From NCBI RefSeq assembly GCF_000238095.2, contig NZ_JH815225.1, positions 1,121,863-1,185,862 of the forward strand: a stretch of DNA of 64,000 bases, in the 5' to 3' direction. Of the stretch, positions 1-64,000 are shown piece by piece. Both the position numbers and the translations under genes were made by a program. Each line of letters begins with the position of its first letter. Position 1 is the first letter of the stretch. This stretch comes from Peptoanaerobacter stomatis (GTDB lineage Bacteria; Bacillota; Clostridia; Peptostreptococcales; Filifactoraceae). The notes beneath the pieces were generated by a model. That model saw only the letters and a list, made by a program, of their open reading frames with translations. It was not told where the DNA came from and ran no database searches.

Positions 1-3000
1 GGTACTCCGTTTTCGTCTACCACTACTATTGTTTCCGGTGAGTTTGGATCATTAGGATCCGGTGGATTGTTTCTCGGATATGACGGTACTGACGGTGCAG
101 GCGGTGTATCCGGTGGTGTGTCAGGTGTTGGTGGTGGTGTCTTCGGATCTTCCTTCGGTGTTGTCGGAGGTGTCTTCGGATCTTCTTTCGGTGTTGTCGG
201 TGGTGTCTTCGGATCTTCTTTCGGTGTTGTCGGTGGTGTCTTCGGATCTTCTTTCGGTGTTGTCGGTGGTGTCTTCGGATCTTCTTTCGGTGTTCTCGGT
301 GGTGGATTATCTCCGCCACTTCCTCCGCCTCCAGGATTTACCTTGTTACGAGTATTTACAAATACAACATCTTCTTCCTCTTTTTCCATACGTCCTATAA
401 TATCTCTTGTATCTTTTACTTTGCCGTTAACAGTTGTAGTATATCCTGTTGCTGAGCTGTCAGTTTCTGTAATAGTATAATAATCATCTATATCAATACC
501 ATCTATAATAATGTATTCTCCATCCTTAAGTGTTATAGTACCACCATTTACAATTGTGCCACTTTTACTTCCTGTATAAGAGTATGATGATATATTGTTA
601 TTATCTATCTTTACAGTAAACTCAAAATCTTTATTTATATCTCCGTCATTTCCTGTAACCTTTTTCTCTATTTTCAGTTTTCCTGTTCTTATATTTGTAA
701 AACTTGCGACATATAATTGAGTCTGAGTTGTTCCGGCTGTTATTAAACCTTCAGTACTTTCTTCTTCTTTTCTATAACCGACATTTTCCGATTCTTCGAT
801 TTTATATTTTGTATTGTTCGGTATATCCTTTATAGTTAAACTTCCATTAGCTTTTAAATAGAATTTACTTCCGCTTTTTATCTTATTTCCTTCAAAACGT
901 CCTTGTTCTATAGAATAATCATACTCTCTATCATCATTTTCATAATTTATGTTGTCACTGCTCAACTTATAAAAATGAACTTCAAATTCAAACTCTTTGT
1001 CATTGCTATCAGATTGCAAGCTGTTTTTTATATACTTGTTCACTTTCAGCATAGCTGTAGTGGTTTCAGAAAGCGTATTTTCTATCTTGTAAGCTTCAGT
1101 TTGTTCAACATTATCTATTAATACTTTAAAACCATCATTAGAGTCTTTCTTTTCCACACTTATCCTTATCGGCTGAGTTCTTAATTCATAGCCTGCTGGA
1201 GGTGTTTTTTCTTCAAGTATATAGTCTCCTACCTTCGGAATATAAAACTTAGCTTTTCCATCTTGATCTGTTACTATATTATCTCTAATCAATTTCCCTG
1301 AACGATCTTTTAAGATAAATTTAGCATTTTGCAATATTTTATTATTATCATATTTATCAACTTTTTGTATTTCCACAGGTACTTTATAATTTGTTATAGT
1401 AATTTTACTTTTATCATTTTCCGTCATTTCCGATATGGATGCTTTCAATTGTCCGTGTATCCTCACTACGTTTACTGTATATGTTTTATCGTCAAGGATA
1501 TAGCCATCAAGTGTCTTTGTTTCTCTAAGTTCGTAATCTCCTTCAGGTATGGCGTTAAATACTACCTTACCATTTAAATCGCTTTTTTGAATATCTTCAT
1601 AAGTTTTTGTTCCTTGTTTATTTTTAAGCTTGAAGTATACTTCCCTTAATGGATTACCTGATTCATCCATCTTGGTTATCTCTATACGAGAACTTCTTGT
1701 CATATTAGCAGATGCATCCTGGTTTGTGATAATATATTCTTTCCCCGGAGTATAAGAACTATTTAAATTTGACTGTTCCAATTTTACAGTATTGCTAACC
1801 TTTGAATTTACTTCTCCTGTAAGATCCGTTATATAAAAGAATCTATATGACTTTTGAATGTTAGGTATCTTGAAATTAAGCGTTCCTCCCTTAGGTGAAT
1901 TTGAATCATTAGAGTCATATGGCGTATACGATATATTATTAGATATATCATTAACTTCATTACCCTCTGTAAGTGAACCATCCGCTGCCATATTAAGCTC
2001 AAATATTTTAAAATTCTTCGTTCCATCAGACTCAGTAAGTTTCAAAGTGCCGTCATCATTAAATCTGAGCGCCATTCCCTCGCCCAACTCATCTTTAAGG
2101 ACTACATCAGTTGTTAATGGTATAGGTTTGACAAGCTTAAAAGGAGTATAATCTATATTCCACTTCAAATAACCATCTTCATGCTGTACTCCACTGTCAT
2201 AATTTTTAAACAACACGTTCTTGTCTATATTTATTTTTTGTGTTTTTTCTAGGGTTCTATTGGTATTTGATGCTAAATTTAATTTAACTTTATTATCAAC
2301 AACATCTTCCTCTTGAGACTCCAAATAAGTTTTAAAAACTTCATCTGTAGGACCTGCTTCTAAAAGTATAGCATATGCCTTGTCAATATCTTTAAACTTA
2401 AATTTAACTTCACCTGAATCAATTGAAGATGTAGGCGCTGTATAATTTACATATATATTTTTATTATTTATAGAGTGTGTTGGATTTATAGATGTATTTA
2501 TTTCAGTTCCTATCAATATTTTAGATACACCATTTCCTGTAGCTTTTACAGTTGAATCCAATTGTTTTATCTGTTCAAACATAGTTTTACTGTGATCTAT
2601 GACATTCGGATTTGTTACAGGATCTTTTACCGGCTCACCTTCAAATATAGTATAACTTTTAAGAACCCATCCTTTAGGAAGTGTATCCGTAACATCAATA
2701 TCGCCTACTTCTTTTATTTGATTCGCATTGACACTTAATCTATATATTACGGATTTTGTATTATAATTAAAATATTTTATTTTTTCTTTATTCTCAGGAT
2801 CAATTTTATTTATACCTTTATTCGCATTATCAGCTGTAGGAATATTTTTAAACTTTTGTGCATCTGCTACAGACAATGCCTGTTTTTCCAACATTCTGCT
2901 CAGATACCTAGTCCAACAGCTCATCCTATCTACAAGTTGATTTCCTTTAGCTAAATAAGCAGTATTAGTAAAAGGTCTTCCTTTTTCTTTATCTAAATCT

Positions 3001-5003
3001 TTATCTTTATCATGTATAAGTGCTTTAGGATCTGTAAGACGTGTTTTTAATTTAAACTCTCTTTTATCTTGTGTAAATCCCTTTACTATTATCAAATCAC
3101 CTACATGAACAAAATTCGTTCCATCTTTTTTATAATATAATGGTTTCACGTCCAAGGTTAATCCATTATTAATTTCAGAACTCCCAATATATTTATGATA
3201 ATTAAGATGCTGAGGTTCTAATTTTTTTAATTTTATCCCATCTATTTCATCAACATAGTTGTTGGCAGAATCTAATATTTTTAAATCCTTTACATTTCCG
3301 GACGGAACTTCCGGATCAAAAATTATCATATCATAAACTACCGGATTATTGTCTATATTATCCTTAGATACTGTTATAGTCCATTCAGCTTCCTGATTAA
3401 GGAAATATTGTTCACTTCCTTCTCTATTTTGGTCATTAATAAAATATGTTTTATCTTTAACATCTTTATTTATAGCTTGTGTTCCGATATATACATAGTT
3501 TGAAACTTTGACAGGTGTATTATTATTACTATCCCAAGTAACTTCTGCTGAATTTTTAAAAGTATATCGCCTATTGAGATCGGAATCTGTAAAGTTGTTT
3601 AATTTAGTTGTTACTTTAAGCTCTACTTTTCCATCTATATTACCTACCTCAAAAATATTACCGGCAGGAATAGGAGAATTGCCAGGTCCATATTTTTGAC
3701 TTTTTGATGTATCCTCTGTACCATCAGCTTTATAGAATTTAAGCTCGGCTTCTACAATCTCCAATGAAAAACTTGAAGCATCCCTACCAAGCGTATCTGT
3801 AGTTGCTCCTAATATATCTTTTATTTTTACATTTTTAAGTTTTGCTTTTTCTTCATTTACCACTATTTCCCAATCAATATAGTAGTTACCATCTTTTTTT
3901 TGGTATCCTTCTTTACCATGCTTATAATGTGATTTTGTTGCCCATTTAGGTGACCAATTTACTTTTGTCGTCGCCTTAGCTTTTTCCTCAGCCCCTTTGA
4001 GTATTTTTACTTCATTGGTCTTTGTTGTAGATTTACTCTTAGAATTACTATCAATCGCCATGAATTCTTCATCAGTGAGCTTGGTTCTGAATTTTACCGT
4101 AACCGGTTTTTTTATGCTTTCTCCATTAATTTTTTTAAACGTATATTGGAGTTGTTTTGATGTATTATATTGAACCTCACTTGCAATATTGCTCGCATTA
4201 ACCTTTTCCTTTTCAGGTCCATATTCAAACTCAAATGAGCCGTTTATATACTCTCCAACATTTGTAAGATCATCAGAAAGAGTGTAGCCATCCAATACTT
4301 CTCCATCTGTACCCACTTCTACTGTCCATTCTATACTCCTGTTATCAGGATCGTCTACTATTACCTTTCCTTTTTTTGTAACTGTAATCTTATCATCAGG
4401 CTCTTTTACTGTAAAACTATATGTCTTATCTAATATAGTTACTGTTTTATTTCCACCTTGATTAGGAGGTATGTCTGATATATCCAGATTAAAATCTGCA
4501 TCAAATTTGGCTGTTATATCTTCATAATCATTAAAAACATCTTCTGTATTGTCCCCGGTAAATTCAACTTCCAATGTTACTTTTTTAGTAGCAGGGTCTG
4601 TCACAAACCTATATACTCCAAGTTTTATCTTTTTTCCTGTGTCTTTATTAGTATAAGTAATATCCTTAAAATTGCTGTCTTTAACTATTATGCCCTTACC
4701 TATTTCTATTTTTGTATAGTCATTTTTTTCGACAACTTGAGCCGGTTTAGGTTTGTCATTTTTAACAGGAACTTTAAATTCAACATTGACCGCTATAGGA
4801 CTTTTTCCTTCTACACTACTATTATCTTCCAATTTTTTACCGGCTTGATACAACGTTACTTTTAATGATGGTTTTAATATAGACGCAACATCTTTTCCCG
4901 TCGGCTGTGCATATGAATTTTGTGGAACAGATATACTGCTTATTAATATAATAAGTGCCAATATCAAACTCCGCAGTCTTGTTATTTTTGTGTTTTGTCT
5001 CAT
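1..5003 (-). CDS. Large Cna/SpaA-type surface adhesin, C-terminus beyond window
   Basis: Open frame of 1667 codons from ATG at 5003 (AGGAG site 5-6 bases upstream) running off the left edge, so the C-terminus is missing. The N-terminus MRQNTKITRLRSLILALI is a signal peptide with a Ser/Ala-rich cleavage region ending near SYAQ. It is followed by about 1100 residues of beta-rich adhesin modules alternating with SpaA/Cna-B-like domains (KxD...GxYxLxExxxPxGY patterns in the coding for about 1150-1750). Then come a Gly/Pro linker, five 11-residue PKEDPKTPPTT repeats and the start of a tail module (DPNDPNSPE, VVVDENGV) shared with the proteins at 5386-9102 and 22247-26920. By that likeness the missing end should hold an LVKTG sorting signal. 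Probable role: cell-wall-anchored adhesin or stalk protein. The ligand is unknown. Confidence 0.9.
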   Translation of the reverse strand, partial: MRQNTKITRLRSLILALIILISSISVPQNSYAQPTGKDVASILKPSLKVTLYQAGKKLEDNSSVEGKSPIAVNVEFKVPVKNDKPKPAQVVEKNDYTKIEIGKGIIVKDSNFKDITYTNKDTGKKIKLGVYRFVTDPATKKVTLEVEFTGDNTEDVFNDYEDITAKFDADFNLDISDIPPNQGGNKTVTILDKTYSFTVKEPDDKITVTKKGKVIVDDPDNRSIEWTVEVGTDGEVLDGYTLSDDLTNVGEYINGSFEFEYGPEKEKVNASNIASEVQYNTSKQLQYTFKKINGESIKKPVTVKFRTKLTDEEFMAIDSNSKSKSTTKTNEVKILKGAEEKAKATTKVNWSPKWATKSHYKHGKEGYQKKDGNYYIDWEIVVNEEKAKLKNVKIKDILGATTDTLGRDASSFSLEIVEAELKFYKADGTEDTSKSQKYGPGNSPIPAGNIFEVGNIDGKVELKVTTKLNNFTDSDLNRRYTFKNSAEVTWDSNNNTPVKVSNYVYIGTQAINKDVKDKTYFINDQNREGSEQYFLNQEAEWTITVSKDNIDNNPVVYDMIIFDPEVPSGNVKDLKILDSANNYVDEIDGIKLKKLEPQHLNYHKYIGSSEINNGLTLDVKPLYYKKDGTNFVHVGDLIIVKGFTQDKREFKLKTRLTDPKALIHDKDKDLDKEKGRPFTNTAYLAKGNQLVDRMSCWTRYLSRMLEKQALSVADAQKFKNIPTADNANKGINKIDPENKEKIKYFNYNTKSVIYRLSVNANQIKEVGDIDVTDTLPKGWVLKSYTIFEGEPVKDPVTNPNVIDHSKTMFEQIKQLDSTVKATGNGVSKILIGTEINTSINPTHSINNKNIYVNYTAPTSSIDSGEVKFKFKDIDKAYAILLEAGPTDEVFKTYLESQEEDVVDNKVKLNLASNTNRTLEKTQKINIDKNVLFKNYDSGVQHEDGYLKWNIDYTPFKLVKPIPLTTDVVLKDELGEGMALRFNDDGTLKLTESDGTKNFKIFELNMAADGSLTEGNEVNDISNNISYTPYDSNDSNSPKGGTLNFKIPNIQKSYRFFYITDLTGEVNSKVSNTVKLEQSNLNSSYTPGKEYIITNQDASANMTRSSRIEITKMDESGNPLREVYFKLKNKQGTKTYEDIQKSDLNGKVVFNAIPEGDYELRETKTLDGYILDDKTYTVNVVRIHGQLKASISEMTENDKSKITITNYKVPVEIQKVDKYDNNKILQNAKFILKDRSGKLIRDNIVTDQDGKAKFYIPKVGDYILEEKTPPAGYELRTQPIRISVEKKDSNDGFKVLIDNVEQTEAYKIENTLSETTTAMLKVNKYIKNSLQSDSNDKEFEFEVHFYKLSSDNINYENDDREYDYSIEQGRFEGNKIKSGSKFYLKANGSLTIKDIPNNTKYKIEESENVGYRKEEESTEGLITAGTTQTQLYVASFTNIRTGKLKIEKKVTGNDGDINKDFEFTVKIDNNNISSYSYTGSKSGTIVNGGTITLKDGEYIIIDGIDIDDYYTITETDSSATGYTTTVNGKVKDTRDIIGRMEKEEEDVVFVNTRNKVNPGGGGSGGDNPPPRTPKEDPKTPPTTPKEDPKTPPTTPKEDPKTPPTTPKEDPKTPPTTPKEDPKTPPPTPDTPPDTPPAPSVPSYPRNNPPDPNDPNSPETIVVVDENGV
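133..297 (-). repeat. Five tandem 33-bp repeats coding an 11-residue Pro-rich stalk
   Basis: Five head-to-tail 33-bp units, nearly identical: the unit-1 third codon block and the last unit differ by single bases. On the minus strand in the reading frame of the adhesin each unit codes PKEDPKTPPTT. Near-perfect DNA identity suggests recent expansion and likely copy-number variation between strains. Pro/Thr/Lys/Asp repeats of this kind usually span the peptidoglycan below an LPXTG-like anchor. Confidence 0.93.
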
Positions 5004-5385
5004 ATCTTCTCCTTTCTGTTTAATTTCATATAGACATATACAAAACCCATAGAATTAAACGCTATAATGAAATATATCTTATTATTTTAATACAATATAT
5101 TTGTATATCATTTAAAAAATCAAGTTTTGCATATGTCTATTTATTTTTTTAATAAATATTACAATATTTCGTTATCAACCTCCATTCAGATTTGGGTTTA
5201 TACTAAAATTCAATAGAACTATAGAAAAATACGTCTAAATTTAATAAAAATATAACACTGTTTATAAACTTATAATATAAATTATCTATTATTCTATTAG
5301 TACTTAGTATTAGATTACTTTCTCAATTATACCCATTTCTATAAAAATAATCAAGCTTTAAACTTTTTATCTACAGTTTTTTAAT
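5004..5385. other. Intergenic region between two surface protein genes
   Basis: About 380 bases of very AT-rich sequence. It carries the Shine-Dalgarno of the left-hand adhesin (AGGAG just right of 5003) and presumably its promoter, but no single -35/-10 pair stands out. I see no convincing coding frame and no clear intrinsic terminator for the gene ending at 5386. Confidence 0.5.
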
Positions 5386-8300
5386 TTATTTGTCTTTTCT
5401 TCTATAACGTCTTAATATTACAAGTCCAAGCAATGAAAACATTGATGTTATTATTAATTTGTTTTCAGGGAATTCATTACCTGTTTTTACAAGTTTTGTT
5501 CCTCCAAGAGGTATTCCGTTTTCGTTTACATATTCTACTGTTCCGTCAGGATTTACTCGCTTAGTATATGTTCCAATAGGTACTCCGTTTTCGTCTACAA
5601 CTATTATGCTCTTTGGAGAGTTAGGAGCTTTAGGATCCGGCAATGAATTTATGGGATAAGACGGTACAGATGGTGTTTTTGGTATATCCGGAGTTATAGG
5701 ATTGTTAGGCTCCTCAGATGTTGTCGGTATAGTCGGTCTTGGATTTGTAGGATTTACAGGTATCTTCTGATTTGGCATTGTTGGGTTTGTCGGTGTTGTA
5801 GGTTTATTGGGTATTGTTGGGGTAGTTGGAGTATTTGGGGTTTCTCCTCCACCACCGCTGCCGGGTGTTATAGGATCAGGATAATCTCCTCCACCAATGC
5901 CACCTGCAGAAAGTGTATTTACAAATCTCACAACTGATATTTCATCCGATTCTACCTTTCCTGAGAAATCTCTTTTATCTTCCCCATTTACTTTTGTAGA
6001 ATATCCTTCTGATGAATAGTTTCTCTCCTCTACTTTGTAAATATCTCCTGCTTCTATTTCTTTTATTATTATATATTCTCCATTTTTAAGTTTTATAGTA
6101 TCTTTACCGTATATATCTCCTTTTTTACTTCCTACAAAACTATATTTTTTATTGACATCATCACCTATAGTTACCGTAAAGTCAAACTCTTTATTCTTAT
6201 CGGATGAGTTCATAACTTTTTTCTCTATCCTCAACATTCCCTGTGTTGTTCTTTCGTTTATAAAAGTTTCCTCATAGAATAATTGAGTGCTTGTCGTTAT
6301 AGTCTTTTCTGCAAAAAGTCTTTTAGGTGTATATTTTTTATAATCTGTTTCCTCTATCCTATATTTGATTTTATCCGGCAAGTTTCTGATAACTATATGC
6401 TGTCCACCTGTTAGAGTGAATGTTTTTCCACTTTTAATCTCACTCGTTGTTCCGTCATTTCTTGTGAATTTGTAAGCTGTATTATCAAGGACCTCATCTA
6501 TGAAGAAATTGGCTCTAAATGTAAATACATCATCAATATTCGCTTTGTATCCTTTTATTTCTTTATTTATTCTAAGCACTGCGTCACTGGTAGTTGTAGG
6601 TTTTATATTGGTAAGTGTAATTTCTTCAGATATTCCGTCTACACTTTTTACTCTACTTTCGATAGGTGCAAATTCTTTCTCGGTATTATCTGTATATATT
6701 ACGGTTTCTTTTGTTGTATAATTTATAACTTTACCTACATCATCGTATATCGGCATATCTATAAATGTCGCTGTCCATGATGTTGAATTTGATACAGTTT
6801 TGCTGTCTTTCGGTATACCGTCTGCCAATAATGTTATTCTTACGCTCGTATTTTGCATATCATTATGCCAAGCAGAATCGGAATTGTCCCATTTTTTTGT
6901 TACTTTTATATTTTTAACTGTAGTTTGAATATTTCTTATTTCAAAGCCTTTTTCCATGTCTCCGACAACTTGTGTTTTATAATCCGGTGTAGAATTATTG
7001 ATTTCTTCTACGGCATAATCTATTTTTCTATCTGACATATCATATTTAGGCACAGTAAATTCATAATCCCAGTTATTGTCTTTATTCAATACACATGTCT
7101 GTATGGCTGTCTTGGATAAATCGCTTTTATCATATAATTTTACTTCTACACTTGCATTATTTTTTTTATCTTCTTTCCAATTATCCATTCCTATCCATAC
7201 TTTATCTACTTTTATAGTTCTTTTTATAGTGGATTTTTTGACATTTTTTATTTCTATTCTATATGGATTTGATGAATAATTTGTTTCTCCATATACCGGT
7301 TCATAGTCAGGATTTCCTGTTATAATCTCTTCTACGGTATATTTTATTTTATCTGTATTTTCATATATCGGTAAATTTTTAAATGTATTCGTCCAGTTGT
7401 TCTCTTTCTTTAACTCCAATTCTTTACCGTTTACTTTTTCTCCATTGGCATATAATTGTACTTTTATAATTTCCGAGCTATTTGTTTTATCTGTAGCCCA
7501 AGTTGAGTTTTCTACTTCTTGCCATTTCTTTGAAACTACAAGATCTAAAGGTGTTCTTGCTCCTTGTGAAGTGCTTAAAACAAAAGTAATACTATTGTTT
7601 TTCGACTCATTTTTGCGTGCCCCTTGTGAATCTAAATAGGATAAATTAGCTTCATTTCTAAATGTCTGACCGTCTCTTTGATATTTTGGAGCTACTTTGA
7701 CGTTATATTCCAATACAAAATTCATAACATTTTTTCCGTTATAAGCCGCTTTTGTTTTAGTAGCCTGAGCAGAAGTTATCCATGATGAAAGCTTGGCTAT
7801 TTCATTCACTTGAACGCTATCTACCATAGCATCAAAGCTATTTTTACCACCATATAAGTCATGATATTTTATACCGATTTTTGGAGAATTTCCCCACGGA
7901 AATATCAATGTACTTCTTCCATCTGAGTGTTTATATATACCTGCAACAAATTTTTGTATATTATTTGTATTTATACCATATCCTAATGCTTTTTGTTTTA
8001 TTTCTTCTCTGAAAATATCTAATGTTTTTCCATCTGCTTCATTTTCTTTGATAACTTCTATTTCCTTTGCATCATAAGTAGGATTGGAAGTCCATTTTTT
8101 ATAGTAATCTTTATTCTTATCAGAAGCTGCTATATGAGTTCTGTATCCTATATAGTCCAAGCTCATTTTATCATCTTCCGTCATAAGATATACTCGAGTA
8201 TATAAACTTAGGTATGTCTCATCAAATTCTAACCCGTCAGGCAAAGTATCTTCAATCAACACATCTTTTCTTTCTTCGAAGCTACCGTTATTTAAAATAT

Positions 8301-9102
8301 CTCTAAGTTGGGCTTTATTGCCTTCTACTCTCCAACGTAGAGTCTCCTTTGTTGATTGCTCTCCACCTTTTTCCAATTTTCCGTCATTATTATACCATGA
8401 TACCCCTAAATGTCTCGGCTTATAAGGCCCCGGGTTATTAGGTTGTCTTATGATTAGTGGCTCTGTAGGATTTGACGGATCATTGTCGTTCATTTGTATA
8501 TCAGCATTTGTTTTTTTAACTGTTCCCACTAATTTTGTTTTTCCTTTTATAGTGGTTCCTAAAGCTTTTTGATTTGTAAATTTTATCAAATATTGTCCAT
8601 TAAATTTATATTCAAAATCGCCTATTTTCCCTATTGTGCCGGCTGTATCTTCTTCATTTTCCACTATACCTGTTCTATCTCCTGAATATTCAAAAACATC
8701 CAAAGCAGGTAATTTAATTACGAAATAATCATTTAACTTAACATCTGATGCATCTTCAATTTCCCAATCATACATTATTGTCATAGGATTTTGTGCATTC
8801 ACAATTTTAGGAATTTTATCTGAAGGTACCTCTGAACTGTCAGAAATATATCTAAATCCAGTAGTAGAGGTAATATCTATTTTTATTTCTTTTTCCCCTG
8901 TTATATCTGTCCACTTATAATCTTTATATAGATATTGCCCGCCATTTATTGTAATTTCTCTTAATTTAACATTAACTTTTTTCTCAAAACCTGAATCTAA
9001 CTGTTTAGGAGCATCTGCATAAGTGTTAAAATTTTGTAAAAAAACACTTAACATCATAATTACAACAGTAATTACAGCAAAAAACTTTTTGATTATTTTC
9101 AT
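5386..9102 (-). CDS. Cna B-type domain surface protein with LVKTG sorting signal
   Basis: 1238 residues from ATG at 9102. An upstream in-frame start at 9126 is less likely, because AGGAGA lies 7 bases before 9102 and the signal peptide MKIIKKFFAVITVVIMML begins there. The order is: adhesin head (about 35-520); three Cna-B repeats of about 95 residues (KKWQ..., DKVWIG..., TKKWD..., each ending in YxVEE/TTKE); two related modules (LRINKEIKG..., LRIEKKVMN...); a Gly/Pro/Thr-rich wall-spanning segment; the module ENGVPIGTYTK...GTVEYV; then LVKTG, a hydrophobic stretch and the tail RRYRRKDK. This is a sortase substrate, but position two of the motif is Val instead of Pro. Likely a cell-wall adhesin. 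The ligand is unknown and no sortase gene is in the window. Confidence 0.92.
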   Translation of the reverse strand: MKIIKKFFAVITVVIMMLSVFLQNFNTYADAPKQLDSGFEKKVNVKLREITINGGQYLYKDYKWTDITGEKEIKIDITSTTGFRYISDSSEVPSDKIPKIVNAQNPMTIMYDWEIEDASDVKLNDYFVIKLPALDVFEYSGDRTGIVENEEDTAGTIGKIGDFEYKFNGQYLIKFTNQKALGTTIKGKTKLVGTVKKTNADIQMNDNDPSNPTEPLIIRQPNNPGPYKPRHLGVSWYNNDGKLEKGGEQSTKETLRWRVEGNKAQLRDILNNGSFEERKDVLIEDTLPDGLEFDETYLSLYTRVYLMTEDDKMSLDYIGYRTHIAASDKNKDYYKKWTSNPTYDAKEIEVIKENEADGKTLDIFREEIKQKALGYGINTNNIQKFVAGIYKHSDGRSTLIFPWGNSPKIGIKYHDLYGGKNSFDAMVDSVQVNEIAKLSSWITSAQATKTKAAYNGKNVMNFVLEYNVKVAPKYQRDGQTFRNEANLSYLDSQGARKNESKNNSITFVLSTSQGARTPLDLVVSKKWQEVENSTWATDKTNSSEIIKVQLYANGEKVNGKELELKKENNWTNTFKNLPIYENTDKIKYTVEEIITGNPDYEPVYGETNYSSNPYRIEIKNVKKSTIKRTIKVDKVWIGMDNWKEDKKNNASVEVKLYDKSDLSKTAIQTCVLNKDNNWDYEFTVPKYDMSDRKIDYAVEEINNSTPDYKTQVVGDMEKGFEIRNIQTTVKNIKVTKKWDNSDSAWHNDMQNTSVRITLLADGIPKDSKTVSNSTSWTATFIDMPIYDDVGKVINYTTKETVIYTDNTEKEFAPIESRVKSVDGISEEITLTNIKPTTTSDAVLRINKEIKGYKANIDDVFTFRANFFIDEVLDNTAYKFTRNDGTTSEIKSGKTFTLTGGQHIVIRNLPDKIKYRIEETDYKKYTPKRLFAEKTITTSTQLFYEETFINERTTQGMLRIEKKVMNSSDKNKEFDFTVTIGDDVNKKYSFVGSKKGDIYGKDTIKLKNGEYIIIKEIEAGDIYKVEERNYSSEGYSTKVNGEDKRDFSGKVESDEISVVRFVNTLSAGGIGGGDYPDPITPGSGGGGETPNTPTTPTIPNKPTTPTNPTMPNQKIPVNPTNPRPTIPTTSEEPNNPITPDIPKTPSVPSYPINSLPDPKAPNSPKSIIVVDENGVPIGTYTKRVNPDGTVEYVNENGIPLGGTKLVKTGNEFPENKLIITSMFSLLGLVILRRYRRKDK

Positions 9103-9330
9103 TAACAATTCTCCTAATTTAACCAAATGAAAATATAAAATCTAATATTGTGTTTTAAAAAATCAGTATATATTTAAAATCAAATATATAGGCTATACTG
9201 ACAATTATTTTAAACAACAATCTAAAAAATATTTTAATATTAACTAATTACAGCTCATAATATAAATCTTAAAAATAATCTGTTGTAAGTTTAAATATCT
9301 CCCTTATTTCAGTAAGATATGTTTAATATT

Positions 9331-11592
9331 TTACAAATGCCATATTTCTCTGTTGTATTCTTCGATTGTCCTGTCTGATGAAAATTGTCCTGCTTTACTT
9401 ATGTTGATAAGCATTTTCTTAGCCCATTCGTGTCTGTCTTTGTAGGCTTTTGTCATTTTATTTTTAGTTTTTATATATGCTCTTAAATCTAAAAGTGCCA
9501 TAAAGTAATCTTTTTGTGATATGTCTTGGTGCAGCCTTGTAAGTGACGTTTTGTCACCAAGCTCTGTGAGTTTGTCCGAGATTATAAAATCTACTATTTC
9601 TTTTATACATTCATCATCTTGATAATATTTTTTAGGATCATATGACGATTTTTTGTATAAATTTATTACTTGCTTGCTTGTCTTGCCGAATATATATATA
9701 TTATCTTGTCCTACAAGCTCAGCTATCTCCACGTTTGCTCCGTCCATTGTACCGAGTGTAACGGCTCCGTTTAACATAAGTTTCATATTGCCTGTTCCTG
9801 ATGCTTCTTTGGATGCCAATGATATTTGCTCTGATATATCGCAAGCAGGTATGAGTTTTTGTGCGTAGCTCACATTATAGTTTTGCACCATTACCACCTT
9901 AAGATACTTGCTCACTTTTTCGTCTTTTTCGATAAGTTCACTCAGTGTCAATATAAGGTGTATTATGTCTTTGGCTATGGTATATGCCGGTGCAGCTTTT
10001 GCTCCAAATATTACTGTTATCGGATGTTTAGGAAGTCTACCTTTTTTTATGTCCAAATATTTATCTATTATATAAAGTGCATTCATCTGTTGTCTTTTGT
10101 ATTCGTGAAGTCTTTTTATCTGTATATCATAGATAGAATTGCTGTCAATTTCTATATTTTCGTGTGATTTTATATAATCTGCAAGCTCTTGTTTGTGATG
10201 TTTTTTTATCTCCAACAGTTTGTCTAAAACCTGCTCGTCATCTACAAATTGTGATAATTTCTCCAATTCTCTCGCATCTTTTTTAAACCCGTCTCCTATC
10301 AGACTTGTTATAAAGTCTGTAAGCTCTTCATTGCAATTTAACAGCCATCTTCTGAATGTTATGCCGTTTGTTTTGTTATTAAATTTTTCGGGATATATTT
10401 CGTAGAATGCTTTGAGTTCTTCTTTTTTGAGAATGTCTGTGTGCAGTTTAGCTACGCCGTTTGTGCTGGATGAAAAATGTATGGCTATATGCGCCATATG
10501 AACTTTATGTTCTTTATCTATGATTTGTACTTTTTTGCTTTTGAATCTTTCTTTTATTGTTGTGTTTAATTTTTCTATTATAAGCATGAGATGAGGCACT
10601 ACTTGTTTTAGATATTCGTAAGGCCATTTTTCAAGTGCTTCTGCCAATATCGTATGGTTTGTATAATTTACTGTCTTTGTTACTATATCTACCGCCTCAT
10701 CAAAATCTATGCCTTTTTCTGTCAAAAGTCTTATAAGCTCAGGTATTATGAGTGTAGGATGTGTATCGTTTATCTGAATCGCTACATATTTATGCAAATC
10801 CTCTATCTTATGTCCGTTTTCTCTGAGTTCTTTTAATATGAGTTGAGCTCCTGCACTGACCATAAAATATTGTTGATATATTCTTAATAATTGTCCATTT
10901 TTATCTGAATCGTCAGGATATAAAAACAGAGTTAAATTACGTTTTATATCTGTTTTGTCAAAGCTTATACCGTTTCTTACTATGTTTTCGTCCACAGTAT
11001 CTATATCGAAAAGATGCAGGTTGTTATATCCGCTCTCATAACCTGTAACAGCTATGTCATACATATGTGCTGTTACTTTGCAATCTCCAAACTTTACATC
11101 AAATTTTTCTCCCGTATCTTTAAGAAAACTGTTTTTTCTTATCCAATTGTTAGGTTCTTCAAATTGTTTATTATCTATAAATTTTTGTTTGAACAGACCT
11201 AAGTGGTAATTGATACCAATACCATCTCCATTAAGACCTAATGTTGCTATTGAGTCTAAAAAGCAGGCTGCCAATCTTCCTAAGCCTCCGTTGCCTAAAG
11301 ACGGTTCGTTTTCTATTTCTTCTATCTGTGACATGTCAAGGTCAATTTCTTTTAATAATTTGTTTACTTGGTCATATAGCCCTAAATTTATAAGATTGTT
11401 GGATAGTAATTTTCCTATCAAAAATTCCGCTGACACATAATAAAGTTTTCTTTCGCCTTTATTTTTAGGCAATTTTTCTATTTGTTCTTTTGTAAATATC
11501 AACAATGTATCATATATCTGTTGTTTGGTAAGTTTGTCAAATTCTTTATCATATTGATTAATCGATATCTCGTTTAACTTCTTTTTTAACAT
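9331..11592 (-). CDS. glgP: Glycogen/maltodextrin phosphorylase
   Basis: 753 residues. A glycosyltransferase family 35 enzyme that phosphorolyses alpha-1,4-glucan to glucose-1-phosphate with pyridoxal phosphate. Visible landmarks are [19 protein letters not shown] near the N-terminus, QINDTHPT, the C-terminal [14 protein letters not shown] (Lys of GNMK binds PLP) and [12 protein letters not shown]. The length is somewhat below the 800 of enterobacterial forms, as is common in Firmicutes with short N-termini. GGAGAGG lies before the ATG. It is the last gene of the maltodextrin cluster, 244 bases after the ATPase gene. The gap holds a long inverted repeat, so it may be partly uncoupled. With MalQ it would convert imported maltodextrin to glucose and glucose-1-phosphate. 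GlgP versus MalP cannot be settled from sequence alone. Confidence 0.95.
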
Positions 11593-11683
11593 AGTTTCCT
11601 CTCCGTAAATATTTTTAAGGGCTTTTAGTAATATACTTATACAATGTTATTTATAACAACTTATTACCCATTTTCTCAAAACA

Positions 11684-11829
11684 ATAAACACTCATTTTGA
11701 AAAACAGTCATCTGTAAATCATAAAACTTTTTATCTAAAAATATTTTATTTCAAAGTTTTGTAAAATAAATTGTCTGATGAGTTACTGTTAAAATTTTAC
11801 TGTTATATATTTTTTAAATGAGTGTTTAT
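11684..11829. repeat. 146-bp MITE-like element with 14-bp terminal inverted repeats
   Basis: ATAAACACTCATTT at 11684-11697 is repeated perfectly inverted at 11816-11829, enclosing AT-rich sequence with a nested inverted repeat (AAAACTTT and AAAGTTTT). It contains no ORF and fills the gap between the ATPase and phosphorylase genes. The block TAAACACT also begins the arms of the inverted repeat at 34710-34814. It could be a small non-autonomous element or an RNA structure in the operon transcript. No target duplication is evident. Confidence 0.5.
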
Positions 11830-11836
11830 ATATTTT

Positions 11837-12952
11837 TTAATTAGTTATTGTTTTTTCTGTTTCTTTATCAAATATGTGTATTTTGTTTATGTCAAATGCA
11901 AAGTCTACCACACTTCCAACTCTTGCGTTTGTTCTCGGGTTTACTCTTGCTGTAAACTCTACATTTTCTATATCGAAGTATAAAAATACTTCCGCTCCCA
12001 TCATTTCATACACTTTTATCTGAGCGTTAACTTTTGCGCTTTCTTCGCTCATTGATATAAATGCAACTTCATCATGTATATTTTCAGGACGTATACCCAT
12101 AACTACCGTTTTGCCTATATATCCTTGATTTTTCAAGATGTCTGCTTTATATTCAGGAAGTTTTACGTCTATTATTCCTTTTTTCAAATAAACTCCGTCT
12201 TGTTTTTGCACTGCTTCCACCTCTATAAAATTCATCTGAGGTGAGCCTATAAATCCTGCTACAAACATATTGTTAGGTTTTTCGTGAAGTTCTTGAGGGG
12301 AATCTATTTGCTGAATTATACCGTCTTTCATTACTACTATTCTTGAGCCGAGTGTCATCGCCTCTGTTTGGTCATGTGTTACATATATTATCGTTGAGCC
12401 TAATCTTTGGTGCAGTTTTGATATTTCTATTCTCATCTGAACTCTTAATTTTGCATCCAAATTTGACAAAGGCTCATCCATAAGAAATACTTTAGGGTTT
12501 CTTACTATTGCTCTACCCATAGCTACCCTTTGTCTTTGTCCACCTGAAAGAGCTTTTGGTTTTCTGTCAAGCAGATGCTCTATATCCAATATTCTTGCAG
12601 CTTCTGTAACCAACTTTTTTATTTCATCTTTTGGTACTTTTCTTATCTTCAATCCGAACGCCATATTGTCAAACACGTTCATATGAGGATAAAGTGCGTA
12701 ATTTTGAAATACCATGGCTATATCTCTATCTTTAGGTTCTACATCATTTACCACTTTGTCATCTATTTTAAGTTCGCCTGATGATATGTCCTCCAAGCCT
12801 GCTATCATTCTAAGTGTAGTTGATTTTCCACAGCCTGACGGACCGACAAATATTATAAATTCTTTGTCTTCTATTTCCATATTAAAATCTTTAACGGCAT
12901 GATATCCGTTAGGATACACTTTATTAATATTTTTCAACGATAAACTCGCCAT
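11837..12952 (-). CDS. msmK: Sugar ABC transporter ATP-binding protein (MsmK/UgpC type)
   Basis: 371 residues from ATG at 12952, chosen because GGAGG lies 8 bases upstream; an in-frame start at 12967 overlaps that site. Walker [11 protein letters not shown]-loop, signature [14 protein letters not shown], Walker [13 protein letters not shown] and the switch His in THDQTEAM are all present. A C-terminal TOBE/MalK regulatory region (GIRPENIH) follows. It energises a CUT1 carbohydrate importer, here most likely the permease pair at 15613-17297. MsmK-type ATPases often serve several importers. The gene follows malQ in the same direction. Confidence 0.95.
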
Positions 12953-12999
12953 CTTTATTTCCTCCAAATAAAATGTTATAGATAATTTACTTACGTTTT

Positions 13000-14451
13000 T
13001 TAAATTCTTTTCGTCTTTTTAAGCAATTTGTGTAAATAATCTGTTTTTTCTTCCAATTTTTCCATAGAGTTTAATTTGAAACTCCAATTTAGATTGTTGA
13101 GCGTGCTCGGAGTATTCATCCTTGCACTGTCATCAAGACCTAATATGTCTTGAACAGGTACTATGGCATAGTCAGCTATGCTGTCAAATGTCATCTCCAA
13201 AAATCCGTTTGTTATATTTTCATCATCATAATTATGCTCTTTGAAAAGTTTGATTATATAGTCTTTTGTTTTCTTGTCTTGACTTTCAAAAAATCCCATA
13301 GCGGTTTGGTTATCGTGTGTACCTGTATATATAATCATATTTTTCTTATCTGAAAAGTTGTTATTACCTTCATTTGGATCCAGACTGAACAGCAATATCT
13401 TCATACCTTTGAGATTATAATGATCTCTTAGCTGTAAAACTTCTTTTCTAAGTCCGCCCAAATCTTCGGCTACTATCTCCAATTTCGGAAATTTCTTTTT
13501 TATAAGGTCAAATACTTCGTATCCGGGTGCTTCTATCCATTCGCCCGCCTTGGCTGTTTTATTTCTTGCGTTTACTTGCCAATATGTGTCAAATGCTCTG
13601 AAATGATCTATTCTCAATATATCATATAGTTTTGCATTGTATTCAATCCTTTTAATCCAAAAATCATAATCATTTTCTTTAAGATATTTCCAATCATATA
13701 TAGGATTTCCCCATCTCTGTCCGTTTTTACTGAAATAATCAGGCGGTACTCCCGCTATAAATTTCGGATTTCCATTTTTATTGAGCAGGAATGACTTTTG
13801 ATTTTCCCATACATCCAAGCTGTCAAGCCCTACATAAAAAGGTATATCTCCCATTATTCTGATGCCTTTTGAGTTGGCATATTTTTTGAGATCCGTCCAT
13901 TGTTTATAAAATATATATTGTACGAACATTTCGTATTCTATGCCTTCATTATACTGTGAAAGGTCAAGTTTTTTATCGATTATCCAATTTTTTTGTTCTT
14001 TATCCCATTTATTCCAAATGTTGAGATTATTTGCTTTTTTCAGTGTAAGAAAAACCGCATATTTATAAACGAAGTCAAATTTTATAAATTCTTCATAATC
14101 TTTATCTTTTTTAAAATTTTTAAATGCTTCTTTTAATATTTCCGCTTTTAATTTTCTTGCTTTTTCATAATCTACTCTATCATTATTTTCAAGTGGTTTA
14201 GGCTTTTTCTTTAAAAGCCCTTGTTCATATAGCAAATCCGGGCTTATATATATTTCATCTCCTGCTTGTGATGAATACGGCTGATAAGGTGAATTTCCAT
14301 AGCCGAGCGGATTAAGTGGCAATAACTGCCATATTGTAAAGCCTATTTTTTGAATTATATCTACAAATTTATATGCTTCTTTGCCGAAATCTCCAACTCC
14401 GTATTTGGAGTTAAGCGAGGATATGGCAAGTAAGATTCCCGATGTTCTCAT
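13000..14451 (-). CDS. malQ: 4-alpha-glucanotransferase (amylomaltase)
   Basis: 483 residues, the usual length for GH77. It starts [22 protein letters not shown] with the typical N-terminal [17 protein letters not shown]. It has [14 protein letters not shown], the nucleophile region [13 protein letters not shown] (Asp in RIDHF), the acid/base region IVAEDLG and the transition-state Asp in YTGTHDNQT. It transfers maltosyl and longer units between maltodextrins, releasing glucose and lengthening chains for the phosphorylase. It sits between the LacI-type regulator and the ATPase in the same operon. Confidence 0.96.
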
Positions 14452-14582
14452 CTTTACCTCTTTTTATATGATTTTTATTATCATCGCAATTAATTTTATT
14501 ATACTTTCAGTGAAATTCAGCTATATAATTTAACATATGTTTTTGCATACAGTTTTAAAAAATGTTAATTATAAAATAAAAT

Positions 14583-15611
14583 TTAGAATCTGTCGGTTGT
14601 TTGACCTACAAACAATTCTCCTTCAAATGTTACCACTTTTTTGTAAGGTTTACCGGATATTATATTGAAAAGTACATTGCATGCCGTAAGTGCCATATTT
14701 TCTACCGGTTGCTTAATGGTTGTTATTGTTGGATTAAGGTAATCATTTATTTCAAGTCCGTCAAATCCTACTACTGAATAGTCTCTCGGTGATTTTATAC
14801 CTTTTTCTCTTAATCTTTTTAAAACTCCTATCGCTATTGCATCAGATACGCAATATATAGCGGAAAAATCAAGTTTTTTATCAAGCAATATATCTATTGT
14901 TTTATAACCGTATTCAAATGTATAAGGGTCTTCATTTTTTGTGGTTGTAAATATCAAATTTTCATCTATACTTATATTATTTTCTGTAAGTGCCTGTTTA
15001 TAGCCGTTGACTCTAAGCATACCTATACTTGCATCATCATACCTTGAACCTATTATGGCTATTTTTTTATGTCCGAGCGACAAAAGGTAATTAACCATTT
15101 TTTTGCTTTCCAAAAAATCATCCACTCCGACACAGGCCGAATTTTTTATGCTCATATTTTTGCTTACTATAGCTGTAACTACAAAAGGTATACCTATTTC
15201 TTCCAATATTTTTTTATCTTCGTCCATAAAACAACCGCCAAGAAATATTATTCCCTTAGGCTTTATATCTTGGGAGAGTTTCAATGCTACATCTATTTCA
15301 TTATCCTGTTCTTCTACTTTATATAGTAAAAATGAGTATCCGTTTTTAGTTATCTCGTTTTCCAAAACTTTAAACATAGGTTGAAAAAACAAATTTCCTA
15401 TCCCTTTTATAAGTACGGCTATCGTATTTGTTTCTAAACGTTTTAAATTTCTCGCATTGGAGTTTGGGGTATATCCTAATTCTTTTATCTTTTTGAGTAT
15501 TATATTCCTTGTTCTTTGGTTTATCTCAGGATGATTGTTTATGGCTCTTGATACTGTACTGACACTGACATTACATTGTTTTGCCACGTCACGTATTGTT
15601 ATCTTCGACAT
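14583..15611 (-). CDS. LacI-family transcriptional regulator, probable maltodextrin regulator
   Basis: 342 residues. The N-terminal LacI helix-turn-helix is ITIRDVAKQCNVSVSTVSRAINNHPEI with the hinge region after it (GYTPNSNARNLK). A periplasmic-binding-like effector domain follows and ends GELFVGQTTDR. The start is one base after the malG stop, so translation is tightly coupled. It likely represses its own operon through the perfect palindrome at 19001-19020. The effector is inferred to be maltose or maltodextrin from context only. Confidence 0.92.
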   Translation of the reverse strand: MSKITIRDVAKQCNVSVSTVSRAINNHPEINQRTRNIILKKIKELGYTPNSNARNLKRLETNTIAVLIKGIGNLFFQPMFKVLENEITKNGYSFLLYKVEEQDNEIDVALKLSQDIKPKGIIFLGGCFMDEDKKILEEIGIPFVVTAIVSKNMSIKNSACVGVDDFLESKKMVNYLLSLGHKKIAIIGSRYDDASIGMLRVNGYKQALTENNISIDENLIFTTTKNEDPYTFEYGYKTIDILLDKKLDFSAIYCVSDAIAIGVLKRLREKGIKSPRDYSVVGFDGLEINDYLNPTITTIKQPVENMALTACNVLFNIISGKPYKKVVTFEGELFVGQTTDRF

Positions 15612-15612
15612 A

Positions 15613-16449
15613 TTAACCTTTTACTGCACCTGCAGCTACTCCTTTGATTATATGTTTTTGTACTGAAAGATAGAATACTATTATAGGAATTATATCAAGC
15701 ACCAACATAGCCATCATCGCTCCTAAATCTCTATTTCCGTTTGAGCCTACAAGCATTTGTATTACAACAGGTACAGTCTTGTATTTTGTACTTATACCCA
15801 TTACAAGATATGGTAGAAGATAGTCGTTCCATACCCACATCGCATTTAAAATACCGACCGTTATTGCTGTAGGTCTTAATATAGGAAATATTATATAGAA
15901 AAAGTGTTTTATAGGTGAACATCCGTCTATCATAGATGCTTCTTCTATTTCAAGTGGAATGGATTTTATAAAACCGCTGAACATAAATACAGATAAACCT
16001 GAACCAAAGCCCAAATATAAGAATATCATACCTACCGGATTGTTCAGATGTAACATATCCGCAACTTTAATAGTAGGAAACATAACCATCTGAAACGGCA
16101 CTATCATTGAAAACACAAATAAGTAATATATGGTTTTTGTAACTTTGTTTTTTACTCTTGTCAAATAGTACGCTGTCATAGATGACAACAATACTATTAC
16201 AGCTACTGAAAATATACTTATAAAAAATGACCAGCCTATTGCACTGAAAAATCCTGTTTTTGCCAAACCGTTTACATAGTTGCCAAGTCCCACAAATGTT
16301 TCTGCATTTGGAAGTGAAAATGGAGAGTTGCTTATAAAAAATTTACCTTTAAATGAATTTATCACTATGAATGATATCGGATATAAAAATGCTACAAGCA
16401 AAAATAACAATATTACAAATATTATTCTGTCTATAGTTTTTGTCTTCAT
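15613..16449 (-). CDS. malG: Maltodextrin-type ABC transporter permease (MalG-like)
   Basis: 278 residues, six predicted membrane helices, CUT1 family. The EAA loop EIEEASMIDGCSPIKHFFYI contacts the ATPase. The C-terminus GVAAGAVKG is typical of MalG-like subunits. Its ATG overlaps the stop of the partner permease by one base (TGATG). Substrate assignment rests on malQ and the phosphorylase in the same operon. Confidence 0.93.
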   Translation of the reverse strand: MKTKTIDRIIFVILLFLLVAFLYPISFIVINSFKGKFFISNSPFSLPNAETFVGLGNYVNGLAKTGFFSAIGWSFFISIFSVAVIVLLSSMTAYYLTRVKNKVTKTIYYLFVFSMIVPFQMVMFPTIKVADMLHLNNPVGMIFLYLGFGSGLSVFMFSGFIKSIPLEIEEASMIDGCSPIKHFFYIIFPILRPTAITVGILNAMWVWNDYLLPYLVMGISTKYKTVPVVIQMLVGSNGNRDLGAMMAMLVLDIIPIIVFYLSVQKHIIKGVAAGAVKG

Positions 16450-17297
16450 CAGTTTTCAACCTCCCTATCTCTCGTAAATTTAAGTTGTACATATGCTATA
16501 GCTGCAACCATTATGAAGAATATAAATGCTTTTGCCTGTCCGACACCTTCAAAACCTACTTTTGCAAACATTGTATTAACTATATTCATAGCCAACATCT
16601 CTGTTTTATAAAGTGGTGCTCCTGCTGTAAGTGCAAGGTTTTGGTCATACAGCTTGAAACTGTTTGTAAGCGTTAAAAACAAACATATTGTAATTGACGG
16701 CATAACCATAGGTATAGTTACATTTTTAAGTATAGTCCATTTTGATGCACCGTCTATTTTTGCAGCTTCTATCAAGCTTTGCGGTACATTTTGCAAGCCT
16801 GCTATATATATTACCATCATATAACCTATAAGTTGCCAGTTTGTAAGTAAAACAAGCCCCCAAAATCCGTATGTTTCACTTGCAAGAAGTCCCTTGCCTA
16901 TCAGTTTTAAAAGTACGGAGTTGAGCATAACTTGCCAAGTATATCCCAATACTATACCGCCTATCAGGTTAGGCATAAAAAATACTGTTCTAAAAAGATT
17001 ACTTCCCTTTATTTCTCTTGTAAGTGCCAATGCTATGGCAAAAGCTATTATGTTGATAGTTATTATTGTCACTATTGTAAATATTGTAGTAAATCCAAAT
17101 GCCTGAATAAATCTCTGATTGCTCGCAAACGCTTTGGTATAATTGGAAATACCTACAAATTTAGCATTAAATATAGTGGTGAATTTTGTGAATGACAACC
17201 CTACTCCAAGTACAAACGGTATCAAAAATACGATTGCAAACGTCAAAAAAGTAGGTAGTACAAAAAAAGGAAAATATTTTTTGAGTGTCTTTTCCAT
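16449..17297 (-). CDS. malF: Maltodextrin-type ABC transporter permease (MalF-like)
   Basis: 282 residues, six predicted helices, CUT1 family, without the large periplasmic loop of enteric MalF. The EAA motif is SLIEAAKIDGASKWTILKN. The N-terminus KKYFPFFVLPTFLTFAIVFLIPF is the usual first helix. Overlaps malG by one base. It lies 185 bases after malE, beyond the intercistronic terminator at 17450-17475, so it should be made in smaller amounts than the binding protein. Confidence 0.93.
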   Translation of the reverse strand: MEKTLKKYFPFFVLPTFLTFAIVFLIPFVLGVGLSFTKFTTIFNAKFVGISNYTKAFASNQRFIQAFGFTTIFTIVTIITINIIAFAIALALTREIKGSNLFRTVFFMPNLIGGIVLGYTWQVMLNSVLLKLIGKGLLASETYGFWGLVLLTNWQLIGYMMVIYIAGLQNVPQSLIEAAKIDGASKWTILKNVTIPMVMPSITICLFLTLTNSFKLYDQNLALTAGAPLYKTEMLAMNIVNTMFAKVGFEGVGQAKAFIFFIMVAAIAYVQLKFTRDREVEN

Positions 17298-17449
17298 AAT
17301 TTTCTCCTAAATTTTAAAAAATATTCGCATAAATGCTCAACCTTATTTAAAATATCATATATATACACCCATACACTATATAAAAAAGTAACGCTGATAA
17401 TAAAATCCGCTATATGTATTTTTAAATGAAGATTAGTATAAATGCTTAT

Positions 17450-17475
17450 AAAAAAAGGGAGGCTTGGCGCCTCCC
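17450..17475 (-). terminator. Intrinsic terminator after malE inside the mal operon
   Basis: On the minus strand GGGAGGC, a 5-base loop GCCAA and GCCTCCC are followed by seven T. The hairpin begins 8 bases past the malE stop. A perfect 7-bp GC-rich stem plus a T run makes this a convincing Rho-independent terminator. Read-through would supply malF and the downstream genes at a lower level. Confidence 0.92.
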
Positions 17476-17482
17476 GGTTAAA

Positions 17483-18856
17483 TTATTGAGCCATTTCTTT
17501 TTCGGCTTTCCATTCATTTATAAACAAGGCTTTTACATCGTCCCATGTCATATTACCTGATGTATATTGTCCAAGTGACTGACCGAACGCATCTTTAAAC
17601 GCTTGACTTGGGAAAGAAGTAAAGTTCCAGTCAATGTTATATAAGTCTTGATTGCTCATATATTTTATAACTTCTTTTGCAAGCGGATCATCAGGAGATT
17701 CAGCTTCTGTAAATGTATCAAACGGAGTTATGAAACCTAAATCTTTTGTTACATATTCTTTTCCTTTTTCGCTTGTGAACAACCAGTTTACAAAATCAAG
17801 TGATGCTTTTTGATCCTCAGGTTTTGCTTGAGAGTTGATTGAGAAGAAGTTTTCAGTTCCTGCACATATTCCTTGTTTTTCTTCTCCTGATACACCTGTA
17901 TATATAGGTAAGAATTTAACATCTTCGGCTTTAACTGTGTTTCCTTCAACACCTGATATTTGTCCCCAAGCCCAGTTTCCATTTTGAACCATCGCAGCTT
18001 TTCCAAGTGCGAATTCAGCCATAGAATCTGTAACTGTTTTTCCTGTTAATGTAGAAGGATCTACTGTTGAATTTGTAACATATAAATCAAATATGTTTTT
18101 ATAGTTGTCTGAATAAGTGAATTTTATTTCATCAAGATTTTTTACTTTATCATCTCTGTATTCATAGTACACAGGTACGTTTGCAAGGTGTGTTTGCCAT
18201 CTCCAATCTTCTCCCGGTGCTAATGAAGTTGCTGCAAATACTCCATCTATTCCTAAATCAGCTTTTTTAGCTTGCATATCTTCTACAACTTCTTTTAGTT
18301 TTGCAAAGTTGTTTATTTCATCAACTGATTTTATTTTTGCTCCGTCAAGTGCTATATATTTTTGCATTATAGCATCGTTGTATATAATTCCATAACCTTC
18401 TACAACATAAGGTATTCCGAATACTCCTTCATCTGTAGAAACTGCCATATCTTTGTTTAATAAATGGCTGTATATCTCAGAATCTTTCAAATCAAGCGTA
18501 TAGTCTTTCCAGTTTTGATAGCCTACAGGTCCGTTTATTTGGAACAATGTAGGTGCATCGTCTTTTGTTATCTCCGCTTTAAGTGTCGGTTCATATTGTC
18601 CGCTTGCAGCAGTTTCAACTTTCACATCCACTCCTGTTTCTTCCTTGTAAGTTTGTGCTATCTTATTCCAAGTTTCTTCAACTTCAGGTTTAAAGTTCAA
18701 ATAATAAACTTTCCCTGTACCTGCATCGGCTGTTTGCTCAGTTTTATTATCCGCAGCTTTATCATCTTTTTTATCTCCACCTGAACAAGCTGTAAGCATA
18801 GCAACAGTCGTAAGAGCTGCAAGTCCTATGAATAATGCTTTTTTCAATCTTTTCAT
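17483..18856 (-). CDS. malE: Maltodextrin-type ABC transporter substrate-binding lipoprotein
   Basis: 457 residues, family 1 extracellular solute-binding protein. The N-terminus MKRLKKALFIGLAALTTVA ends in the lipobox LTAC with the lipidated Cys near residue 24, followed by a Gly/Asp/Lys-rich linker. The body carries TLKAEITKDDAPTLFQINGP and GKAAMVQNGNWAWGQI, typical of CUT1 maltose/oligosaccharide binders. First gene of the operon, directly behind the promoter and palindromic operator at 19001-19059. Exact sugar specificity is not visible. Confidence 0.93.
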   Translation of the reverse strand: MKRLKKALFIGLAALTTVAMLTACSGGDKKDDKAADNKTEQTADAGTGKVYYLNFKPEVEETWNKIAQTYKEETGVDVKVETAASGQYEPTLKAEITKDDAPTLFQINGPVGYQNWKDYTLDLKDSEIYSHLLNKDMAVSTDEGVFGIPYVVEGYGIIYNDAIMQKYIALDGAKIKSVDEINNFAKLKEVVEDMQAKKADLGIDGVFAATSLAPGEDWRWQTHLANVPVYYEYRDDKVKNLDEIKFTYSDNYKNIFDLYVTNSTVDPSTLTGKTVTDSMAEFALGKAAMVQNGNWAWGQISGVEGNTVKAEDVKFLPIYTGVSGEEKQGICAGTENFFSINSQAKPEDQKASLDFVNWLFTSEKGKEYVTKDLGFITPFDTFTEAESPDDPLAKEVIKYMSNQDLYNIDWNFTSFPSQAFKDAFGQSLGQYTSGNMTWDDVKALFINEWKAEKEMAQ

Positions 18857-19000
18857 TATAAACTACCTCGCTTCAATTTTTTTATGCCTTGAAAACAGCA
18901 GATTTTCACTAATACCATTTCACCTACAAAAATTTTTAATAGCGTTTTCCCTTTGTCCGAAATCCTCTTATCTTCAAAAGCATATTTTATTTATTTTTTA

Positions 19001-19059
19001 ATTCGGTAACGTTACCGAATTTATGATTGAATTGTAACATATAATTTTTTTATAGTCAA
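19001..19059 (-). promoter_or_regulatory. mal operon promoter with 20-bp LacI-type operator
   Basis: Reading the minus strand: TTGACT (19059-19054), a 17-base spacer, TACAAT (19036-19031), then ten bases later a perfect 20-bp palindrome (19001-19020) with half-site ATTCGGTAAC and central ACGT, the form bound by LacI-family proteins. The operator covers roughly the transcription start, so binding would block initiation. The only LacI-family gene in the window (14583-15611) is in this operon. No second copy of the palindrome was seen. Confidence 0.88.
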
Positions 19060-19106
19060 GCACATTTTTTCAATTTATTTTTACAAGTTTTATTTTAAAA
19101 AAATTA

Positions 19107-19115
19107 TGCTATAAT
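19107..19115 (+). promoter_or_regulatory. Candidate extended -10 promoter for nadK
   Basis: TGC followed by TATAAT at 19110-19115, about 40 bases before the nadK ATG. The TG one base before the hexamer makes an extended -10. No good -35 is placed 17 bases upstream. Confidence 0.45.
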
Positions 19116-19154
19116 ATAATTTACATATTTATTATAATTTTTTTGAGGTTAACA

Positions 19155-19985
19155 ATGTCAAACAAAAAAGTAGCAAAAAATGTTGAAATAAAAAATATTT
19201 TTATAAAATCAAATTCAAACGCATCATCTAAAAAAGTATATCCTTTACTTATGGATAAATTAATAAACGCAGGATTTAATGTGATGAACGAATTTGACAG
19301 CGGATGCGATCTTATAATATCAATAGGCGGTGACGGTTCGTTTTTAAAAAATGTCCACGATCTTGAATATCCGGATTCAATTTTCGTTGGTATAAATACA
19401 GGACATTTAGGTTTTTTTCAAGATGTAATACCATCTGAAATAGACTATCTTATAGATTGTATAAAAAAATCCAATTATGAGATACAAAATATATTGCCTC
19501 TCCAAGCAAATATAAGAACTCAATTAAGAGATTATACACTGCATTCAATAAATGAATTTGCAATGAAAGGCTATAAAAACAAGACTGTTCATCTCAATTT
19601 GTCAATAGATAACAAACATATGGAATGTTTTTCCGGAGACGGTATAATAATATCATCGTCTACAGGTTCTACAGCCTACAATTATTCTGCAGGAGGAAGC
19701 ATAATCGACCCGAGGCTTAATCTTATACAGGTTACACCAATCGCCCCACTTAACTCCAACGCATATCGCTCACTGACTTCAAGTATAATACTACCATATA
19801 AAGCAAAAGTTATAGTAACTCCTGAAAATCAGCATCAAAATACAACTATATTTTTAGCCGATGCAATACAATACAAATACGAAAAATTATACAGTATGGA
19901 AATATCATATTCCAAGCACAAAATAAAACTTATGAGATTGGAAAGCTATAAATTTTGGACAAAAGTAAAAGAAAAATTTTTATAA
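19155..19985 (+). CDS. nadK: NAD kinase
   Basis: 276 residues from ATG at 19155; TGAGG six bases upstream decides this start over an in-frame TTG at 19143. The family motif GGDGS is at SIGGDGSFLKN, and the second conserved stretch is DGIIISSSTGSTAYNYSAGG, with TPIAPL further on. It phosphorylates NAD to NADP with ATP or polyphosphate in the cytosol. It stands alone, divergent from the mal operon. Confidence 0.94.
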   Translation: MSNKKVAKNVEIKNIFIKSNSNASSKKVYPLLMDKLINAGFNVMNEFDSGCDLIISIGGDGSFLKNVHDLEYPDSIFVGINTGHLGFFQDVIPSEIDYLIDCIKKSNYEIQNILPLQANIRTQLRDYTLHSINEFAMKGYKNKTVHLNLSIDNKHMECFSGDGIIISSSTGSTAYNYSAGGSIIDPRLNLIQVTPIAPLNSNAYRSLTSSIILPYKAKVIVTPENQHQNTTIFLADAIQYKYEKLYSMEISYSKHKIKLMRLESYKFWTKVKEKFL

Positions 19986-20201
19986 ATACAGTATTTTAAT
20001 TATATTTTAAGAATAACAAGTATAATACTTTATAAGTTACAGTTTATTAATATATTATTAAACTTTATATAGATTTTGGCAAAATAATATTATACTGAAT
20101 TTTAATCACATTCACAGTATAAATTGCCATAACATCATAAGTTTAATCATTTTACAACTTATATATAAAATACACAATGCGCAAAAATTGGAGATGATAC
20201 A

Positions 20202-20879
20202 ATGAACATACTTGTAGTAGAAGACGAAGTTAGACTTGCAGAGGCAATAGGCGAGCTCTTAAAAAAAGAAAAATATATAATAGATATAGTTCATGACGGA
20301 CAAGATGCCTACGAATACGCCACAGGCTTTGCCTATGACGCAATCATATTAGATGCAATGTTGCCGAAAATGAACGGTTTTGAAGTGTTAAAAAAATTAA
20401 GAAGCGAAAAAATACAAACGCCTATAATAATGCTCACCGCCCTAAGCCAGACAGACGACAAGATAAAAGGCTTGGATTACGGAGCAGACGATTATATGAC
20501 CAAACCATTTGAGACAAAAGAATTACTCGCAAGATTAAGAGCAATAACAAGACGAAAAGGAGAGGTTATAATAAATGAGCTATCCTTTGGAGATGTAACA
20601 TTAAACCTTGACACCAACCAAATGATGAGTGCTACAAAATCAATACAATTAGGCTATAAAGAATTTGAAATAATGAAAATGCTCATGACACATCCTCAGA
20701 TGATAGCCACGAAAGAAGATATAATAATAAAAGTGTGGGGAATAGAATCAGATGCAGCCGACAACAACGTAGAAGTATATATATCATTCCTTAGAAAAAA
20801 ATTATTATTTTTAAAATCATCAACAACCATACAAACTATAAGAAAGGTCGGCTATAAGCTCGAATACAATAAACAATGA
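20202..20879 (+). CDS. OmpR/PhoB-family response regulator
   Basis: 225 residues. The N-terminal receiver has the acidic pair near residues 8-9 (VVEDEVRLAEA), phosphoacceptor Asp in AIILDAMLPKMNG, and conserved Thr and Lys (MLTA, DYMTKPF). The C-terminal winged helix ends with KVWGIESDAADNNVEVYISFLRKKL and TIRKVGYKLE. The last four bases overlap the histidine kinase start (ATGA), so the two are co-translated. The target genes are unknown. The neighbouring surface protein gene at 22247-26920 is a possible target by position only. Confidence 0.95.
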   Translation: MNILVVEDEVRLAEAIGELLKKEKYIIDIVHDGQDAYEYATGFAYDAIILDAMLPKMNGFEVLKKLRSEKIQTPIIMLTALSQTDDKIKGLDYGADDYMTKPFETKELLARLRAITRRKGEVIINELSFGDVTLNLDTNQMMSATKSIQLGYKEFEIMKMLMTHPQMIATKEDIIIKVWGIESDAADNNVEVYISFLRKKLLFLKSSTTIQTIRKVGYKLEYNKQ

Positions 20880-22120
20880 TACGCAGTTTAAAAATAAAAT
20901 TCGTTTCAATAACAATGATATTGGTATCAATTATACTTATAGCAGTGTTTTCCATAATACTCAAAACAAACTCCAAAGCAATGGAATCACAGAGCATCGA
21001 TGACCTTAAAGAAATAATATCAATGTCACTTATAGACCTCGTAAAAGCCACAGCCTATACAAACGGCAGCGATATGAAAAAGTTACAATACACATCTCTA
21101 TTTGTAGTAACCTTGGATAAAAACGGAACTATATTGTCACAGATACAAAACAACGTATCAATTGATGACGAAAGCCTGAACAATGCCATTAAAACAGCTT
21201 TTCACGACAAATACAACGTAGGCACTATAAAACAGATGCAACTGCGTTATCTGAAACAAGTTACAGATTCATACGAAAAAATAGCATTCATAGACATAAC
21301 AAGAGAACACGAAACATTAGAATCACTTCTCATAATCTTAATCGGTACAGGAACAACTGCACTTTTGGCATTTTTGATAATAAGCATATTTTTATCCTCA
21401 TGGGCTCTTAGACCGGTAGAAATAGCATGGTTACAGCAAAAACAATTTATTGCAGATGCATCTCATGAATTAAAAACACCGCTCACCGTATTACTTGCAA
21501 ATATGGACATATTGGAAGAAAACAAAAACGATACAATAAAAAATCAAATCAAATGGATAAATTCCAGCAGACAAGAAGCTATGCAAATGAAAACCCTGCT
21601 CGAAGAAATGCTGTTCCTTGCAAAAACCGACAAAAACAAAAGAGAGATAACTTTTGCAAAAATTAACGTAAGCGATATACTCATATCGCAGATACTCAGC
21701 TTGGAAGTCATCGCATTCGAAAAAAATGTAGATATAAACTACGAAAACGTACAAGAAGATTTGTATATAAACGCAGATGAAAAACAAATACAAAGTCTGT
21801 TTTCCATATTACTTGAAAATGCTTGCAAATACAGTAATGCAAATACAGTAATAACCGTAACGCTAAAAAAGGAACAAGACAAGATAAAATTGGACATAAA
21901 CAACTTCGGTCCGATAATACCAAAAACAGAATTGACACAAATATTTGAAAGATTTTATAGAGTGGAAAAATCAAGAAACAAAGAACATGGTGGCTACGGC
22001 TTAGGGCTTTCCATAGCAAAAAAAATAACAGATAATCACAATATGAAGATATGGGCAGAAAGTAGCGAGCAAAAAGGCACATCATTTAAAATAATTATGA
22101 GCGGAACTAATCAAAGCTAA
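20876..22120 (+). CDS. Membrane sensor histidine kinase
   Basis: 414 residues. Two membrane helices (about 8-29 and 148-172) flank an extracytoplasmic sensor loop of about 120 residues with no recognised domain. The H-box is FIADASHELKTPLT, the N-box LLENACKYSNA, and the G2 region GGYGLGLSIAKKI. In the G1 box the usual Asp is replaced by Asn (INNFGPIIP), a variant seen in some Firmicute kinases. Partner of the overlapping response regulator. Signal unknown. Confidence 0.94.
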   Translation: MIRSLKIKFVSITMILVSIILIAVFSIILKTNSKAMESQSIDDLKEIISMSLIDLVKATAYTNGSDMKKLQYTSLFVVTLDKNGTILSQIQNNVSIDDESLNNAIKTAFHDKYNVGTIKQMQLRYLKQVTDSYEKIAFIDITREHETLESLLIILIGTGTTALLAFLIISIFLSSWALRPVEIAWLQQKQFIADASHELKTPLTVLLANMDILEENKNDTIKNQIKWINSSRQEAMQMKTLLEEMLFLAKTDKNKREITFAKINVSDILISQILSLEVIAFEKNVDINYENVQEDLYINADEKQIQSLFSILLENACKYSNANTVITVTLKKEQDKIKLDINNFGPIIPKTELTQIFERFYRVEKSRNKEHGGYGLGLSIAKKITDNHNMKIWAESSEQKGTSFKIIMSGTNQS

Positions 22121-22144
22121 AAAATAAAAAAATTCTCACAAAAA

Positions 22145-22176
22145 AACCTACTTAATTTTATAAGTAGGTTTTTTTG
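22145..22176. terminator. Bidirectional intrinsic terminator
   Basis: AACCTACTTA, a 6-base loop and TAAGTAGGTT form a perfect 10-bp stem, with A run before and T run after. It therefore works for the histidine kinase gene on the plus strand and for the surface protein gene on the minus strand. Confidence 0.92.
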
Positions 22177-22246
22177 TAAATAGATTCCTCTATGATGTTG
22201 TATATTACAACAAATTCATTTTAGAATTTTATTAATATTTAATTTT

Positions 22247-25200
22247 TTATTTATCTTTTCTTCTATAACGTCTTAGTACTACAAGACCGAGTAATGATAA
22301 TGCATATGTCATCATCAATGGTATTTCAGGGAATTCATTGCCTGTTTTAACAAGTTTACGAACTCCGAGAGGTACTCCGTCTTCGTCCACGTACTCTACC
22401 GTTCCGTCAGGTTTTGTCTGCTTAGTATATGTTCCAAGCGGTACTCCATCTTCATCTGATACAACTATGCTATCAGGTGAATTAGGGTTGTTCGGATTCG
22501 GTGTATCGTCTATCGGATAAGTCGGTACTGATGGTGTCGGTCTATCTCTGTCAGGTACACTTGGTGGCGGTGTCTGCGGATCATTTGACGGTCCCGGAGG
22601 TGTTGGATCATCTCCCCCTGAGCCACCCGGATTTTTAGGTGTTGTTTTACGAGTATTTACAAATTTTACTGTAACATTATCATCACTTTCAGTTATAGTT
22701 CCGTCTATTGTTCTGCCATTTTGTCCATTAACTGTAGTGCTATAATTAGAATTTGGCGCTTCAGTTACTTGATATGGCGTTCCTAATTTTATACCTTCTA
22801 TAAGTATATGTTCACCATGTCCAAGTTCTATAACAGTTTCAGTGCCACCTGTTATTGTTTTAATAATAGTTACGTCTTTATACTTATATACTTTATTAGG
22901 ATCATCTCCTATTTTAACTGTAAATCTGAATTTTTCAGCTTTATCTGTATCAGAACCCACTACTTCTTTTTCTATTCTAAGTTGTCCGTGTGTAGTAGTT
23001 TCATTTATAAATTCAACTGAGTTTTCGAATACATTAGCCAATACATTAGCAGTAGTTATTTTACCTGATTTTTCTACTTCTTGAGGTTTGTATTCTTTAT
23101 AATCAGTCTCTGTCAATGTATATTTTATTCCGGCAGGCAAATCTTTTATCTCTATTTGCTCACCATCTTTTAATTTGAACTCTCCATCGTTTCCTATAGT
23201 TCCTGCCTCAACCCCATTTTTATAATACTTATATTTTCCATTTACTTGTAATTCATTTTCACTTGTAAATTTAACTACAAAAGTAAATTCATCATTGGGA
23301 TCTGACCACTCATTTCCTACTACTCTCTTATTTACAAAAAGTGATGCTGATGTCGTTTCAGTGGTAGGTGGTGGTGTTGGTGGAATTTTTTCATTCATCA
23401 CAGTTATTTCATTTCCATTTTGTGCATTTTGACTTATATAGTCATCCTGATTAACTTTTACTTTATATACGCCGTTATTTTGAGTAATATTAATATTATA
23501 AGTTTTATTAAGCTTAACATATCCTTGTGGAGCTTGAGTTTCTTCAAGAATATATTTACCCTTTGTTAATTGCTTGAAAATCAATTCTCCGTTATCATCT
23601 GTTATTCTTGTTATATTAATATTTCCATCAGTTTGTTTTAAATTGAACTGTGCACCTTTTAACTTTTTATTATCGTGATCAGTTTTTATTATTTTTATTT
23701 GAGTAAGCCCTTCCGAAGTACTTCCTCCACCACTGCCGTTTATTTTATATTCACCTTTTACGGCAGGTATATCATTAATTTTTCCATTTTTTCCAAAAAG
23801 CGTAACTTCATTTTGCATATTATCAGCTTGACCGTTTATATCTGTAACATATATGAACCTATATTTTCTTGTCTTATCAATAATATTTAATTTGAGAATA
23901 TTTTTTTGATTATCATGATATTCCATAAATTTTTCCAGATCAGATTTTTCTGTATAAGTTTTATATAATACAAATTTTTGAGAAGCATTGTCAAATATCC
24001 ATTCCTCAACTTTATAATTTCCATCTTTAAAACTTAATTCTCCTGAAGGTTCTGTTCTAAATGACATTCCCGCTCCAAGCTTATCTTCGATATACTCAAT
24101 ATCTTTTGCATAATAGTTGTCAGGATCATATTCTACTGTCCATGTCAAATAACCGTCTCCAATTTTTTCAGAATTAACTGCTTTTTTAAGGAATTCGTTA
24201 CTGATATCAAAAAGTTGAATGTCTTGTGATTTATTTCCTCTGATTTTTACTGTCGCCATATTTTTAATAGGTTCAACTTTTTTATTTACATATGCTTTGA
24301 AAGCGTCATCTGTAAGCTTAGCTTTAAGCAAAATAACATATGGCTTGTTTATTTTTTTAAAAGTGAATTGAGCTTTATTATCGGTGAATTGATATTCAAG
24401 AAATTCTAAATCATTATCAACAATATTTTCGGCTTTTACAACTCCTCTTGTTCTTTTCTGATTTTCGTCTTTAATATTTTCGTAAGCTTCTTTAGGATTA
24501 TATGATGTACCTTCAAATATAAGGAATTTCTTACCTTGAGCAATGTCTTCAAACTTCCAGCCGTCAGGCAATATATCTTCTAAAATGACATTTCCAATCA
24601 GGCTTTTACCTGTATGTTTTCCATTTTCATCTATTGTATTGTCCATATCTGATGCGTTTACGCTAAGTCTGAATATTACCGAATTTGTCTTCTTGTCAAA
24701 TGCTATAGCCTTATTATCTATAGCTTTTTGAGTTGTACCATCGAATATATCCTGGTTAGCTAAGTCTGATACATCTTGTCCTTCTTTTAACTTTTCAGCT
24801 AAATCTCTTGATACTGTGGCAGGCAATGCCTGTTTTGTAATCATCCTCGCATTGTATTCAGGCCAAGATTCTGAAACTGCCACTCGGTTTCCATTTTCAA
24901 ACAGATGAGCATAATTGGCTATACTTATTCTTCCGTCACCAAGCAATGTCTGAGGGTCTGTTATCACAGTATTGAAACTGAAAGTATAATTTTTCTCATT
25001 AGGATTAAATCCATATATTTCGAGCAAATCTCCGATATATTCATCATTGGCATATATTTTATAAACTTTACGCTTAATAGTTTTATCGGAATTAAAACTA
25101 TCTTCCAAATATTTATTATATCTTATAAATTTCGGAACTATTTTTTGTTTTTCTGCCAGATTTGTAATATCCATACCGTCTAAGCTTGTTATTTTTGTAA

Positions 25201-26920
25201 TTCCGTCGCGTATTTCATATTCCCCTTCTTTAAGCTTATAAATAGCATTTGGAGAATTTTTGAAAATTATCATGTCATATAAATAACTGCTTGTTTTAGG
25301 AGAATACTTATCATATTCATACACTTTTATATTCCATTTTATAGTTTGACCTATATAAGAGCCTTTATCTTTATCTTTCTCAAAATCCTTAGTAAGTATA
25401 GTTTCCCCTATAGACATTGAGGCAAAATGTTCCACTTTGAGCTTACTGTCTTTTCCCCATGTTACACTTGCTACATTTTTAAAATCTCTTCTTTTTGTTT
25501 TTTCTAAATCTACATTAATACCGTTAGGATTTATCTTAGTTGTTATTGTAAATTTTATTTTAGTGGTTATATCGCCTATGGTATAGATAGAAGCAACAGG
25601 TTGTATAGAAGTATCTTTTACTTCGTATTCTTTTGTTTCTTTGTTCCATACTTCCAATTTTGAATGTGCAAACTCAAGATAACATTCTCCAAGCGTGTCT
25701 TTAAGCAATTCATCTTTTATTTTGACATTTTCCAATGATTTGCCTTCATGATTAAACTCTACAGTCCAATCCACATAGTAAGAATTAGGATCTTCTCCTT
25801 TTTCTGAATCCCCTTTACGATACGGTCTTTTATGTCCGTTTACGTAATGGTCTTTTATTACTTTCTTTTGAGTCCACATCTTGTCGATTTCAACTTCGCC
25901 TACAGCTTTATATTCTTCTTTGTCTTTTCTTATAAATGCAGTATTTGTCTTTGTAATTCTTTCAGATTCTTTTTTATCGTTTCTTAAATAGAAATCGTCA
26001 AATTTTATTTCAGTTTTAAACTCAATTACAATCGGTGTCGTACTATTATTATCAAATTTATATTTGAGGGGTTTTACTTTATTCCCATTTTTATCTGTTT
26101 CTATTTTATCTTTATCAAATGTAGGTATTTCTGATACTAACGCATCTTCTGTCTTGCCAACTTTAAAAGAGCCTTCTACATAGTCTCCTACATCAAACAA
26201 GTTATCATAAAATTCAAATCCGTCAAGAGATATTTGACCGAAATATTTATTTTTATCTATAAATACTTTCCATGTTATAGTTTTAGTATTGTAATCAACC
26301 TTACCCTCTTTTCTCATAGCTATACTTTCTTGTCCGGGTATGAGGTTGTATTTTTTATTTAATATTTCTACAAATTTATTTCCTTCAGAATTATTTGGGT
26401 CGTCAGCCTTTTCATCTAACTCAAAGCTTGCGTACAAGTCTACTTGAACGCCTTTACGGTCATCAAATATATACTTGTCGCCATCAAACTTAAAATCCAA
26501 GACAACATTATCGCCTTCTTTTACAAATTTTGCGGTACCTATTTTTTTGCCTGTATGATTCGGTCCTTTATCATCTTTTATTATAATAGGCTTATCTCCA
26601 ATAGGATTTGTGACTTTAATACCTTTTCCAAGTTTTATTTTGGCAAAGTCACCTTGTTTGACATACTGCGGTTTACCATCAAGCTTAACTGGAACTTTAA
26701 AGTTTACATCTACCCTAAATCCCTTATCCGCAATTATACTTCCACCCTCTGCAATAGGTTTATTGTCTTGTGTTACAATAACTTCAGGTTTTAAAATACC
26801 TGTTACATCCTTACCTGTACCTTCCGCATAAGAGCTTTTCGGGACTGATATACTGCTTATGAGTAAAACAAGTGCCAATATAAAACTTCGCAACCTGCTT
26901 AATTGTGTCATAGGTTTCAT
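22247..26920 (-). CDS. Large SpaA/Cna-type surface adhesin with LVKTG sorting signal
   Basis: 1557 residues from ATG at 26920 (AAGGAG five bases upstream); the in-frame ATG at 26971 lacks such a site. Signal peptide about residues 1-35 (LRSFILALVLLISSISVP...SYAEG), nearly the same as in the adhesin at 1-5003. Long adhesin region, then a SpaA-like domain (IIKTDHDNKKLKGAQFNL ... YILEETQAPQGYV, with Lys and Glu placed as for an isopeptide bond). Two further modules follow (SASLFVNKRVVGN..., LRIEKEVVGSD...), then a Pro/Gly-rich stalk, the DEDGVPLGTYTK tail module, LVKTG, a hydrophobic segment and RRYRRKDK. Cell-wall anchored. Ligand unknown. Confidence 0.92.
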   Translation of the reverse strand: MKPMTQLSRLRSFILALVLLISSISVPKSSYAEGTGKDVTGILKPEVIVTQDNKPIAEGGSIIADKGFRVDVNFKVPVKLDGKPQYVKQGDFAKIKLGKGIKVTNPIGDKPIIIKDDKGPNHTGKKIGTAKFVKEGDNVVLDFKFDGDKYIFDDRKGVQVDLYASFELDEKADDPNNSEGNKFVEILNKKYNLIPGQESIAMRKEGKVDYNTKTITWKVFIDKNKYFGQISLDGFEFYDNLFDVGDYVEGSFKVGKTEDALVSEIPTFDKDKIETDKNGNKVKPLKYKFDNNSTTPIVIEFKTEIKFDDFYLRNDKKESERITKTNTAFIRKDKEEYKAVGEVEIDKMWTQKKVIKDHYVNGHKRPYRKGDSEKGEDPNSYYVDWTVEFNHEGKSLENVKIKDELLKDTLGECYLEFAHSKLEVWNKETKEYEVKDTSIQPVASIYTIGDITTKIKFTITTKINPNGINVDLEKTKRRDFKNVASVTWGKDSKLKVEHFASMSIGETILTKDFEKDKDKGSYIGQTIKWNIKVYEYDKYSPKTSSYLYDMIIFKNSPNAIYKLKEGEYEIRDGITKITSLDGMDITNLAEKQKIVPKFIRYNKYLEDSFNSDKTIKRKVYKIYANDEYIGDLLEIYGFNPNEKNYTFSFNTVITDPQTLLGDGRISIANYAHLFENGNRVAVSESWPEYNARMITKQALPATVSRDLAEKLKEGQDVSDLANQDIFDGTTQKAIDNKAIAFDKKTNSVIFRLSVNASDMDNTIDENGKHTGKSLIGNVILEDILPDGWKFEDIAQGKKFLIFEGTSYNPKEAYENIKDENQKRTRGVVKAENIVDNDLEFLEYQFTDNKAQFTFKKINKPYVILLKAKLTDDAFKAYVNKKVEPIKNMATVKIRGNKSQDIQLFDISNEFLKKAVNSEKIGDGYLTWTVEYDPDNYYAKDIEYIEDKLGAGMSFRTEPSGELSFKDGNYKVEEWIFDNASQKFVLYKTYTEKSDLEKFMEYHDNQKNILKLNIIDKTRKYRFIYVTDINGQADNMQNEVTLFGKNGKINDIPAVKGEYKINGSGGGSTSEGLTQIKIIKTDHDNKKLKGAQFNLKQTDGNINITRITDDNGELIFKQLTKGKYILEETQAPQGYVKLNKTYNINITQNNGVYKVKVNQDDYISQNAQNGNEITVMNEKIPPTPPPTTETTSASLFVNKRVVGNEWSDPNDEFTFVVKFTSENELQVNGKYKYYKNGVEAGTIGNDGEFKLKDGEQIEIKDLPAGIKYTLTETDYKEYKPQEVEKSGKITTANVLANVFENSVEFINETTTHGQLRIEKEVVGSDTDKAEKFRFTVKIGDDPNKVYKYKDVTIIKTITGGTETVIELGHGEHILIEGIKLGTPYQVTEAPNSNYSTTVNGQNGRTIDGTITESDDNVTVKFVNTRKTTPKNPGGSGGDDPTPPGPSNDPQTPPPSVPDRDRPTPSVPTYPIDDTPNPNNPNSPDSIVVSDEDGVPLGTYTKQTKPDGTVEYVDEDGVPLGVRKLVKTGNEFPEIPLMMTYALSLLGLVVLRRYRRKDK

Positions 26921-27615
26921 TTTCACTCCTTCTTTCCTTACTAATACTGTCATTTGATTGAAATCACACAATTATAACACAAAACAATTATGTTTATATT
27001 ATAATTAATACTTATATTCTATAATATCGTACTCTTTTCATCAAACATTAGCATTAATTTAAAGTAATTCAAGCTTATTAATTAACCTTTACATATATAG
27101 CCTTTTTTTACTATTATAATCAATATTTTTTAAATAATTTTATTGTTTTTGTTTTTAATACCCTCCTTTATTAAAAAAATATAGCAATATTACCTATTTA
27201 AGTAATTATATTTTATTTAATAAAACATATTACATACTATGATAGCCGTATTAACTGTGATATATAGGCCTATATTACTTTTTATGCTGTATTATTATGA
27301 ACATCTGAAAGTACACCACTAATCATTAACCAAGAAAGTGGTATTTATCCGCAAATTATACATTCTTATTATACAATTCTTAATTAATATTATTGAATTG
27401 AAGTTCCATAAGTTTAATAATATGCAGACTTATTCTTATCATTTTTTATTTGGATATTTTTCGGTTTTTATATATTATTGCAATATTTTAAGTAAATATT
27501 AGTCATAATTACTTAGTCTATAATAATAACACATTATTATAATTTAATCAATATGTAAAATACAGAACCTATTTTATTTTTTTGTTTATAATTTTTTTAT
27601 ATTTCAATATGATAT
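26921..27615. other. AT-rich intergenic region without a recognisable gene
   Basis: About 700 bases, more than 75% A+T by eye, between the start of the adhesin gene and the terminator of exonuclease III. The right-hand side of 26920 holds the adhesin Shine-Dalgarno. A weak hairpin (ACCACT and AGTGGT near 27315-27345) is present. I found no ORF with a ribosome site, no tRNA and no clear promoter. Confidence 0.5.
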
Positions 27616-27672
27616 AAAAAAAGGGCTTGTTGTTATTATAATTTCTTATAAATTTTCAACAGCCCTTTTTTT
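27616..27672 (-). terminator. Intrinsic terminator of the exonuclease III gene
   Basis: On the minus strand, four bases past the stop, AAAGGGCTGTTG pairs with CAACAAGCCC around a loop of about 24 bases, with one bulged base, and is followed by a T run. The mirror-image A and T runs make it symmetrical. Confidence 0.82.
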
Positions 27673-27675
27673 ATT

Positions 27676-28431
27676 CTACAATTCTATTTCTATTGATACC
27701 GGACAATGATCTGAACCCATTACATCTTGATGAATGCTTGCAGATTTGAGTTTTTCTTTTAGCCTGTCAGATACGCAAAAATAATCTATTCTCCAACCGG
27801 CATTGTTCTTTCGTGCATTGAATCTATATGACCACCACGAATACTCATCCGTTTTATCTGGATAAAAATATCTGAATGTGTCTATAAATCCGGCATTTAA
27901 GAGCAATGTAAATTTTTCTCTTTCTTCATCTGAAAAACCGGGATTTTTACGATTGTTCTTCGGATTTTTCAGGTCTATTTCTTGGTGTGCCACATTCATA
28001 TCTCCACATATTATAACTGGTTTTTTCTCATCCAATTTTTTAAAATATTCTCTGAAATCTTCTTCCCATTTTTGTCTGTATGCAAGCCTTGCAAGCTCAG
28101 GTTGTGCGTTTGGAGTATATACTGTGGCTATATAATAATTTTCGTACTCCAATGTTATGAGTCTGCCTTCCATATCATGCTCTTCTATCCCTAAACCGTA
28201 ATGCACGTCTATAGGTTTATGTTTTGTATATATAGCTGTTCCTGAATATCCTTTTTTATTTGCATAGTTCCAATATTCATAATATCCATCAAAATGAAGT
28301 TCTATTTGATTTTCTTGCAGTTTTATCTCCTGCAAGCAAAACGCATCAGCATCAAAGTTTTTGAATATATCTTCAAACCCTTTCTCTCTAACTGCTCTAA
28401 GTCCGTTTACATTCCACGATACAAATTTCAT
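27676..28431 (-). CDS. xth: Exodeoxyribonuclease III (AP endonuclease)
   Basis: 251 residues, the usual length for the ExoA/Xth family. It begins KFVSWNVNGLRAV; metal ligand Glu in CLQEIKLQ; YTPNAQ; catalytic GDMNVAHQEIDL; then WRIDYFCVSDRL and the terminal SDHCPVSIEI (Asp-His pair). It cuts abasic sites and degrades 3-prime ends in base excision repair. AGGAGA precedes the ATG. It stands as a single gene with its own terminator. Confidence 0.96.
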   Translation of the reverse strand: MKFVSWNVNGLRAVREKGFEDIFKNFDADAFCLQEIKLQENQIELHFDGYYEYWNYANKKGYSGTAIYTKHKPIDVHYGLGIEEHDMEGRLITLEYENYYIATVYTPNAQPELARLAYRQKWEEDFREYFKKLDEKKPVIICGDMNVAHQEIDLKNPKNNRKNPGFSDEEREKFTLLLNAGFIDTFRYFYPDKTDEYSWWSYRFNARKNNAGWRIDYFCVSDRLKEKLKSASIHQDVMGSDHCPVSIEIEL

Positions 28432-28667
28432 ATGTTCTCCTGTTTTAAATTTTTTTAATTTATTTTGTTATTGAATCACCTTAATTATTTATGCCTCTTC
28501 AAGACTTTATACTAAAGTCCTTTTAAATTAAGCTATGTTTGATATATTTAAGCATTATTTCAAAAAATATATATGTTTATTAATTGGCATTAGATATTAA
28601 TAATTTTGTCATTTATCTACATTTTTTAATCATACAAAAATAATTACTCATTATTATATAATCAAAA

Positions 28668-29534
28668 TTATAATACGTTTTTATAATTTTGTGTCAATTT
28701 TGCAAAATCTTGTATTGTAAGTGTTTCTCCTCGTCTTTTGCTGTCTATTTGTGATATTTCAAAAAGTTTTTCAAGTTTTTCTTTATCTGCCAAATCTTCA
28801 TAACCTGTAAGTGAGTTTAATATGGTTTTTCTCCTTTTGGCAAAACTTCCTCTTACAAGTTTGAAAAAAAGTTCTTCATCTTCTATCTCAACTTTTCTTT
28901 TTTCATTGACTGTCAATTTTATGACTAAAGAATCTACATTCGGCTCTGGTATAAAAGAATTTTTAGGCACTTTGCAAATTATCTGTGTATCGCAATAATA
29001 CTGTACGGCTATACTCAAACTTCCATAATCTTTTGTAGAATGCTGTGCGTTTATCCTGTTTGCAACTTCTTTTTGAAGCATCAATACCATAACGCTTACA
29101 TTTACATTTTCTTCCAATATTTTCATTATTATCGGAGTTGTTATATAATATGGTAAATTTGCTACGACTTTGACTTTTTGATTTATACCCAAGCTTTTTA
29201 ACTCTTCATTTATATCTGTTTTTAATATGTCTTTGTTTATAATATCTATATTTTGATAGGCTGACAAAGTTTCATTTAATATAGGCAAAAGATTCTTGTC
29301 AATTTCTACCGCTACAACTCTTTTCGCTCTTTCACATAATTTACTTGTAAGAGTACCTATACCTGTACCTATTTCAAGTACTACATCATCTTTTGTTATG
29401 TCTGCGGCTTCTATTATTTCGTTTAATATGTTTTCATTTATCAAAAAATTTTGCCCGAGAGATTTTGTCAGTTTAAAACCGTATTTTTGTATTATGTTTT
29501 TTGTAGTTTTGGCTGATGAAAGTTCAGTTTGCAT
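28668..29534 (-). CDS. rsmA: 16S rRNA dimethyladenosine transferase
   Basis: 288 residues from ATG at 29534. An upstream in-frame start at 29573 would lie deeper inside rnmV, whereas AGAGGA lies 5 bases before 29534. SAM-binding motif VLEIGTGIGTLTSKL, then ANLPYYITTPI (the NLPY catalytic motif) and FIPEPNVDSLVI. It dimethylates two adenines near the 3-prime end of 16S rRNA (KsgA). It overlaps the end of rnmV by 11 bases, the classic Firmicute rnmV-rsmA order. Confidence 0.96.
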   Translation of the reverse strand: MQTELSSAKTTKNIIQKYGFKLTKSLGQNFLINENILNEIIEAADITKDDVVLEIGTGIGTLTSKLCERAKRVVAVEIDKNLLPILNETLSAYQNIDIINKDILKTDINEELKSLGINQKVKVVANLPYYITTPIIMKILEENVNVSVMVLMLQKEVANRINAQHSTKDYGSLSIAVQYYCDTQIICKVPKNSFIPEPNVDSLVIKLTVNEKRKVEIEDEELFFKLVRGSFAKRRKTILNSLTGYEDLADKEKLEKLFEISQIDSKRRGETLTIQDFAKLTQNYKNVL

Positions 29535-30096
29535 TTTTATCCTCTTCTTCGTATTTTTGCAAAGCAAGTTCAAATTCTTCTCTTGTTATTTCAAAATTAT
29601 TCAATCTGTATAAAAATTGTTTTGCATTTGAATACCCTATTCCAAGAAATTTACCTATATAATCTCTCTTTAATGAGGAGTTTTCTCCTCCTTGAAGTTT
29701 GTTTTGCATCATATCATATATTGAAAATGTATCTGTTTTATCACTTCTAATACATCTTGCTTTTGTAAGTGCCTCTATAATCGAATCGGGTCTTGCATTT
29801 TCTACTCCTATGTCTCCGTCTTTCGTGCTTTGCTCTCTGGGTATGAATGCGTGTTTACAATTTTGTTTTCCTGCAATTTTTTCTACTCTTTTTCTGATTG
29901 TTTCTCCTGCATAGTCTGAATCTGTAAGTATGATTATATTTCCTATTGTCGATGCTTTTTTTATAAGGTCTTGTGATTTTTTGTCAAGAGAATATCCGTT
30001 TGTCATTATCACTTGTGCATCTACAGCCTTCTTTACAGCCGAAACATCGTCTTTTCCTTCTACCACTATTATTTCTTTTATCTTTAATCTACACAT
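29524..30096 (-). CDS. rnmV: Ribonuclease M5
   Basis: 190 residues. N-terminal Toprim domain with IIVVEGKDD (metal-binding Glu) and the acidic motif LTDSDYAG. It matures 5S rRNA. The product ends close behind the Toprim-associated C-terminal domain, normal for the family. Starts 8 bases inside the end of the upstream membrane-protein gene and overlaps rsmA by 11, so the three genes are translationally coupled. Confidence 0.95.
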   Translation of the reverse strand: MCRLKIKEIIVVEGKDDVSAVKKAVDAQVIMTNGYSLDKKSQDLIKKASTIGNIIILTDSDYAGETIRKRVEKIAGKQNCKHAFIPREQSTKDGDIGVENARPDSIIEALTKARCIRSDKTDTFSIYDMMQNKLQGGENSSLKRDYIGKFLGIGYSNAKQFLYRLNNFEITREEFELALQKYEEEDKNAN

Positions 30097-31138
30097 TTTT
30101 CACTTCTTCTTTTTTCTGTTTAAAAATATATTCTCCAAATGATACAAAAAATATCAATGCACTTATTGCAAACAATACATAAAAATTAGCTCCTCTTGTC
30201 AGTACAAGTGCATCTGTAATAAAATCTTTGCTGTAAACGGACAAAAATAAAAATTGAAACAACTTTTCGCTAACTCCGATAGCTCCAGGTAACGGCAAAG
30301 ATGATACGGACACATAAGCCAACGCCTGTAAAAATATTATCCTATAATATGCAAGATTATTGAAACCAAGCGATCTGTATACTATATATGATATAGTGTA
30401 AAGAACTGTTACTTGAATGGTTGTAGTAAGTAATATTATGGATACGAGTTTTTTGTTTTTCTTTATGAATATAGAGCTGTTTCTGTAATCATCAAGACCT
30501 TTATTTATCATATTTTTCTTGTCATCTTTTTCGCTTAACGGTAATTTATTTATTGCAAAAAAAGCAATCCTTCTTATAAACTTTATAAATCTTCCAGAGA
30601 ATATTGCAAAAACTATGAACAAAAATATTAACAGGTTTATAAATATTCCAAGATATATTATCCAAACATTTAATCCTTTTTTTGAAAATATATAATCATA
30701 ATTGTAATAAAATCCTATAACTGCCATAATTACAGTTACAAATTGATACACACAAAGTTCTATCATCAATATAAGGCTTGAATGAGATATTTTTATATTG
30801 TCTTTTTTCATAATGAATACCTGCATAGGTTGACCGCCTGTTGCAGACGGAGTAAGACCGCTGAAAAAATATCCTGAAAAAGCATACATAGCCGTTCTGA
30901 ATATATCGGTTTTATATCCATATGATTTCAACATATTCTTAGTATTAAATGCCTCACATAATATATAGATTATTGACAAAACTATAGAAAACACAAGCAA
31001 TTTCCCGTCAGCATTTTTTATAGCTTTGAATATATCTTTACTTGTAAAGCCTGTTATGAGATATTTGAAGGTTATAAATATCAACAATGCCATTATAATA
31101 ATATTTCTTGGCACATTTTTAATAATCTTGTTGTTCAT
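30089..31138 (-). CDS. UPF0104 / lysylphosphatidylglycerol flippase-like membrane protein
   Basis: 349 residues with about eight membrane helices. It carries the family region FSGLTPSATGGQPMQVFIMKK and the C-terminal LPLPGAIGVSEKLFQFLF seen in the transmembrane half of MprF. It lacks the soluble aminoacyl-transferase half, so it cannot itself make lysylphosphatidylglycerol and may act only as a lipid translocator. Substrate unknown. It overlaps rnmV by 8 bases. Confidence 0.85.
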   Translation of the reverse strand: MNNKIIKNVPRNIIIMALLIFITFKYLITGFTSKDIFKAIKNADGKLLVFSIVLSIIYILCEAFNTKNMLKSYGYKTDIFRTAMYAFSGYFFSGLTPSATGGQPMQVFIMKKDNIKISHSSLILMIELCVYQFVTVIMAVIGFYYNYDYIFSKKGLNVWIIYLGIFINLLIFLFIVFAIFSGRFIKFIRRIAFFAINKLPLSEKDDKKNMINKGLDDYRNSSIFIKKNKKLVSIILLTTTIQVTVLYTISYIVYRSLGFNNLAYYRIIFLQALAYVSVSSLPLPGAIGVSEKLFQFLFLSVYSKDFITDALVLTRGANFYVLFAISALIFFVSFGEYIFKQKKEEVKNV

Positions 31139-31291
31139 ATTTCCTCTTTAAGCACTTATAAGATAATCATCTTTTATAATATTTTTTATTTCTCTTACCA
31201 AATTAAACAACTGATAAATATTTATCGAAAGTTACCTAAAGCCCATTTCAAACGTGGATTTAATTTCTTTTTTCAATTATAGAAAAAATTA

Positions 31292-32422
31292 TTATTGTAA
31301 CTTCAATCCTGCTGACAAAGTTATTCCATTTCCTTTGAAATTTTCAGCTATTATATTGTCTTCGCTAAGCATCTTGGCACAGGAGAGCGATACGGAGTCT
31401 ACACCTGTTATACTTTTTACAAAATCGTTCTTGGGTATATTTTTATAATACCTGCTTGCAATAATTTCATCTGATGTAAAAGTTGTAAATTCTACGCCTA
31501 ATTTTTCCGCCAACTTTATTATTCCTTGCTCGTTTCTTTTTATATCTATACTTCCTATCTTTGTAACGGACGTTATATCTATATTGTTGTCGAGCAAATA
31601 TTTCATAAGAGTACATTTAATTATATCATAAGGTGTATTTTTTTTACAACCTATGCCTATATACACACATTTAGGTATTATTTTTGCATAGTTTTGCAGA
31701 TGTTCCAATCCTGTTTTTTTTCTATATGTTATATGAATTATAAATTCATTTTTTTTATAAATTTCATTTTCTTCAAATTTATTTTTTTCAAAATCAATAT
31801 CATTTTTTATACATATATTGTCTGCTGATTTAATTTTTTTATAATTTATCGAAGAAAAACCTCTTAAATCAACATCTTCAGGAAGACTAACATCTCTTAA
31901 AAGATACACTTTGTCATCATTTGCAAGCATATAATTTATATTTTTGTATAATTCTCTGTCTTCATCTTTATATGCCTTTAATCTCAATGCTATATTATCA
32001 AGCGCACCTTTATCATTTATATCTGTGGCAGTTGTTATTACAGGAAACGCTCCTGTTTTTTCGCCTATATATCTGCATATTTCGTTTGCTCCGCCTATAT
32101 GACCACTCAAAAGAGATATTGCAAATGTCAATTTTTCATCACATACTATTATTGCAGGGTCTACTGTTTTATCCTTTATATGTCTTGCGATATGTCTTAT
32201 TACTATACCTGTTGCCATTATAAATATTATTGCTTTATATTTTTCAAAAATTTCATCTATCAATACATCAAGTTTTTGATAAAATATTGTTTTATCATAT
32301 TTTTGTTTTTCTCTGTGTTTTTCCATAATATACACATCTGCGTTTTCAAATATATCTGATAGTTTATATGCCGCTTGTATTGATTTTTCAGTCAGACTTA
32401 TTATGGCTACTTCTGTATTCAT
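31292..32422 (-). CDS. cbiG: Cobalt-precorrin-5A hydrolase (CbiG)
   Basis: 376 residues from ATG at 32422 (GAGGG seven bases upstream), giving a 35-base overlap with cbiF; an in-frame start at 32485 lies further inside cbiF. N-terminal domain has [30 protein letters not shown] and [12 protein letters not shown]. The C-terminal CbiG domain has [12 protein letters not shown] and ending signature region ASRYYKNIP. It opens the delta-lactone of cobalt-precorrin-5A, losing acetaldehyde, in the anaerobic corrin pathway. Confidence 0.93.
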
Positions 32423-33164
32423 GAGAAAACCCTCTATCGTAAAGTTTGGAGTTATTATATTCATTTCCAAGAAAATCTCCGACAAGTATAAGTGCTGTTT
32501 TTGTTATATTTGCCTGTTTTGTTTTTTCAGCTATATCACTCAGTTTTCCTATAACTTTTTTTTCATCTTCCCAAGTGGCTTTGTATATAACTGTGCATGG
32601 TGTATCCATGCTGTAACCTCCATCTGAAGTCAACTGCTCTACAACTTGCTCTATTTTATCTACTGACAGAAATATTACCATAGACGTCTGATGCTTTGCA
32701 AATTCTCTCAAACTCTCTTTTTCAGGTACAGGTGTTCTTCCTGATTGCCTTGTTATTATTAAACTCTGTGATATTTCAGGCACTGTATATTCCACTTTAA
32801 GTGAAGATGCCGCTCCCAAAAACGAGCTTACTCCGGGTATGAGTTCATATTCTATATTTAATTTGTTAAGCGCTTCTATTTGTTCTCTTATAGAACCATA
32901 TATGGAAAAATCTCCTGTTTGTAACCTTACTACATATTTTTCGGCTTTTACGTTTTTATCTATCACATCAATTATTTCATCAAGATTCATAAAAGCAGAG
33001 TCATATTTTATACAACCGTCTTTGCAATAATCAAGTAATTCATGATTTATGAGAGAGCCTGTATATATTACTACATCTGCATTTTTAAGTCTTTTATATC
33101 CTTTAAGAGTTATAAGCTCCTTATCTCCGCTACCTGCTCCAACAAATGAGATATAATAGTTCAT
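32388..33164 (-). CDS. cbiF: Cobalt-precorrin-4 C11-methyltransferase
   Basis: 258 residues of the tetrapyrrole methylase fold. N-terminal [21 protein letters not shown]-binding region [17 protein letters not shown], then [14 protein letters not shown] and [24 protein letters not shown], the last characteristic of CobM/CbiF. It methylates C11. Order cbiL, cbiF, cbiG fits the pathway. Confidence 0.95.
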
Positions 33165-33264
33165 GCTACACGTCCTACACTTCTAAAAATATTAAATTAG
33201 AAATTATTTCTTAATAAATTAAAACAATAATTCAGTATTCAAACAATATAAATTATAATATCTT

Positions 33265-33999
33265 TTAAATATTTTGACTTTTTACAGTATTTTCTTCTGC
33301 TTGAGTAAAATTTTTATTTATCAAAATAGTAGTAAGATACTCTTCATTTTTTTTGTCAAAAATTTCTTCACCTTGTAATATGATTTCATTTTCAAGTGAT
33401 GCGTTGCTTACAACAATAGTGTTTTCTTGCAAATTATATTTTTTTATGAGCGATATTATATCGTTATAGTTTTTATATGCTTTCATTATCACAATAGAGT
33501 CAAAAGAAATTATATATTCCTCCAATTTTTGAATGCTCGTAGTGGCAGGCACAACTACAAACGCATTGTCATCAAAAGCTATCGGAAAATTGGTTTTACT
33601 CGCAACATCTACAAATGACGGTATACCGGATATAGTTATTATATCTATTTCATCTTTAAGTTTTCTTAAAATATATATAAAAGTCGAATATATCATTGCG
33701 TCGCCTATTGTTACAAAACCTACTTCTTTGCCGAGCTGTACGTCTTTTTTTATCTCGTCTGCTATCTCATTAAATGCAACTTCGAGCTTTTGTTTATCTC
33801 TTATCATAGGAAAATGCCTATTTTTTATTTGTACCTTATCTCTTATATATTTTTTTGCTATTGTATAGGCTATACTTGTGTTATCATTTTTTGATGTAGG
33901 ACAATAGAGTATATCTATTTTTTGTAGAGTTTCCACAGCTTTTAAGGTCAAAATACTGTTATCTCCCGTACCTACACCTATTGCATATAATTTGGACAT
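33265..33999 (-). CDS. cbiL: Cobalt-precorrin-2 C20-methyltransferase
   Basis: 244 residues. Tetrapyrrole methylase with KLYAIGVGTGDNSILTLKAVETL and the CbiL/CobI-typical IDILYCPTSK, GFVTIGDAMIYSTFIYIL and ISGIPSFVDVASKTNFPIA. Methylates C20 of cobalt-precorrin-2. 100 bases before cbiF and 100 bases after cbiT. Confidence 0.94.
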   Translation of the reverse strand: MSKLYAIGVGTGDNSILTLKAVETLQKIDILYCPTSKNDNTSIAYTIAKKYIRDKVQIKNRHFPMIRDKQKLEVAFNEIADEIKKDVQLGKEVGFVTIGDAMIYSTFIYILRKLKDEIDIITISGIPSFVDVASKTNFPIAFDDNAFVVVPATTSIQKLEEYIISFDSIVIMKAYKNYNDIISLIKKYNLQENTIVVSNASLENEIILQGEEIFDKKNEEYLTTILINKNFTQAEENTVKSQNI

Positions 34000-34098
34000 T
34001 CTTTACCTCTTGTTTTTATAGTAATTTATAAAGTCAATTTCAATTATTTCAGCCTTTTACAGACTTATACCGATAATCTAATATGGACACTATATAAT

Positions 34099-34677
34099 TT
34101 ATATTTTTTTACAACTTATCACAAACACAGGATTGAGCGGTTTAAGATATTTATACCTTGCCAAATTCTCAATTTTATTGACAGAAAGCTGACAACCTTT
34201 AATATCTGTAAGATTATTATTTTCCTCTATCGCTTTTAAAGTATCGTAAAAATTCTCCAAAGTTATGAAATTAAGCACCATTGTACCGTTTTTTTCTAAC
34301 AAATTGCCTGCCCAGTCTATTATCTCTTTTACATTTCCTTTGCTACCTCCAATAAATACGGCATCAAATTCGACATCTAATTCACAGGGTGCTTTTTCTT
34401 TCAGCAATTTTATTCTGTTTTGTATATTGCCATATCTTTGTTCAAAACTTTCTATGTTCATAAGAGTTGTAGCATAGGCTTTGTCATCAGTTTCTATTGC
34501 AGTTACAAGTATGTTAGGATTTTGCATAAGAGCTTCTATACTTATCGTACCTGTGCCTGAGCCGACATCCAAAATATTTTTTTTACTCGTTATATCTAAA
34601 TATCCCATTGTAACATATCTTATTTCTTCTTTAGTCATTGGAACTTTTTCATTTTTTATAAAATCTTTATCATTCAT
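34099..34677 (-). CDS. cbiT: Cobalt-precorrin-6B C15-methyltransferase (decarboxylating), CbiT
   Basis: 192 residues, Rossmann methyltransferase. N-terminal motif VPMTKEEIRYVTMGYLDI is typical of CbiT. SAM site ILDVGSGTGTISIEALMQ, then FDAVFIGGSKGNVKEIIDW. Here it is a stand-alone protein, not fused to CbiE. First gene of the partial cobalamin group. Confidence 0.94.
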   Translation of the reverse strand: MNDKDFIKNEKVPMTKEEIRYVTMGYLDITSKKNILDVGSGTGTISIEALMQNPNILVTAIETDDKAYATTLMNIESFEQRYGNIQNRIKLLKEKAPCELDVEFDAVFIGGSKGNVKEIIDWAGNLLEKNGTMVLNFITLENFYDTLKAIEENNNLTDIKGCQLSVNKIENLARYKYLKPLNPVFVISCKKI

Positions 34678-34709
34678 AAGCCTGTTCCTTTTTATTATAA
34701 TAGAAACAT

Positions 34710-34814
34710 TTTATACTAAACACTATTAAAAAAAATATAATTGATTATTTCGAAAAAGTATAAAATTTTAAGACTACTATTATATTATACTTTTCAATTA
34801 GTGTTTAGTATAAA
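34710..34814. repeat. 105-bp element with 15-bp perfect terminal inverted repeats
   Basis: TTTATACTAAACACT at 34710-34724 is repeated perfectly inverted at 34800-34814. Inside, GAAAAAGTATAA and TTATACTTTTC pair again, so the whole segment can fold into one long hairpin. It has no ORF and lies between the end of polC and the start of cbiT. It might act as polC transcript end structure or be a small mobile remnant. The arm block TAAACACT is shared with 11684-11829. Confidence 0.55.
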
Positions 34815-34830
34815 TAAAGTCTATTTTGAA

Positions 34831-37800
34831 TTAAAATCCAAATGTTATTTGGTTTGTTGCCGACAAACTGTCTATACAACCGCTGTCTATGAGCTCTTGA
34901 ACAACAGTTTTTGATATACCAGTTCTGTTTTTTAAATCTTCTATTGATATGAACTCTCTTATTCTACCTTCTTGATATATTTTTTCTGCTACTACGTCTC
35001 CCAATCCTTGTATTGATAAAAATGGTGGTATCAAATCCCCGCTTTCGTCAAGCTTGAATTTTTTTGCATCAGATTTATATAAATCTACTTTTTTCAGTTT
35101 TATACCTCTTTGATACATTTCATATGCGACTTCAAGTACACTGAGAAGACCTTGCTCTTTTGTAGTAGCACTTTTTCCGAGCATATTTATTTCTTTTATC
35201 TTTTTCAATATTTCATCTTTGCCTTTGGATATTATATTAGCATTAAAATCAAGCACTTTTGTTGTAAAATATGTTGCATAAAATGCTGAAGGATAATGTA
35301 TCTTGTAATACGCTATTCTGAATGAAAGCATAACATAGGCTGCGGCATGGGCTTTTGGAAACATATACTGTATTTTTTTACAGGAGTCTATATACCACTC
35401 AGGTACTTTGTTATCCACCATATCTTTTTCGTATTCTTCTGTGAGTCCTTTACCTTTTCTTACATTTTCCATTATTTTAAATGATGTCTTTGGTTTTAGT
35501 CCTTTTAATATAAGATAATTCATTATATCGTCTCTTGTACATATTACTTCTTTTAAGGTAGCTATATTATTTCTTACCAAATCTTGTGCATTGCCTACCC
35601 ATACGAGTGTTCCGTGAGAAAGCCCTGATATTCTTATAAGCTCTCCAAGTGTAGTCGGGTTTGTATCTATAAGCATCTGTCTTACAAATTTTGTACCGAA
35701 TTCAGGTATTCCGAGTGTCCCTGTTATACAATCAATTTCTTCTAAGCTGCAACCAAGTGATTTTGTTCCTGAAAATAATTCCATGGTTTCTTTATCGTCT
35801 AGCGGAGCGTCTGTACCGTTGGTGTTTGTAAATTCTTCGAGTTGTTTTATAATTGACGGACCGTCGTGTCCGAGTATGTCAAGCTTTAATATTCTACCGC
35901 TTATTGAGTGGTAGTCGAAGTGTGTTGTGAGTGTTCCTGATTTTTTATCATTTGCAGGATATTGTATCGGAGAAAAGTCATATATATCTTTATAATCCGG
36001 TACTACCATTACACCACCGGGATGTTGACCTGATGTTCTCTTTACGCCTACACAATAATTTTGCAAAATTTCTATATATGGGATAGAAAATTTTTCATTA
36101 TATGTTTCTTCGTATTTTTTTATAAAGCCGAATGCTGTTTTGTCCGCAACTGTACCTATTGTTCCTGCTCTATACACATAATCTTCTCCGAAAAGCTCTT
36201 GGGTGTATTTATGTGCATTTGGTTGATATTCTCCTGCGAAGTTAAGGTCTATATCTGGTTCTTTGTCTCCTTCAAATCCCAAAAATGTTTCAAATGGTAT
36301 ATCAAATCCGTCTTTTATATATTTTTCGCTACAAACAGGGCAATTTTTATCAGGCATATCTGCTCCTGTTGCGTATGAGCCGTCTGTTATAAATTCGCTA
36401 TGTTTACATTTTGGACATATATAATGTGGCGGAAGTGCGTTTACTTCTGTAATATCACTCATATATGCAGCAAGTGATGAACCGACTGATCCTCTTGAGC
36501 CTACGAGATAGCCGTCTGACAATGATTTTGTAACTAATTTTTGAGCTATTATATACATAACTGCATAACCGTTTGTTATTATGGAGTTAAGTTCTTTTTC
36601 AAGTCTTTTTTCTACTATTTCGGGTAAATTATCTGAGTATATTCTTTTTGCTTTTTTATAGCACATATCTCTAAGTTCAACGTCCGAGCCTTCTATAATA
36701 GGCGGAAATGTTCCGTCAGGTACAGGCATTACTTCTTCAATCATTTCTGCTATTTTATTTGTGTTTTCTATTACTATTTTTCTTGCAATATCTTCTCCAA
36801 GGTATGAGAATTCTTCAAGCATTTCGTCTGTTGTTCTTAGTTGCAGGTCGTCGTTTGCATTTTCATCACGTTTTTTTATAGAGGCTTTTAAAATTTTTCT
36901 GTATAACTGTTCTTTTTCATCAAGATAATGCGAGTTTGATGATGCTATAACTATTTTATTTTTCCTTTGTGCTATATCTAATATTTTTTTGTTTATATCT
37001 TTTATTTCGTCAAAATCTTTTACTCTTCCTTCTATTATAAGTCCTCGCATTGTAGTTGCAGGATTTATCTCTATATAGTCATAAAAATCTACTAAATTTT
37101 CTATTTCTTCTATGGAATTATTGCTAAGTATTGCTGAAAATATGTCACTTTCATAAAATCCTGAGCCTATGAGGAGATTTTCTCTTAATGCTTTTAATTC
37201 AGATTTTGGTAAAGTAGGTGTAGTTCCTTGCAAGTATTTTATATGTGCAAGCGAAACCAATTTATATAAATCTTTTATACCTGCTTGATTTTTTGCAATT
37301 ACTACTGCATTTGTAGGTCTTATCTTACTTACGTCTATGCTTTTTATCTTGTTGTTTATATCGTTGAAATCCTCTATATCCATATTTTTGAGTTTTTCTA
37401 TGAATTTCAAAAATATATGTGCTGTAGCTGTGGCGTCATCTACTGCTCTATGGTGATTTTCAAGTGAAATATCAAGCTCTTTGGCAATAGTGTTAAGCTT
37501 GTGATTTTTAAGCTCTGTCATTATAAGCCTTGACAATACAAGCGTATCTATTGCGTCAAAATCATAGTTCAATTTTTGCTCAAATGACTTTTCTCTGATA
37601 AAACCTGTATCAAAATCCGAGTTATGTGCAACAAGTACACTTCCGCTACAAAATTCCAAGAAATTCGGCAACACTTCTTCTATAAAGGGTTTATCTGCAA
37701 CAAGCTCGTCTGTTATGCCTGTGAGTTTTTGTATCTTTTCGGGTATCGGTCTTTTAGGATTTATAAGCTGTGAAAATGTGCCTACTATCTCACAATTTTT

Positions 37801-39039
37801 TATTTTTACAGCCCCTATTTCCGTAATCGCATCATTTTTATTGGAAAAACCTGTTGTTTCTATATCGAACACAACATATTCATCATTAAAACCTGCTGTT
37901 TTTCTTACCTTTATATGCTCTTGTGTGTCTTCAGTTATATAAAATTCACAGCCGTATATAGGTTTTATACCTTGTTTGTTGGCAACTTCCATAATTTCAG
38001 GATAGGCTTGTACAACTGCATGGTCTGCTATGCCTATCGCTGTATGTCCATAGCCTTTTATTCTTTTAATCAACTCTTTTACAGAGGTTAAACCGTCCAT
38101 TTGCGACATGGTAGTATGTGCATGCAATTCTACCATTTTTTCAGGTGACAAATCTTTTTTTACTATTTTTATAAGTTCTTGACTTTTTTGTACGTTCAGC
38201 ATAAAGTCTTTTTTGTACTGGTCGTATTCCACTTTGCCTGATGCTTTTATATACTGACCGTTTGACAACATATCGCTGTCGCCATTTTTTTCATTTATAA
38301 GCCTTTTACAATAAATAGCGTCCGTATCATCACCTATTATAAAAGTTATCATGGTTTTGTTGTTCTTCAAAACTTTCGTTTCTACATTGAATACTTCACC
38401 TGTTATTATAACATTGTCAAATTCACCTTTTATCTGTGATATAGGCACACTTTCACCTTTTATTTCCACTTTTTTAGGTGCATCTTGAGTTTTTTGTTTT
38501 TCCTGTTTTACTTCTTTCATGTTAATGAGATTTGCTGTAATATTTGTATTTTCAAGTTCCTGATTCTTTTCATACTCCTGCATATCTATTTCTTCTTCGT
38601 CCAATATTATGTTGGCTGTTATATCAAGGTTTATCTGATTTTTTATAATTTTATTCAACACATTTTGGGCATCTTTTTTCATCAACAAATTATATATTGC
38701 AGATTTTACTATGGTTATATCGTAGCAATTATTTTCTTTATTGTAATTGATTAAAAGATGTCCGTTGAGCTCTTTTGTTGAAGGAAATGTCTCATTTATT
38801 CTGACTCGCAGTATATTTTCATATCTTTTCAACTTGTCCGTATCATCTGATGATATTTTATAGCTTGATATTATCTCCAATTCGTTTAAAGACAATTCTT
38901 CTTTGATTTGTACTGTTTTTTCCAATATAATCTCTTCTTTTATGAAATCATCGGATGTTACATAAATTTCTATTTTATTTGTTTTTTTATGATATTTTAT
39001 TTGCTCTATCACTATATAATTAGGAAAAATATTGCTCAT
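34831..39039 (-). CDS. polC: DNA polymerase III alpha subunit, Gram-positive PolC type
   Basis: 1402 residues, close to the 1430-1440 of Bacillus PolC. N-terminal domain, OB fold (VIITGEVFNVETKVL), PHP motif LHAHTTMSQMDG interrupted by a 3-5 exonuclease (VVFDIETTGFSNKND, AHNSDFDTGF, HHRAVDDATAT). The polymerase part has a zinc-binding CPKC...CPVC, the catalytic acids in DKEPDIDLNFAGEYQP, and QHPGGVMVVP. Main replicative polymerase with built-in proofreading. AAAGGAA lies 10 bases before the ATG. Single gene. Confidence 0.97.
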   Translation of the reverse strand: MSNIFPNYIVIEQIKYHKKTNKIEIYVTSDDFIKEEIILEKTVQIKEELSLNELEIISSYKISSDDTDKLKRYENILRVRINETFPSTKELNGHLLINYNKENNCYDITIVKSAIYNLLMKKDAQNVLNKIIKNQINLDITANIILDEEEIDMQEYEKNQELENTNITANLINMKEVKQEKQKTQDAPKKVEIKGESVPISQIKGEFDNVIITGEVFNVETKVLKNNKTMITFIIGDDTDAIYCKRLINEKNGDSDMLSNGQYIKASGKVEYDQYKKDFMLNVQKSQELIKIVKKDLSPEKMVELHAHTTMSQMDGLTSVKELIKRIKGYGHTAIGIADHAVVQAYPEIMEVANKQGIKPIYGCEFYITEDTQEHIKVRKTAGFNDEYVVFDIETTGFSNKNDAITEIGAVKIKNCEIVGTFSQLINPKRPIPEKIQKLTGITDELVADKPFIEEVLPNFLEFCSGSVLVAHNSDFDTGFIREKSFEQKLNYDFDAIDTLVLSRLIMTELKNHKLNTIAKELDISLENHHRAVDDATATAHIFLKFIEKLKNMDIEDFNDINNKIKSIDVSKIRPTNAVVIAKNQAGIKDLYKLVSLAHIKYLQGTTPTLPKSELKALRENLLIGSGFYESDIFSAILSNNSIEEIENLVDFYDYIEINPATTMRGLIIEGRVKDFDEIKDINKKILDIAQRKNKIVIASSNSHYLDEKEQLYRKILKASIKKRDENANDDLQLRTTDEMLEEFSYLGEDIARKIVIENTNKIAEMIEEVMPVPDGTFPPIIEGSDVELRDMCYKKAKRIYSDNLPEIVEKRLEKELNSIITNGYAVMYIIAQKLVTKSLSDGYLVGSRGSVGSSLAAYMSDITEVNALPPHYICPKCKHSEFITDGSYATGADMPDKNCPVCSEKYIKDGFDIPFETFLGFEGDKEPDIDLNFAGEYQPNAHKYTQELFGEDYVYRAGTIGTVADKTAFGFIKKYEETYNEKFSIPYIEILQNYCVGVKRTSGQHPGGVMVVPDYKDIYDFSPIQYPANDKKSGTLTTHFDYHSISGRILKLDILGHDGPSIIKQLEEFTNTNGTDAPLDDKETMELFSGTKSLGCSLEEIDCITGTLGIPEFGTKFVRQMLIDTNPTTLGELIRISGLSHGTLVWVGNAQDLVRNNIATLKEVICTRDDIMNYLILKGLKPKTSFKIMENVRKGKGLTEEYEKDMVDNKVPEWYIDSCKKIQYMFPKAHAAAYVMLSFRIAYYKIHYPSAFYATYFTTKVLDFNANIISKGKDEILKKIKEINMLGKSATTKEQGLLSVLEVAYEMYQRGIKLKKVDLYKSDAKKFKLDESGDLIPPFLSIQGLGDVVAEKIYQEGRIREFISIEDLKNRTGISKTVVQELIDSGCIDSLSATNQITFGF

Positions 39040-39158
39040 CTCATCAATTCCTTTGAATATATATTTAAAATTATGATAATTATTTTTTTATTCAATTTTA
39101 TAATATAAATGTAACTAAATTTTTTCTTTTTTATTATATCATAAATTCTAAAATTTTT

Positions 39159-40460
39159 TTATTCTTTATTCTTTCCGTATTTCATTATGAACACTATAGA
39201 CATAAGACTTACAATCATTTCTGTCAATGTATATGAACCCCACATTCCCCTTATCATAAACATGCTTGAAAGATATATGGAAAGCGGCACTATTATTATG
39301 ATGCCTCTTAATATTGAAATTATAAATGATATTCTTGGCTTTTCCATGGCTTGCATTGATGTTGCTGTAATCATATTAATCCCTGTAAAAGGAATGGACA
39401 AAAAATAGATTGTTATCCCCTCAACAGCCATTTTTAAAAGGGTTTCGTCTTTATTTGAATTAAACAGATTTGTCAAAAATTCGGCATTAATATACATATA
39501 TGCGTATAAGATTACAGAAATAATAATCTCCGTAATTATAGCAAGTTTGATTATATAGCTTATGGATTTAAAATCTTTTTTTGCATAATTTTCACTTATT
39601 ATAGGCTGTATGCCGTTGCCTACACCGTTAAATATCGCAACAACTACAAGTGCTATATTAGCAACAACTCCATACGCAGCCACGCCTACATTGGAAGAAT
39701 ATTTCAAAAGTATAAGATTAAACACTATTATTACCACACTTGATGAAATTTCATTTATAAGCGACGATATCCCGAGCGATGACAGATAAAAAAACTCTTT
39801 CAATTCTATTTTTGTCTTTTTTAATTTAAAACTGTTTTTTTTGAATATAAAATGTGTAGACAGTATAGCTATTCCTACAATCGGTGATATTCCTGTCGCA
39901 ATTGCCGCTCCGAACATACCCATATCAAAGGGAAATATAAATATATAGTCAAATACAGTATTTACAATGCTACTTGTAATTACAGACTTCATAGAAAGCG
40001 ACGGATGATTGTCATTACGAATAAAACTAATCAGTAAACTGTTTATCATAAATGCAGGTGTAAAAACAAGTATTACTTTTAAATAAGTGGTTGACAAATC
40101 AAGCACAGTATCTCTCGCACCCATTATATAAGCAATATCCGATGCAAAAAATAGACCTGTAAGCAAAAAAATAGATGAAAGAAGCAGGGCAAAAAACACA
40201 CCTTTACTGAAGATACTGCATTTAAGTTCATAATCATCAAAACCGATTTTAAACCTTGTGCCGAAACCGACACCTATCATATTGGATATAGCAAACATAA
40301 AACCATATGCCGGCAATGCTATATTTAAAGCTGCAAGTCCGTCACTTCCACACCCGTTTGCAATAAAAAAAGTGTCCGCAAGTATGTAAAAAGACAAACC
40401 CATCATACTCATAATATTGAGTGACACATACTTAAAAAATTTATTTCTTATTTGTTTCAT
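39159..40460 (-). CDS. MATE-family efflux transporter
   Basis: 433 residues with about twelve membrane helices in two homologous halves. First half: MMGLSFYILADTFFIANGCGSDGLAALNIALPAYG. Second half: YGVVANIALVVVAIFNGVGNGIQPIISENY. Typical of the NorM/DinF-like multidrug and metabolite exporters driven by Na or H ions. Substrate not predictable. Divergent from pepP. Confidence 0.9.
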   Translation of the reverse strand: MKQIRNKFFKYVSLNIMSMMGLSFYILADTFFIANGCGSDGLAALNIALPAYGFMFAISNMIGVGFGTRFKIGFDDYELKCSIFSKGVFFALLLSSIFLLTGLFFASDIAYIMGARDTVLDLSTTYLKVILVFTPAFMINSLLISFIRNDNHPSLSMKSVITSSIVNTVFDYIFIFPFDMGMFGAAIATGISPIVGIAILSTHFIFKKNSFKLKKTKIELKEFFYLSSLGISSLINEISSSVVIIVFNLILLKYSSNVGVAAYGVVANIALVVVAIFNGVGNGIQPIISENYAKKDFKSISYIIKLAIITEIIISVILYAYMYINAEFLTNLFNSNKDETLLKMAVEGITIYFLSIPFTGINMITATSMQAMEKPRISFIISILRGIIIIVPLSIYLSSMFMIRGMWGSYTLTEMIVSLMSIVFIMKYGKNKE

Positions 40461-40640
40461 AAAAAAACTCTTTCATAAAAATTAAATTTATTATAATAAT
40501 CCATTTTAAATTACATATTACCAAAAAACATATAATTATTACAAAAAATAGTATTTTAGTCAACTTTCAATTAACTTTGCAGGTTAATATATAATGATAT
40601 TTTAAAAAGCAAAAAATTCAGCTAATAATTGAATTATTTT

Positions 40641-40669
40641 TTGTAAAATTATAAAAATAATGTTATAAT
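40641..40669 (+). promoter_or_regulatory. Sigma-70-type promoter of pepP
   Basis: TTGTAA (40641-40646), 17-base spacer, TATAAT (40664-40669), ending 80 bases before the pepP ATG. Consensus -10, four of six -35 matches. Confidence 0.7.
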
Positions 40670-40749
40670 TTAAAATTATACCCAATATCAATATCTACTT
40701 ATCAATAAGATTTTTTTATAAAAAATTTATATATAAATGGAGGAAAATA

Positions 40750-42534
40750 ATGTCAATTTTAAAACAAATACAAGAAAGTATGAAAAAAAACAATGTCCAT
40801 TACTATATAATCCCGACAAATGATTATCACCAAAGTGAATATGTCGCCGACTTTTTCAAATTGAGAGAATTTGTATCAGGCTTTAACGGTTCAGCAGGAA
40901 CACTTGTAATAGAGCAGGAAAGAGCAGGTTTATGGACTGACTCAAGATATTTTTTGCAAGCCGAAACACAACTTCCTAAAGAAATCACACTACACAAACT
41001 TGGCAGTGATGAAAGTTCAGATTTTCCGGCATATATTGCAGAAAATATAAAAGCCGGTCAAGCAATAGGATTTGATGCCAAATGTATAAGCACTTCTCTT
41101 GGAAAACACCTCTTAGGCATTGCAGAAAAGAAAAACTCAAAAATATTATTAGATGTCTACTTCGCTGATGAATTGTGGAAGGAAAGACAAACACTTCCTA
41201 AAAATACAGCCTATTTTTTAAATGATGATATAACAGGAGAAAATATAAGCTCAAAAATCAAATATATTACAGATGTGATGAAAGAGCACAAATGCCATTA
41301 CACTGCACTTACAAAACTTGATGATATAGCATATCTATTGAATATGCGAGGCACAGATGTTACTTACAACCCTGTATTTTATTCATATGTATCTATAGAA
41401 TTCAGAGAAGATTTCAATAATTACACAGTAAAATTATATATAGATGACGAAAAATTACAAGAAGATACAAAAAAATATCTGAGCAAAAACAACATACAAA
41501 TACTTCCATATGAAAAAATATATGATGACATAAAACTTATAAAAAATAAAAATATGTTGTTGGATGAATCGGCGCTCAACTTTATGCTTTACACAAATAT
41601 AGATGATACAAATTCAATTGTGGACATATTAAGCCCTATCACATCAAAAAAAGCCATAAAAAATGATACTGAGCTTAAAAATGCTATATATTATCATAAA
41701 ATTGATGCAGTTGCCGTTATAAAACTCATTCATTATGTAAAAACAAATATCAAAAAAATAGATATGAGCGAAATAAGTGTCTCCGACAAATTGGAAGAAT
41801 TCAGAAGACAATGTGATAAATGTGTAGATTTGAGTTTTGATACAATATCAGGATACAAAGACCATGGTGCAATAGTTCATTACAGTGCAACTGAAGAAAC
41901 TAATTATAAATTAGAGCCAAAGTCTATACTCTTACTTGATTCAGGCGCTCAATATTTAGGAGCAACAACAGATATAACAAGAAGTATTTCACTCGGTACA
42001 CCTACAGATACAGAAAAATTTGACTTTACTACTGTACTTAAAGGTCATTTGGCATTATCCAATGCCGTTTTCCCTGAAAACACAACAGGAAGTCAATTAG
42101 ATACAATCGCAAAAGAGCCTATATGGAGAGAAAATTTGAACTTTTTCCACGGAACAGGTCATGGAGTCGGAGCTTTTTTAAATGTACACGAAGGTCCTAT
42201 GAGAATATCAGGAGCTTATAGCAATGTCGGCTTCAAACGCGGCATGATAGTATCAAACGAACCCGGACTATACAGAGCAGGTCATCACGGTATAAGAATA
42301 GAAAATCTTGTATACGCAGAATTTGATAAGGAAACGGAATTCGGCAAATTTTTAAAATTTATTGATTTGACACTCGTTCCAATCGATCTTGACTTGGTAG
42401 ATGTCGATTTGCTCAACAGCCAAGAAAAACTTTGGCTAAACAACTATCACAAAAGAGTGTTTGACGAGATAAGTCCGTTAATAGAAGATAAAGAACTAAA
42501 AGAATTTTTAAAACAACAAACAAGACAAATATAG
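40750..42534 (+). CDS. pepP: Xaa-Pro aminopeptidase, long three-domain form
   Basis: 594 residues, an M24B peptidase like eukaryotic APP1 with two creatinase N-terminal domains before the pita-bread domain. Metal ligands are visible: Asp in LLLDSGAQYLGATTDITRS (two), His in FFHGTGHGVGAFLNVHEGP, Glu in VSNEPGLYRAG and Glu in GIRIENLVY. It removes an N-terminal residue before proline from peptides. GGAGG lies 6 bases before the ATG. Confidence 0.95.
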   Translation: MSILKQIQESMKKNNVHYYIIPTNDYHQSEYVADFFKLREFVSGFNGSAGTLVIEQERAGLWTDSRYFLQAETQLPKEITLHKLGSDESSDFPAYIAENIKAGQAIGFDAKCISTSLGKHLLGIAEKKNSKILLDVYFADELWKERQTLPKNTAYFLNDDITGENISSKIKYITDVMKEHKCHYTALTKLDDIAYLLNMRGTDVTYNPVFYSYVSIEFREDFNNYTVKLYIDDEKLQEDTKKYLSKNNIQILPYEKIYDDIKLIKNKNMLLDESALNFMLYTNIDDTNSIVDILSPITSKKAIKNDTELKNAIYYHKIDAVAVIKLIHYVKTNIKKIDMSEISVSDKLEEFRRQCDKCVDLSFDTISGYKDHGAIVHYSATEETNYKLEPKSILLLDSGAQYLGATTDITRSISLGTPTDTEKFDFTTVLKGHLALSNAVFPENTTGSQLDTIAKEPIWRENLNFFHGTGHGVGAFLNVHEGPMRISGAYSNVGFKRGMIVSNEPGLYRAGHHGIRIENLVYAEFDKETEFGKFLKFIDLTLVPIDLDLVDVDLLNSQEKLWLNNYHKRVFDEISPLIEDKELKEFLKQQTRQI

Positions 42535-42544
42535 TAATCATCTT

Positions 42545-42577
42545 AAAAATAGTGTCTTATTCGGCACTATTTTTTTG
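42545..42577 (+). terminator. Intrinsic terminator of pepP
   Basis: AAAATAGTGTC and GGCACTATTTT pair (one G-U) around a short loop, followed by a run of T, starting 10 bases after the pepP stop. Confidence 0.88.
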
Positions 42578-42588
42578 CTGTTATATAT

Positions 42589-42679
42589 ACTATTTAGATA
42601 AATTTCTAAATAGTTATTGACATTTAATATTTATTTTTATATAATAATTACAGTATTTAGATATTTATCTAAATACTGT
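42589..42679 (+). promoter_or_regulatory. sdpR promoter flanked by two palindromic operators
   Basis: Consensus TTGACA (42617-42622), 17-base spacer and TATAAT (42640-42645). Just upstream lies the inverted repeat ACTATTTAGA / TCTAAATAGT (42589-42614). Just downstream, over the expected start, lies the perfect repeat ACAGTATTTAGATA / TATCTAAATACTGT (42650-42679). Both share TATTTAGA half-sites, as expected for an ArsR-family dimer repressing its own promoter. The start codon of the regulator is about 220 bases further on, so the leader is long and holds no clear gene. Confidence 0.85.
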
Positions 42680-42875
42680 ATGCTTTATTTTTCATAAAAA
42701 ATTTGTTCAAAAGCGTTAATTTTCTCTTAGATGTATACAAAATGCAGTTTTTATAGTTATTAACAGCCATATATAGTATGATAACATAGTTTTATTTTTA
42801 TATATCGCTTTAACGGATATATTTTTTCTTATTTTGCGCATTTCTAATTTTCTCTAAAATTGGGGGGGTATTGTC

Positions 42876-43148
42876 TTGGCTTTTGCAAAAACATTTAAAG
42901 CACTGTCTGATCCTGTAAGAAGAGATATTTTAATATTGCTGAAAGACGGAGAAAAAAAGTCCGCAGGAGAAATATCTTCACATTTTTCTCTAACTGATGC
43001 TACAATATCTCATCACCTGTCAATATTAAAACAAGCCCTTCTCATAAAACAGACAAAAGAAAAAAATTATATATATTATGAATTAAACATATCTGTCTTT
43101 GAAGACGTTATGATGTGGTTTTCCCAATTTTTTAATAAGAAGGAGTAA
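42876..43148 (+). CDS. sdpR: ArsR-family autorepressor, SdpR-like
   Basis: 90 residues, start TTG at 42876, seven bases after an unusual G7 ribosome site. Winged helix: FKALSDPVRRDILILLKDGEKKSAGEISSHF, with recognition helix LTDATISHHLSILKQALL. It lacks the Cys metal-binding motif of metal-sensing ArsR proteins, as in SdpR of Bacillus. Five bases ahead of the SdpI-like gene, so the pair forms an operon. Likely binds the two palindromes upstream. Confidence 0.88.
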   Translation: MAFAKTFKALSDPVRRDILILLKDGEKKSAGEISSHFSLTDATISHHLSILKQALLIKQTKEKNYIYYELNISVFEDVMMWFSQFFNKKE

Positions 43149-43153
43149 TTATT

Positions 43154-43825
43154 ATGAGTAAAAATAATATTTTATCTAAAAAATTAATCGCATTTAGCTC
43201 CATATTATGTCTTATTCCTTGTATAATAGGTTTTCTAAAATATGACAGTTTTCCTCAAATGTTGCCTAACAGATTTGATTTTAACGGAAATGTCACTTCT
43301 TATGCGGATAAAAATGTATTGCTTTTCTACTTGCCTATCGTAATGGCTTTATTAACAATTATATTGGGTATTACAATTCATTTTGATCCGTTTGATAAAA
43401 AAAGTCAAAACAAAAACCCTATATTAGTAAAACTTACAATTTTTATAACGCCGATAGTCAGCAATATTATATTCTTGGCAATTTATATCAATTCTAAAAA
43501 ACTTTTTTCATTAAATACTAAAATACCGATAATATTCATAGGTTTGATATTTTTAATAATAGGTAATTATATGCCTAAAAATAAACAAAACGCTATAATA
43601 GGTGTACGAAATATGTGGACTTTAAAAGATGAAATTATATGGAATAAAACTAACAAACTGGCAGGGTATCTATCTGTTTTAATCGGTATTTTATTTATAA
43701 TAATACCTTTTATAAACATAGTTCCTTCTGTTTTGCCTAATCTTGTCTTATTTTTTGTATTTGCTTTGTCTATAGGTATAAATCTATACTCTTTCATATT
43801 GTATTACAAAAAAGAAAAACATTGA
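43154..43825 (+). CDS. sdpI: SdpI-like multipass membrane protein (DUF1648)
   Basis: 223 residues with about six membrane helices. N-terminal DUF1648 signature PQMLPNRFDFNGNVTSYADK and the SdpI motif NYMPKNKQNAIIGVRNMWTLKDEIIWNKTNKLAG. In Bacillus SdpI gives immunity to the SdpC toxin and signals to SdpR. No SdpC-like toxin gene is in the window, so here the role may be bacteriocin defence or envelope stress sensing. AAGGAG precedes the ATG. Confidence 0.87.
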   Translation: MSKNNILSKKLIAFSSILCLIPCIIGFLKYDSFPQMLPNRFDFNGNVTSYADKNVLLFYLPIVMALLTIILGITIHFDPFDKKSQNKNPILVKLTIFITPIVSNIIFLAIYINSKKLFSLNTKIPIIFIGLIFLIIGNYMPKNKQNAIIGVRNMWTLKDEIIWNKTNKLAGYLSVLIGILFIIIPFINIVPSVLPNLVLFFVFALSIGINLYSFILYYKKEKH

Positions 43826-43838
43826 TAAATTATTATGA

Positions 43839-43935
43839 TTGATTTTTGTAATAAAATATGATATAATCTCTAAGTTAATAATTTATTTGGCAATAACAAG
43901 CAACTATTGCCCATTATTTAGTAAGAGGTGAAATA
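43839..43935 (+). promoter_or_regulatory. rpmE promoter and structured leader
   Basis: TTGATT (43839-43844), 17-base spacer, TATAAT (43862-43867). The leader of about 60 bases has a perfect 7-bp stem GGCAATA / TATTGCC (43889-43895 with 43905-43911, 9-base loop), then the AGAGGTG ribosome site. It could be the L31 autoregulatory leader known in Firmicutes. I have not matched it to a covariance model. Confidence 0.6.
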
Positions 43936-44136
43936 ATGAAACCAAATTTGCATCCTGAATTCAAAGAAGTAACAGTACACTGTGCTTGTGGAAACACATT
44001 TACATCTGCATCTACAAAAGATGAAGTAAAAGTGGAAATATGCTCTGCTTGTCACCCATTTTATACAGGTCTTAACAAATCTGTAGAAAAAGGTGGTAGA
44101 GTTGAAAAATTCAACAAAAAATTCGGAAAAAAATAA
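43936..44136 (+). CDS. rpmE: 50S ribosomal protein L31, zinc-binding form
   Basis: 66 residues. Cys pairs in VHCACGNTF and [12 protein letters not shown] identify the Zn-binding C+ form. The C-terminus [13 protein letters not shown] is typical. Strong AGAGG site before ATG, own promoter and terminator. Confidence 0.97.
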
Positions 44137-44156
44137 AGCATTTATCAATAAATGCT

Positions 44157-44186
44157 TAAAAGCGTGCCAAATGGCACGCTTTTTTA
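44157..44186 (+). terminator. Intrinsic terminator of rpmE
   Basis: AAAAGCGTGCC, AAAT loop, GGCACGCTTTTTT: a 7-bp GC-rich stem extended by A-T pairs and followed by T. A smaller hairpin (AGCATTTA / TAAATGCT, 44137-44156) directly precedes it. Confidence 0.95.
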
Positions 44187-44340
44187 TTTTGCTTAAGCTA
44201 CAACAATATAAAACCCAACAGAATGATAGATAATTTATATTATAGGAGTCCATAAATAGTGTTATATTTTAAATCTACACATATTTTCATATCGTTCTAT
44301 TAGGTTTTAGTATTAATTATAAGTATTTTTTTAATAGTAT

Positions 44341-45744
44341 TTATCTTATGCTGAAAGAATCGTGCATTACGCATCTTCTTATTCTGCAAAATGATTTTGC
44401 TGAAGTTATACCTTCTCCTGTAGGTCCTGCTATAGTAAATGTTGTATGTCCTTCTCCACCTACTCCTATTCCTGAATATGAAGGCGCATTTTTAACAAAT
44501 ATAGTCGCTTCTAATTTTTTTGCCATTTTAGACAATTTTTCTACATTTTTGGAGTGCATTATTGCTGTATGTCTATTTCCATGTTCAGCTTCATATGCAT
44601 ATTCTATTGCTATATCTACATCTGATACGCTTACTATAGGTAATATGGGCATAAGCATTTCTTCTTGTACTAAATGATGATTTTTAGATGTTCTGCATAT
44701 TATTAATCTTATACTGTCATCTACATATATTCCTAATTTTTCTAATATATATTTTGCTGATTTACCTACAAACTCTGTCTTAGGTTTTCCATTTTCTTGT
44801 GATACCAATTTGTCCAATTTTTCTATCATATCTTGTGATACTATTTCATATGCTCCGTTTTTCTTCATATGATAAATCAACATATCAGATATGCTGTCTA
44901 CTGCAAATACTTCTTTTTCAGCTATACAAGGCACGTTGTTGTCAAAGCTTGCACCTGATACTATATCAATAGCGGCTTTTTCTATATCCGCAGTTTCATC
45001 CACTACTACAGGAGGATTTCCTGCACCTGCTCCTATAGCTTTTTTTCCTGATGACAAAACAGTATTTACGATAAATGGACCTCCTGTCGCTACAAGCAAC
45101 TTAACCTTAGGATTGCTCATCATAAGATTGGTATTTTCTATTGAAGGTTCTTTTACCATTGTTATCATATTTCTCGGTGCACCGTATTCTTCCAAAGCCT
45201 TGTTCATCATCTTAACCAATTTTATAGAAACATTTTTTGCTCTTGGATGAGGACTGAATACTACAGTATTTCCTCCAACTATCATAGATATTGAATTATT
45301 TATAAGAGTTTCTGTAGGATTCGTAGTCGGTGTTATTGAGCCTATGACTCCAAACGGACAATATTCTTCAATCATAAGTCCATCTTTTCCTGTTATGGCT
45401 CTTGTTGTCAAATCTTCCATTCCCGGAGTTTTTTCAGCTGCCACTTTATTTTTTAATATCTTATCTTCAAATCTTCCTATTTCAGTTTCCTCTACCGCAT
45501 CTCTTGAAATCATCTCAAGATTATCTTTTTTGAGCACTTCTCTTCTTATAACATTTGCAAATTCATTTCTTTGCTGTACACTGCACTCAAATAATTTTCT
45601 TTGTGCTGTTTCACTCGCATTTATTGCTGCTTCCATATCATCAAAAATACCATAATTATATTCATTGCTTAATATATTTGATGATTCCAATTTCATTTCA
45701 CTTAACACTTGTCTTACGACATCTTGTAACAGTTCTGCGTTCAT
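44341..45744 (-). CDS. pduP: CoA-acylating aldehyde dehydrogenase with encapsulation peptide (PduP/EutE-like)
   Basis: 467 residues. The amphipathic N-terminus MNAELLQDVVRQVLSEMK followed by a linker matches the targeting peptides that dock enzymes in microcompartments. Dehydrogenase body: PFGVIGSITPTTNPTETLINN, GAGNPPVVVDETAD, catalytic Cys in ASFDNNVPCIAEKE, and FTIAGPTGEGITSAKSF. Converts propionaldehyde or acetaldehyde with NAD and CoA to acyl-CoA. Last gene of the leftward BMC arm, 12 bases after pduL. Confidence 0.92.
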   Translation of the reverse strand: MNAELLQDVVRQVLSEMKLESSNILSNEYNYGIFDDMEAAINASETAQRKLFECSVQQRNEFANVIRREVLKKDNLEMISRDAVEETEIGRFEDKILKNKVAAEKTPGMEDLTTRAITGKDGLMIEEYCPFGVIGSITPTTNPTETLINNSISMIVGGNTVVFSPHPRAKNVSIKLVKMMNKALEEYGAPRNMITMVKEPSIENTNLMMSNPKVKLLVATGGPFIVNTVLSSGKKAIGAGAGNPPVVVDETADIEKAAIDIVSGASFDNNVPCIAEKEVFAVDSISDMLIYHMKKNGAYEIVSQDMIEKLDKLVSQENGKPKTEFVGKSAKYILEKLGIYVDDSIRLIICRTSKNHHLVQEEMLMPILPIVSVSDVDIAIEYAYEAEHGNRHTAIMHSKNVEKLSKMAKKLEATIFVKNAPSYSGIGVGGEGHTTFTIAGPTGEGITSAKSFCRIRRCVMHDSFSIR

Positions 45745-45756
45745 TTCTCCCTCCTA

Positions 45757-46410
45757 TTACTGAACAATACTGTTTTTATTTTTTAAAACCGCAAAATCTC
45801 CGTTTTTTATAGATACAGAATTTGCCTCGTCTGTATCCAAATGCATTTCCAACCTGTATGAGTCAGACACTCTTACAAGCACCTTTGACATAATTGCTCT
45901 TCTTTGACCGAATATCTCCACATCTACAAAATCACCGTCTTTTACATTCATAAGCCTTGCTTCTTTCGGTGTCATATGAATATGTCTTAACGCAACTATT
46001 GTGCCTTCATCAACACTTATCTTTCCTTTCGGTCCTATTATCTCAAGTCCCGGAGTTCCTTCCAATTTTCCTGATTCTTTTATAGGAGCTTTCACACCTA
46101 ACCTGAAAGAGTCTGTAAGCGATATTTCAACTTGAGTTTTATTTCTTATAGGTCCTAATATTCTTACATTTTCAAATTCACCTTTTGAACCTCTTATTGT
46201 TACAAGCTCATTTGAAGCAAATTGCCCCGGTTGTTTTAAATCAGATTTCTTTGTGAGCTCATATCCTTCTCCGAACAGAGTCTCCAAGTCCTTTTTACAA
46301 AGATGAACGTGTCTGTTGGAAACTCCAATCGGGATTTTATAATTTTCTATTTGATCAAGTTTTTCTTGAACACGTTTACAAACCAAAGTTATAAATTCCT
46401 CTTGATTCAT
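45757..46410 (-). CDS. pduL: Microcompartment phosphotransacylase PduL
   Basis: 217 residues. The N-terminal 20 residues (MNQEEFITLVCKRVQEKL) look like an encapsulation peptide. Zinc-site histidines are in IPIGVSNRHVHLC and in VALRHIHMTP. Two beta-barrel repeats: KQPGQFASNE...LGPIRNKTQVEISLTDSFRLG and the later DGDFVDVEI. Converts acyl-CoA and phosphate to acyl-phosphate and recycles CoA inside the shell. Confidence 0.95.
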   Translation of the reverse strand: MNQEEFITLVCKRVQEKLDQIENYKIPIGVSNRHVHLCKKDLETLFGEGYELTKKSDLKQPGQFASNELVTIRGSKGEFENVRILGPIRNKTQVEISLTDSFRLGVKAPIKESGKLEGTPGLEIIGPKGKISVDEGTIVALRHIHMTPKEARLMNVKDGDFVDVEIFGQRRAIMSKVLVRVSDSYRLEMHLDTDEANSVSIKNGDFAVLKNKNSIVQ

Positions 46411-46509
46411 AAAATATTCCTCTTTCTACAAATTATATAAATCAAAAAATTTAAAATAATATAATTTATTTTTATTTCTTGATGTTATTAATTTAAATTC
46501 TCTAAAATT

Positions 46510-47385
46510 TTATCCGAACAGTAAATTTACTATTGATACTGATATCATTATAACTGTTGCAGGAGGATCTATATATGTATCGCAATTACTGTTGAATATA
46601 TTTCCTGCAGCTTGCCATGCCACTGCATTTACAGCTCCTACAATAGCTGCTATCAAAATATTCCCTGTAAGCACATATGCAACTGCCGCAGGATATGTTA
46701 TATGATGCGTAACCGGAATACTGAACCCTGTTTGTAAAAATACCAATGAACTTGCACTTATTCCGAAACATATTAACGGAAAACTTGCCAATTGTTCTTT
46801 CGGCATACCTGACAACATCATTGCATTTCCAACCACACTTATTACTATTCCGAATGTCGCCCCTAAAAACGCGTGCATTAATAACCCTAAATCAGGATTA
46901 GGCAACCATGTTCTTTTTACATCCAAACTGCATGTTCCCACCGGTCCAGTTTTTCCTACTAAAAGTCTGCAAACCATCAATGTACAAAATACTGCTGCTC
47001 CAGGTGCGTCGGTTTTTAAGAAACTTAATTTTGTTGTAAATAATGTAAAAAATAAAAATCCTATTACTGCAAATACTCCGCCGGCAATAAGAGTAGGTAT
47101 ATCATTAAGTTCATATAAAGGTTTTAATACATCTTGTGCAGAAGACAGTTTTTTTCTTTTTATAGCTGCGAATCCTGCCGCTGCCGCTCCCGCAGTAAAA
47201 GCTATATGAGGTCCCCAAAACAATCCGAATGTAATATGACCGATAGAAAATTCATTTATACCTGACATAGACAAAATTCCGCCTGATAATGCCAACAGAC
47301 CTGTAATTATAAATGACGGTATTGCTCCGAATGCTGTTCCTACTACACCGCCACAAAATGCTCCAACTAATAACATAATATCCAT
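46510..47385 (-). CDS. Multipass membrane protein of unknown function in BMC locus
   Basis: 291 residues from ATG at 47385 (GGAGAA five bases upstream, an earlier in-frame ATG at 47403 is possible). About eight to nine hydrophobic helices rich in Gly/Ala. Conserved-looking polar spots: GKTGPVGTCSLDVKRTWLPNPDLGLLMH, FSIPVTHHITYPAA and a C-terminal NSNCDTYIDPPATV. I do not recognise a named transporter family. It is not an aquaporin (no NPA). Being 100 bases before pduL, it may carry the diol, an acid product or another small solute. That is inference from position. Confidence 0.75.
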   Translation of the reverse strand: MDIMLLVGAFCGGVVGTAFGAIPSFIITGLLALSGGILSMSGINEFSIGHITFGLFWGPHIAFTAGAAAAGFAAIKRKKLSSAQDVLKPLYELNDIPTLIAGGVFAVIGFLFFTLFTTKLSFLKTDAPGAAVFCTLMVCRLLVGKTGPVGTCSLDVKRTWLPNPDLGLLMHAFLGATFGIVISVVGNAMMLSGMPKEQLASFPLICFGISASSLVFLQTGFSIPVTHHITYPAAVAYVLTGNILIAAIVGAVNAVAWQAAGNIFNSNCDTYIDPPATVIMISVSIVNLLFG

Positions 47386-47608
47386 AAGTCTTCTCCATTT
47401 CATAAATTTTAAAATTATTAAACTTTTTTGTGTGAACTATTGCTTAATAAAAGTAGACATATGGTGTTAATAATACAATTACCTAATAAAACCATAAATG
47501 ATTTTATTTTTTATACATTTTCACAAAAATGAAAAATATGCTCATAAATAATAGAAATTTTTTTATTTATGATTAATATGCAAATTTTTTCTCTTATCAG
47601 TCAAATAA

Positions 47609-48775
47609 CTATATATAATTTTGTATATAAGTTTTTACTTGATTTTTTAATTTGGAAACTTTATCGGTTCTCTCCCATGCAAATCTTTCTTCCATTCTTC
47701 CGAAATGTCCATAAGATGCAAGTTCAAGATATATAGGAGTTCTCATATTAAAATTGTTTATTGCTCCGTCTATTGTAAAATCAAATGTGTTTTTTATTGC
47801 ATATTCTATACATTCTTTTGATACTCTTTCAGTTCCGAATGTATTTATATATACTGTTTGAGCCCCTTCTTTACCTATTACGAAAGACATCTCTACTTCA
47901 CATTTCTTACTAAGTCCTGCCGCAACTACATTTTTTGCTATATACCTTGCCAGATAAGCAGCTGATCTGTCGGCTTTTGAAGGGTCTTTTCCTGAAAATG
48001 CTCCTCCTCCATGTCTTGCTATACCTCCATAAGTATCAACTATTATCTTTCTGCCCGTAAGACCGCTGTCAGCTGACGGACCTCCTTTTGCAAAAAATCC
48101 TGTGGCATTTATATGAATTTTTGTATCAGATTTCAACAAGTTCTTATCTATTTCTTCAAATATTACTTTTTCTATTATTTCATATCTGAGTTTGCTCAAA
48201 TCTATATCTCTATGATGTTGTGCGGCTATTACTATGCTGTCTATTTTTTGAACATTTCCGTTTTCATCATATACTGCGCTTACTTGTGTTTTTCCGTCAG
48301 GATAAAGTCCTTGTATTATCCCTTGTTTCCTTACATATGCTAGTCTTCGCGCCAATTTATGTGCTGTATGAATTGTATATGGCATATAGTTTTGCGTTTC
48401 ATCTGTCGCATATCCGTATACCATACCTTGATCACCTGCACAAATTTTTTCTTTTATAACTCCCATAGCTATATCTTCTGACTGTTTTATTATATTAGTC
48501 ATTATTATAGCCTTATCAGGATTAAAACCGCTTTCTTCATCTGTATAACCTATTTTTTTTATGGTATTTTTAGCTACTTCTTTCACATCGACTTTTGCAT
48601 TGGAAGTTATTTCACCTCCTATAAACAAAGCTCCGTTAGTTATGAAACTTTCACAAGCTACTCTTGAAAACGGATCCTGCTCCAAATGTGCATCAAGTAT
48701 AGCATCGGAAATTTGATCGCAAACTTTGTCAGGATGCCCTTCTGTCACTGATTCAGAAGTCAATACTTTATACAT
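47609..48775 (-). CDS. metK: S-adenosylmethionine synthetase
   Basis: 388 residues, the standard length. Starts KVLTSESVTEGHPDKVCDQISDAILD; ATP loop GAGDQGMVYGYATDET; GGPSADSGLTGRKIIVDTYGG; GGGAFSGKDPSKADRSAAY. Makes SAM from Met and ATP. It lies in the middle of the leftward BMC arm between the response regulator and the unknown membrane protein, 138 and 220 bases from its neighbours, so it may have its own promoter. SAM is the co-substrate of the glycyl radical activase at 56578-57495. No SAM riboswitch was recognised upstream. Confidence 0.97.
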   Translation of the reverse strand: MYKVLTSESVTEGHPDKVCDQISDAILDAHLEQDPFSRVACESFITNGALFIGGEITSNAKVDVKEVAKNTIKKIGYTDEESGFNPDKAIIMTNIIKQSEDIAMGVIKEKICAGDQGMVYGYATDETQNYMPYTIHTAHKLARRLAYVRKQGIIQGLYPDGKTQVSAVYDENGNVQKIDSIVIAAQHHRDIDLSKLRYEIIEKVIFEEIDKNLLKSDTKIHINATGFFAKGGPSADSGLTGRKIIVDTYGGIARHGGGAFSGKDPSKADRSAAYLARYIAKNVVAAGLSKKCEVEMSFVIGKEGAQTVYINTFGTERVSKECIEYAIKNTFDFTIDGAINNFNMRTPIYLELASYGHFGRMEERFAWERTDKVSKLKNQVKTYIQNYI

Positions 48776-48913
48776 AACAAATCACCAACTCTCTTAAAAT
48801 CTTCATAGTTAAAGCAAATTTAATTTATATACTCCGCATGAACATTTTTTTAAATTTCTATTTTACAGCAAATCCTTATGTATAAATTAAAACTATACTA
48901 AGATTTTGTTATA

Positions 48914-49942
48914 TCAAGGATTCTCAGACATACAATTTTCTTTTATTGCATTATAATTTCTAAACCTTGATACAGTAGTTTTTTCGTATTTCTTAAACAC
49001 TTTACAAAAATAGCTGAATTCATTGTATCCGACTTTAAAAAATATCTCTGATATGTTCATTCTTGACAAGCATATGTATTCTTTCGCTATATTTATCTTT
49101 TTTATATGTATATAGTTCATAACTGTCATATTAAATTCTTTTTTAAAAATTCTGCTTAAATATCCTTGAGATACATTGCAATTTTTAACTATATCATTTA
49201 GAGATATGTTATTTACTATATTTTTTTCTATATATGAAAAAATATCTTTTAATATAGGATACCTGTCCTCACTTCTTTTTATAAATATATATTCATATAC
49301 TTTAAAAAGCCAAATGAATATCAATCTTTCGTCTTTTAAATACATGTCTTGAAGCGGAAAAATCTGCTGTAATTCTATTTTATTCTTCTTTACCGTAGGC
49401 AAGAACGAATATAATATGACTGAAATAAATCTGTACATATTATCTTTAAAATCACTTTGTGAACAATTATTATATATTTCTTTCGCTATTATGGATATAT
49501 TGTCATATAGTCCTGAAAAGTCATTTTCTTCTATAAATTTATTTACATTGACGCTTACTGATATTTCTTCTTTTTGTTTCTTGTCTTTAAAATTACTTAA
49601 TATTGTCTTAATTACAGTGCTGTCTGTAGGTTTTATAACATATTGTTTGATTTTGTTTTTTAATGCTTTTTGTGCAAGCTCAAAACTGTTATAACTTGAC
49701 ACTATATATATGCTTATATCAGGATTTATATCCAATATCTCTTTGCTTGCCACTATGCCGTCTTTTATCGGCATCATTATATCCATAAAAACTATATCTA
49801 CTTTTTCATTTTTACATATATCTAAAGCCTCTTGACCGTTTTTAGCAAAAAATTTGACTTCAAAATTTTCTACTGATGAAACTATCTTTGCCATTGCTTG
49901 TCTAACCAGTTCCTCATCATCTACTATAAGAACTTTATACAT
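48914..49942 (-). CDS. YesN/AraC-type response regulator of BMC locus
   Basis: 342 residues. Receiver domain with the acidic pair in LIVDDEELVRQAM, phosphoacceptor Asp in VDIVFMDIMMPIKDG, and Lys in KQYVIKPTDS. Middle region of about 110 residues without a recognised fold. C-terminal AraC double helix-turn-helix (NNISLNDIVKNCNVSQGYLSRIFKKEFN, NISEIFFKVGYNEFSYFCKVFKKY). Overlaps the sensor gene by 8 bases. Likely activates the BMC operon, perhaps at the TTTCAGAC repeats near 60385-60414. Confidence 0.93.
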   Translation of the reverse strand: MYKVLIVDDEELVRQAMAKIVSSVENFEVKFFAKNGQEALDICKNEKVDIVFMDIMMPIKDGIVASKEILDINPDISIYIVSSYNSFELAQKALKNKIKQYVIKPTDSTVIKTILSNFKDKKQKEEISVSVNVNKFIEENDFSGLYDNISIIAKEIYNNCSQSDFKDNMYRFISVILYSFLPTVKKNKIELQQIFPLQDMYLKDERLIFIWLFKVYEYIFIKRSEDRYPILKDIFSYIEKNIVNNISLNDIVKNCNVSQGYLSRIFKKEFNMTVMNYIHIKKINIAKEYICLSRMNISEIFFKVGYNEFSYFCKVFKKYEKTTVSRFRNYNAIKENCMSENP

Positions 49943-51254
49943 AATTTATTCCTTCGTCAAAATTAATCGGATATTTAATCGTGAGTTTTGTACCTATATC
50001 TTCTTGATAATCATATACCGGCTTATATTCTTTACCGAACATATCTGTCAAAGATCTTTTCATATCCCTGACTGATTTTAATATATGTGTCCCTTCATGA
50101 TTTTCTCCATATAATTTATATGTTTTCTCCAATTCACTTATACTTAGTCCAGGCCCATTATCTTCCATTTTTATAACTATATCGTTTTCTATATTATCTA
50201 TTGATATTTCCAATTTATAATCCGCTTCATTCGTAGTCAAACTATAATACATAGATGCCTGAACAAACGGTAATATTATGGAAAAAGGTATCTTTATATC
50301 TGTTAGATTTTCACTACATTCTATATTGCAATAAATTCTATTTTCGTATCTTAGCTTATTTATGGCTATCAGGTTTTCTATTCTTTGTATCTCATCGCTT
50401 ATTGTATTGGAATTTTTATTTTGCAATTCATTTGTTATGAAATTGGAATACTTTAATATTGCATCATTTGTTTTTGTCGCCCCTTCTATTATTGACAAGT
50501 TCGACAGCATATTAAATATATTTCTGACAAAGAATATATTTGTATATCTGAGTATTGTGTCATACTTGCTCTTTAACAGACTGTTTTTATATTCCAACTC
50601 TTTTATCTTGTCTTCAAGCTCTCCTATCTTATTGAGATTTTTCATTTTATTATGTCCTGATATGAGCTCTTGCTTTGTGAGTTGACTTATTACGAGTTCT
50701 ATCAGCTTTGATATTGATACAAACTCGTTATATGTATACTTTGCACAATCTTTCAAATCTTCTTTATATTTTTGAGATAATATATCCACATCTTCTAAAT
50801 CTTTTCCTGATGCAGACATATTCTTGCTGAGTTTCATAACATAAGGAGGCGCATCGTCACATAATACCTGCCCACCTACAAAACCTCCAAGATACCTGTC
50901 ATTTACTATTATAGGTATTGCCACTTCCAATAAACCGCACGGACAAAAATATATGCTCGTCTGTTTGCTTGTAGCCGCAATTATTGCACCCGAAGCATCC
51001 GACAATTTGCAAATAGGAAGTCTTTCTTTATCTTGTCTCATCTTTTGACAAAATCTTGTAAATTTTGTCTGTTCAGTTACAGGTTCGCCTTTATAATCTA
51101 CCGTAACAAAGGCAAGCCCTGTAACATCTGAAATTATTTTTTGTATTTCTTCAAGATTCTTCTTACCGAATACCGAAATAATATCTATTTGCTCTACGCC
51201 TTGTAAATATTTTTCATTAATAGAAATGTTCGCTGAATTTTTGTTCTCCGCCAT
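49935..51254 (-). CDS. PocR-domain sensor histidine kinase-like protein lacking the H-box His
   Basis: 439 residues, no membrane helix. Residues about 22-195 are a PocR ligand-binding domain (LAFVTVDYKGEPVTEQTKFTRFC, ICKLSDASG, YFCPCGLLEVAIPI, GGFVGGQV), with Cys 69, 82, 104 and 106. A coiled-coil linker follows, then a LytS/YesM-like kinase region. Where that family has INPHFLFNTL this protein has FFVRNIFNML, with Arg 244 in place of the phosphoacceptor His. The N-box (VENA) reads VQAS. The G1 box DNGPGLS is kept. PocR domains sense 1,2-propanediol or related small molecules. The protein may therefore not autophosphorylate in the normal way. Confidence 0.9.
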   Translation of the reverse strand: MAENKNSANISINEKYLQGVEQIDIISVFGKKNLEEIQKIISDVTGLAFVTVDYKGEPVTEQTKFTRFCQKMRQDKERLPICKLSDASGAIIAATSKQTSIYFCPCGLLEVAIPIIVNDRYLGGFVGGQVLCDDAPPYVMKLSKNMSASGKDLEDVDILSQKYKEDLKDCAKYTYNEFVSISKLIELVISQLTKQELISGHNKMKNLNKIGELEDKIKELEYKNSLLKSKYDTILRYTNIFFVRNIFNMLSNLSIIEGATKTNDAILKYSNFITNELQNKNSNTISDEIQRIENLIAINKLRYENRIYCNIECSENLTDIKIPFSIILPFVQASMYYSLTTNEADYKLEISIDNIENDIVIKMEDNGPGLSISELEKTYKLYGENHEGTHILKSVRDMKRSLTDMFGKEYKPVYDYQEDIGTKLTIKYPINFDEGINYV

Positions 51255-51300
51255 AGAAAAAACCTCTCTTATTAAAAGTCAAATACGTTATAATAATAAG

Positions 51301-52419
51301 TTAATAGATTTTTTCCAAAATTGCAACTATTTCTTTTTCCGAAATACTTTTAGGATTATATTTCAAGCAATTATCTTTGAGTGCATTTTTTGCCAAAACG
51401 GTTTTATTTTTATCCCAAAGCTCTTTGTCTATATTGCACTTGGATATTTTATCAGGCATATCCATAAGTTTCATCATTACACTTATGTATTCTTTTAATA
51501 CGCTAAATGCCATATTATCATCCAAATTATCTCCTGCCATACCTGTTCTTCTTGCAAATTTTATATACCTTTGCTTAGCAGCTTTATCTGTTGCATTAAA
51601 GTCTATGACTTCTTTAAGCAATATTGCATTTGCAAGTCCGTGCGGTATGTGATAAAATCCTCCGATTTGATGTGCAATGCTGTGATTAAGTCCCACACCT
51701 GCTATATTAAACGCTGTTCCTGCCAAATTCGATGCTATATGCACCTTTTCTCTGGCAATATCATTTTTATCGTTTGAATAGCTTTCATACAGATATTTTA
51801 TCAATAAATCTCCTGATTTTTCGGCAAGCGCATCTGAATATTCATTTGCTCCTTTTGCCACATATGCTTCTATTATATGTGTGAGTACATCTATACCTGT
51901 ATTGGCTATTATTGATTTTGGAAGTGACATGGTAAATTCTGCATCCAATATTGCCACATCCGGTAATATATCGTCTGATTCAATTAAATGTTTCGTCTGT
52001 TTTTGTTCATCTGTCAAAACCGTTACTGATGTTACCTCCGAACCTGTTCCGCTCGTTGTAGGTATGGCTATAAATTCTATATCATGCTCAATCCTCTTGG
52101 ATTCCCTTAAAAAATATATCACACCTTTTGCAGTATCTATTGCTGAACCTCCGCCAAATCCTATTATATGCGTTGCATCGAGATCAACCATGGTTTTTAT
52201 TGCATCAGATACGATAGATAAAGACGGATCAGGTTTTACCCTGTCAAAAACTTCTATTTTATTTGTATAATCAAGTTTTTGAGTAATTTTTTTTATCATA
52301 GAATTTTTTACAAGAAATTCATCCGATACTATCAAAATTTTAGATTTTTTTATATTTTTAAGTATGTCTAAGGCATCTTTTCCCATACATATCTTTGTAT
52401 GCTGATTAATTATATTCAT
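51301..52419 (-). CDS. pduQ: Iron-containing alcohol dehydrogenase (PduQ/EutG-like)
   Basis: 372 residues from ATG at 52419; a GTG two codons earlier is the alternative. Family III alcohol dehydrogenase: NAD loop IIGFGGGSAIDTAKG, PTTSGTGSEVT, metal-binding DVLTHIIEAYV and the His pair in GLNHSIAHQIGGFYHIPHGLANAILL. Reduces the pathway aldehyde to alcohol, regenerating NAD for PduP. Sits 26 bases after the aldehyde dehydrogenase gene and 46 before the sensor gene. Confidence 0.92.
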   Translation of the reverse strand: MNIINQHTKICMGKDALDILKNIKKSKILIVSDEFLVKNSMIKKITQKLDYTNKIEVFDRVKPDPSLSIVSDAIKTMVDLDATHIIGFGGGSAIDTAKGVIYFLRESKRIEHDIEFIAIPTTSGTGSEVTSVTVLTDEQKQTKHLIESDDILPDVAILDAEFTMSLPKSIIANTGIDVLTHIIEAYVAKGANEYSDALAEKSGDLLIKYLYESYSNDKNDIAREKVHIASNLAGTAFNIAGVGLNHSIAHQIGGFYHIPHGLANAILLKEVIDFNATDKAAKQRYIKFARRTGMAGDNLDDNMAFSVLKEYISVMMKLMDMPDKISKCNIDKELWDKNKTVLAKNALKDNCLKYNPKSISEKEIVAILEKIY

Positions 52420-52445
52420 CTTCACACTATCTTTCTTAAAATATA

Positions 52446-53765
52446 TTATTTTATAGAAAATTTATCTACAAGTGCTATTCTTCTTTTTCTTGCAAAATCT
52501 TTCGCAGTAATCGCTCCTTCGCCTGTAACATTGGCTATTGTAAAGCTTGTACCGCCAACTCCGCATATGCCTATTCCATCTAATGATGAACCGTTTTTGA
52601 TAAATATTGATGTTTTAAGAACTCTCTGAGCTAAATTTAATCTGTCTATTCTTGAAGAATGTATTCCTGCCGTATGTTTTAAATTTTGTTCTACCGATAG
52701 CGCAACGTCTAAAGCTTCATCAAAATCTTTTACTCTCACCACGCTTATAAGAGGTAATAACAATTCTTGTGTAACAAACGGATGTATCTTCACTGTTTCA
52801 ACAGCTATTAACTTATAACTCCTATTTGTAACTATGCCTGCTTTTTCCAATATTAAATCTGCATTCTTTCCGCCTAAAAGCTTATTTGGAAGCAAGTCTT
52901 CAGTGAGCAGTAATTTTGAAAGTTGCAGCATTTGTTTTACATCTCTTATATAAAATACATCATTTTTTTTGAGTTCTTCTTCAAATTCCTCGCATACTTT
53001 ATCAACAATTATTATATTTTTTTCTCCTACGCAAGTTATGTTATTATCAAAACTTGCGCCTTTTGATATACAATATGCAGCTTTTTGAATATCAGCCGTT
53101 TCATCTACTATAAATGTAGGGTTTGCAGCTCCTCCTGAAATTACTTTTTTACCGCAGGCTATAGCCGCTCTTGCATTTTCAGAACCACCTGTTGATACTA
53201 TCAAATCCACATCAGGATGTGTCATTATTTCTTTTATATATTTGAGCATACATTCATTCAAGGTTACTACTATATTTTCTATACCGCACACATCAAATAT
53301 AACTTTATTTATTATATCCGTTAAATATTTTGAAACCTCCATCGCTCTTGGATGAGGGCAATTTATCACACTGTTTCCTGCAGATAATAAACCAATCGTG
53401 TTGTTAATCATGGTTTCGCATGGATTCGTACTCGGATGTATTGCACAAGCTACTCCATAAGCTGTATATTCAAAAAACGTCATACCTCCGTCGCCGGTTT
53501 TTACTTTTGTTTCCAAATCTTCCACTCCCGGTGTCTGCTCTATTGCAAGTCTTATCTTTACAGCTTTATCCTCGACTTTTCCCATGCAGGTTTCTTCTTG
53601 TGACATCTTGGCGAGTTCGTCTATATGTTTTGAAAGCTCTTGTCTTAAATTCGCTATTATGTCTTGTCTATCTTTCATACAAAGCTTTGAATATATATAT
53701 AGTGCGCTTTTCGCCGCTTGTACAGTTTCATTTACAGTTGAAAATACTCCTCTCAATTCCTTCAT
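52446..53765 (-). CDS. Second CoA-acylating aldehyde dehydrogenase, no encapsulation peptide
   Basis: 439 residues from ATG at 53765 (AGGAG five bases upstream; an earlier frame start at 53783 lies inside pduN). Shares the EutE/PduP fold with the 44341-45744 protein: AYGVACAIHPSTNPCETMINN, GGAANPTFIVDETADIQ, catalytic Cys in ASFDNNITCVGEKN, and SFTIANVTGEGAITAKDFARKRR. It begins directly at the catalytic domain (KELRGVFSTVNETVQAA) with no amphipathic targeting helix. Overlaps pduN-stop region. It may be co-encapsulated by another route, work in the cytosol, or prefer another aldehyde. Confidence 0.9.
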   Translation of the reverse strand: MKELRGVFSTVNETVQAAKSALYIYSKLCMKDRQDIIANLRQELSKHIDELAKMSQEETCMGKVEDKAVKIRLAIEQTPGVEDLETKVKTGDGGMTFFEYTAYGVACAIHPSTNPCETMINNTIGLLSAGNSVINCPHPRAMEVSKYLTDIINKVIFDVCGIENIVVTLNECMLKYIKEIMTHPDVDLIVSTGGSENARAAIACGKKVISGGAANPTFIVDETADIQKAAYCISKGASFDNNITCVGEKNIIIVDKVCEEFEEELKKNDVFYIRDVKQMLQLSKLLLTEDLLPNKLLGGKNADLILEKAGIVTNRSYKLIAVETVKIHPFVTQELLLPLISVVRVKDFDEALDVALSVEQNLKHTAGIHSSRIDRLNLAQRVLKTSIFIKNGSSLDGIGICGVGGTSFTIANVTGEGAITAKDFARKRRIALVDKFSIK

Positions 53766-53775
53766 ATTTTCTCCT

Positions 53776-54039
53776 TTAGACAACTATTTCGTCTATTATC
53801 CCTATAATCGCCATATCGATTAATGAGCTTTTTCTTTGCTCCTCTACTCTTACAGAAGAGCCGGATCCTACTAATACATACTCACCTATTCCGGCACCGA
53901 CATAATCCGCTGCCACTTTTTGACATCCGTCTTCTGTTAAGTCAGCTCTCATAGGTTGAATTACCATTAATTTATATCCTGTTAAAGTATCATTTTTTTT
54001 AGTGGCGACAACATTTCCAACTACTTTTGCTATAAGCAT
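53776..54039 (-). CDS. pduN: Pentameric BMC vertex protein (EutN/CcmL/PduN family)
   Basis: 87 residues from ATG at 54039 with GGAGG six bases upstream. N-terminal MLIAKVVGNVVATKKNDTLTGYKLMVIQP and later VGAGIGEYVLVGSGSSVR are typical of the family, as is the C-terminal IIGIIDEIVV. Pentamers close the twelve vertices of the shell. Confidence 0.95.
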   Translation of the reverse strand: MLIAKVVGNVVATKKNDTLTGYKLMVIQPMRADLTEDGCQKVAADYVGAGIGEYVLVGSGSSVRVEEQRKSSLIDMAIIGIIDEIVV

Positions 54040-54075
54040 AATCAACCTCCGGCATCAAAACAGATTGTTATTTTT

Positions 54076-54645
54076 TTATTTTTTTTTCTTATTTTTTTTG
54101 TTATTTGTATTTTTCAAAGTTGATTTTGTATTTTCCTCTTTATCATCGGATGTTTCTTCTATTTCTATTTTTTCAATTTTCTCTTCAATTATTTCTTCTG
54201 TTTCTTCATCTTTGACGGTTGTATCTGAAGTTTCTTCTTTTTCTGTTTCCAATTCTTCTTTTTCAACCATTTCCTCTTTTATAGTAGTTTCTTCTATTTT
54301 TTCTTCGATTATTTCTACAGATTTTACATCTTCTTTTTCTTTATCATCTTCTATTTTTTCTTCTGATGATATGTCTTTTAAAAAAGCGTCATAGATAAAA
54401 TCATTAGGTCGTGGTATAACCGAAGAACTTATATATTTACCATATGCCATTGCCTCTTGTTTCGCCGCACTTATAGCTGAATTTATAGCTCCTACATCTC
54501 CGACAGCTTTTATTGTCATATATCCAAGTCCCTTTGTATTTTCTATCTCATATATTCGTATATTTGCTGTTTTAGCCATCGTATCTGCGATGAGTATCCC
54601 TGTTGAAAGACCTTTAATTTCAATCATCCCAAGCGCTTGTTTCAA
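54076..54645 (-). CDS. Hexameric BMC shell protein with long acidic tail and Lys-rich end
   Basis: 189 residues starting at TTG 54645, which directly abuts the stop of the preceding gene (TAGTTG); RBS GGTGG. Residues 1-90 are a BMC domain (QALGMIEIKGLSTGILIADTMAKTANI, AVGDVGAINSAISAAKQEA, SSSVIPRPNDFIYDAFL). Residues about 92-189 are a low-complexity tail dominated by Glu, Lys, Thr and Asp with repeats of IEEKIEE type, finishing KNTNNKKNKKKK. The first AUG would be Met 7, inside the first BMC strand, so TTG is preferred. The tail may recruit cargo or another protein. No domain is recognised in it. Confidence 0.88.
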   Translation of the reverse strand: MKQALGMIEIKGLSTGILIADTMAKTANIRIYEIENTKGLGYMTIKAVGDVGAINSAISAAKQEAMAYGKYISSSVIPRPNDFIYDAFLKDISSEEKIEDDKEKEDVKSVEIIEEKIEETTIKEEMVEKEELETEKEETSDTTVKDEETEEIIEEKIEKIEIEETSDDKEENTKSTLKNTNNKKNKKKK

Positions 54646-55185
54646 CTACATCACCACCTTCAGGTTTTCAATTATTTCTATATCGAATTCAAAAATTTCT
54701 TTATAGTAATTAAGTATCTTCTGTTTATATTTTTCAGGCTCTTTGCCTGTTAATTTTTCTATTCCGTATTTCAAGATGTATATTTTAACCCCGTTTTCAA
54801 AGCATTTCTTTATCAACTCAGTTGTTTTGGTATCACTTAAACAACTTGCTATATGTATAACTTCATCTCTTTTCATAACAGGAAATATAATCACATCTTC
54901 TTCTTCACACAAAAATTCCTCTAATTTCATCACTTTTGTGAATGTATAGAGCTTTTCAATTTTATTTTTATACACATTACAGTCTTCATTTAACAAAACA
55001 GCATATACATTCTTATCCTTTATCTTATTAAGCTCTTCAAATAAAAAATAATATCTGTTGTCCCAAACTTCGTTAAACACTATATATGTATTTTTTTCTT
55101 TTACTTCTTTTTTTTCTTGTTCTTCTAAAACTCTTTTTATAACTTTTTTTATAATAAGTTCTAATTCATCTTTTTTATTCGGCAT
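54646..55185 (-). CDS. Flavoprotein-like BMC-associated protein, function unknown
   Basis: 179 residues from ATG at 55185, preceded by GGGGG; an ATG at 55197 in frame lacks a site. The N-terminus KKDELELIIKKVIKRVLEEQEKK is a predicted amphipathic helix like an encapsulation peptide. The body alternates strands and helices. The stretch DVIIFPVMKRDEVIHIASCLSD...ELIKKCFENGVKIYILKYGIEKL follows the pattern of the flavoprotein-fold proteins found in ethanolamine and glycyl-radical microcompartment loci. Cofactor and role are unknown. Confidence 0.7.
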   Translation of the reverse strand: MPNKKDELELIIKKVIKRVLEEQEKKEVKEKNTYIVFNEVWDNRYYFLFEELNKIKDKNVYAVLLNEDCNVYKNKIEKLYTFTKVMKLEEFLCEEEDVIIFPVMKRDEVIHIASCLSDTKTTELIKKCFENGVKIYILKYGIEKLTGKEPEKYKQKILNYYKEIFEFDIEIIENLKVVM

Positions 55186-55252
55186 AGCTGCCCCCATTCA
55201 TAAAAATAACTACGATTGGAGTTCAATTTTTAATTTTTACTGTAAATTCACA

Positions 55253-55286
55253 AATATCACCTCCGGCAAAAACCGGAGATGATACC
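55253..55286 (-). other. Intercistronic RNA hairpin behind the pduA-like gene
   Basis: On the minus-strand RNA GGUAUCAUCUCCGG, a 6-base loop and CCGGAGGUGAUAUU form 14 pairs, three of them G-U. The G-U pairs fold only in this strand. No U run follows, so it is not a usual terminator. It starts 23 bases after the stop of the major shell gene and may protect the upstream message from 3-prime exonucleases. Confidence 0.75.
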
Positions 55287-55308
55287 TGCAAAATTATAAT
55301 TTATATAT

Positions 55309-55590
55309 CTATTTTTCAAAATGAGGTATAATTCTTTCTGTATCCATATGTGGTCTTGGTATAACGTGAGTAGATACAACTTCGCCTATTGCTGCTGCTG
55401 AAGCTGCTCCTGCATCAACTGCCGCTTTAACAGCTCCTACATCTCCTCTTACCATAACTGTTACAAGTCCTGAACCTATTTTTTCATATCCTACTAAATT
55501 TACATTAGCTGCTTTTACCATAGCATCCGCTGCTTCTATCGCTCCTACCAAACCTTTTGTTTCAACCATTCCTAAAGCATCTGATATCAT
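55309..55590 (-). CDS. pduA: Hexameric BMC shell protein (PduA/EutM-like)
   Basis: 93 residues, one BMC domain: [38 protein letters not shown], then [19 protein letters not shown] and [17 protein letters not shown]. Pore loop KIGSG is the usual small-solute pore. Probably the main facet protein. GGAGG lies 5 bases before the ATG. Gaps of about 200 bases upstream and a stable hairpin downstream set it apart for separate dosage. Confidence 0.96.
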
Positions 55591-55788
55591 AATGAACCTC
55601 CATATTATATGTTTTTTATTTTTTTATATTTTCAGTTTTTTATCTATAATTTTTTATATATTTTTCATAATATGGATTTGATTTTATAACATGTATGAAA
55701 TTTTTTTCTTAATTATTACTATATGTTATGTTCAAATCTATATATGAGTTTTAAGTATCATTAAATTTTAAAATTTTTATTTATTATT

Positions 55789-56565
55789 TTATATATAAGG
55801 TGTTGTTGTTGATTTAGGAACATCTCCTAATGTACCGAGTAGTTTTACACCTACATCTATTGCAGCTTTAACTGCTTGTCTTACTGCTCCTGAATCTCCT
55901 GTAAATGTTAATATAACCTCGTTTGAGTAACTTGTTCCACCGGATGGTGATGAATAGCTGACTACTTCAACATTAGCCGCTTTTACTGCCACATCCGCTA
56001 ATACTGTACCTATAGCTGCCGGTCCTGCGCAAACCATACCGAATGATTTTCCAAGCGGAGTACCGAATGTTTTTTCCAAACAATAGCTTGCTCTTGCTGT
56101 ATATTGGAATTCAAGATGGCCGGCATCATTAGCATATACATCTCCAAAATATTTTGGAAGAGTTTCTAAAGCTATTTCTACTGCACGTCTTGCATCAGAT
56201 ACATCTTCCGCTCCGATATATATCAAGCTTCCGTGTCCTGCTCCGCCTTTTGTATCTCTTGGCAATTCCACTGATATAACTTCTGTATTAGTTGCTTTTA
56301 CCGCATCGTCTACAGCCATTATTTGTGGACCTGCTCCTATTCTTCCACCTATTATACCTATTGATTTAAATTTACCTAATTTCATAGTTTCTGTAAGTAA
56401 AGGATCTACGCTTGCTATAACAAGACCTATTGTATCTCCTATTGCTGTTCCTACAAACTCTGTTACTCCTATATTAGCTTTTTTGCTCTTATTAGCTTCT
56501 TTATTATCTATTCCAAGTTCTTGTGAAACTTGTCCCATTACTCTTTCTAGCAATTCCTTGTCCAT
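55789..56565 (-). CDS. pduB: Trimeric BMC-T shell protein (PduB-like)
   Basis: 258 residues with two BMC domains: TEFVGTAIGDTIGLVIASVDPLL...LGKFKSIGIIGGRIGAGPQ and FGTPLGKSFGMVCAGPAAIGTVLADVAVKAANVE. N-terminal extension MDKELLERVMGQVSQELG is amphipathic, like the PduB peptide that links shell and enzyme core. Gated central pore expected. Twelve bases after the activase gene. Confidence 0.95.
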   Translation of the reverse strand: MDKELLERVMGQVSQELGIDNKEANKSKKANIGVTEFVGTAIGDTIGLVIASVDPLLTETMKLGKFKSIGIIGGRIGAGPQIMAVDDAVKATNTEVISVELPRDTKGGAGHGSLIYIGAEDVSDARRAVEIALETLPKYFGDVYANDAGHLEFQYTARASYCLEKTFGTPLGKSFGMVCAGPAAIGTVLADVAVKAANVEVVSYSSPSGGTSYSNEVILTFTGDSGAVRQAVKAAIDVGVKLLGTLGDVPKSTTTPYI

Positions 56566-56577
56566 ATTGACCTCCTA

Positions 56578-57495
56578 TTAACCACCTATAACACACTTAA
56601 AACCGTTATTTTCTACAATGGCTTTAAATTTTTCAACAAATTCTTCACTTAATTCCTCTGTACCATTCATCTCATAATTTCTGCCTAAAAGCTTATATTT
56701 ATTTTCACCATATCTATGGTATGGCAACAAATGTACTTTTCTTATATTAGGTAGAGTTTTTATAAACTTAGCAATATCTGTTATCTCTTTTTCACTTGCA
56801 TTAAAATTCGGTATAACAGGTATTCTTATAACGGTATCAGCAAGTTCTTGTATTATCTTTGCATTTTTTTTAATAAGTTCATTTCTAACTCCTGTGTATG
56901 CCAAGTGTACATCCGAGTCAAAGCTTTTTATGTCAAGTAAAACAAGATCTACATGAGGTATTACTTCTCTTATCACTTCTTCGTTCGCATAACCTTCAGT
57001 TTCTAAAGCTGTATGCCAACCTTGCGCTTTGCAGGCTTTAAACAATTCTTTTGCAAAACTGCTTTGTGTAAGTGCCTCTCCACCTGATAGTGTTACTCCT
57101 CCGCCTGATCTGTAATATTGTGTGGCATCTTTTTTTACTTCTTTTATAACTTCCTCTACGCTCATTTCTTTGCCCTTCATTATCAGTGCTCCTGCAGGAC
57201 AAACTAAAGCACATTCACCACAAGCTGTACATTTTTCTTTGTTTACAATATATTCTTTTTTAGGTTCTATGGCGTTTACTTTACATACCTTGACACATTT
57301 TCCACAGCCTATACACAAGTCTCTACTAAACATAAGTTCAGGTTTTGCCTTTTGAGATTCAGGATTACTGCACCATCTGCATCTCAGCGGACATCCTTTA
57401 AGGAAGATTATCGTTCTTATTCCCGGTCCATCGTGTATAGAAAATCTTTGTATATCAAACACAATGCCTTTTGCACCATAATCAACAGTTTCCAT
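56578..57495 (-). CDS. Glycyl radical enzyme activase (radical SAM)
   Basis: 305 residues. Radical SAM cluster in FLKGCPLRCRWCSNPES (CxxxCxxC), preceded by the activase signature SIHDGPGIRT. An inserted ferredoxin-like region carries two 4Fe-4S motifs (CIGCGKCVKVC and CTACGECALVCPAG), then SGGEAL. It uses SAM to form the 5-deoxyadenosyl radical and take the hydrogen from the glycine of the lyase at 57683-60226. The 187-base gap from the lyase gene holds the strong hairpin at 57603-57641. Confidence 0.95.
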   Translation of the reverse strand: METVDYGAKGIVFDIQRFSIHDGPGIRTIIFLKGCPLRCRWCSNPESQKAKPELMFSRDLCIGCGKCVKVCKVNAIEPKKEYIVNKEKCTACGECALVCPAGALIMKGKEMSVEEVIKEVKKDATQYYRSGGGVTLSGGEALTQSSFAKELFKACKAQGWHTALETEGYANEEVIREVIPHVDLVLLDIKSFDSDVHLAYTGVRNELIKKNAKIIQELADTVIRIPVIPNFNASEKEITDIAKFIKTLPNIRKVHLLPYHRYGENKYKLLGRNYEMNGTEELSEEFVEKFKAIVENNGFKCVIGG

Positions 57496-57602
57496 AACAA
57501 CGCTCTCCCTGATATATGTTTTTTATATTTTATTTTTTACTTTCAATAGTAATTTTATTAAAATATAAGCTAACATTTATTTAATTATTAAGTATTATAT
57601 CT

Positions 57603-57641
57603 TTGTATTTATAGCAAGCAATACGCTCGCTATAAATACAA
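57603..57641 (-). other. 17-bp intercistronic RNA hairpin between lyase and activase genes
   Basis: In the minus-strand RNA UUGUAUUUAUAGCGAGC pairs with GCUUGCUAUAAAUACAA around a 5-base loop GUAUU, with one G-U pair and no mismatch. In the plus strand that pair would be A-C, so the hairpin is built for the operon transcript. There is no U run after it. It likely stabilises the 3-prime end of the lyase message or marks a processing point, lowering activase output relative to the lyase. Confidence 0.82.
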
Positions 57642-57682
57642 TCTTTAAAAAATATCTTAAATAAAATCAATTATATTTATTT

Positions 57683-60226
57683 TTACATATCGTGTTCTGT
57701 TCTGTTGATGATATCATCTTGAACTTCTTTTGCAAGTGTAACGAAGTGTGCACTGTATCCTGCAACTCTTACTATCAAGTCTTGATTATCTTCAGGATGT
57801 TCTTGTGCATTCAAAAGAGTTTGCTTGTCAACTACGTTAAATTGAACGTGGCTACCTTTATGGTCGAAATAGCTTTTTACTATTGAAACGAAGTTTTTAA
57901 GTCCTTGCTCTCCTTTAACTGCTCCAGGTGTGAATTTTTGATTATATAGTGTTCCGTTTGATGCTTGAGCGTGGTCTAATTTTGAAACTGAATTTGATGC
58001 AGCTGTAGGGCCTGTAACGTCTTTTCCTTGTCTTGGAGATACACCGTCAGCAAGCGGTTCATGTGCCAATCTTCCATCAGGTAAAGCAAGAACGTCTTTA
58101 CCGAACAATACGTTTGCAGAAACAGGATATATACCAGCTTGGAATTGTCCGCCTCTCGGATTCTTATATTTATCTACTTCATTACAATATATTTTACCGC
58201 ATCTTACTGCTATTTCATCAACTTCTTCTATATCATTTCCAAAACTGTCTGTGTTTTGAAGTATTTTTCTAATTGTAGTAAATTTACCTGTTTGTTCACC
58301 GCAGCATACCGGTCTGCTTGGATATTGATTTGTCAATTTGCTTTCTAATGTAGCTATATCTATTGAACCTGTACTTGCAAGTATTTTCTTAACAGCTTCA
58401 TATACATCTGCTTCACTCATAGCTCCTGTAACAGGTTTATTGCAAGGAGGTTTTATACAATCGCTTACTCCAAAGTTTGCTTCAAGAGCTTCTTTTAATT
58501 CTTTTAAAGTTATCTTCTTATCATCAAATACGTTTTTCTTAATTGCATATAATGAGTCACCAGAGTCTGCCACTCCAAATGCTTGAGGTCCTGTAAAGTT
58601 GTAAATTGCTCCACCTTCTTGAGCTGATTTACCTACTTTTATACAATCATCTACCATTGCAGACATAAATGGTAGAGGAGCTCTTTCCATATGCGCATAG
58701 TCAACGGCATTATCTGCCATAGCTAAATGTCTTACAAAGTATTCCATTTGTTTTTGATATGCATCGAATATTTTTTCCATGCTGTCAAGTTCTTCCAACT
58801 CTCCTGTTTTTGGTCCAAGTTGTTTTCCGTTGCATCTTCCGTTATTTAATGTTATTTCTAAAACTTTTGCTATATTAAAGAACGCTGCATCATGCCATCC
58901 TTCTGTTCTGTGTCCTGCTTGCGGTTCAACGCAACCTATTATACTGTAGTCTCTTGCATCTTTTAAAGCTACGCCTCTTGCTACGAGTGCAAGTATTATA
59001 ACTTCGTCATTATAAAATGCCGGTACACCATATCCTAATCTTGATACTTCACAAGCTCTGTATAAAAATTCCATAGGAGAATTTTGGTGAACACGAACTG
59101 AGAATGAAGGAGCAGGTAGTTTAACGTGTGCAACTGCTTCCATGCACATATAAGATACTTCGTTAGTTGCATCTTGACCTTCTTCATTTTGTCCACCTAC
59201 GCAAAGGTTTTGGAATACTGCGTATCCTGCAAATGCTTGTGCAGATACTTCATCACGAGTTTTGTTTACATCGTTTAATTTTACCCAGATACAATCTACA
59301 AGTTCTTGAGCAAATTTTCTATCTATATTATCATCTTTCAAATATGGATACATATATTGGTCAAATCTTCCAGGAGATATTGAGTGACCGTTAGATTCTA
59401 TTTGTACCATTATTTGTATGAACCAGAAAGATTGGCAAGCTTCGTAGAAGTTTCTTGCACCATATTCAGGTACTCTATCGCAGTTAGCTGCTATTTGTAA
59501 TAATTCTTGTTTTCTTACAGGATTAAGCTCTACATTTGCAAGTTCTCTTGCCTTGTCAGCATATCTATGTGCAAATATTATAGCTGCATTATAAGATATT
59601 ATAACTGCGTTATAGAATTGGCATTTTCTAATTGATTCCGGATCGTCCATATCCAATTTGTTCATTGCAGTTATAGTTTCTTCCAATACTCCTCTGAAAC
59701 CTTTTTTCAATATTTTGCCGTAGTCAACGTTAACGTGACCTACTCCACCGTAGAAATAGTTTCCTACTGTGAATATACCGTTTGATATACAATCTTTAGT
59801 GCTTGGACTCATATATGAATCTGCAAGAGCACTTGTAGTTTTTCCATCCCAATATTTAAATGCTTCATGAAGATCTTTTTTAACTTTATCACTTATTTCA
59901 AATGGATCTGCCATTCTTGAATGCATTGTATCAAATTCTTTTTCAACCCAATCATAAGAGAATTCCGGACATATTTCTGTAGATCTTGGGTTTATTGTTA
60001 TTGAGCCTACTACAAGTTCATCTTCTCTTATAGTTACTGGTAGTTGAGTAAATATTTTTTCAACTACTTTTGCTCTTCTCATTATTGCAGGAAGACCTTC
60101 TGTTTCCTTGTATGCTTCAGTTGCAAGACAAGCTCTTTCTGATTCAACTTGAGGCATTGCATTGATAATTACTTTTCTTAATCTTTCAACTCTTTCTGTT
60201 GGTTTGCTAAAACCTTTTTCTAACAT
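57683..60226 (-). CDS. Glycyl radical diol dehydratase (1,2-propanediol/glycerol type)
   Basis: 847 residues. Glycyl radical loop RVAGYSAHF with Gly 823, thiyl Cys 432 and Glu 434 in IIGCVEPQ, His 164 (GGVGHVNVDYG), His 281 and Ser 282 (SNGHSISPGRFDQYMYPY), Asp 446 (GWHDAAFF). These match the positions of B12-independent glycerol dehydratase (H164, H281, S282, C433, E435, D447) almost exactly. Choline TMA-lyase has Tyr and YQWT-type sequence at these places. Compared with the 787-residue glycerol enzyme, about 60 residues are inserted at about 600-660 (IKPPCNKP...VCCGEQTG), a feature I recall from the microcompartment propanediol enzymes. Converts diol to aldehyde. PduP, PduL and PduQ downstream process the product. 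Strict substrate choice needs assay. Confidence 0.88.
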   Translation of the reverse strand: MLEKGFSKPTERVERLRKVIINAMPQVESERACLATEAYKETEGLPAIMRRAKVVEKIFTQLPVTIREDELVVGSITINPRSTEICPEFSYDWVEKEFDTMHSRMADPFEISDKVKKDLHEAFKYWDGKTTSALADSYMSPSTKDCISNGIFTVGNYFYGGVGHVNVDYGKILKKGFRGVLEETITAMNKLDMDDPESIRKCQFYNAVIISYNAAIIFAHRYADKARELANVELNPVRKQELLQIAANCDRVPEYGARNFYEACQSFWFIQIMVQIESNGHSISPGRFDQYMYPYLKDDNIDRKFAQELVDCIWVKLNDVNKTRDEVSAQAFAGYAVFQNLCVGGQNEEGQDATNEVSYMCMEAVAHVKLPAPSFSVRVHQNSPMEFLYRACEVSRLGYGVPAFYNDEVIILALVARGVALKDARDYSIIGCVEPQAGHRTEGWHDAAFFNIAKVLEITLNNGRCNGKQLGPKTGELEELDSMEKIFDAYQKQMEYFVRHLAMADNAVDYAHMERAPLPFMSAMVDDCIKVGKSAQEGGAIYNFTGPQAFGVADSGDSLYAIKKNVFDDKKITLKELKEALEANFGVSDCIKPPCNKPVTGAMSEADVYEAVKKILASTGSIDIATLESKLTNQYPSRPVCCGEQTGKFTTIRKILQNTDSFGNDIEEVDEIAVRCGKIYCNEVDKYKNPRGGQFQAGIYPVSANVLFGKDVLALPDGRLAHEPLADGVSPRQGKDVTGPTAASNSVSKLDHAQASNGTLYNQKFTPGAVKGEQGLKNFVSIVKSYFDHKGSHVQFNVVDKQTLLNAQEHPEDNQDLIVRVAGYSAHFVTLAKEVQDDIINRTEHDM

Positions 60227-60717
60227 AACTTTTAAACCTCCTTAAATTTAAGTTCGAGCATATGTAATTTTTTGACATATGTTTTTAATACAACATAAAA
60301 TAACTAAGTAATTTTTTAAGCCACTTTTTTCGGCAATCGTTCACATAAATACGATAACATCTTTTCATTTTTATGGTTAACGTTTTTCAGACTTATTAAT
60401 TGTAAATTTCAGACTTTAAATTTTACACAATGTTTACAATTTTTTTTATATGTTATTGAGTTGTTTTTACACGATCTTGTTATTTTACAACATATAGAGC
60501 TATGAATTTAATAAAAAATAAAATTTCATTATATAAAATCTATTTGAAAACTTTTTCATATTTCAGACCAAATCAATGTAAAATTAAAACTTCCTATGAA
60601 AGCATTATTGATTTTATTAATAATAGTTCGTATACTGAAAATGTATATCTAAAAAAACGTTATTTTCATTAAATATTCTAAAAAAATAATTATCATATTT
60701 AATAAGAGGATACCTTT
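60227..60717. promoter_or_regulatory. Divergent regulatory region of the BMC locus
   Basis: 490 bases between the lyase gene (minus) and the pduT-like gene (plus). It holds three copies of TTTCAGAC, an inverted repeat CATATGT / ACATATG (60259-60281) just upstream of the lyase Shine-Dalgarno, and a weak minus-strand promoter (TTAACC, 17 bases, TTATCG around 60380-60352). No ORF is seen. It is the logical place for the response regulator at 48914-49942 to act. Confidence 0.6.
60385..60414 (-). promoter_or_regulatory. Paired direct repeats TTTCAGAC, candidate AraC-type operator
   Basis: TTTCAGACTT occurs at 60385-60394 and 60407-60416, 22 bases apart, that is two helical turns, the spacing of AraC-family direct-repeat sites. 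A third TTTCAGAC is at 60561-60568. The left copy ends four bases from the possible -35 TTAACC of the lyase promoter on the minus strand. Confidence 0.6.
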
Positions 60718-61257
60718 ATGAATTTATCTATTGCAATATTAGAATTTATAAATATAGCCGAAGCTTATTTCATATTGGACAAAATAATCAAAACTTTTAC
60801 GGTTGACATATTGAAGGCTCAAAAGATATGCCCGGGAAAATTTTTGACTGTTTTTTCCGGTAATACTTCGGAAATACTGGATTTAATAAATAAATTCGGA
60901 AATATTTCCGTTCAGATTAAATCTTCTTATGTAACTGGAATATCAAACGAAACTCTAAATGCCATATCAAAAATAAAAAACAGTAAGAATATAGACAACA
61001 TAGGAATTATAGAAGTGAAAAATGCTGTAAATTCATTCATAATAGCAGATACTCTATTAAAAAACTTTGAAATAGATATATTAAAATTGGATTTTGCCAC
61101 AGGATTATTTGGAAAAGCTGTGATATTTATAAACGGCGCATTGAGTGATATAACCAATGCAGTCAATTTTTCAACCGACATAGTAGGTTCTGACAAAATC
61201 ATAAACACTCAAATAATATCTTCTCCTTGCGATGAGCTTAAATCATTGTTAAGCTGA
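60718..61257 (+). CDS. pduT: BMC-T shell protein with 4Fe-4S pore cysteine (PduT-like)
   Basis: 179 residues, two BMC domains (LSIAILEFINIAEAYFILD and IGIIEVKNAVNSFIIAD). Cys 38 in KICPGKFL is at the exact position and sequence context of Salmonella PduT Cys 38, which holds a [4Fe-4S] cluster at the trimer pore. AGAGGA before ATG. Transcribed away from the enzyme operon and followed 148 bases later by the DUF4037 gene. May move electrons through the shell. Confidence 0.9.
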   Translation: MNLSIAILEFINIAEAYFILDKIIKTFTVDILKAQKICPGKFLTVFSGNTSEILDLINKFGNISVQIKSSYVTGISNETLNAISKIKNSKNIDNIGIIEVKNAVNSFIIADTLLKNFEIDILKLDFATGLFGKAVIFINGALSDITNAVNFSTDIVGSDKIINTQIISSPCDELKSLLS

Positions 61258-61405
61258 TATTATGTATCACATAACCTAATTAAAAATATATAATTTCAAT
61301 ATTTATTAAGTTATCAGTTATAAAAAATATAATTCTTATGAATAACTTAGCAATATACATACCAAAACTTTAAAATAAATTCATATATAAACTTATGAGG
61401 AAACT

Positions 61406-63145
61406 ATGAATAAAATAGAAGAACTTACAAAACAAGCACATAAATTGTGGAAAGAAGGAAAAGAGGAGCAGATGCTCCCTTATCTTCGTGAAGCTATAAA
61501 TTTGTGCAAACAGGAAAATAATTTTTCCAAGCAGATTGAAATATTAAACGAATATGCCGGTGCATTGAGATTATACGGAAATTATGATAAAGCTGTTGAG
61601 AGTATAGATGAGGCTCTTGAACTAATCAAACTTCACTATGACACAAACAACATACAATATGCAACTACGCTTATGAACAAAGCAAATATATACAGAGAAA
61701 AAAAAGACTATTTCACCGCCGAAAAATTAATGTTGCAATCAAAAGAAATATTTGACAAAAAAGGCGATAAATCTTATTCATACATAGGTCTGTTAAATAA
61801 CTTATCATTAACTTATCAGGAAATAAAAGACTATAAACGCGCAGAACAGTTACAATTAGAAGCAATATCTCTTTTGCAAGGAAATGCACAGTATAATGTA
61901 CCTTTGGCAATAAGTTACAACAATCTCTACGAGATACAAAAAAAATTGAATAAACATACAAACGCTGAGGAAAATCTTATAAAAGCCAAAGATTTATTAT
62001 CAAAGGAAGTAGGAGAAAAACATCCCTTGTATTCGGCAGTTTTAAATAACCTTGCGGAATTACAAGTAAAAAATAAAAATTACCACAAAGCACTCGAACT
62101 TTATAAAAATGCTCTTGAAATCGTAAAAAGTTGCTATGGAACTCAAAGCGACGCATATTTATCAGTAAAAAGCAACTATGAGTATGTAAACGATTTAATT
62201 TTAACATTAGAGCCTGATAAAATAGAAAATTTAAAAATCGACAAAAACTATAGCAATCCGTCAAAAACAGAAAAATTGCTGGATAAATCAAGAAAGTTTT
62301 CAAAACACGTCGAAGAATTGATATATGAATATTTTCCTACCTTGAAAAATAGAATATGTCTTGCACTTGTAGGTTCAGGTTCAGAATGTCTGTACTTTGA
62401 TGACGAACTTTCGAAAGACCACGATTATGATTTAAGATGCCAATTATTTTTGACAGATGAAGATTACATATCGTATAGTCAAAAATTAGAGCATATTTTT
62501 TCACAATATCTTGAAAACAAAGTGATTATACAAACAATAAGCAATTTTTACATATATTATACATCATACAAAAACGGTCCTTCTACAATAGAAGAATATA
62601 GAAATATACCTGATGAATACCTATGCAGCGCGACAAACGGCGAAGTATTTTTAGACAACTTAGGAGAGTTCAGCAAAATAAGGCAAAAAATATTAAATTA
62701 TTATCCACAAGACTTAATATATAAAAAATTGGCATATCATCTCAATAATATAGCTCAAAGCGGTCAGTACAACTATCCGAGACTTTTAAAAAGAAATGAC
62801 AAGATAGCGTGCTCACTTGCCCTATCGGAATATATAAAACATTATATGCAAGTTGTACACATACTTAATAAAAAATATATGCCGTTTTATAAATGGTCAT
62901 TTAAAAATCTTAAAAATTTAGAAATATTGGGCGAATACACAAGCAAAAAGCTAAATGAACTAATAAGCTCACCTGATATTGAAAAAGAAAATATAATAGA
63001 TCAAATGTGCAAAAAATTGGTATCACAGTTAAACGAAGAACATTTTACTACCGGCAAAATAGATTTTTTGACTTATCAAGCAAACGAAATAACTCAAAAT
63101 ATACAAGATGAAAATTTGAGAAAAGAAGATAATTGGATAAAATAA
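61406..63145 (+). CDS. TPR-repeat protein with DUF4037 nucleotidyltransferase-like domain
   Basis: 579 residues. N-terminal half (1-270) is a run of tetratricopeptide repeats (YGNYDKAVESIDEALEL, KDYFTAEKLMLQSKEIFD, NYHKALELYKNALEI). C-terminal half is a DUF4037-like domain with a polymerase-beta-type signature: CLALVGSGSECLYFDD followed by SKDHDYDLR. The same domain continues through LICKKLAYHLNNIAQ-like helices. GAGG lies 6 bases before the ATG. Overall role unknown. Co-directional with the pduT-like gene and the DUF4125 gene, so it may regulate or modify something in the BMC pathway. Confidence 0.85.
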   Translation: MNKIEELTKQAHKLWKEGKEEQMLPYLREAINLCKQENNFSKQIEILNEYAGALRLYGNYDKAVESIDEALELIKLHYDTNNIQYATTLMNKANIYREKKDYFTAEKLMLQSKEIFDKKGDKSYSYIGLLNNLSLTYQEIKDYKRAEQLQLEAISLLQGNAQYNVPLAISYNNLYEIQKKLNKHTNAEENLIKAKDLLSKEVGEKHPLYSAVLNNLAELQVKNKNYHKALELYKNALEIVKSCYGTQSDAYLSVKSNYEYVNDLILTLEPDKIENLKIDKNYSNPSKTEKLLDKSRKFSKHVEELIYEYFPTLKNRICLALVGSGSECLYFDDELSKDHDYDLRCQLFLTDEDYISYSQKLEHIFSQYLENKVIIQTISNFYIYYTSYKNGPSTIEEYRNIPDEYLCSATNGEVFLDNLGEFSKIRQKILNYYPQDLIYKKLAYHLNNIAQSGQYNYPRLLKRNDKIACSLALSEYIKHYMQVVHILNKKYMPFYKWSFKNLKNLEILGEYTSKKLNELISSPDIEKENIIDQMCKKLVSQLNEEHFTTGKIDFLTYQANEITQNIQDENLRKEDNWIK

Positions 63146-63156
63146 GGAGATTTCCC

Positions 63157-64000
63157 ATGGAAAAAAATTCGATCATACAAAATATAGTTGACGAAGAGTG
63201 GATTCAATTCACAAACACTAAAAATATAGGCAGTAGAGCTGTGTGCCAAGACCAAAAAGGAAATTTTACAGCATCAAGAAGAGCCTATTGGCAGATGTAT
63301 AATGAAGATATATTAAACTCATACTTAGCTGATATAAAAGCCGCAAAAAGAGAAAATATAAACCTCATAACACAAAAATACGGCTATATGATGAGCTCCA
63401 CAGACAAAGAAAACTACGAAAAAATAAAATCCCGTTTAATGCCTGTAAACGAGCAAAAAGAAAAGCTTATTTCATCGATAATGCTGATATATATGGCTTG
63501 GGAAGAAGAAATAACAAAAAATTATCCTACGCTTGACAATAAAAACAGAATCTTATACTCATATAACGATACAAAAAATTCAACATCCGTACAAACATAT
63601 ATGAAGGGTGAGCTGGCGACATATTCAGCAAGAACTCTTGCACTTATATTGCAATATTTCTTGACACAGGCAAGCCTTAAAAACAATCTTGTATATAAGT
63701 ATATGTCAAAATTAAACAGTTATGAAAATCCAAGCAATAACAGTTTTTGCACATCAGAAACTCTAAATAGCTGTAGCTCAAACAAAGTTATAGATAATAT
63801 GGATTTAAAAAGTGCTGAATTGCTCGCAGATTTTGCCAAAAATACAGCAAATGATATGAATTTACCTATCGTTATAACCGTAGTTGATAAATTTGCAAAT
63901 ACGATACTTTTCAAAAAAATGGACAATGCACTTGTTGCAAGTATAGACATTTCTCCTGCAAAGGCAAAAACAGCATTAGCTTTCAAAAAAGATACATATT
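63157..64000 (+). CDS. DUF4125 protein fused to GlcG/HbpS-like domain, cut by window end
   Basis: 281 codons visible from ATG at 63157 (AAGGAG seven bases upstream), frame open at the edge. Residues 1-190 resemble DUF4125 (IVDEEWIQFTNTKNIGSRAVCQD, FTASRRAYWQMY). After a short linker, from about residue 210, begins the GlcG/HbpS heme- or cobalamin-binding-like fold (KSAELLADFAKNTAND, PIVITVVDKFANTILFKKMDNA, ISPAKAKTALAF), as in the C-terminal half of PduO. Eleven bases after the DUF4037 gene. Biochemical role unknown. Confidence 0.82.
   Translation, partial: MEKNSIIQNIVDEEWIQFTNTKNIGSRAVCQDQKGNFTASRRAYWQMYNEDILNSYLADIKAAKRENINLITQKYGYMMSSTDKENYEKIKSRLMPVNEQKEKLISSIMLIYMAWEEEITKNYPTLDNKNRILYSYNDTKNSTSVQTYMKGELATYSARTLALILQYFLTQASLKNNLVYKYMSKLNSYENPSNNSFCTSETLNSCSSNKVIDNMDLKSAELLADFAKNTANDMNLPIVITVVDKFANTILFKKMDNALVASIDISPAKAKTALAFKKDTY

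Follow-up and report, generated by a model that had tools for sequence, protein, structure and literature searches.

What can a two-component sensor do for its response regulator once its kinase half has lost the residue that should carry the phosphoryl group? The question is raised by two overlapping genes in the stretch of Peptoanaerobacter stomatis DNA analysed here (64,000 nucleotides, called the window; positions are counted from its first letter). We lean, with rather better than even confidence, towards the reading that in the window the sensor is a ligand-gated pseudo-histidine kinase, which controls its AraC-type regulator by direct contact. The features of the pair are as follows:

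49935..51254, minus strand: PocR-LytS-type pseudo-histidine kinase, 439 amino acids (open reading frame, Pfam, clade and motif tables)
50667..51170, minus strand: PocR sensory domain, residues 29-196 (Pfam)
49968..50531, minus strand: kinase half made up of degenerate dimerisation (His_kinase) and HATPase domains, with a fold that is predicted to persist (Pfam, AlphaFold, comparison with GanS)
50532..50534, minus strand: codon of Phe241, which aligns with the phosphoacceptor His (ungapped alignment with the NPHFLFN of relatives)
50256..50258, minus strand: codon of Ala333, which aligns with the N-box Asn (comparison with relatives)
48914..49942, minus strand: response regulator with receiver and AraC-type helix-turn-helix, 342 amino acids (open reading frame, Pfam, motif table)

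The 439-residue protein is a PocR-domain sensor by its match to the Pfam PocR model (PF10114, 120.3 bits), and three cysteines of that domain, C69, C82 and C104, are invariant among 46 aligned sequences. Its kinase half scores far lower: His_kinase (PF06580) covers residues 242-307 at 27.5 bits, a weak match above the cut-off of 25.2 whose alignment begins only at profile position 14, and HATPase_c reaches 19.5 bits, under its cut-off of 26.4. When the canonical NPHFLFN is aligned without gaps to the NIFFVRN of the window sensor, N239 and N245 match and the phosphoacceptor His falls opposite Phe241. The original prediction had rightly missed the His in this box but had named Arg 244 as its replacement; Arg244 stands opposite the second Phe of HFLF, and the alignment rules it out as the His position. 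As also predicted, the N-box has no Asn, reading LPFVQASMY against the QPFVENAI of relatives with Ala333 in its place, and the G1 box is still there, as DNGPG (DDGHN in the E. yurii relative). Of the residues expected in a LytS/YesM-type kinase, both the phosphoacceptor His and the N-box Asn are therefore replaced.

Whether close homologues lack the His too was the check put forward with the prediction, and they do: proteins from E. yurii (61% identical) and Peptacetobacter (58% identical) also have Phe at this position. Because relatives show the same change, the loss is neither chance nor the alignment error that could have overturned the prediction. A different conserved His, the other finding that would have told against it, is absent as well; no column of the kinase half has His in more than 11 of the 33 members of the clade described below, which rules out an alternative His as phosphoacceptor. 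Tyr occupies the His position in 11 of the 33 and was considered as a general acceptor, DivL reportedly having a Tyr where the phosphoacceptor His would be, but the window sensor has Phe. Catalytic death of the window sensor is thus strongly supported by the alignments.

The kinase half is nevertheless predicted to retain its fold, as had been expected from the sequence. In an AlphaFold model, residues 241-430 have pLDDT values of 72-95 in 10-residue blocks; over the whole sensor the mean pLDDT is 82 and the pTM 0.50, so that the placement of the domains relative to each other is unsure. The modelled kinase half superposes on the GanS kinase (6swk) with a Z score of 16.9 and an rmsd of 5.4 over 184 residues. 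It is on this comparison and the PF06580 score that we assign the LytS/YesM-type kinase fold (PF06580 plus HATPase_c).

To place the sensor among its relatives we scanned contigs with four relatives, which gave 32 loci, and collected further loci by searching 391 genomes of the class and the families to which G278 (206 genomes) and G253 (299 genomes) belong (L numbers denote sequences or loci, and G numbers genomes, in the comparison set). L001, L003, L013 and L014 were dropped as the same genes as L002, L042, L047 and L061, identity being checked for the last three; L005-L012, in which only the kinase half matched, and L033 and L035-L038, which have PocR without a kinase, were dropped before counting, and matches without an assigned locus were left uncounted. 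Merging 13 rows that were more than 97% identical reduced 92 sensors to 79. With competence defined as the presence of the His, the N-box Asn and the G1 Asp together, 39 of the 79 are competent and 40 are not.

The window sensor belongs to a clade of 33 rows spread across Clostridia, in which the His is kept in two (L051, L077), the N-box Asn in six (L049, L058, L059, L060, L075, L106) and both in none. This scatter suggests a stepwise loss of the catalytic residues, and some members may retain a little activity. Two more dead PocR-kinase lineages (L022, L023, L024, L082 and L102; L039 and L104) lie apart from this clade. On a tree of 77 rows, from which the long branches L004 and L034 were left out, the competent and dead states require three changes; parsimony does not give their direction, and the natural reading of the tree is that they are losses.

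The regulator gene begins within the sensor gene, its start overlapping the sensor stop by 8 nt, and its receiver retains D8, D9, D54, S82 and K104; a true response regulator with an intact Asp had been foreseen at this overlap. The coupling is general, the distance from sensor stop to regulator start being -29 to +9 nt (by a heuristic start call) in 31 of the 32 main-clade loci measured; the exception is L069, whose frames are broken. At L031, where the regulator with the top score in the stretch was taken, this regulator and the sensor do not stand in their customary order, and four receivers whose state was unreadable were left out of the counts (L022, L068, L096, L099).

Beside competent kinases, all 37 receivers keep the acidic pair, the phospho-Asp, the Ser/Thr and the Lys. 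Beside dead kinases 25 of 38 are intact and 13 lack a key residue, a difference with a Fisher p of 7e-5 when kinship is ignored. On the sensor tree receiver state changes six times, always in rows with a dead kinase; these rows account for 46% of the branch length, for a rough probability of 0.46^6 = 0.01. A strict test on independent pairs has three pairs only, too few to reach significance. Within the window's clade all five residues are kept in 24 of the 32 receivers with a readable site. The clearest matched pairs of dead kinase and dead receiver, judged by these residues, appear to be those of Peptoniphilus (L047, L048, L052, L057, L070), where the acidic pair is Ser-Asn, and Anaerococcus (L067), where it is Asn-Glu; L052 and L067 have Glu at the phospho-Asp position besides. 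Milder cases include L062 and L075, each with a single residue changed. In the third dead lineage (loci L158 and L159, sensors L039 and L104) the receivers lack the Ser/Thr, and that beside L104 also lacks the Asp. At L156, in the one-contig genome G278, the regulator beside the dead sensor L022 appears in two pieces, through a frameshift or as a pseudogene.

The sensor and regulator genes lie within an operon of microcompartment genes:

57683..60226, minus strand: glycyl radical enzyme, probable 1,2-propanediol dehydratase, the signature enzyme (alignment with 5i2a, TIGR01774)
56578..57495, minus strand: glycyl radical enzyme activase (TIGR02494)
53776..56565, minus strand: shell genes, PduB-like, two BMC-H-like and BMC-P-like (NCBIfam)
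52446..53783, minus strand: first aldehyde dehydrogenase (PRK15398)
51301..52425, minus strand: gene of the iron alcohol dehydrogenase family, next to the sensor gene on its upstream side (no match reaches the cut-off of its model)
47609..48775, minus strand: S-adenosylmethionine synthetase (MetK), a GRM3 accessory gene (profile match)
44341..47403, minus strand: 297-residue protein, PduL-type phosphate propanoyltransferase and second aldehyde dehydrogenase (profile matches, the 297-residue protein having none)

The glycyl radical enzyme aligns with the diol dehydratase 5i2a in a single stretch, 10-845; the alignments with 9rco and the glycerol dehydratase 1r8w have higher scores but are each broken into two stretches. 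A diol-dehydratase-type enzyme, an activase, shell genes, an aldehyde dehydrogenase, PduL, S-adenosylmethionine synthetase and a signalling pair are thus all present, which identifies the locus as GRM3 following the available text of PMC4207490; the peptidase, flavoprotein, EutJ and acetate kinase also named there lie outside the comparison. Three further genes of the locus may be recorded. Among the shell genes, 54646-55197 (minus strand) encodes a 183-residue protein with no NCBIfam match, relatives of which, many of them low-scoring, are encoded at the corresponding position of 30 of 31 clade loci with long flanks. The hydrophobic 297-residue protein (46510-47403, minus strand), also with no NCBIfam match, is encoded close to PduL in some clade members and is a transporter candidate, and a divergent PduT-like shell protein is encoded across a putative control region of 490 bp (60718-61257, plus strand).

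Microcompartment genes accompany the sensor in the window and in 30 of the 31 clade loci with long flanks, a count that takes in the near-copies L056, L063 and L064; of these 31 loci, 20 have the glycyl radical enzyme, five have the activase only, where the stretch ends, and six have neither. At L060, a clade member with a regulator, no microcompartment genes were matched within its 21-kb stretch. At all seven loci of the two remaining dead lineages the sensor adjoins a glycyl radical enzyme and its activase, and no microcompartment genes were matched within the stretches of those seven; this layout resembles that of a B12-independent glycerol dehydratase operon. The GRM3 locus of C. beijerinckii runs MetK, response regulator, 'histidine kinase, LytS', propanol dehydrogenase (PMC6384099), the same order as in the window; its regulator and kinase are reported to rise by 9.16 and 9.42 log2 units on rhamnose relative to glucose at 3 h (PMC6384099). 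A genome of the Clostridium family, G411 (L161), has the same gene order, and its sensor, L077, keeps the His and has Tyr for the N-box Asn.

Neither direction of this association is exclusive. That all GRM3-like loci have dead sensors is ruled out by the competent sensors L027-L029 (loci L166-L168), near which a glycyl radical enzyme is found and, in two of three, shell genes. The arrangement of these loci resembles the GRM3 table for C. ljungdahlii (PMC12016505), and the induction of that locus by propanediol is for this reason no evidence for the dead-sensor type. Linkage to a glycyl radical enzyme is likewise not peculiar to dead sensors, since the competent L080, L083 and L095 are linked to one too (L154, L155, L160).

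Upstream of the dehydratase gene lies a possible target of the regulator:

60385..60416, minus strand: candidate operator, direct repeat AAGTCTGAAA N12 AAGTCTGAAA

The repeat is a perfect one of 10 bp, with its copies 22 bp apart. Among 18 upstream regions a script finds it in exact form only in the window; E. yurii has an imperfect pair at the equivalent place, by eye and by alignment, and a second pair further upstream, by eye. Searching the window with up to two mismatches, with a pattern derived from this very site, gave no other match (0.01 expected), and a reversed control pattern, run against the complete genome at the same tolerance, gave one match too.

From these observations, we propose that the PocR domain would bind a small molecule, likeliest 1,2-propanediol or a related diol, and that the long helix and the helical-bundle region would relay the change by contact to the co-translated receiver-AraC regulator. 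The sensor, catalytically dead and probably soluble, would make no phosphohistidine from ATP. The regulator, which may act at the 22-bp-spaced repeats, would then activate the propanediol microcompartment operon of GRM3 type. We favour contact because ATP chemistry is lost while the fold and the partner are kept, and because receiver residues are lost only beside dead kinases. The chemically intact receivers of the window and most of the clade count against pure contact, under which they would be unneeded, and on their account phosphate from elsewhere, such as acyl phosphates, may assist there. In Peptoniphilus and Anaerococcus, whose receivers also lack the acidic pair, the pathway is most likely phosphate-free. 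Whether, more broadly, phosphotransfer has been shed altogether, with kinase chemistry lost first, on at least three occasions and beside glycyl-radical dehydratase genes, and receiver chemistry afterwards, is a nearly even call on which we stop a little short of assent.

The reading that best survives beside direct contact is that the dead sensor merely gates, and that phosphorylation of Asp54 by acetyl-phosphate, propionyl-phosphate or another donor is the actual switch. This we regard as a real but rather unlikely possibility. The intact active sites of the window receiver and the 24 clade receivers would be explained by it, the PduL-type phosphate propanoyltransferase is encoded in the operon itself, and there is a precedent in MaeKR, found in Lactobacillus casei and other Lactobacillales, whose receiver Asp is required in vivo (PMC5457438), a point which also counts against pure contact signalling. 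The receivers of Peptoniphilus, Anaerococcus and some other members are, however, broken with the pair kept, and phosphorylation looks dispensable there. Like the window pair, MaeKR joins a sensor that throughout its clade does not autophosphorylate to the regulator of a catabolic operon; MaeK of L. casei has no working ATP-binding domain, yet deletion of that degenerate domain blocks growth on malate, and an allosteric action has been proposed (PMC5457438). Unlike the window sensor, which is PocR plus PF06580 and so no DcuS/CitA-type member of that group, MaeK is a malate sensor of the citrate/DcuS family, and the available text on MaeKR describes no pseudo-receiver stage (PMC5457438). Phosphate might also come by cross-talk from kinases of other families, the window genome having 18 HATPase matches of all kinds. 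One HATPase protein, at C1:1517872, could be such a source; no receiver was matched near it, and the window regulator is, compared by eye, among the receivers without another kinase nearby.

HisKA phosphatases use an Asn or Thr four residues after the His. The window sensor retains N245 at that distance, and the sensor might accordingly be a phosphatase that holds the regulator off until the ligand binds. We consider this improbable: the Asn is kept in only 14 of 33 clade members, the activity would have little purpose with receivers that have lost the acidic pair, as in Peptoniphilus and Anaerococcus, and a 2025 review argues from HisKA and HisKA_3 frequencies against such a role for pseudo-kinases in general (PMC12632262).

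Less probable still is that the sensor serves as half of a heterodimer with, or a docking partner of, another LytS-type kinase that supplies the phosphate. Histidine kinases usually dimerise, and ten clade-bearing genomes of Clostridium or Lachnospiraceae type have 4-18 PF06580 matches each, the clade sensor included. But in the window genome the sensor is the only match, which rules out a partner of its own family there; E. yurii (G008) likewise has a single PF06580 protein, identical to L042, and Peptoniphilus G216 has no scoring match. Of the three roles suggested for the sensor in the original prediction, a ligand-responsive scaffold hence fits best, partnership with a kinase of the same family is disfavoured and that of phosphatase is weak. 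In ten clade-bearing genomes, 87 of the 88 PF06580 matches other than the clade's own keep the His (86 by strict motif, and L226 by eye, as THF). The sole exception, L227, is a PocR sensor too and falls in a second dead lineage; Asn stands where the His should be, Tyr replaces the N-box Asn, and this sensor was excluded from the sensor and receiver counts. At its locus (L228 in G421, 8984-11230), beside a glycyl radical enzyme and activase, the receiver has Ser at the phospho-Asp position. HisKA and HisKA_3 domains lack the His in 0.9% and 0.3% of cases (PMC12632262); the LytS-family domain is absent from the families for which the available text of that review gives such rates.

Selection has maintained the sensor. 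By a hand-coded Nei-Gojobori method on close pairs, dN/dS is at most 0.41 in the PocR, DHp and CA domains wherever it is defined (12 main-clade pairs and one second-lineage pair; 33 of 36 main-clade values are defined, three being lost to saturation), and the maximum of 0.41 rests on a dS of 0.10. The regulator domains have mostly low values, the middle region reaching 0.99 in one pair at a dS of 0.02. Judged by these ratios the kinase half is under purifying selection, and the sensor thereby combines kinase homology, lost catalytic residues and maintenance under selection, the marks of a pseudo-histidine kinase. Mean pairwise identity in the clade (32 rows) is 0.64 for PocR and 0.35 for DHp, against 0.46 and 0.54 among competent sensors (37 rows), with L069, L004 and L034 left out; the competent set is more diverse, so that the ratio outweighs the values. 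Constraint in the clade has, to judge from this ratio, shifted toward the sensor domain. That the pair is merely decaying and no longer functional is the least probable reading of all. In its favour, catalytic motifs vary freely, the DHp and CA domains are less alike than in competent kinases, and the frames of one clade record (L069) are broken. Against it, reading frames stay open and gene order is maintained across many genera, sensor-domain dN/dS is low, and similarity in the PocR domain exceeds that among competent relatives.

DivL of Caulobacter belongs to another kinase family than the window sensor. Its kinase fold too has been repurposed away from canonical output, but DivL reads the phosphorylation state of a regulator (PMC4211667; PDB 4q20), where the window sensor would read a small molecule. 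DesK can activate DesR by surface contact, as we propose here, although DesK, unlike the window sensor, is a working kinase (cited in PMC5457438). The PocR protein of Salmonella joins a PocR domain to an AraC-type helix-turn-helix for propanediol genes (mentioned in PMC7593272); it is one protein without receiver or kinase part, and the window has the two ends split over a dead-kinase pair. PocR-domain kinases with regulators, as in the window, have been described at microcompartment loci (PMC4207490), and lost catalytic residues go unmentioned in the available text of that work. Our literature search, thin on subscription journals, found no description of PocR/LytS pseudo-kinases in such loci. 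A pseudo-histidine kinase with its regulator is a known kind of system; what appears to be new is the PocR/LytS variant, the fact that it recurs and its matched dead pairs, and pairs of dead kinase and dead receiver go beyond the MaeKR precedent. The 2025 review calls the switching of pseudo-receivers a mystery and counts two of 20 described bacterial examples as non-orphan (PMC12632262). Here a single operon unites the sensor, the regulator, the likely ligand class and the regulated target, and both competent relatives and sensors at many stages of loss are at hand for comparison, which makes phosphate-free two-component signalling directly testable. For the many GRM3 propanediol microcompartment loci annotated with a 'two-component system', a phosphorelay should not be assumed.

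Elsewhere in the window, two very large proteins (5386-9126 and 22247-26971, both minus strand) have signal-like starts and similar C-termini. Both end in an LVKTGNEFPE-type motif followed by a basic tail, and they are probable cell-wall adhesins.
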